Virus record (IMG/VR): IMGVR_UViG_3300033154_000088
Coordinates: 1-25,490 of that record
Reading direction: 5' to 3' (one strand)
Source of the DNA: a virus
Length of the DNA stretch: 25,490 nt
Every line of letters begins with the position of its first letter. Positions within the stretch are counted from its first letter, which is position 1. Below, piece after piece: positions 1-25,490 of this stretch. Below the pieces are notes generated by a model, which saw only the letters and a program-made list of their open reading frames with translations, was not told the DNA's origin and made no database searches. Made by a program: the position numbers and the translations under genes.

Positions 1-1
1 C

Positions 2-994
2 ATCGACCCGGCTGCCGATGCCATGGTGATCGGCCGAGGCGAGGGGCTATCTCCGCGCGGCGGTGGCATGCGGATGGAGGATCCGAACGTCGCACCGCAG
101 GGCCGTGGCGCCCTGGCTGCAAGAGAGTCAGATGCAGCGACCGAAGCAGAGCGCGCAGCGTATCGCGCACGAGAACAGGAGCGGCTGGCCGGCGAAGAGC
201 TCGGCTACGACGACGACTGGATGCTCACGACGAATCCCGACCAGGTCGCCGACACCACAAGCGCGGATGCCTGGCGGCGAGCTCGTCAAGCCGGTGCGCG
301 CGAGGCCGGGATCGGGACGCCCGCCGCGGATAACAACAGAGGCCGCGACGCCCGACAGCTGGATCCGGAAGAGGAGCTCCTGATTCGCGAGTGGCAGGAC
401 GGCATGCGCGACCTGCGCCGAGCGGCCGAAGACGAAGACGCCGAGTTCGCGCTCGACATCCTGAACCAGATGGACGAGCTCGAGCACGGAAGCAACGTGG
501 CATTCGAAGCGCGCGACGTGGCCGAAGAGTTCCTGCAGAGCGGGAACAACCGAGGGGCGGCGACTCTGCAGCAAGCCGCCGACGACTTCGCCGACCGAGT
601 CGACGACAGCATCCGCGACCAGTTCACCGAGGACGCCTGGCGCGCGAACACCGAGTGGCGCACCAGCTCGCTGACCAACCGACTGCTCGGGCCCGATCTG
701 CGGGGAGCGAGCGAAGGGCCGACCTGGGCCGACAACTGGATGCAGTCGCACCGCGCATACCTGCAGGAGAATCGCGGCATCGACGACAGCCTCTACGATG
801 CGCAGCGGAGCACCGACCTCGATGCCGTCGAGACCCGCGTCATCGAGGCATCCCCGATGAGTCGGCGGAAAATCTCGCTGAGCTGCAGCGCATGCGGCAA
901 CGGGACGAGAGAGCCTCGGGAAACGATGCGATCGCCGGGACCGGCAGGTTCAGCGAGCGTGCGCAGGCCGCTGCTCGAGAAGTGCACGCGCTGA
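2..994 (+). CDS. Large phage polyvalent/virion-internal protein, upstream segment (5'-partial, frame-broken)
   Basis: The frame is open from the left edge (reading IDPAADAMVIGRG...), so the true start lies outside the window; the ATG at 23 has no clear Shine-Dalgarno and is probably internal. The product is acidic, helical and low-complexity, rich in Ala, Glu, Arg and Asp, with no catalytic motif that I recognise. Protein-like sequence continues to about residue VIEAS near 853. After that the same frame turns into Arg/Ser/Cys-rich shadow sequence up to the stop at 994, while the -1 frame becomes the protein-like one. I therefore read this as the N-terminal part of the same protein as the downstream segment ending at 4464. 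Whether the break is a sequencing error, a mutation or programmed frameshifting cannot be told from one sequence. Function is unknown. Confidence 0.6.
   Translation: MDPAADAMVIGRGEGLSPRGGGMRMEDPNVAPQGRGALAARESDAATEAERAAYRAREQERLAGEELGYDDDWMLTTNPDQVADTTSADAWRRARQAGAREAGIGTPAADNNRGRDARQLDPEEELLIREWQDGMRDLRRAAEDEDAEFALDILNQMDELEHGSNVAFEARDVAEEFLQSGNNRGAATLQQAADDFADRVDDSIRDQFTEDAWRANTEWRTSSLTNRLLGPDLRGASEGPTWADNWMQSHRAYLQENRGIDDSLYDAQRSTDLDAVETRVIEASPMSRRKISLSCSACGNGTREPRETMRSPGPAGSASVRRPLLEKCTR
851..857 (+). other. Frame-change site (-1) in the large left-hand protein gene
   Basis: The sequence reads TCC CCG A in the incoming frame. A -1 shift at the run of four C gives S-P-D-E-S-A-E-N, which joins smoothly to the downstream frame. 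A fifth C would restore one continuous reading frame, so a homopolymer error or a one-base deletion is the simplest explanation. The site does not match the classic X XXY YYZ slippery heptamer, and I see no obvious strong downstream pseudoknot. Confidence 0.6.
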
Positions 995-3900
995 TCGAAG
1001 CCAACGAGCTGCAGCGCGCCATCGACCGGGCGACGGAGCTCGGCTACGAGCTCGTGATCCAGGGCGACCGGCCGGCGCTGATCCCTCGACAAGGTCTCCG
1101 CCCCGAGGACCTCGACGACCTGGGCGTGACCGATCCCGAAGCGCACGCTCGAGAAGCGCAGCGGCTGATGGACGAGGTCGATCCGCCGCAAGGCGAGGCG
1201 CCGGCCAACCGCCACCCCGACACGCAAAGCTGGCTCGACGAGCAGGGCGCGGTATCACCCGCGATGCAGCGAACGGCGCGCGAATCAAGCCTGCTGCGTG
1301 CAACGGCAAGCCGCACAGGAAGAGCCCTCGAGTCAAACTTCCAGACCGCTCGAGAGGCTGCTACCAGAGAGCGGTCGGAGATCGTCGCAGAGTACGACCG
1401 GCTGCGCGAAACAGGGGAGCCTCTCGCGGCCGACCGCTACCTGAGGGACCGCGGCTTTTACGCAGACGACGACGGCTACCTCCACGAAATGGGAGAGCCG
1501 GCCCAGGGCGCAGAGCCCGACTCGATGGCGCGCGACCGGGCGATGGCCGATGAGGACACCGGCGCGCACATCCCGAGCTGGGACGACATGGGCATCCTCG
1601 AGCGCCGGGCGCTGCTGCGCACCGAGGCAGCCGAGCGCGCCGCCGGCGGACCTCTCGCCAACCTCGAGGCTTCCGACCTGCAGGACCTGTTCGAAGCCGT
1701 CGCCGACCAGGGCGACATCGCCGCCGCTCGAGGGATCGGGACGCACATGGGGCTCGATGACGCCACGGTCGACGCGCGACTGTCGCGGCTGGCCACTCCG
1801 GAAGAGCCCGGCCAGGCCGCAGGCGAGATTGACCAGACCGTGGCCGACCAGATCTCCGACCTGCTCGAGCTGGGCGAGGTCGAAGACGCGGTCTCAATGG
1901 CCGAGCGGCACGGGTATCGGATCTCCGACGACCAGCAGTCGCTCCATCGTCTCGACGAATTGCCCGACGGTTCTCACCACCTGAGCAGCCCGTCACTGGG
2001 CTCGCAGCTTCCGTGGGCAAATGTCGAAGGCAGCACCGATGAGTTCATCGAGCTCCTGGACGCACTCGAGGTGCGCACCTCTCGCGGCCTGGCGCAGCTG
2101 CCCCAGCGCGAGCTCAATACCCTGCGCAGGAACTACAACGACCTGATCGAGGGCGGCGCAACCGAGTCTGCGGAGAACCTGATCTCGATTGCTGGCTATC
2201 ACGTGAACGACAACGGCGTCGTCGTGTGGAGCCGAGGTCAGAGTGCCAACCCGTACCCGCGCGACCAGCTTGGGATCGAGCGTGACGGCGTTGCTCCCCC
2301 GCAGACATGGGGACTGCTCGAAGGCGAGTTCGACGACATCGCGCGCCTGGTCGACGAAGTCAGGCAAAGCACCCGCGAGGGCAGTATCCGACTGAGCAGC
2401 GCTGACGAAGATCACCTGGCCGATGCGGTCGCAAGCCTGACACGCCCCGGCGACGGTGGCGACGGCCTGGCTGAGTCTCTTCTGGAAGCGGCCGGCTACG
2501 ACATCGGCGACGCCGGCGAGCTCGTCCACCTCGCAAGCCGCAACCGCTCGAGATACGGCCGGCAAGAGTCAGTAGGCACCGGGTCGGAGATGACCGAGGC
2601 CGAGATGCAGCGGCAGCAGCGGCTGGGTCTCGAGCAGTCACTCGACGGACGCGCGCACGACCTGGCGCAACCGTTCGAGCCCTCTGCGCTGCATCCCGCA
2701 CCGACTAACATGAGCGACAGCCTTCCGGCTCGCGAGACCGACTCCGTCGAAGAAGCGCTGGCGTGGGCGCGCAGCGGGAACCACTTGAAATACGCAGACA
2801 AAGCGAAGACGAAGTTCGTCGGCGCACCGACGGAGATGGTCGGGCGCGAAGGCCTGCAGGCATTCCGCGACAACGCCGACGACTACTTCAAGCGCGGACT
2901 CGAGGCGCTGCGAGCTCGAGGCAAGCAGCCGGCCTGGTATCCCGAGAGCCGCGAGACGATTGGTGCACTGGCGAAGGGCCGCGATGCGCAGTCGAGGTTC
3001 GCACGCGAGATCTCGCTTATGAGCGCCGATGCACCGCCGCAAGCCAACTACGCCTGGGCGATCGAAGGGCACAACGCGCGAGCGGTGGGCGGCACGCCTC
3101 CCGACGGGATCCTTCACACCGGCCGGCAGTGGGAGCAGATGCAGAACGATCCGGTCGGGCCGCTGTCGCTGAAGACGGGCCCGTTCGCTCAGACGCTGCA
3201 GCCCTGGTCCAGGGGTATGACACATCCGGTCACAGACCGGCAGATGATGGAGGGGCTCGGCTATCCCATGAAGTCGGCGAAGAACGCGACCCCGACGCAG
3301 CACCGGTTCATCGACGCGGAGATGCTCCTGGCGATGGAGCGAGCGCAGCAAGCCTCGCATGGCGGGCGCGCCGACTGGGCGGTCGAAGACATCCAGGAGA
3401 CGATCTGGACGGTGGTCAAGGCCGAAGGCCTGATGCGGCAGCGCAACATTGGGTTCGACGAGGCCTTCGACGAGGCGATGGCGGACTACTCGTCCTTCGC
3501 CGACTGGCACCGCGGCTACGCGGAGCACTCCTCGAAGACAAGCTGGGCGGACGACGAGGGGCGCGACATCCTCTACGACGCGATCGACTTCTACCAGGAC
3601 CCGACGATCGAAGCCGGCGCCGGCGCATCTCGAGTCGCCCGTCCGCAGGTGACCGTGACCGGCGTCCCGACGGGCAAGTTCAGCAAGACGGGTTCACCCT
3701 CGAAGAGCGGCAAGCAGGTCGGCGAGACGGACCTGGCTGCGATGGGGAAGGTCGAAGCATTCCGCGGATTGATGTCGGGCTCCGACGAGGGCCTCGCCTA
3801 CTCGACGCAGGCCTACAAGGACATCCCGGTGGGAACCGAGCGCGGCGGTGCAGGTGCAACCGTCGGCCAGGCGACCGGGTTCACGATCGAGCACGGCGAG

Positions 3901-4464
3901 ACGCTGTCGCCCGAGCAACTGCAGGAAGTGATTCGAATCGGCGAGGAGTTCGGCTTCACCGGAGACGCCTCCTTTGTGTCGAATCGCGGAACCTCGACGG
4001 TGGTCACCCGCACCGATGGACCCCGAGGCGGGCTGACACGCGACCTGCCGCAGGTTCACGGTGCGCTGACCGAGGCCGGTGTGCCTGTGAAGCCGGGCGG
4101 TTTGTACCCGTCTCGCACGGACTCGGTCAGGACCGCCTACGACTGGAGCGAAGAGGGCTCGGGTGATCAGTTGCGGGCGATGTTCAAGGAGCTCGACGGA
4201 CCCGAGGCGCCCAAGGTGCTCGAGCTACTCGACGAGAGCCCCGAATCTCGAGCTCGAGTCAAGCAGCACATGGACGAGGCATCCGACCGCGCGATCGAGG
4301 ACGGCACGCTCGACCGGAAGGACCTCAGGAACATGCGGCGGATCTACTCGGAGGGGGGCCTGACCGCGCTCCGCCAGGCACTAGCTGACGGAGCGTGGCT
4401 GCCTTCGATCACCCTGCCGCTTCTGTTGTGGGCGATGGGTGGGGAGGCTCAGGATGAGACGTAG
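892..4464 (+). CDS. Large phage polyvalent/virion-internal protein, downstream segment
   Basis: This frame is formally open from 391, but its first ~150 codons are an Arg-rich shadow of the upstream segment; real sequence begins near 853. The ATG at 892 is the first usable start after the junction but has a poor ribosome site, so fusion to the upstream segment is more likely. Domains in order: six degenerate helical repeats (about 979-2532) each ending in a GY-x-I-x-DDG-x-L pattern; a linker; a domain at about 2935-3423 with WYPES, THPVTDRQMM, ATPTQHRFIDAE and ETIWTVVKAEG blocks; a C-terminal region ending in a short hydrophobic stretch (LPSITLPLLLWAM). From memory, the 2935-3423 blocks resemble a domain common in phage and plasmid polyvalent proteins (DUF7178-like), with the conserved TxDRxM and QxxIW features. 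Such giant proteins are often packaged and injected with DNA; that role is inferred here from size and position beside the terminase. Confidence 0.7.
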   Translation: MRQRDERASGNDAIAGTGRFSERAQAAAREVHALIEANELQRAIDRATELGYELVIQGDRPALIPRQGLRPEDLDDLGVTDPEAHAREAQRLMDEVDPPQGEAPANRHPDTQSWLDEQGAVSPAMQRTARESSLLRATASRTGRALESNFQTAREAATRERSEIVAEYDRLRETGEPLAADRYLRDRGFYADDDGYLHEMGEPAQGAEPDSMARDRAMADEDTGAHIPSWDDMGILERRALLRTEAAERAAGGPLANLEASDLQDLFEAVADQGDIAAARGIGTHMGLDDATVDARLSRLATPEEPGQAAGEIDQTVADQISDLLELGEVEDAVSMAERHGYRISDDQQSLHRLDELPDGSHHLSSPSLGSQLPWANVEGSTDEFIELLDALEVRTSRGLAQLPQRELNTLRRNYNDLIEGGATESAENLISIAGYHVNDNGVVVWSRGQSANPYPRDQLGIERDGVAPPQTWGLLEGEFDDIARLVDEVRQSTREGSIRLSSADEDHLADAVASLTRPGDGGDGLAESLLEAAGYDIGDAGELVHLASRNRSRYGRQESVGTGSEMTEAEMQRQQRLGLEQSLDGRAHDLAQPFEPSALHPAPTNMSDSLPARETDSVEEALAWARSGNHLKYADKAKTKFVGAPTEMVGREGLQAFRDNADDYFKRGLEALRARGKQPAWYPESRETIGALAKGRDAQSRFAREISLMSADAPPQANYAWAIEGHNARAVGGTPPDGILHTGRQWEQMQNDPVGPLSLKTGPFAQTLQPWSRGMTHPVTDRQMMEGLGYPMKSAKNATPTQHRFIDAEMLLAMERAQQASHGGRADWAVEDIQETIWTVVKAEGLMRQRNIGFDEAFDEAMADYSSFADWHRGYAEHSSKTSWADDEGRDILYDAIDFYQDPTIEAGAGASRVARPQVTVTGVPTGKFSKTGSPSKSGKQVGETDLAAMGKVEAFRGLMSGSDEGLAYSTQAYKDIPVGTERGGAGATVGQATGFTIEHGETLSPEQLQEVIRIGEEFGFTGDASFVSNRGTSTVVTRTDGPRGGLTRDLPQVHGALTEAGVPVKPGGLYPSRTDSVRTAYDWSEEGSGDQLRAMFKELDGPEAPKVLELLDESPESRARVKQHMDEASDRAIEDGTLDRKDLRNMRRIYSEGGLTALRQALADGAWLPSITLPLLLWAMGGEAQDET
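979..2532 (+). repeat. Six degenerate helical protein repeats
   Basis: The encoded units lie at about 979-1092, 1378-1491, 1672-1782, 1834-1953, 2107-2229 and 2404-2532. Each has a helix with regularly spaced Leu, a short G-D/E loop, an Ala-rich helix, then a turn. Example turns are AERHGYRISDD, ISIAGYHVNDNG, LEAAGYDIGDAG and RDRGFYADDDGYL. The third unit is the most diverged. The similarity is at protein level only; the DNA copies have drifted apart. Confidence 0.55.
4441..4447 (+). promoter_or_regulatory. Shine-Dalgarno GGGGAGG deciding the 4454 start
   Basis: GGGGAGG lies six bases upstream of the ATG at 4454, inside the end of the preceding gene. It favours 4454 over the in-frame ATG at 4439 and supports translation of this short ORF. 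Confidence 0.5.
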
Positions 4465-4621
4465 AAACGCCGTGCGGCTCGAGGCGGCGGCGCTCGCGCT
4501 CTTCCTCGGCTCGCTCGCGGCGAAGCCGGACGAGCTCGGCGTTGGTGAGGCCCTGGTGCTGGGGACTTTCGATGCGTCGAGTCATATCTACTCCTTCGGC
4601 ATACCAGACCATGAATTATAG
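4454..4621 (+). CDS. Small hypothetical protein with hydrophobic N-terminus
   Basis: The product is 55 residues. It starts with a basic stretch (MRRRNAVRLE) followed by a hydrophobic segment (AAALALFLGSLAA), then a polar tail ending in PDHEL. The layout is that of a short membrane anchor or a weak signal sequence. The gene overlaps the 3' end of the large left-hand gene by 11 nt in another frame, has a strong ribosome site, and is followed after 21 nt by the next small ORF. I do not recognise the family. A small membrane protein such as a holin-like or accessory factor is possible, but nothing beyond the single hydrophobic stretch supports it. The opposite strand also carries a short ORF here (4409-4612), which lacks a good start. 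Confidence 0.45.
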   Translation: MRRRNAVRLEAAALALFLGSLAAKPDELGVGEALVLGTFDASSHIYSFGIPDHEL

Positions 4622-4642
4622 CTCACCATAAGGGGGTGCACC

Positions 4643-4894
4643 ATGCAGGGCAAGTACAACGACATCTCGGACAGCCCGAAGAAGGGCACGACGCAGGACA
4701 CGCCGGCGGCAGGTCGCCAGCGGCGTGAGGGGCACCCCAACGGGGGTGAGGTGGCTCGGGTGGACGTTCCGCGCTCGAAGATGCCGCAGAACCAGAGCTC
4801 GACGCCGCTGCAGAGCTCCCCGCTCAACACCGACTTGGGGAAGATGCCCAAGCAGATGAGTGGGCCGCAGCAGCGCGACCCGCGGCGCCGGTAG
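4643..4894 (+). CDS. Small disordered hypothetical protein
   Basis: The product is 83 residues, polar and apparently disordered, rich in Gln, Pro, Ser, Lys and Arg, with no cysteine, no membrane segment and a basic end (QQRDPRRR). A good ribosome site (AGGGGG at 4631-4636) precedes the ATG, and the gene stops 9 nt before the next start. It lies in the short cluster directly before the large terminase. I do not recognise a family. Position alone would allow a packaging accessory or a virion protein, but no helix-turn-helix or other terminase small-subunit feature is visible. Confidence 0.6.
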   Translation: MQGKYNDISDSPKKGTTQDTPAAGRQRREGHPNGGEVARVDVPRSKMPQNQSSTPLQSSPLNTDLGKMPKQMSGPQQRDPRRR

Positions 4895-4903
4895 GGAGCC
4901 GTC

Positions 4904-5098
4904 ATGACGAATGCCGAACTAGGTGAACTCACGCGCGACGTGATGATGCGCAGAATCTCGTCTCGGGAGAAGCTCGCGTTGCTCTGCGAGGGAGTGGCAG
5001 AGGTGGCGGTGGCGGAGAAGCCGAAGCCGCCGACACCGCCGCCGCCGCCGGCCAGCAAGAAGACGACACGCAAGAAGTCGAGCTCGCGCACAGGGTGA
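4904..5098 (+). CDS. Small hypothetical protein preceding terminase (possible TerS-like)
   Basis: The product is 64 residues in two parts. Residues 1-38 look helical (start MTNAELGELTRDVMMRR, then SSREKLALLCEG). Residues 39-64 are a Pro run followed by a Lys/Ser/Arg tail (KKTTRKKSSSRTG). GGGAG at about 4894-4898 serves as the ribosome site. The stop overlaps the GTG start of the terminase gene by four bases (GTGA), so the two are probably translationally coupled. The slot directly before terL is where a small terminase subunit often lies. The N-terminal helices could be a shortened remnant of one, but the protein is well below the usual TerS length and the assignment is only positional. Confidence 0.6.
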   Translation: MTNAELGELTRDVMMRRISSREKLALLCEGVAEVAVAEKPKPPTPPPPPASKKTTRKKSSSRTG

Positions 5099-6567
5099 GC
5101 ACTGCGGGCGACATGATCGCGTTCAATGAAGTCCCGGAATGCACCTCGGTGCAGGCGGCGTCGATCTACGAGCGCTGCCAGAAAGATCCGGGCTTCTTCG
5201 TGCGCGAAGTGATCGGCGACAACGCCTGGGAGACCCAGGTCGCCATCATGGAATCAGTGCGCGACCACCGCGTGACGGCCGTCCCGTCATGCCACTCGAG
5301 CGGGAAATCGTGGACCGCTGGGCGTGTCGCACTCTGGTTCGGCGCCTGCCACCCAGGTGCCAAGGTCATCACCACCGCACCCACCGAGCGCCAGGTGAAG
5401 GGCGTACTCTGGGGAGAGATACACCGCGCAGCAAAGAGCTCGAAGATCCCGCTCGGCGGCGAGGCGACAGCGATGCAGCTGAAGTTCGAAGCCGATCACT
5501 GGATCTGGGGCTTCACCGCCCCCGACTGGGACGAGTCGCGGTTCCAGGGTTTCCATGCGCCGCACATCCTCGTCATCGTGGATGAAGCCTCTGGAATTTC
5601 AGCAGCCCTGATGGATCAGATCGACTCGCTCCTGGCCGGGGGCCATGCGCGCAAACTCCTGATCGGGAACCCCGTCATCGCCGGGTGTAGCTTCCAGCGC
5701 GACTGCGAGTCGCCGGCAGTGCACACGATCCCGATCTCGGCGTGGGATACGCCGAACTTCCAGACATTCGGAATCACCGAGGCCGACATGATCTCGGGAG
5801 AGTGGGAGGAGAAGATCAAGGATCAAGAGATGCCGCACCCCGAGCTCATCACGCCGGCGTGGGTAGCTGAGCGTCTCGCGATCTGGGGAGTTGACTCGAT
5901 GGCGTGGCAGTCGCGGATCCGCGGCGAGTTCCCAGCCATCGTCGAGGGCGCCTACTACGGCGAGCTCATGTCGAAGGCGCGCGAAGAAGGACGCATCGCA
6001 TCGTTTCCCTACGACCCCGCCTATCAGGTGAGCACCGCATGGGACATCGGCATGCGCGATGCAACCGCAATCTGGTTCTACCAGCAGATCGGCAACCGCA
6101 TTCACATCATCGACTACTACGAGGCGACCGGCCAGGGCCTGCCGCACTACGCAAAGGTGATTCACGACAAGGGCTACGTCTACCGCGAACACATCGCACC
6201 GCACGACATGAAAGTTCGTGACTGGGGTCCGGGTGTTGCGCGGACGATCGTGGCCAGCGAGCTCGGGATCAACTTCCGAGTGCTCGAGAAGATCGTCGTG
6301 AGGATGGGCGGAGAACTATCGGAGGGCATCGACGCTGTTAGGCGCACGCTCCCTCTCTGCTACTTCGACGAGCAAAACGCGGGCGACGGTATCGCTGCAC
6401 TCGAGGCCTACCGGCGCAAGCGCAACCGATCGACGGGCGGCCTCACGGACATCCCGGAACACGACTGGGCGTCACACGGTGCGGATGCGTTCCGCTACCT
6501 ATCACTCGGAAGGCTCAACAACGCGAGCACGCGACGGCCCAAGCCGAACACACGCTGGATGACGTAG
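5095..6567 (+). CDS. terL: Terminase large subunit
   Basis: This is the DNA-packaging motor: an ATPase that drives DNA into the prohead plus a nuclease that cuts the concatemer. In the 490-residue product the ATPase domain carries a Walker A (SCHSSGKS, residues 65-72), a Walker B followed by the catalytic Glu (ILVIVDEAS, 158-166) and a GNP coupling-type motif (191-193). The RNase-H-like nuclease domain carries acidic residues in TAWDIGMRDATAIW (314-327), HDMKVRDWG (370-378) and DWASHGADAFRYL (457-469). The length is normal for the family. GTG at 5095 overlaps the previous stop; an in-frame ATG at 5113 is the alternative start, and neither has a strong ribosome site. The portal gene begins 9 nt downstream. 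The assignment is firm; the packaging mode (headful or cos) cannot be read from the sequence. Confidence 0.96.
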   Translation: MSTAGDMIAFNEVPECTSVQAASIYERCQKDPGFFVREVIGDNAWETQVAIMESVRDHRVTAVPSCHSSGKSWTAGRVALWFGACHPGAKVITTAPTERQVKGVLWGEIHRAAKSSKIPLGGEATAMQLKFEADHWIWGFTAPDWDESRFQGFHAPHILVIVDEASGISAALMDQIDSLLAGGHARKLLIGNPVIAGCSFQRDCESPAVHTIPISAWDTPNFQTFGITEADMISGEWEEKIKDQEMPHPELITPAWVAERLAIWGVDSMAWQSRIRGEFPAIVEGAYYGELMSKAREEGRIASFPYDPAYQVSTAWDIGMRDATAIWFYQQIGNRIHIIDYYEATGQGLPHYAKVIHDKGYVYREHIAPHDMKVRDWGPGVARTIVASELGINFRVLEKIVVRMGGELSEGIDAVRRTLPLCYFDEQNAGDGIAALEAYRRKRNRSTGGLTDIPEHDWASHGADAFRYLSLGRLNNASTRRPKPNTRWMT

Positions 6568-6576
6568 GAGACCGCA

Positions 6577-8877
6577 ATGGCAGACGAAATTCCTGGAACG
6601 CGCGCACCCTACGAAGACCTCGAGCAGGGGGAGGAGACCGCGTTCCCATCGGTCGAAGGCTTCGAAGAAGTTGACGTGCCCGAGGACTACCCCGAAGACC
6701 AGCCGCCGGCATCCGATGAAGAGGCGGGGAGCGCGTGGGTGCTCTCCGATGGTCACTTGCTGGCGGTCGTGCAGTCCGAGCTCGACTCCGGCCTGGGCTG
6801 GACCGGGACGCGGATCTCAGAGGCGCGGCGCTACTCGCTCGCCAAGTATTTCGGCAACCCTCGAGGCGACGAGCGCGAAGGCCGCAGCCAGGTGGTCACC
6901 CGCGACGTGTTCGAGCAGGTCGAGTGGCTGCTCCCGTCGCTGATGGAGATCTTCTGCTCGGGCCCGAGAGTGGTCCGCTTCATGCCGACGGGCGACGAAG
7001 ACACCGACTCCGCTGAGCAAGCGACCGAGATGGTCAACCATGTGTTCGCACGCGAAGATGGGCCGATGGTGCTCTACACGATGTTCAAGGACGCGCTGAC
7101 ACAGAAGAATGGCATCGTGAAGGTGTGGTTCGAAGACTCCGACGCCGTCACCTTCGAAGATTACGCGGGCAAGAACCTGATGGAGTTGCAGGCAGTCTTC
7201 GACGACGAAGACTACGAAGTCCGCGCCGTACAGGCGTGGCACATCAATCAGAAGTCGGGCGAGCGCGAGGACCTGGACGAGACCAGCCCGCTCCCCGAAA
7301 ACCATGACCCGATGCGCGTGCGATACGACATCGAGGGCGTGCGCTACAAGCGGCGCGGCAAGATCTGCCTCGAGAACATCCCGCCGGAAGAGTTCGTGAT
7401 CAATCGCGACTGCCGAGGCCTCGAGGACCCGAGCTGTCGATTCGCAGCGCACCGCGTGCGCGCAACCGAGAGCTCCCTGATCGCACTGGGCTACGACGAG
7501 GCCACGGTCAAGCGGATTCCCAGCGCGCACTCTGTTTACGGCACCGACCAGGACGCGATCGTTCGAGCCAGCCAGGACGACTCGCACCCCCTGATGCTCG
7601 GCGACCGCAAAGACTCTCAGAGATCGGTCTACATCACCGAGTCCTACATTTTGGTGGACCGGGATGGGGATGGCATCAGCGAGTGGTGGAAGGTCGTCAC
7701 CGGGGGGGACTACGGCCAAGCCCTGCTGTCAGCTGAGCCCTCAAACGGTCACCCGTTTGTGTCAGTCACTCCCATTCCGGTCCCTCATCGCTTCTATGGC
7801 CTGTCGCTCTCCGATGTCGGCAGCGACCTGCAGGAGATCAACACCACCCTGTGGCGCCAGTTCATGGATTGCCTCTACCTCGCAACCGACCCGCGCAGCA
7901 TCGTGTTGTCGCGCGGCGAAGGCGACGCGGCGACTCCGCTGGTGAATCTCGACCAACTGCTCGACTCCGCAGCCGGCGGCTATATCGAGGAGTATGCGCC
8001 CAACGCGATCCGACCCTTCGAGTCGAAGAGCAACGCCGCTGACATCATTCCTGCGATGGAGATGCACTCGAAGATGAAGGAGGCGCGCACGGGGATCTCG
8101 CCCGACGCGATGGGCATCAATCCCGAGTCGATCTCGAAGCACGTCTACGGGACGATGGTGCAGAGCTCGGCGGCGGCGACGCGGATGACGATGTACGCGC
8201 GGATCTTCGCGGAGACCGGCGTCAAGCACCTCTTCCAGAAGATCTACATGCTCCTGATGCAACACGACACGCGCGGGATGACGATTCGCGTGCGCGGCAA
8301 GTACGTGCACGTCGACCCGACCGCCTGGTCGACCGAAGCAGATTGCCAGGTGACGGTGGGCCTCGGCCACGGTTCGAAGATGGAGAAGGGCATGAACCTG
8401 CAGACCATTGGCGAGGTTCAGAAGCAACTCCACGAGGCCGGGCTGAGCCACATGGTGTCACCGACCAACGTCTACAACACCGTCTCCGACCTGGTCGAAG
8501 CGCTCGGCTTCCGATCGCCGGAGCAGTATTTCACGGACCCGACAACGGTCCAGCCGCCGGAGCCTCCGCCGGATCCGACAGCCGACGCGGTGAAGGCCGC
8601 GTCCGAAGTCGAGTTCATGCGGGTGGAGCTCGAGCGCCAGAAGGTCGAGCTCGAGCGTGACAAGCTGATGCTGAACATCAAGGAGGTCGAGCTCAAGCAC
8701 GAGGTCGAGATTCAGAAACTCCGGAAGGACGGCTACGCTGCGACGCCAGATATGCAGTGGACGTTGCCGAAACCGAAACCAGAAGAGGGATTCGAACCGA
8801 GGCAGGAAGCGGAGCTACCGCCCCCGCCTCTCGAACAACCAACGCCCGCAGACGCCGGGCCTGAAGGAGTAGTCTGA
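6577..8877 (+). CDS. Portal protein (P22-type)
   Basis: The product is 766 residues; it would form the dodecameric ring at the DNA-entry vertex that docks the terminase and later the tail. Residues 1-50 are an acidic, Pro-rich arm. The core begins near residue 55 with the characteristic block SEARRYSLAKYFGNPRGDE (81-99) followed by VTRDVFEQVEWLLPSLMEIF (107-126), as in P22-like and related podovirus portals. Residues about 675-718 form a highly charged coiled coil with repeated VELER/VELK heptads, and the last ~45 residues are Pro/Glu-rich. A GGAG ribosome site precedes the ATG. The large size, compared with the 450-600 residues of many portals, fits the P22-type barrel-containing class. The stop overlaps the ATG of the histone-like gene by one base (TGATG). 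Confidence 0.9.
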   Translation: MADEIPGTRAPYEDLEQGEETAFPSVEGFEEVDVPEDYPEDQPPASDEEAGSAWVLSDGHLLAVVQSELDSGLGWTGTRISEARRYSLAKYFGNPRGDEREGRSQVVTRDVFEQVEWLLPSLMEIFCSGPRVVRFMPTGDEDTDSAEQATEMVNHVFAREDGPMVLYTMFKDALTQKNGIVKVWFEDSDAVTFEDYAGKNLMELQAVFDDEDYEVRAVQAWHINQKSGEREDLDETSPLPENHDPMRVRYDIEGVRYKRRGKICLENIPPEEFVINRDCRGLEDPSCRFAAHRVRATESSLIALGYDEATVKRIPSAHSVYGTDQDAIVRASQDDSHPLMLGDRKDSQRSVYITESYILVDRDGDGISEWWKVVTGGDYGQALLSAEPSNGHPFVSVTPIPVPHRFYGLSLSDVGSDLQEINTTLWRQFMDCLYLATDPRSIVLSRGEGDAATPLVNLDQLLDSAAGGYIEEYAPNAIRPFESKSNAADIIPAMEMHSKMKEARTGISPDAMGINPESISKHVYGTMVQSSAAATRMTMYARIFAETGVKHLFQKIYMLLMQHDTRGMTIRVRGKYVHVDPTAWSTEADCQVTVGLGHGSKMEKGMNLQTIGEVQKQLHEAGLSHMVSPTNVYNTVSDLVEALGFRSPEQYFTDPTTVQPPEPPPDPTADAVKAASEVEFMRVELERQKVELERDKLMLNIKEVELKHEVEIQKLRKDGYAATPDMQWTLPKPKPEEGFEPRQEAELPPPPLEQPTPADAGPEGVV

Positions 8878-9362
8878 TGGGAGCAGCATCGAAGGCAAGC
8901 GGCACCGCAGCGCAGAAGAAGGCAGCCAGGGTGGCAACGAGAACCGCGAAGAAGGCCGGAAGGACGGCAACCAGGACCGCATCGAAGGCCGCGAAGGGCG
9001 CCGTGAAGGCCGCGAAGAAGGTCGCCAGACTCGCCAAGAAACCCGGCAAGGTCGCGAAGGCAGTGGGTGGTGCCCAGCTCGCTGCGGCGAAGAAGGGCGC
9101 GAAGGTCATGTCCGGTGGCCTGATCGGCAAGAAGGACACCCGCGTGGCCCAAGCGCCCGAGCGGAAGGCCGCACGCAAGCAAGCCAGCGCGATCAAGAAG
9201 ACCGCGCGCACGACCGCGAAGAACCTGCGGAAGGCCGGCAACAGCGGCAAGGCGCAGGCCACCCGCAAGGCGGGTCGCGCGGCTGCCAAGCAGGTGATGA
9301 AGGACGCCCCGAAGCGCAAGGACGTTCGGACCAAGGCGCTCACGAGGAAGAGCGCGCGGTGA
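8877..9362 (+). CDS. Histone H1-like Lys/Ala-rich basic protein
   Basis: The product is 161 residues, made almost entirely of Ala, Lys, Arg, Gly and Thr. By hand count there are about 33 Lys and 16 Arg against only four acidic residues. It has repeated AAKK, KAAKGAVKAAKK and ARKAG-type units resembling the C-terminal tails of histone H1 and the bacterial H1-like proteins (Hc1, BpH1, AlgP types). No folded-domain motif or cysteine is present. A ribosome site (AAGGAG) and a one-base overlap with the portal stop show that it belongs to the head operon. It probably binds DNA non-specifically, for example to condense packaged or injected DNA, or it may interact with the acidic scaffold. Because Ala/Lys-rich low-complexity sequence arises easily by convergence, homology to true H1 should not be assumed. 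Confidence 0.8.
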   Translation: MGAASKASGTAAQKKAARVATRTAKKAGRTATRTASKAAKGAVKAAKKVARLAKKPGKVAKAVGGAQLAAAKKGAKVMSGGLIGKKDTRVAQAPERKAARKQASAIKKTARTTAKNLRKAGNSGKAQATRKAGRAAAKQVMKDAPKRKDVRTKALTRKSAR

Positions 9363-9736
9363 ATCCCAATGAATCCCAACCGGTAACCCTGAACCCCAGG
9401 GAACGCGGAGAACAGGCGGCTGAGATCGCTCGGCATCCTGTTCTCCGCCAGGCGCTCGAGGCCACGCGCGAATGGGCGATGGAGGCATTCAACCAGGCGA
9501 AGACGCCGGACGATGCCTGGAACGCGCGGCTGCGGGTGATGGCTGTCGACGAGTTCATCCAGTATCTGATGGCCGTCATCCAGCTGGGCCGCTCGGAAAC
9601 CGCGAAGATCGAGCGCGAGTACGAGAACATGCGCAAGAAGAAGCGCGACAAGATCTCGTTCGCTGACCACCTGGTGGCTGCCCGCAAGGCCCGTGCCGAA
9701 TACGACGAGCAGCAGGAGAAAGTTGCCAACGGGTGA
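9359..9736 (+). CDS. Small helical hypothetical protein between portal and scaffold
   Basis: The product is 125 residues and predicted to be largely helical. It has a middle segment with many aromatics and hydrophobics (DEFIQYLMAVIQLGRSETAK) and a charged, coiled-coil-like C-terminal third (KIEREYENMRKKKRDK). GTG at 9359 overlaps the previous stop by four bases (GTGA), and an AGGAAG ribosome-site-like stretch precedes it. The nearby ATG at 9369 is out of frame. The position between portal and scaffold suggests a head assembly or virion role. No family is recognised. Confidence 0.75.
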   Translation: MNPNESQPVTLNPRERGEQAAEIARHPVLRQALEATREWAMEAFNQAKTPDDAWNARLRVMAVDEFIQYLMAVIQLGRSETAKIEREYENMRKKKRDKISFADHLVAARKARAEYDEQQEKVANG

Positions 9737-9792
9737 AAAACGCGCACAATGGGGTAGTTACACGCCCAAAGTCCTCCCCGGACGGGTGAAAT

Positions 9793-10956
9793 GTGCCGCA
9801 GCCGGCTGAATTTCAGACCCAGCGGAGCTCCGTAGAGGGCCTCGATGAGGCCGCTGAGACGTTTTTCAAGAACGAAGCGGCGAAAACAGCCGCCAAGCGC
9901 AAGTCGATGGGCCTCCCCGAGGGCGAGGAAGAGCCCCCGATCGTACTGCCACCCGATCCGCCCACCGATGAGCGCCTAGCGCGCGCACTGGGCGAAGACA
10001 CCCCCGAACCCGATCCCGACAAGGCCCCGGCTGTCGAGGATCCCCCCAGAGAGCCGATCGAAGACGAAGACGCAGAAGCACCCGTCTCCGATGAAGATCC
10101 AGAGGGCCTCGAGCTACCTGGCGAGGCTGAGGACGCAGCAATCACCCTGGAGACCCCGATCGCGATGCCAGACGGCTCCGAGGTCACTCTCCACGAGCTG
10201 CGCCGCGGGTTCCTGCGCGAGACCGACTACACGGCGAAGACCATGGAGCTCGCCGAGCAACGCAAGCTATTCGAAGGCAAGGTGGGCGAGGCCCACACCG
10301 CCTACGAGCAGCGGATCGCCATGGCGACCGGTCTGGCCGAGCAACTGCAGGCGAGCCTGGCTCAGTTCGGGCCGACCCAGCAGCAAATGGACCACCTGCG
10401 CACGACCGACCCCGGCGAGTACGCGGCGCGCATCGAAGACATGCGCCGCAAGCAGGCACTCGTGCAGCAGGCGGTGCAGGCGAAGAAGGATGTCGAAACG
10501 GAGGCTGCGCGCTTGTGGGATGAGCAGCGGGCCGCTCGAGTTCCGATCGAACGCCAGGCGCTGGCCGAGGCGATCCCCGCATTCAAGAAGAATTTCAACG
10601 GCGAGTACGACCAGCTCAGCCGTTACGCTTTGGCCTCGGACGGGGGGGAGCTCCGCCCCGAGGAGTGGGACGCGCTGGACGACCATCGCCATGTCACTCT
10701 CGTGTGGAAAGCACGGGAATACGACAAGGCGACACGGAAGACCCTGCCCGCAGCCCGCAAACGATTGGCTGGGAAGCCTCGTTCAATCCGTTCCGGAACG
10801 CAGAGCGTAGCCGGGGACACGGCCAACGATGAGCTGAAGGTCGCTATGGCGAACCTCAAAGCAAACCCCGAGAGCAAACAGGCACAACAGGACGCCTTTA
10901 TGGCTCGGGATCGCGCGAAGCGCGCGAAGCAGCCCGCTGCGAGACGCCGTACATGA
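9793..10956 (+). CDS. Capsid scaffolding protein
   Basis: The product is 387 residues. Residues about 41-120 are a strongly acidic, Pro-rich disordered arm. Residues 129-161 hold the recognisable scaffold block with DGSEVTLHELRRGFLRETDY and then AKTMELAEQRKLFE, similar to scaffolds of many podovirus-type phages. The rest is helical and coiled coil, with a basic C-terminus (RDRAKRAKQPAARRRT) of the sort that contacts the capsid protein. GTG at 9793 is the first possible start after an in-frame TGA at 9787, and the ribosome site is weak. The gene sits directly upstream of the capsid gene with a 10-nt gap, the usual arrangement. The protein would direct prohead assembly and leave, or be degraded, before maturation. 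Confidence 0.85.
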   Translation: MPQPAEFQTQRSSVEGLDEAAETFFKNEAAKTAAKRKSMGLPEGEEEPPIVLPPDPPTDERLARALGEDTPEPDPDKAPAVEDPPREPIEDEDAEAPVSDEDPEGLELPGEAEDAAITLETPIAMPDGSEVTLHELRRGFLRETDYTAKTMELAEQRKLFEGKVGEAHTAYEQRIAMATGLAEQLQASLAQFGPTQQQMDHLRTTDPGEYAARIEDMRRKQALVQQAVQAKKDVETEAARLWDEQRAARVPIERQALAEAIPAFKKNFNGEYDQLSRYALASDGGELRPEEWDALDDHRHVTLVWKAREYDKATRKTLPAARKRLAGKPRSIRSGTQSVAGDTANDELKVAMANLKANPESKQAQQDAFMARDRAKRAKQPAARRRT

Positions 10957-10966
10957 GGTTTTTCAG

Positions 10967-11938
10967 ATGGCAATCACCGACTATTTCAGGACATCCGACC
11001 AGATCGGGGAGAAGGAGGACATCTCCGACCTGATCCACAACATCAGTCCGACCGAGACCCCGTTCCTCACACTCGCAGGCACGACGTCCGCGAGCGGGAT
11101 CTATCACCAGTGGCAGATCGACTCGCTCGACACGCCCGCTGCAAACATCGTCGAAGAAGGCGCTGACGCTGCCGACGCCAAGAAGACCCCGACGGAGATG
11201 CGTGGCAACTACACGCAGATCTCGTCTCAGGTCTTCATGGTCAGTGGCACCGCCGAAGTGGTCGACAAGTACGGCCGCGACTCCGAGATCGCGTATCACG
11301 CTGCGAAGGCAGCGCGCGAGCTCAAGACCGATGTCGACTTCTCGATCACCGGCCTGAATCAGCCGTCACTCGCCGGCCTCACCCGTCAGTCCGGGTCTCT
11401 CGAGACCTGGATCGAGACCAACACCTATGAGGATGTTGGCTCGGGTGGTGGTGGCTGGGGCGTCGGCGTCACGTTGATTCGGACCATCGTCGCCACGGAC
11501 GCGCTGACACAGGCGAACCTCGACGGCGTGATCCAGTCGGCCTGGAGCAACGGCGGCAAGCCGTCGGTGATGCTCTGCGGTCCCGTCCAGAAGACGAAGA
11601 TCTCCACCATGGACGGTGTCGGGACGATCGGATCCTCGGGCGTCACGCGCAGTGACCGCTCGGGTCGCACGATCTACGCCACCGCTGACCTCTACGTCAG
11701 CAACTTCGGCGAGCTCCGGGTTCTTCCCAGCCGGCACGTCCGGCAGGAAGACGCGAACGTCGATCACGCGATCTTCTGCCTCGATCCCGAGTACATGAAG
11801 GTGGCGTATCTCCGGCCCTGGCAGCAGTTCGACCTCGCCAAGGTCGGTGACTCGATCCGGCGCGAGATGCTGGTCGAGTGGACGCTCGAGATGTGCAACG
11901 AAAAGGCGCACGGCGCGGTCTACGACCTGGCGGCGTAA
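10967..11938 (+). CDS. Major capsid protein (SU10-like, DUF5309-type)
   Basis: The product is 323 residues and is the shell-forming capsid protein. The N-terminal block DLIHNISPTETPF (21-33), then NYTQISSQVFMVSGTAEVVD (81-100) and the helix AAKAARELKTDVD (112-124), match the pattern I know from the SU10-like capsid family (DUF5309). The C-terminal part contains LPSRHVRQE, an AIFCLDPEYMKVAYLRPW strand region and EMLVEWTLEMCNEKAHG. The length is typical. A glycine run (GSGGGGWGVG, 157-166) is probably a surface loop. The ribosome site is weak (GAGG about 10 nt upstream), which is surprising for a highly expressed capsid gene. The 93-nt gap that follows holds two hairpins. Confidence 0.92.
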   Translation: MAITDYFRTSDQIGEKEDISDLIHNISPTETPFLTLAGTTSASGIYHQWQIDSLDTPAANIVEEGADAADAKKTPTEMRGNYTQISSQVFMVSGTAEVVDKYGRDSEIAYHAAKAARELKTDVDFSITGLNQPSLAGLTRQSGSLETWIETNTYEDVGSGGGGWGVGVTLIRTIVATDALTQANLDGVIQSAWSNGGKPSVMLCGPVQKTKISTMDGVGTIGSSGVTRSDRSGRTIYATADLYVSNFGELRVLPSRHVRQEDANVDHAIFCLDPEYMKVAYLRPWQQFDLAKVGDSIRREMLVEWTLEMCNEKAHGAVYDLAA

Positions 11939-12031
11939 GCGGCTCGCGAGAGGGCGGCTTCGGGTTATGCCGAAGTCAGGTTTCTGGCCCGCCCGGCACT
12001 GGGGCCGTCCTCTCACTTTCCCGGAGGTGTT
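11939..12031 (+). promoter_or_regulatory. Intergenic gap after capsid gene with two hairpins
   Basis: This is the longest non-coding stretch in the window. Hairpin 1 (11956-11977) pairs CTTCGG with CCGAAG around a GTTATG loop and extends outward by a G-T and a G-C pair. Hairpin 2 (11986-12006) pairs GGCCC with GGGCC around an 11-nt loop. Neither is followed by a clean T run, only by a pyrimidine-rich tail (TCCTCTCACTTTCCC), so this is at best a weak terminator, attenuator or mRNA-stabilising structure. GGAGGTG at 12023-12029 is the ribosome site of the next gene. Confidence 0.4.
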
Positions 12032-12352
12032 ATGCCGAACCGAAGACACTCGATCAGAAAGCTCGGAGCCGTGTCCTTTCCTGGCAGCACCGCTGCCGTC
12101 GACATGGGCGAGTTCACGAAGGGAGTCGTTCACATTGACGGCACGGGAGCGGTCTTCGAGATGCAGTGCTCCCCGGACGGCGGAAGCACCTGGTTTGTAC
12201 TGATGAGGCCTAACGGCGTTCGCGGTCGGTTCACGATTTCCGGCGTTGAGCGCTCATACCAGATCCCCATCATGCCGAAACTGTTCAAGGGACTCGTGAC
12301 CACAGCGGACCTTGATGCCGGCTACATCGAGGGCATCCGCGAGGTCGCCTAA
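12032..12352 (+). CDS. Small virion-type protein, paralog A
   Basis: The product is 106 residues and beta-rich. It shares with the next gene the pattern LGAV, D-x-x-EFTxGV, SPDGGSTW and a terminal EGIREVA, so the two are tandem paralogs. A very good ribosome site (GGAGGTG) precedes the ATG. The SPDGGxTW element is common in small beta-sandwich or fibre-like structural domains. Directly after a capsid gene, a head decoration or vertex protein is a reasonable guess, but I cannot name a family. It has one cysteine and no membrane segment. Confidence 0.75.
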   Translation: MPNRRHSIRKLGAVSFPGSTAAVDMGEFTKGVVHIDGTGAVFEMQCSPDGGSTWFVLMRPNGVRGRFTISGVERSYQIPIMPKLFKGLVTTADLDAGYIEGIREVA

Positions 12353-12353
12353 C

Positions 12354-12359
12354 AAGGAG
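12354..12359 (+). promoter_or_regulatory. Shine-Dalgarno AAGGAG deciding the 12366 start
   Basis: AAGGAG lies six bases before ATG 12366. The in-frame ATG at 12312 would overlap the preceding gene and lacks such a site. The 12366 start also aligns the N-terminus (MPIKQRHKI) with that of the paralog (MPNRRHSIR). Confidence 0.65.
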
Positions 12360-12365
12360 CGAGAA

Positions 12366-12701
12366 ATGCCGATCAAGCAGAGGCACAAGATCATCGACCT
12401 CGGAGCCGTCGCGTCTAGCGCTGACACGCCTGCGATCGACGTGTCGGAGTTCACCAGCGGGGTTCTCTACATGGACAGAGACTCCGGCGACGCCATCATC
12501 ACTGCCCTGGTCTCTCCGGACGGTGGCACTACCTGGCACACCTACTACGACCCCAACGAGGTCCTAATTCAGTTTACGTCTGATGTTGCGGTTCCGAATG
12601 CTGCATACGGGATCGCGATCACTGCCAAGTTGATGAAGTTCAATGTGGCCGTGGCCGACATCGCGGGACTCTGGTTCGAGGGTCTCCGGGAGATCGGCTA
12701 A
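12366..12701 (+). CDS. Small virion-type protein, paralog B
   Basis: The product is 111 residues. It aligns with the preceding gene along its length: MP start, LGAV, D-x-x-EFTSGV, SPDGGTTW and the ending FEGLREIG. Sequence identity is low by eye, so the duplication is old. It differs in lacking cysteine and in carrying a longer middle section (YYDPNEVLIQFTSDVA). The stop overlaps the next ATG by one base (TAATG). The two are probably surface or vertex proteins of the head that occupy equivalent or paired sites; the function is inferred from position and duplication only. Confidence 0.8.
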   Translation: MPIKQRHKIIDLGAVASSADTPAIDVSEFTSGVLYMDRDSGDAIITALVSPDGGTTWHTYYDPNEVLIQFTSDVAVPNAAYGIAITAKLMKFNVAVADIAGLWFEGLREIG

Positions 12702-13063
12702 TGCCTGGCGCGTACACACCGTGGGAAGATGTCTCCGCGCAGGACTCCGAAGTCGTGCGCAAGATCCGGATCAATACGCTCGACAACGCGAACCACTCGA
12801 TCGAAGAGCACGTCGCGCAGGACTGCACCGAAGTGCTCGAGATGAACGCGGCGCTGCGGAACAGGGACAACTTCAGCGGGTCACTGTGGGCCGGGCGAAG
12901 CTGGGTCCAGGTTGCGCAGATCCCGTTCGCCGTTCTCGAGAAGTGGATGATCGAAGAGGACATCGACTTCTACCGATGGAACGATGAAGACAAGGCGCGA
13001 ATCGTGCGCCGGCTTAACTCCAACGAGTGGAGCGGCCTACGGACGGCCCCTGGGAGGATCTAG
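12701..13063 (+). CDS. Conserved-type small virion/connector-region protein
   Basis: The product is 120 residues and mixed helical. Recognisable segments are ALRNRDNFSGSLWAGRSW, then IPFAVLEKWMIEEDIDFY and a C-terminal RRLNSNEWSGLRTAPGRI. I remember small proteins ending in LN-x-x-E-(Y/W)-x-x-LRT beside connector genes in other podovirus-type phages, but I cannot give a function. The ribosome site is GGGAG, the start overlaps the previous stop (TAATG), and the gene is followed immediately (0 nt gap) by the adaptor gene, so it is part of the same translational chain. Confidence 0.75.
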   Translation: MPGAYTPWEDVSAQDSEVVRKIRINTLDNANHSIEEHVAQDCTEVLEMNAALRNRDNFSGSLWAGRSWVQVAQIPFAVLEKWMIEEDIDFYRWNDEDKARIVRRLNSNEWSGLRTAPGRI

Positions 13064-13717
13064 GTGCTCGAGACATACGCGGAGCTGCAGCAAATCATCG
13101 AGGACTACCTCGAGCAGGAAGATGTCAGCGGGAAGATTCCGACGTTCATCCGCCTGGCCGAGTCGCGGTTCGATCGCGAGCTCTCGGTGCGATGGATGGA
13201 AACTATCTTCGAAGGGGACATCGACCAGCAAGAGGTCCCGCTGCCCGTGGACTTCCTCGAGCTGCGATCGCTCTACCTCACGTCGCACTCGCCGTGGCTG
13301 CTGGCGAAGCCGAGACCGCAGCACCTGTTCTTCTCCTCGAGTGTCTCGTCGCTATCGGGCATTCCGCGTCTCTACACAATCATCGGTTCGTCCTTGTTCT
13401 TCGCTCCAGACCCGACCGGTGTCGACGCCGGCACGTATCCGTTCCAGATGTACTACCGCCAGATGGTCCCGAAGCTCTCGACTAACAACCCGACAAACTG
13501 GCTGCTCGACCTGGCGCCCGATGTCTATCTCTATGCGTCACTGCTCGAGGCGCAGCCGTATCTGATCGACGACGAGCGACTGCAGGTGTGGGCGCAGATG
13601 TATAAGCAAGCGAAAGACAGTCTCATCAGCCTGGACGTTCGCGGCCGGGGTCGACCCTTCGGCGAGGCAAGGCCGCGCTCCGGATTCAACGACGGGAAGG
13701 TCAACACGAGGTACTGA
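13064..13717 (+). CDS. Head-tail adaptor protein (SU10 adaptor-like)
   Basis: The product is 217 residues. The N-terminal block TYAELQQIIEDYLEQEDV, then IPTFIRLAESRFDRELSVRW, is the hallmark of the SU10-type adaptor family, which forms the ring under the portal that joins it to the tail nozzle. Later segments contain PVDFLELRSLYL and a conserved-looking LLEAQPYLIDDERLQVW helix. GTG at 13064 follows directly after the previous TAG and is preceded by GGGAGG. Its place between capsid and nozzle genes fits this role. Confidence 0.82.
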   Translation: MLETYAELQQIIEDYLEQEDVSGKIPTFIRLAESRFDRELSVRWMETIFEGDIDQQEVPLPVDFLELRSLYLTSHSPWLLAKPRPQHLFFSSSVSSLSGIPRLYTIIGSSLFFAPDPTGVDAGTYPFQMYYRQMVPKLSTNNPTNWLLDLAPDVYLYASLLEAQPYLIDDERLQVWAQMYKQAKDSLISLDVRGRGRPFGEARPRSGFNDGKVNTRY

Positions 13718-15270
13718 TGCCGGATGTCGAGTTCGGAGAATGGCTGCCCGACCAGCGCCAGGTGAAGACGCCCGGCCTGCTCTACGTCAACCACATGAGC
13801 CCGTCCATGGCCGGATGGCAGCCGCTACCAAAGCGCGAAACGTCGGAGATCGAGGCGCTCTTCGGCGAAGCGCGCGGCGTGTTCATCGGTCGAACGCAGG
13901 ATGGCGAGGCGTTCTTCTTCGCGGCGACCGACGACAAGATCTACCAGGAGTCGGGCTCGTTCACATGGACTGACCGATCGAAGGTCGGCGACTACACGCT
14001 CGGGCCCGTCGACCATTGGGAGTTCGATGTCTACGGTGACGCCGTCTACGCCACCAACAAGAACGACCCGATTCAGCGAGCCGCTTCTCCTGGCGGCACG
14101 TTCGCCGATATAAGCGCGCACGCACCGTTCGCCGGCACGATCGCTACCGCGAAAGAGTTCCTGATGGCCGGCAACCTCGAGGCGCGCGGCAACAACATCG
14201 GTAGCGGAGCAGAAGGCGAAGGCGCCCTGCACTGGTCCGCGATCGGCGACCCGACGGACTGGCCGACGATCGCCACGGCCGACGCGATCAACAAGCAGTC
14301 GGACTTCCAGATCCTCGAGGGCGACGGTGGCCCGGTGGTTCAGATCGTCGATGCGGCCGAGTACACCGCAGTCTTTCGCCAGAAGCAGGTGTGGCGAGCC
14401 GACCAGGTCGGCGCCCCGAAGTTCTGGACGTTCCGCAAGATCGACAACAAGCGCGGCGCTGTCGTTCCCAACGCGGCGATCGCCGTCGGGAACTTCGTCT
14501 ACTTCTTGTCGCGTGAAGGCTTCATGATCTTTAACGGAGCGCAGACGCAGACGATCGGATTCGAAAAGATCGACCGTACCGTTCTAAACGAAATCGACTG
14601 GTCGAGAGCCGACGCGCACTGCTCCGTCGCTCACCTGCCGCGGTTGCACTCCGTAGTGTGGTCCATCCCGATGACCGCTGGCGACATCGTCTTCGGAAAC
14701 TACAACACGCTCATCGGGTACAACTACGACCTGAAGCAGTTCTGGCACTCGGGCGAGAGCAACCAGCGCGTGTTCGCGATGGAGCCGCGCATCACTGATC
14801 TGAGTATGGACGGCGCCACCTATTCCTCGCTGGACATGGACGTGGCTCTCCCGACAGGGCTTGCTGATCAGAACATGGACGAGCTCGGCGCCGGCGCCGG
14901 CCAGGACATCGTCCTCTCCTACTTCAACACGGACAACCTGATCCGGTCGTACAGCGGCATCGGCGGCGACTGGTCGACAATCCACACCGGGAAGTTCGAA
15001 CTACCCGAAGGCCGGCGCGGGATGATCCGCATGCTTCGGCCGTCCTATATCGCAGAGGATCTGAGCAACGTCGCCATCGGAGCCGGAGTGCTCGCGCGAG
15101 TTCAGCCAGGCGGGCCTCGGACTTCATGGTCGTTCTCGGAGATGAAACCTAGCGGTGTCTGTCCGCAGCGCGCCGTCGGCCGGTATCACGAGGGAGCCTT
15201 TGTCTACGTGGGGCCCGTCCGTGACTGCGTTGGATTCGACTTCAAGGCGGGGAGGCTTGGGAAGAAATGA
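13717..15270 (+). CDS. Tail nozzle / packaged-DNA stabilisation protein (P22 gp10-like)
   Basis: The product is 517 residues and almost wholly beta. It contains LHWSAIGDPTDW (171-182), ADAINKQSDFQILEGDGG (188-205) and VFRQKQVWRADQVG (219-232). The W-S-A-x-x-D-P-x-x-W and drop-to-turn pattern is typical of the beta-propeller nozzle or stabilisation proteins of podovirus tails (P22 gp10 and SU10 nozzle kind). Such proteins cap the adaptor and hold packaged DNA. Start and stop both overlap neighbours (TGATG at 13717, ATGA at 15267). The N-terminus follows the usual pattern, with proximity to PDQRQVKTPGL. Confidence 0.78.
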   Translation: MPDVEFGEWLPDQRQVKTPGLLYVNHMSPSMAGWQPLPKRETSEIEALFGEARGVFIGRTQDGEAFFFAATDDKIYQESGSFTWTDRSKVGDYTLGPVDHWEFDVYGDAVYATNKNDPIQRAASPGGTFADISAHAPFAGTIATAKEFLMAGNLEARGNNIGSGAEGEGALHWSAIGDPTDWPTIATADAINKQSDFQILEGDGGPVVQIVDAAEYTAVFRQKQVWRADQVGAPKFWTFRKIDNKRGAVVPNAAIAVGNFVYFLSREGFMIFNGAQTQTIGFEKIDRTVLNEIDWSRADAHCSVAHLPRLHSVVWSIPMTAGDIVFGNYNTLIGYNYDLKQFWHSGESNQRVFAMEPRITDLSMDGATYSSLDMDVALPTGLADQNMDELGAGAGQDIVLSYFNTDNLIRSYSGIGGDWSTIHTGKFELPEGRRGMIRMLRPSYIAEDLSNVAIGAGVLARVQPGGPRTSWSFSEMKPSGVCPQRAVGRYHEGAFVYVGPVRDCVGFDFKAGRLGKK

Positions 15271-15701
15271 GTCGAGTCGTCGGAGCTCAGAAGCCGCCCG
15301 CATTCTACCTGGGCAACATCGAGGAGCATCTTCGGATGATCGTCGACTATCTCACGACCGGACCCGTGTCGCGTGACGGCAACGAACTGACCGAGATGGT
15401 GAGCTTCTCGCACCTCGAGCACGCGATGACGGCCAACACGGACGACGCCGACTTCGGCGGATACTCGATTGTCCGCATCGACTCCGACGGCGCATACAAC
15501 CTCACCGGAATCGAGGCCGGTCCAGGTCGACGGTTGCTTCTGATCAATGTGTCAGCGTTCACGATCACGCTGAAGCACGAGACGACATCGCTCGCAGTGA
15601 ACCAGTTCTCGATCGTCGCGGACCACTCGATGGCCGCCGGGCGGTCTACGGAGCTCTGGTACGACAGCGTCACCGAGAAGTGGAGGAGAATCGCAGGATG
15701 A
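15267..15701 (+). CDS. Small beta-rich tail/fibre-attachment protein
   Basis: The product is 144 residues. The N-terminal ~45 residues are helical. The rest carries a fibre-type beta module: YNLTGIEAGPGRRLLLINVS, then ITLKHETTS, and the closing LWYDSVTEKWRRI. This hydrophobic-turn-W-Y-D pattern occurs in many phage fibre and baseplate proteins, and a relative of it recurs in the large fibre at 20927. Its ATG overlaps the nozzle stop (ATGA) and has a GGGGAGG ribosome site. It would sit at the tail tip or link nozzle and fibres. It has no cysteine or signal peptide. Confidence 0.72.
   Translation: MSRVVGAQKPPAFYLGNIEEHLRMIVDYLTTGPVSRDGNELTEMVSFSHLEHAMTANTDDADFGGYSIVRIDSDGAYNLTGIEAGPGRRLLLINVSAFTITLKHETTSLAVNQFSIVADHSMAAGRSTELWYDSVTEKWRRIAG
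15682..15688 (+). promoter_or_regulatory. Shine-Dalgarno GGAGGAG deciding the 15698 start
   Basis: GGAGGAG lies nine bases before ATG 15698. An in-frame GTG at 15680 overlaps this element and is therefore unlikely to be the start. The 15698 start gives the same ATGA overlap seen at neighbouring junctions. Confidence 0.6.
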
Positions 15702-16192
15702 GCATGGACCAGGTGACACTACAAGGCGCCGAGAGTGTCGTCCCGATCATCGACACGGACCAGATCAAGTTGACGGTGCTGACGACGCAGCAGGCTGTCG
15801 ACGGGTGGGAGACCATCGTCCCCTATCTCGACCAGGTCTTCGAGCGATCGGCTGGACGACTCGGGCCCGAGGACACGCTGCAGGCGATCACTGACGGCAT
15901 GGCTGAAGTCATGTTGATCTGGGATCCGCCCGCGTCTCGCATCTATGCGGTGATCATCGCGGAAGCGCGCGTCTACCCGAAGCGGCGAGTGATGAGTCTC
16001 GGTCTCTGTGGCGGCGCGCACATCCACCTATGGGCCGAGAAGATGTGGCCGGCGATGCAGCACGTCGCGAAGAAGAAGGGATTCAATCAGCTGGAAATCA
16101 CCGGCCGCCGAGGTTGGAAGCGGTTCATCCCTGGAGCGGAAGAGATCGCGACATTCTACGCGATCGACCTTGACCAGGAGGAGGAGGCCTGA
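15698..16192 (+). CDS. GNAT-like phage tail-region protein
   Basis: The product is 164 residues. Segments MLIWDPPASRIYAVIIAEARVYPKRRVMS (discontinuous strands, residues 72-100), LCGGAHIHLW (103-112) and the end GFNQLEITGRRGWKRFIPG (128-146) match the pattern of small acetyltransferase-fold proteins often found in the tail region of podovirus-type genomes, where GRRGW is prominent. Whether it binds acetyl-CoA is doubtful: I see no clear Q/R-x-x-G-x-G/A pyrophosphate loop. It may be a structural GNAT relative. The start overlaps the previous stop (ATGA), and the stop overlaps the next ATG (TGATG). Confidence 0.7.
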   Translation: MSMDQVTLQGAESVVPIIDTDQIKLTVLTTQQAVDGWETIVPYLDQVFERSAGRLGPEDTLQAITDGMAEVMLIWDPPASRIYAVIIAEARVYPKRRVMSLGLCGGAHIHLWAEKMWPAMQHVAKKKGFNQLEITGRRGWKRFIPGAEEIATFYAIDLDQEEEA

Positions 16193-16947
16193 TGGGCGCA
16201 GCATTCGGCGGACGACAAGAGCAGTATTCGAACACGCGCATCAACAGGCACATGCGCAAGCAGGGCGAGTTTGCGCTAGACGAAGCGCGCAATCTCTACA
16301 ACGACGACGCCTCGCTGCCCTCGGGCTACGTCGGGATCTCCGACCAGCGCCAGGGCGCGCTCGACCAGATGATGCGCACCTCTAACTCACAAAACTCTGC
16401 AGCGCGCGTCGGCGGGAAGGAGTGGCAGAAGACGATGAGCGGGGCCTACCTCGACCCCGACTCCAATCCGTGGATGCAAGAGATTGTCGACCGTTCCGTC
16501 GGTGGAGCGATGGCGGGTCCGCAGTCTGGGTTCTCGAGCGGTGGCCGATTCGGCAGCGGCGCCATGGCGAACGCGATGGCCGATGCCGGACAGAACACGG
16601 CCGCACGACTCTGGGGCGGCAACTACCAGGCCGAGCGCCAGAACATGATGACGGCCATGGGCCAGACAGGGCAAATGCAGCAACTGCAGCACGCCGACGC
16701 GACGATGCAGGGCAAGGTCGGCATGGAGTACGAGCAGGACACTCGCAACCAGCAAGCCGAAGAGATGCGTCAGTTCCAGTACCCCTACGCGAAGCTGGAT
16801 CAATTCCTGTCGCAGATGGGCGCGAACCCGCTCATGGGTGAAAGCTCGAGCGACGTGGCGATGGTGCAGCCCTTCCAGTGGGGGCAGGCGCTCATGGGTG
16901 GCATCGGTGGCCTGTTCAACCCGCTCAGCCAGATGGGAGGCAAGTGA
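16192..16947 (+). CDS. Internal virion / DNA-ejection protein 1
   Basis: The product is 251 residues, Gly/Ala/Met/Gln-rich. The segment YLDPDSNPWMQEIVDRSVGG (86-105), followed by GRFGSGAMANAMADAG (118-133), is the pattern I know from short ejection-type proteins in the tail-fibre-proximal part of podovirus genomes. C-terminal residues are hydrophobic and Gly-rich (MGGIGGLFNPLSQMGG). GGAGGAGG upstream is the ribosome site, and both ends overlap neighbours by one base. It is probably packaged with the genome and delivered into the cell envelope early in infection, like the P22 gp7/gp20/gp16 group. The exact counterpart is not identifiable. Confidence 0.68.
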   Translation: MGAAFGGRQEQYSNTRINRHMRKQGEFALDEARNLYNDDASLPSGYVGISDQRQGALDQMMRTSNSQNSAARVGGKEWQKTMSGAYLDPDSNPWMQEIVDRSVGGAMAGPQSGFSSGGRFGSGAMANAMADAGQNTAARLWGGNYQAERQNMMTAMGQTGQMQQLQHADATMQGKVGMEYEQDTRNQQAEEMRQFQYPYAKLDQFLSQMGANPLMGESSSDVAMVQPFQWGQALMGGIGGLFNPLSQMGGK

Positions 16948-18173
16948 TGTCGTTCGGAATGATCCCGCCGCAACCGCAGGAAGAAGAAGAGGAGCTCACC
17001 GGAGGCCAGAAGGCGCTCAGCGTCATGAAGTCACTGGCTGGTGTACTCGGCGGCGCGGCCTACGCGGCCGGCGTCTCGGGTGCCGCGCAGAATCCGTGGG
17101 CAGGCCCTCACGCGCTCGCGCAGCTGCGACAGCAGGGCGTCGAACAAGAGATGCGCAAAATGCAGATGGCCGCGCAGACGGAGCACACCCGACGACAGCA
17201 GGGGATCATGGCGCACATGCAGGAGAACTTCTCCGACATGAGCGACCCGAACCAGCGCCAGGCGGCGATCCAGTACCTGATGGGCCAGGGCGCATTCGAG
17301 TACGCGGAGAAGGCGAGCGCGATCTTCGGCGAGATGTATCCCGCCGCCGGTGGCTACAACCCGACCGAGTACGCGCCGGTCAAGATTCTTAGCAAGGATG
17401 GAGCGACCTATGGATCACGCGACCAGGCGCTCGGGCTGCAACCGATGACCGGGAACGAGATGCCGGTCCCGCCGCCGCCGCCGCTGGTGAGTTTCACAGA
17501 AGGCGGACGCCTGGACGAGAGGACCGCGGCCAGCCAGGACAACCAGTACAACGAGCTCGTCTTCGAGCTCGGCGACGAACCGCTCGCTCGAGACGTGATC
17601 AACGGGAAGGCCTTCCGGGAGCCAGGGCTTGGAATCGTCGTGCGCGGCAGTGCGAAGGTCCGGGAGCAGATGGCTGCGGCCGTCGCGTTCCAGGGCACGT
17701 TCGCTGACCTCGAGCAGGTCGCTCGAGACATCGCCAGCCAGGGCGACACCAACATCCTGCAGACCGGGATGAACAAGGCCGACCGGCTCGCAACGGGTGC
17801 CGGCAATGTGGGCTTCGAGGCCTACGAGCAACTGAAGACGATCGCGGTCGCCGAGTTCCTGAAGGCGACATCGGGAGCGCAGGTCAACGAGACCGAGCGC
17901 GCGTTCCTGCTCACGACCTTCCCCAATTACACCGAGCTCATCCGCGGCGGCAAGATCAGCGACACGGCGCAGGTCAAGCTCGACACCTGGTTCCGGAAGG
18001 GCCGTCGCGCGTATCTCAGCCAGGTGCCGGCGAGCCAGAAGGACAAGGCGAGCGCAGCCTGGGAGGCACGCTTCGGAGCTCGAGGTCCCCGCGGCGCAAG
18101 TGGGGCAAATGGTTCTGCCCCCCCTGCCCCGGCCACCACAGGCGGCTGGACGATCGAGCGGGTTCCGGAGTAA
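16947..18173 (+). CDS. Internal virion / DNA-ejection protein 2
   Basis: The product is 408 residues. The ATG at 16947 overlaps the previous stop (TGATG) and follows GGGAGG, so the in-frame ATG at 16878 is not the start. The N-terminus has an acidic patch (QEEEEELTGGQKAL) and an Ala/Gly-rich hydrophobic segment (VLGGAAYAAGVSGAAQ). The middle is Gln/Met-rich helix, with a Pro run (PPPPPP) near 17470. The C-terminal part includes ATSGAQVNETERAFLLTTFP and WFRKGRRAYLSQ, helical elements seen in phage ejection or tail-length proteins. Three such genes in a row between nozzle and fibre genes point to the ejection apparatus. It has no lytic transglycosylase or peptidase motif that I can see. Confidence 0.65.
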   Translation: MSFGMIPPQPQEEEEELTGGQKALSVMKSLAGVLGGAAYAAGVSGAAQNPWAGPHALAQLRQQGVEQEMRKMQMAAQTEHTRRQQGIMAHMQENFSDMSDPNQRQAAIQYLMGQGAFEYAEKASAIFGEMYPAAGGYNPTEYAPVKILSKDGATYGSRDQALGLQPMTGNEMPVPPPPPLVSFTEGGRLDERTAASQDNQYNELVFELGDEPLARDVINGKAFREPGLGIVVRGSAKVREQMAAAVAFQGTFADLEQVARDIASQGDTNILQTGMNKADRLATGAGNVGFEAYEQLKTIAVAEFLKATSGAQVNETERAFLLTTFPNYTELIRGGKISDTAQVKLDTWFRKGRRAYLSQVPASQKDKASAAWEARFGARGPRGASGANGSAPPAPATTGGWTIERVPE

Positions 18174-18176
18174 GCG

Positions 18177-19904
18177 ATGGCGACGTTCAGAATCAGAGAT
18201 CCGAAGACCGGCAAGATCGTGGCGACGGTCAGCGGCGACGGCACCGAAGAGGAGGCCCTCGCTCACTTCGAAGCCAGCCAGGGGATCAAGCCACCGCCGT
18301 CAGGCGCTCCAGTGGGCCCGAAAGTCGGATCCCGGCCTGATGGGTCGGGTGGGTATCAACCTCACGACAGGGGCTACCCTGGCAAGCCGGAGCAATACCG
18401 CGCGACGCCGGACTACGACTGGCAGGACTACGCCGGCGGCTTCGGCAAGGGCGCTGCCATCGGCGGGGCCATGGGCCTCCCGTTCGGTGGCCCGGCTGGA
18501 GGCCTGACCGGGGCAGCGGCCGGCGGCGTGGGTGAGGTGGCCTCGATGGGCTTGAACCAGATGGGCTTCGGCGGCGGCACCCAGATGGGCGGATCCATGC
18601 TCGCGGATGCCGGAATGTCGATGGTCTCGAGGCGCCACGCTGCGAAGATGGCCATGAAGATCCCAGGCGTCCGTGGCTTCACGGAAGACGCGATCGAGTA
18701 CCTCGGCAAGGGTGAGGCGTGGGACTCCGTAGGGGGAGCCGTCAAGCGCTTCCTGGGCCGCAACTGGGCAGCCGAGTCGACGGGCATGGCGCAGCGTCAG
18801 GCCGGCAAGCTGGTCAGCGACCTGCCCTCGCCGCCGCCGGCCGGGACCAACCCGGTCGTCGATGTCGGCGAGCAAGTCCGCAGTGGCCACCAGATGATGA
18901 ACGACACCTACCAGGGCGCGCGCCGCCAGGCCGAGAAGGAAACCATGGGCATGCGTGGCCGCGCCGAACCCGTCATCCGGAAGAGCGAGGAGTTGCTCGA
19001 CCGGTTCACTCACATGGACGACACGCCGAAGGTGCTCAGCGATGGCGCTGCCCTTCCCAGCGAGATCGGCCTGCACGAGGCCGAGAACTTCCGCGGCGCT
19101 GCGGGGCAGTACGACGAGCTGCACGGGCCCTACGACCAGGTGCTCGACGACCTCACCTCGACCGCCGACGAGTACGGGCCCGCCGCCGAATCGGTGCGGA
19201 AGATGCGCGGAGCTCGAGAAGCGGTGGAGCAGTCAGCCCCCGAGAGCAGCGGGACCTACCAGTACCTGATCGGCAAGGGCCGAAGCGACAATGCGAGCAA
19301 GGCGCTCGAGCGAATCCTCTCGAGCGATATGTCGGTCACCGAGGTGAAGCGGATCCGCTCGCTGATGAACAGCGTCGGCGATGACATCGCGCTGCGGCGC
19401 GCGGCAGTGATTCACATCCTGCAGCGTCGACTGGGCGAGCAGGCGGCGTCGGTTGCCGGCAGCCCGCAGGTCGGCGAGCTCATGTCACTCGGCGGACGAT
19501 CCTCGAGCGAGTCGGCGGCGCTGACCGAGATCCTCGGCGAGCGCGGCTTCGGCCACCTCGAGGACCTGATCACCGCGTCGAAGGCTGGGAAGCAGGGCGG
19601 CAAGACGGGCGCCATCGCATCGCGGATGCTGCTGTATCTGGCCGGCGCATCTTACGGCTCGACACTCAGCCCCACGGCGACGACTGCGGTGCTCGCACTG
19701 GGCGGTGTCGTCGAGGCCTTCATGCGACAGAACGGCAAGCAGGGCGTGGCGAAGCTGGCGGTCGCGGCGCTGTTGGATGCCGACATCTATCGAGCAGTGA
19801 CCATGGGCGCGGCCGTCAACAATGCCGAAGCTGCAGCCGTGCGACTGGGGCAGACCCTGGTGCGACGCGGCCTCTTTACTGAAGACGAACTTGGAGGCGA
19901 CTGA
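18177..19904 (+). CDS. Internal virion / DNA-ejection protein 3
   Basis: The product is 575 residues. The N-terminus (FRIRDPKTGKIVATVSGDGT, then EEEALAHF) is a small domain that I associate with the start of ejection proteins in other phages. Residues 87-134 are extremely Gly/Ala/Met-rich with membrane-active character (GAAIGGAMGLPFGG, GAAAGGVGEVAS). The centre is long charged helix. Near the C-terminus lies another hydrophobic stretch (MLLYLAGASY and TTAVLALGGVVEAFM). Such a mix of soluble helices and fusogenic segments fits a protein that inserts into the host membrane during DNA delivery. Ribosome site GGAG; gap of 3 nt before it and TGATG overlap after it. I see no enzymatic domain. Confidence 0.68.
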   Translation: MATFRIRDPKTGKIVATVSGDGTEEEALAHFEASQGIKPPPSGAPVGPKVGSRPDGSGGYQPHDRGYPGKPEQYRATPDYDWQDYAGGFGKGAAIGGAMGLPFGGPAGGLTGAAAGGVGEVASMGLNQMGFGGGTQMGGSMLADAGMSMVSRRHAAKMAMKIPGVRGFTEDAIEYLGKGEAWDSVGGAVKRFLGRNWAAESTGMAQRQAGKLVSDLPSPPPAGTNPVVDVGEQVRSGHQMMNDTYQGARRQAEKETMGMRGRAEPVIRKSEELLDRFTHMDDTPKVLSDGAALPSEIGLHEAENFRGAAGQYDELHGPYDQVLDDLTSTADEYGPAAESVRKMRGAREAVEQSAPESSGTYQYLIGKGRSDNASKALERILSSDMSVTEVKRIRSLMNSVGDDIALRRAAVIHILQRRLGEQAASVAGSPQVGELMSLGGRSSSESAALTEILGERGFGHLEDLITASKAGKQGGKTGAIASRMLLYLAGASYGSTLSPTATTAVLALGGVVEAFMRQNGKQGVAKLAVAALLDADIYRAVTMGAAVNNAEAAAVRLGQTLVRRGLFTEDELGGD

Positions 19905-20827
19905 TGCCGTCACTTATTCTTGGACAATGGTCCCTCACTCATTCCACCAACGGCTTCGCCGTCCCTGACGGAGCTCCGGAAGGATGGTTCGGCGGAGACA
20001 TCAACTGGTGGGGCCGCGAGATCATGACGGTGATTCGTACCTGGTACGACGACCCCGAGTGGCTGTCGGTCACCGAGGACCTCGCGACTCGCAACCCGAA
20101 GCCGGTCGTGCAGCTGAACGCCAGCGCCTTCCAGGTCCAGGACTGCGACGCGACCGACTACTTCACCACGGGCCGGCGCGTTCGGCTCCGCAACGGCATC
20201 ACTGCAGTGGAGGCCACCGTCAAGTCCTCGAGCTTCGGTGGGACGCACACCGATGTCGAAATCGTCGGCACCAACGTGCCGGCGACGATGGACACCGACG
20301 GCGCCGATGTCTACTTCGCCAAGTCGATCGACCCGAGCGCGTTCGCTTCCCAGCCGGCGGTGGGCGACATGAAGATGACCGCGGGCCTGCAGTCAGCAGC
20401 AGCCGCGGAGGGGTGGCTCGAGTGCAATGGCCAAGAGGTGCTTATCGCTGACTACCCCGTGCTGGCGGAGGTGCTCGGCTCGCCGCTCGGCACTCAAATC
20501 GGGCACTACGACTACCACCCGTCGCTCGGTCTCCCGACCATCGGTAGCGTGCGCGTCCCGGACATGGCGGGCCGTGTCCCTGTCGGATTCTGGGATGACG
20601 CCACGCACCCGGCCGGCGTCGCATCGGAGCCGGACGACGACTACGACTACACCAACGGGCTCGACATCGAGGAGAAGCGAGACAAGGCCTGGGGCGGCGA
20701 GAAGACTCACGAGATTCTCGAGGCCGAGATGCCGCTTCATGACCATGAACACGTCACGAGCGGAACCCATGTCCACCCGGCTGACGGGGACAACCCCACC
20801 ATACAGGGCAGCGTCAAGAGACCATGA
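19904..20827 (+). CDS. Tail-collar-domain protein (main frame)
   Basis: The product is 307 residues as read. Residues 1-140 are beta-rich and probably attach to the tail. Residues about 154-230 are a phage tail-collar-type domain: VGDMKMTAGLQ, then GWLECNGQEVLIADYPVLAE, then IGSVRVPDMAGRVPVGFWDD. It continues with a His-rich segment (MPLHDHEHVTSGTHVHP) typical of metal-binding receptor-tip strands. The frame ends prematurely at TGA 20825-20827. The missing C-terminal block lies in the +1 frame (see the next entry). GGAGG ribosome site; start overlaps the previous stop (TGATG). The protein is likely a short tail fibre or a fibre-adaptor at the tail tip. Confidence 0.75.
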   Translation: MPSLILGQWSLTHSTNGFAVPDGAPEGWFGGDINWWGREIMTVIRTWYDDPEWLSVTEDLATRNPKPVVQLNASAFQVQDCDATDYFTTGRRVRLRNGITAVEATVKSSSFGGTHTDVEIVGTNVPATMDTDGADVYFAKSIDPSAFASQPAVGDMKMTAGLQSAAAAEGWLECNGQEVLIADYPVLAEVLGSPLGTQIGHYDYHPSLGLPTIGSVRVPDMAGRVPVGFWDDATHPAGVASEPDDDYDYTNGLDIEEKRDKAWGGEKTHEILEAEMPLHDHEHVTSGTHVHPADGDNPTIQGSVKRP

Positions 20828-20927
20828 CCACGACTTCATCGCGCAGGGCGATGCGGCCAACAACCTGCTCGACCTGCGCCAGCCGCACATCGTGATGGGA
20901 TACGTCATCTACACTGGCGTCGCCTAA
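20826..20927 (+). other. Displaced C-terminus of the tail-collar protein (+1 frame)
   Basis: In the +1 frame, directly after the TGA of the collar gene, the sequence reads DHDHDFIAQGDAANNLLDLR and then QPHIVMGYVIYTGVA, ending in TAA at 20925-20927. H-x-H and the L-x-PHIVMGYVI ending are what a collar protein should finish with. Its stop overlaps the ATG of the next gene (TAATG), and that gene has no Shine-Dalgarno of its own. This therefore looks like the natural end of the collar protein reached by a +1 shift or lost by an indel around AAGAGACCATGAC (20815-20828). Confidence 0.7.
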
Positions 20928-23900
20928 TGCGTCGACTGCTGCTGCTGGCCGCGATCCTCTTCGCGCTCCCAGCGAGCGCGCAGCCGTGGGCCGACGGAGT
21001 TCCGGACGAGTACGGCCAGGCGCTCTACAACCAGGCCTTCACCTACACATGGACGGTCGACGGCTACTCGCCGAGCCCGCATCAGGACATCTCTGCGTGC
21101 GTGGAACGGTCAACGGTGGTCATCGCCGGAGGCCCTGCTGGCGTGCAGGTGTACGACTGCGACGAGAGCGACTCCGACACGTCACGGTGCGTCCAGGTTG
21201 TATCGACATCGGATCCTGGAACGTGGGAGATCAACTTCTCCCGCAACTGGGTAATGGTCAGGATCACGTCGTCGTCCGGCGGCGGCACGGTTTCCGTCCA
21301 GTGCAACGGCGTCGACAACCAGACCTTCGACGGATCTGCATGGGTGCCGACTTTCCCTGGGCCTTGGCTGAGTTCGATCAAGGTGAACGGGGTTGAAGCC
21401 ACCGACCCTGATTTCCTCGATTCGGACGACATCAAGCTGACCCTCTGCGACGGTCCCTTGTCGCCGATCATCGCCTGCGGCGCGGCTGGCGAGATCTTCC
21501 CTGAGTACATCTATCAGAGCATCATGAACAGCGATGTCGCCCCGTCTGCCAACATCGACGGTTCCAAGATCGAGCTCGCTACCGAAACGAAGCGCGGGAC
21601 ATTGCGCAAGGCGACGCAGCTGGAGGTCGATGCTGGAACGGAAAACCAGATGACGATCTCGCCTGAGACCCTCGAGGGACGAGCTCTCGATGGGGAGCTT
21701 GGCGGGACCATCGGAGACCCGACGGTTGCAAACGATCACGCCGGCAGCCCACACCACGACATCTACACATTTCCCGACGACGTGATCGTGAACGGGCAGC
21801 TCCAGGTTACGGATACCCCATACTCCATCACGCTGTTTGCCGAGCCGTCGAACGACATCATCCGGGCGACAACCGCAGAGACGCACGGGCTGACGAGCTC
21901 GCAGGTCGCCATCTCATCCTTCCGGCTCTGCGCCGGCCTCGACGTCTGCGCCCACGCTGCCCAGCTGCCAACGGACAGCGCCGGCCAGGAGATCATCGTC
22001 GAGGGGAGTGGAGACCAGAACGGCGCGTACATCCCCTCCGATAATGTGTCGCCGGGCAGCACCTGGTCGTCCATCCTGCAGAACGGATCGGACGTTCAGG
22101 TCACCACATCGGCGACGCACTACCTCATCGCCGGGGAGTCGATCGAAGTCACGGGCACGACGAACTACAACGGGACGCACACGATCACGGCGGCGAGCGG
22201 AACGACCTTCGACTTCACGCATGCGTTCATGGGCGACGACTGCTCGGCTGGATGCAACGCGGCAAACGCGACGTCCAACGACTCGTTCACATTCACCAAC
22301 GCCGGCGGGACGTACTCTGGAAGCGGCACATGGACATTCGGCCGCAAGGTCACCATCCGCGACACGACGAATCACAAAGGCACATGGACAGCCTTCAACT
22401 TCACGGCCACGGCATTCGACTTCTACGACGCCTGGCCAGGCTCGAGCGAGGCGCCTTCTACCTACACCGCCATCATCCGGTTCCTCGAGGGCGACACTAC
22501 CCCCGACGTAGACGGCGGAACCTTCTTCGAGACCGCAGAGAACCCAGTGGTGGTTACCAACTTTCTGTGGTCCGGAGCTCAGGCCGACGAGTTCGGCCAC
22601 GTCCTCTACATCCGGTCGATGGGCAAGACCGATTACGATTGCACAGCGGGATACCTGAAGTGCGGAACCAACGTCATCTCGACAAGCGCTGGAGATATTG
22701 CGGTGTGGGTGGGTATCGAGCGCGACGGGACAGGATCGACCTACTGGAACCTGCTCAGCTACACCGACCAAGATCAGAGCTACGGCAATCGGTTCCTTCA
22801 AGAAGTGGACCCACAATCGTTCGGGATCACACACCTCAAGGACACGAAATTCCACGGCTACGTGGACGTAGGCTCGGTTGAATATTTCATCGAGGACGAC
22901 GACACACCGAACGTATCAAACGGCGTGTTCTTCTATAGCTACGAGTGTACGGACAACTACGATTCGCACTGTGTGGATATTTACAACTCGCGCTCTGGCG
23001 GTCCTTGCAACGATGGCGACGTACAATGCTCCGGTAGTAATGATGGACTGTGCGACTTCGACGCGCTCTCTGTTCCAGCCCAAGTTCCGCAGCGGGTAGG
23101 ATCTGCCGACACCTTCTGCGATGCCGACGGCGTAACGAGTGCTCCCGACACTCCGATCGGCGGGTTGTATATCGAAAACTTCGACGGCGGCGTAGACGGC
23201 CAGCTCATCATCGTTGTGACGAAAGAGCAGACCCTCACCTTTGATTGCACCCTCTCTCCCCAACTCGTATGCGGCACAGCCGATCTCATTACCGGGGTCG
23301 AAGACGTAAGCCAGTGGATCTACAACGGCGTCAGCGACGAGTGGCACCTCATCGCCTTCGAGAACAACAACCTCGGCGGCGCTCTCAAAGCCAGCACCGC
23401 CACCAAGAACACCTTCACAGAACCGCAGACACTTGAAGGTGGCGTGATCTACGGAGCCCCGACAGTGTTTGCTGATGGCGACACCGAGCCCGACGTAGGT
23501 GGTGCAACGAATTGGGTCACTGACGACGACAACAGCGTGACCTTCACGGCACTTGTCGGTGGCATTGACGGTGCCATGATAACGGTGCGAGCCGATTACT
23601 TGATGACATGGGACTGTGGTGCAGCAACGATCAGTTGCGGTACGGGACTGCTCGCGCAGCATGACGAAGACATCACACAGTGGATCTACGACGCCGCAAC
23701 GAGTTCGTGGCTGCTTATTGGTTACTTCAATACCAGCACCGAGCACAACCAAGACTATGCCACGCGCGTAACCAACACATTCACGGGGATTCAGGACGGG
23801 TCTGGTTGGGAGATCACGCCTCTCGGTCGTGGAACATTCGGTCTGTACGTTGCTGCCGACTTCTATGCAATCGCAGGCACAGGGATCATGAGCTTCGGCA

Positions 23901-25141
23901 CGCAAGGAACGATCCCAACCCAGTACGACTTCCTCTCTGACCTCGGATACGTCGTCATCGACAGCGACATCGCGATGGAAGAGATGCTCACGAACCTCGG
24001 CTACGGCACGGGGTACGGCACCTTCTGGACGAAGACCGCCACTCCCAACCTGCCCATGTTCAGCGACGATGCGAACAATGAAGGGCAGCTCGCGCGAATT
24101 GAGTTTGACCACACGTGGACCGGGCTCCAGACCTTTGACTACGTGGGCACCCGCCAATGGGACCCAACTCCCACCTACGATGCCATCATCGGCGACCTCG
24201 TTGGTGGGCAGCTACGACTCGGCACAGCTTCTATCGGCATGGCTGACTCCAGCTGGGCAGGCGTAGCAACCGATGACATCTTCATGTTCCGTAACACCAC
24301 GGCCCCAGCATCCTTCGTAGAGTTCCTGTTCATGGGATCGAACGGTGTCCCGCGCTTCGTCATGCCAACGGAAGGCGCTGACCGGGCCACCTACAACCCG
24401 CGCTCTATGGTCATCGGCCCTGCTGCCACGATGAACAACATCAGCGACAACATCCTCTGCTCCGAAAACTTCACGCACATTGATTGCAACACCTCCGCAA
24501 CCGGAGCCGATCTCGGCGTGCAAGATGACCTTGAAGTGCTTGGCGATATTTACGCTGAAGGAACGATGTTCTCCATAACCTTCGACCGCTTCGGCGCTGG
24601 CCCGCTAACCTTTGGCTCGGTCGATGTGACGTACCTCGGCTTCAACACCGATGCCGGTGCGCTCATCATGGATGGCGGCTTCTGGTATGCGAAGAAGGGG
24701 GCGCGCGGCTTCACGCTCGATGGCTACGGAGAATATTGGATTGCAGAGGTGGGCACCGAAACGGAGCCGGTCTTTTCAAGTGACGACATAGCCAAAGATT
24801 ACGTCCTCAACTACATGCCTCCCGTCTGCACCGTCCTGTATGCGCCACTCACAGGGGAACAGCTCGAGAGCATCTGGCGTGCGACACATTCGGTCACGAT
24901 TAAAGAGATCTGGTGCGAAACGGACGCGGGCACGGTGGGCCTCGACATCAACATCGACGACGGTACACCGCTCGGGATCAACGGCTCCGACATCTCCTGC
25001 GCCGTCTCGACCGGCACCTCCGACACGTCGTTCGCCAATAGCGCAACCCTGGCGGCAGGCGATCGGCTCGACTTCGACATCGGAACCGTCGTCACCGCAG
25101 AGCGTGTCTCGATCTGCTTCCACCCCGAGGCGATCCTGTGA
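20927..25141 (+). CDS. Giant secreted-type, cysteine-paired tail fibre protein
   Basis: The product is 1404 residues. Residues 1-18 are a classical Sec signal peptide: MRR, hydrophobic core LLLLAAILFALP, cleavage box ASA before Q19. I count 28 cysteines, mostly in close pairs (C572/C579, C774/C782, C897/C904, C439/C443, C1178/C1187). The order is: beta-rich N-terminal part; a collar-like TISPETLEGRALDGELGG linker (243-260); two TTN-(Y/H)-(N/K)-GT fibre modules (about 389-503); three larger modules starting D/E-GDTxPDV with a T-x-D-C-x6/7-CGT pair and a W-x-LIxY close (519-935); a long fibre region; and a C-terminal domain (1298-1404) with VTIKEIWCETDAGT and DISCAVSTG. There is no ribosome site; translation probably depends on the TAATG coupling. 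It is likely the host-recognition fibre. The signal peptide is unusual for a virion protein. Confidence 0.85.
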   Translation: MRRLLLLAAILFALPASAQPWADGVPDEYGQALYNQAFTYTWTVDGYSPSPHQDISACVERSTVVIAGGPAGVQVYDCDESDSDTSRCVQVVSTSDPGTWEINFSRNWVMVRITSSSGGGTVSVQCNGVDNQTFDGSAWVPTFPGPWLSSIKVNGVEATDPDFLDSDDIKLTLCDGPLSPIIACGAAGEIFPEYIYQSIMNSDVAPSANIDGSKIELATETKRGTLRKATQLEVDAGTENQMTISPETLEGRALDGELGGTIGDPTVANDHAGSPHHDIYTFPDDVIVNGQLQVTDTPYSITLFAEPSNDIIRATTAETHGLTSSQVAISSFRLCAGLDVCAHAAQLPTDSAGQEIIVEGSGDQNGAYIPSDNVSPGSTWSSILQNGSDVQVTTSATHYLIAGESIEVTGTTNYNGTHTITAASGTTFDFTHAFMGDDCSAGCNAANATSNDSFTFTNAGGTYSGSGTWTFGRKVTIRDTTNHKGTWTAFNFTATAFDFYDAWPGSSEAPSTYTAIIRFLEGDTTPDVDGGTFFETAENPVVVTNFLWSGAQADEFGHVLYIRSMGKTDYDCTAGYLKCGTNVISTSAGDIAVWVGIERDGTGSTYWNLLSYTDQDQSYGNRFLQEVDPQSFGITHLKDTKFHGYVDVGSVEYFIEDDDTPNVSNGVFFYSYECTDNYDSHCVDIYNSRSGGPCNDGDVQCSGSNDGLCDFDALSVPAQVPQRVGSADTFCDADGVTSAPDTPIGGLYIENFDGGVDGQLIIVVTKEQTLTFDCTLSPQLVCGTADLITGVEDVSQWIYNGVSDEWHLIAFENNNLGGALKASTATKNTFTEPQTLEGGVIYGAPTVFADGDTEPDVGGATNWVTDDDNSVTFTALVGGIDGAMITVRADYLMTWDCGAATISCGTGLLAQHDEDITQWIYDAATSSWLLIGYFNTSTEHNQDYATRVTNTFTGIQDGSGWEITPLGRGTFGLYVAADFYAIAGTGIMSFGTQGTIPTQYDFLSDLGYVVIDSDIAMEEMLTNLGYGTGYGTFWTKTATPNLPMFSDDANNEGQLARIEFDHTWTGLQTFDYVGTRQWDPTPTYDAIIGDLVGGQLRLGTASIGMADSSWAGVATDDIFMFRNTTAPASFVEFLFMGSNGVPRFVMPTEGADRATYNPRSMVIGPAATMNNISDNILCSENFTHIDCNTSATGADLGVQDDLEVLGDIYAEGTMFSITFDRFGAGPLTFGSVDVTYLGFNTDAGALIMDGGFWYAKKGARGFTLDGYGEYWIAEVGTETEPVFSSDDIAKDYVLNYMPPVCTVLYAPLTGEQLESIWRATHSVTIKEIWCETDAGTVGLDINIDDGTPLGINGSDISCAVSTGTSDTSFANSATLAAGDRLDFDIGTVVTAERVSICFHPEAIL
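22091..22435 (+). repeat. Two TTN-x-x-GT fibre modules
   Basis: The encoded modules run from about 22091 to 22216 (residues 389-430, with ESIEVTGTTNYNGTHTITAA) and from about 22286 to 22435 (454-503, with GRKVTIRDTTNHKGTWTAF). Each ends in T-x-FDF. A more diverged copy may start near 21851 (NDIIRATTAETHGLTSSQVA). Similar short beta modules recur in phage fibres and bacterial surface proteins. Confidence 0.6.
22481..23731 (+). repeat. Three cysteine-pair beta modules in the fibre
   Basis: The modules are A (22481-22771), B (22886-23362, with an insertion carrying extra cysteines) and C (23468-23731). A and C begin GDTxPDVxGG; B begins DDTPNVSNG. All contain a T-x-x-C-x6/7-CGT-type pair (A: C572/C579; B: C774/C782; C: C897/C904). 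B and C end in QWIY-x6-W-x-LI. They are clearly related at protein level only. Confidence 0.6.
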
Positions 25142-25490
25142 GGTGGCTCGCCCTGGTGCTGATCGTCCTGGCTGGGCCTGCCCTGGCTGACTCGCAACAG
25201 CAGCCCAACGGCACGACCGTTGCGGAGAACGGAAGCTGCACCACCTCGACCGCACACGGCACGCTGGACGATGATCCTGATTCCCCTGGTGGTGACTGGT
25301 GCGATCCGAACGCCAGCAACTCCGCGCATCACATCATCATGAACCTGACCGACCCGACCGCCGCGCTCGACAACACGACCGATGCGCAAGTGTTCGCAAT
25401 CTACTTGAAGGAGAGCCACGGGGGGACCGGGCAGGCACAGGTGAGACTCGACATCTTGGACGGGACCAACTGCGCTGATCTCCACGAGTC
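25138..25490 (+). CDS. Second signal-peptide-bearing fibre-region protein (3'-partial)
   Basis: GTG at 25138 overlaps the stop of the large fibre (GTGA), and the frame stays open to the window edge, giving 117 residues so far. GAGG lies about 9 nt upstream. The N-terminus, (M)RWLALVLIVLAGPALADSQ, is a textbook signal peptide: one Arg, hydrophobic core and an ALA cleavage site before Asp18. The mature part begins polar, contains NGSCTTSTAHGT, DWCDPNASN and TNCADLHES, so three cysteines appear in the visible part, and looks beta-rich. The rest lies outside the window, and I recognise no family. It is the second exported-type protein in a row at the fibre end of the operon. Confidence 0.75.
   Translation, partial: MRWLALVLIVLAGPALADSQQQPNGTTVAENGSCTTSTAHGTLDDDPDSPGGDWCDPNASNSAHHIIMNLTDPTAALDNTTDAQVFAIYLKESHGGTGQAQVRLDILDGTNCADLHE

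Follow-up and report, generated by a model that had tools for sequence, protein, structure and literature searches.

The locus described here raises the question of why the gene for a phage tail fibre should begin with an export signal, and where the exported fibre would go. The window, i.e., the whole stretch of DNA that was analysed, comprises 25,490 bases and is a viral record of IMG/VR. It carries genes for a terminase, a portal, a scaffold, a major capsid protein and a phage-stabilisation/nozzle protein, and judging from this gene set the phage is short-tailed. The major capsid protein is about 33 to 41% identical to those of Manatee Spring contigs, HTVC106P, Methylophilales phage Venkman and rhizobial phages. 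At its end the window contains a collar-domain fibre gene, which is followed by two consecutive genes with predicted signal peptides (Table 1).

A companion contig, IMGVR_UViG_3300033155_001697 (G001; 34,371 bases, 99.94% identical), extends the fibre region of the window and independently carries the fibre gene and the second gene, both with intact leaders. The second gene is complete in G001 (L002:10212-11270) and encodes 352 aa, consisting of the leader, a Cys-containing domain and a Thr/Pro repeat tail of about 165 residues; the protein ends in this repeat and GGPAPCRTIFMR. Thr/Pro repeat tails are commoner in bacterial surface proteins than in phages. An endolysin gene (phrog_465, 2.9e-25) lies near the signal-peptide genes, downstream in G001, and holin and spanin genes are probably among the G001 genes that follow them. 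At 20817/20818 the window lacks 68 bases of G001, either by an assembly error or by a real deletion, and because of this gap the collar fibre gene is broken into two frames. About 90 bases of G001 are also absent at positions 843-847; the first large gene, a single Cys-free ORF of 1361 aa in G001, is split in the window into ORFs 2-994 and 391-4464. Elsewhere in G001 a 141-aa ORF (L004:5903-6325), on the strand of the RecE/RecT-like genes, has a leader-like N-terminus (...VEFAGA^QEPHPD).

Table 1. Features of the fibre region, in positions of the window
Feature	Position	Strand	Evidence or remark
Collar-domain tail fibre gene, no signal peptide	19904..20927	+	Pfam PF07484 Collar 3.9e-8; phrog tail fibre matches; stop at 20827 in the window, single 363-aa ORF in G001 ending at the fibre start
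Signal-peptide fibre, ATG start, 1404 aa	20927..25141	+	phrog_972 4.9e-7, phrog_910 2.3e-6 (tail fibre)
Sec signal peptide of the fibre, MRRLLLLAAILFALPASA	20927..20980	+	Predicted SPase I cut before Q19, then QPW
T4 gp12/gp34-type shaft motif, residues 204-272, ...TKRGTLRKATQLEVDAGTENQMTISPETLEGR...	21536..21742	+	phrog_972/phrog_910
Internal repeat 1, cysteine pair C572/C579	22487..22786	+	Alignment
Internal repeat 2, cysteine pair C774/C782	23126..23380	+	Alignment
Internal repeat 3, cysteine pair C897/C904	23471..23746	+	Alignment
C-terminal tip domain, residues 1292-1404, all-beta, C1330 and C1358	24800..25138	+	Alignments, AlphaFold2, Foldseek
Second signal-peptide gene, GTG start, cut by the window end	25138..25490	+	Open reading frame
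Sec signal peptide of the second gene, MRWLALVLIVLAGPALA	25138..25188	+	Predicted cut before D18, then DSQ

The leaders were scored with a rule-based Sec/SPase I scorer written for this analysis. It found OmpA, MalE, LamB, DsbA and Lpp (five of six known E. coli leaders) and rejected LacZ; since it missed PhoA, it is counted as conservative. Both N-termini have a charged n-region, a hydrophobic h-region and small residues at -3 and -1. Cleavage was predicted after residue 18 of the fibre (score 47.7) and after residue 17 of the second protein (score 45.3), as the preliminary description had proposed. A score of at least 45 at the annotated start was reached by 7 of 1029 viral genes (150 aa or longer, from about 180 loci) compared with 0.3 in shuffled sets, and both leaders belonged to the top 1% of the genes scored. 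In 20,000 shuffles of each N-terminus the observed score was never attained. No lipobox was present at either cut site, as the cuts are followed by Q19 and D18 instead of C, and Pfam gave no outer-membrane barrel match in the fibre, its N-terminal domains or the domains of the second gene.

The fibre ATG overlaps the stop of the collar gene (TAATG), and the GTG of the second gene overlaps the stop of the fibre (GTGA). Start/stop overlaps were surveyed in the window and in L049, L055, L060, L211-L213, L215, L241, L251, L200 and L068. In nearly all cases the start of a signal-peptide gene overlapped the upstream stop (TAATG, TGATG or ATGA) or was at most 5 bases off. Because such overlap or near-contact is the rule at homologous loci, the leaders are not mis-called starts and a downstream start is untenable. 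An artefact caused by a wrong start codon, a mis-assembly or a chance hydrophobic N-terminus was nevertheless considered, as the two gaps relative to G001 indicate that the assembly of the window is imperfect. However, in G001 the two genes and their leaders are intact, the arrangement recurs in other phages, and the shuffles and stop/start overlaps rule out a chance hydrophobic N-terminus or a mis-called start. This reading is thus refuted for practical purposes and retains hardly any probability, while export of both products by Sec, as predicted from their N-termini, is strongly supported.

The 1404-aa protein is a real fibre, by its shaft motif and the model of its tip. The shaft motif matches T4-type shafts, and tblastn aligned it with short tail fibres at 38-51% identity over 53-70 aa, with weak E-values. 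The AlphaFold2 model of the C-terminal 113 residues was all-beta (pLDDT 74, pTM 0.64), and Foldseek matched it to phage tail fibre and minor tail proteins and to C1q/TNF-like trimers. The model of an internal repeat (pLDDT 50) was too poor to use. A PDB sequence search gave nothing for the fibre, and the PDB matches of the second gene were rejected as artefacts of its Thr/Pro repeat. Searches with the whole fibre, its N-terminal part, the repeats, the tip and the second gene gave no named-phage relatives beyond the weak shaft match. The fibre has modules in common with known fibres and occupies a late tail/lysis position beside the collar fibre gene, with the endolysin downstream, as a tail fibre should. 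It departs from the usual condition of a tail fibre, which is synthesised in the cytoplasm and has no export signal, by its leader with an SPase I site.

The preliminary description had also counted 28 cysteines in the fibre, largely in short-spaced pairs, and few in the other structural genes. The count proved exact, with ten close pairs compared with 5.4 expected by chance (P=0.002). On G001 the two mature signal-peptide proteins contain 35 Cys in 1721 aa and the other virion-type proteins 17 Cys in 6146 aa (odds ratio 7.5, P=2.5e-12), so that the poverty of the other structural genes was confirmed as well. The three internal repeats are only 30-35% identical, with the D-C...C-G-T pair, including both cysteines, invariant in all three. 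The tip cysteines C1330 and C1358 were invariant in the first five homologues and common to signal-peptide homologues elsewhere; they are missing in the leaderless L116 and also in L200/L253, where the leader is present. The mature Cys count was even in 20 of 22 complete phage signal-peptide genes, which are not independent of each other; the second gene of the window (7 Cys) is one of the two exceptions. The cysteines are therefore paired, conserved and even in number, as expected of disulfides, except for the odd count in this second gene.

The first pattern used to scan for the tip domain demanded a Cys and was thus biased. Without this demand, in the second viral pattern and in the genome scan, the same class was recovered together with two Cys-less homologues, the leaderless L116 and the leader-bearing L200/L253; the link between cysteines and leader is therefore strong but not absolute. 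Cysteines are few in spite of the leader in the L253 signal-peptide fibre and the L105 signal-peptide genes (0-2). The fibres of the named phages Cr-LKS3 and MW202475, which have modules in common with those of the prophages but no leader, contain 0 and 1 Cys, respectively.

Homologues were sought by tip-motif pattern scans, a genome scan and profile searches of 396 and 200 Acidobacteriota genomes. Similar signal-peptide fibres at related loci, for which the preliminary description had suggested a search, were found in prophages and in IMG/VR contigs. The recurring arrangement is a fibre gene, a coupled signal-peptide fibre gene and one or more coupled signal-peptide genes, often followed by lysis genes. 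About six Acidobacteriota prophages share it, as do IMG/VR contigs of at least four other kinds. Homologous leader-bearing tips occurred in the IMG/VR contigs L049, L055, L060 and L068/L252 and in the Bryobacteraceae/Acidobacteria loci L211-L213, L215, L241 and L251. In these prophages J or an equally large tail protein is followed by small tail genes, a leaderless fibre base, a signal-peptide fibre of 250-500 aa and one or two more signal-peptide genes. A lysozyme-type endolysin (2.4e-58) comes next after the signal-peptide genes in L211, and the tail context in L251 includes a central tail fibre J (3.8e-16) and a minor tail protein. L055 and L060 show the same arrangement as the prophages, and it is also present in L049, L252/L068 (35% GC) and L253/L200 (37% GC), which represent other kinds of phage. 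In L123 a leader directly precedes a fibre-like domain. Judged from GC and gene content, not from trees, the leader-bearing loci appear to be separate lineages. As other phages and prophages of Acidobacteriota have the module too, it can be considered a selected arrangement.

Several observations were made on individual loci. The second signal-peptide gene of the Bryobacteraceae prophage in L211 (6267-6977) encodes a type I dockerin domain (Pfam 1.3e-5). L253:2759-7358 (- strand) and its flanking genes comprise four or five signal-peptide genes in a row, which come after a 1245-aa internal-type protein. In L105, a chance find, three signal-peptide genes in succession lie beside capsid-like genes (4176-7600, - strand, and the adjacent gene); they contain 0-1 Cys, and one of them has an F5/8 type C domain.

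The leader is not a property of the capsid lineage of the window, since the relatives sharing its capsid (HTVC106P, Venkman, C72C1, MW202462 and L010-L021) have no leader on their fibre genes. It is also not typical of fibres with the shaft motif, since the fibres that turned up when viral contigs were scanned for the shaft pattern were leaderless. No cultured phage sharing the window fibre was found. Relatives without a leader and with a start further downstream, which would have spoken against export, were not seen among the tip-sharing relatives with intact N-termini; the sole exception was L116, a cysteine-less and leaderless tip homologue.

The leaders at homologous loci are divergent (MRRLIYLMLVWALPATA^Q, MRLLILSLLAASAALA^Q, MGRLVLLFSLSAGALLA^Q and MRNALVIIFCFISICLPAFG^Q) and keep the charge, the hydrophobic core, the three-region layout and a small-residue site that is usually followed by Q. 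This bears on the possibility that the hydrophobic N-terminus does not work as an export signal but serves an ordinary fibre of the cytoplasm as a helix for attachment or assembly. To our knowledge, all known tail-fibre assembly is cytoplasmic, as this possibility would have it, and we know of no export or cross-linking step for ordinary tail fibres. However, the n/h/c layout and the small-residue cut site before Q or D are retained despite divergent sequence, the same type of leader occurs on two to five consecutive non-homologous genes, the cysteines are enriched and even in number, and module-sharing fibres without leaders have almost none. A helix of this kind is therefore very improbable. 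It had been one of three meanings suggested for the leaders and is now the least likely of them, because the leaders diverge yet keep an A-x-A^Q-like site on several unrelated neighbouring genes.

The same tip domain was also found on apparently non-phage, chromosomal secreted proteins of Acidobacteriota (L242, L250, L246, L248 and L249). They resemble the fibre in their signal peptide, paired cysteines, fibre-like modules and consecutive signal-peptide genes, but the 10-20 kb around them contained no recognisable phage genes. In two Acidobacteriota genomes, signal-peptide genes that encode phage-fibre-like modules (VKVEQGGTGAASAAGAR) follow one another in clusters, at L242:8317-11285 and L250:8181-11175. 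Because of its presence on these proteins, the tip module seems to move between phage and cell-surface uses. The products could thus be surface proteins of infected or lysogenic cells, i.e., a moron or adhesin similar to lambda Lom, binding surfaces, neighbours or polysaccharides through fibre modules. Apart from the similar proteins at non-phage loci, this would agree with the extracellular-type domains of second signal-peptide genes (dockerin in L211, F5/8 type C in L105) and with Lom, a signal-peptide protein whose gene has the same place, between those for the tip and the side fibre (PMC12309495). The fibre has no Pfam outer-membrane barrel, however, its translational coupling to the fibre operon makes expression outside the late phase unlikely, and no integrase was noticed in the contig of the window phage, which is incomplete. 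On balance a surface protein is quite unlikely.

The best explanation in our view is that the products of the late fibre operon are exported, disulfide-bonded and joined to virions at lysis, an account to which we give slightly less than an even chance. The fibre and the second protein would be translated together with the collar fibre by way of the stop/start overlaps, which are evident from the sequence. Sec leaders, for which the N-termini argue strongly, would carry both proteins across the inner membrane, and signal peptidase I would remove the leaders. In the periplasm the cysteine pairs would form disulfides and the beta-rich fibre would fold, probably as a trimer, as pairing, parity and fold suggest. 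The proteins would then wait there during cytoplasmic assembly of the virions until the adjacent endolysin and spanin genes open the envelope; the fibres, locally at high concentration, may thereby encounter the virions and finish or lengthen the tail from the outside. This last step is the least certain. The products should build up in the periplasm and be freed when the envelope opens, because they belong to a late fibre operon and have no recognisable lipobox or outer-membrane anchor, and their fibre identity and gene position speak for their joining the virion then. The earlier proposal that leaders and paired cysteines indicate an oxidising destination outside the cytoplasm was upheld, also at related loci; as to the final destination, the sequence is compatible both with joining virions at lysis and with acting on cells or receptors.

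Several points speak against this explanation. No means by which an exported fibre would find the tail is apparent from the sequence. The cysteines are not universal, being few or absent in the L253 fibre and the L105 genes, and the occurrence of the tip domain on chromosomal secreted proteins means that the module could be a cell-surface protein. In another signal-peptide protein a match to the tail fibre phrog_863 (2.4e-22) starts at residue 18, just past the leader, and takes in only the distal part of phrog_863 (from position 398 of 690). A 259-aa signal-peptide protein of L253 matches the virion structural phrog_10356 (1e-15) from residue 29, again only in the distal part (from position 379 of 852). 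Both matches speak for a fibre identity of the signal-peptide proteins, but because only the distal parts of longer structural proteins are matched, these two proteins may lack the usual part for attachment to the virion.

Leader proteins without a recognisable virion-attachment part, as in L251 and L253, would also suit an exported receptor mask or decoy, in which fibre tips freed into the periplasm and the medium at lysis bind receptors on debris and neighbouring cells and so spare the progeny virions a futile attachment to dead envelopes or to cells that are already infected. The signal-peptide genes lie just before or beside lysis genes, which would fit such a function, and T5 Llp is a published case of a secreted phage protein preventing adsorption to lysed fragments (PMC9586334). 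However, the fibres have no lipobox or outer-membrane anchor, a multidomain fibre of 1404 aa with a shaft is large for a mask, and Llp is made early, while the signal-peptide fibres belong to a late structural operon. We consider a mask or decoy somewhat unlikely.

If the fibres join virions at lysis, some tailed phages would finish their tails outside the cytoplasm, with distal fibres that are exported by Sec, oxidised in the periplasm and attached only at lysis. This general proposition is possible, but is put forward with reserve. Such phages could use disulfide-stabilised fibres on particles built in the cytoplasm. No description of signal-peptide tail fibres was found by full-text search of the open-licence literature, and an extracytoplasmic assembly route for tail fibres, if it exists, would be categorically new. 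In a published survey the variable proteins of phages were without signal peptides, unlike the bacterial ones, and this absence was used as a sign of phage origin (PMC6199706). Recurrent Sec-exported fibres would mean either a new extracytoplasmic step of virion completion or new late exported phage proteins that act on receptors, and such a class would change the prediction of fibre genes and host range from genomes of soil and other environmental phages.

Fibres of the T4 gp12/gp34 type lack a signal peptide, and their folding takes place in the cytoplasm with the help of chaperones. The window fibre resembles them in its shaft repeat motif, its multi-domain beta-rich build and its position after the collar fibre gene, but differs by the N-terminal leader and the abundance of cysteines. 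The model of its tip matches the folds of C1q/TNF-like proteins and of phage fibre tips (such as the fibres of Gordonia phage GMA2 and Agrobacterium phage 7-7-1); it differs in its low identity and in the two cysteines, which among those examined are common only to signal-peptide homologues. Phage T5 Llp, a secreted superinfection-exclusion lipoprotein that stops wasted adsorption to debris, is likewise a phage protein exported by a signal peptide and acting on the receptor side (PMC9586334). It is, however, a small early lipoprotein with a lipobox and without fibre modules. The Lom gene of lambda, like the genes described here, is a signal-peptide gene inside a siphophage tail-fibre region (PMC12309495), but its product is an outer-membrane barrel and not a fibre.
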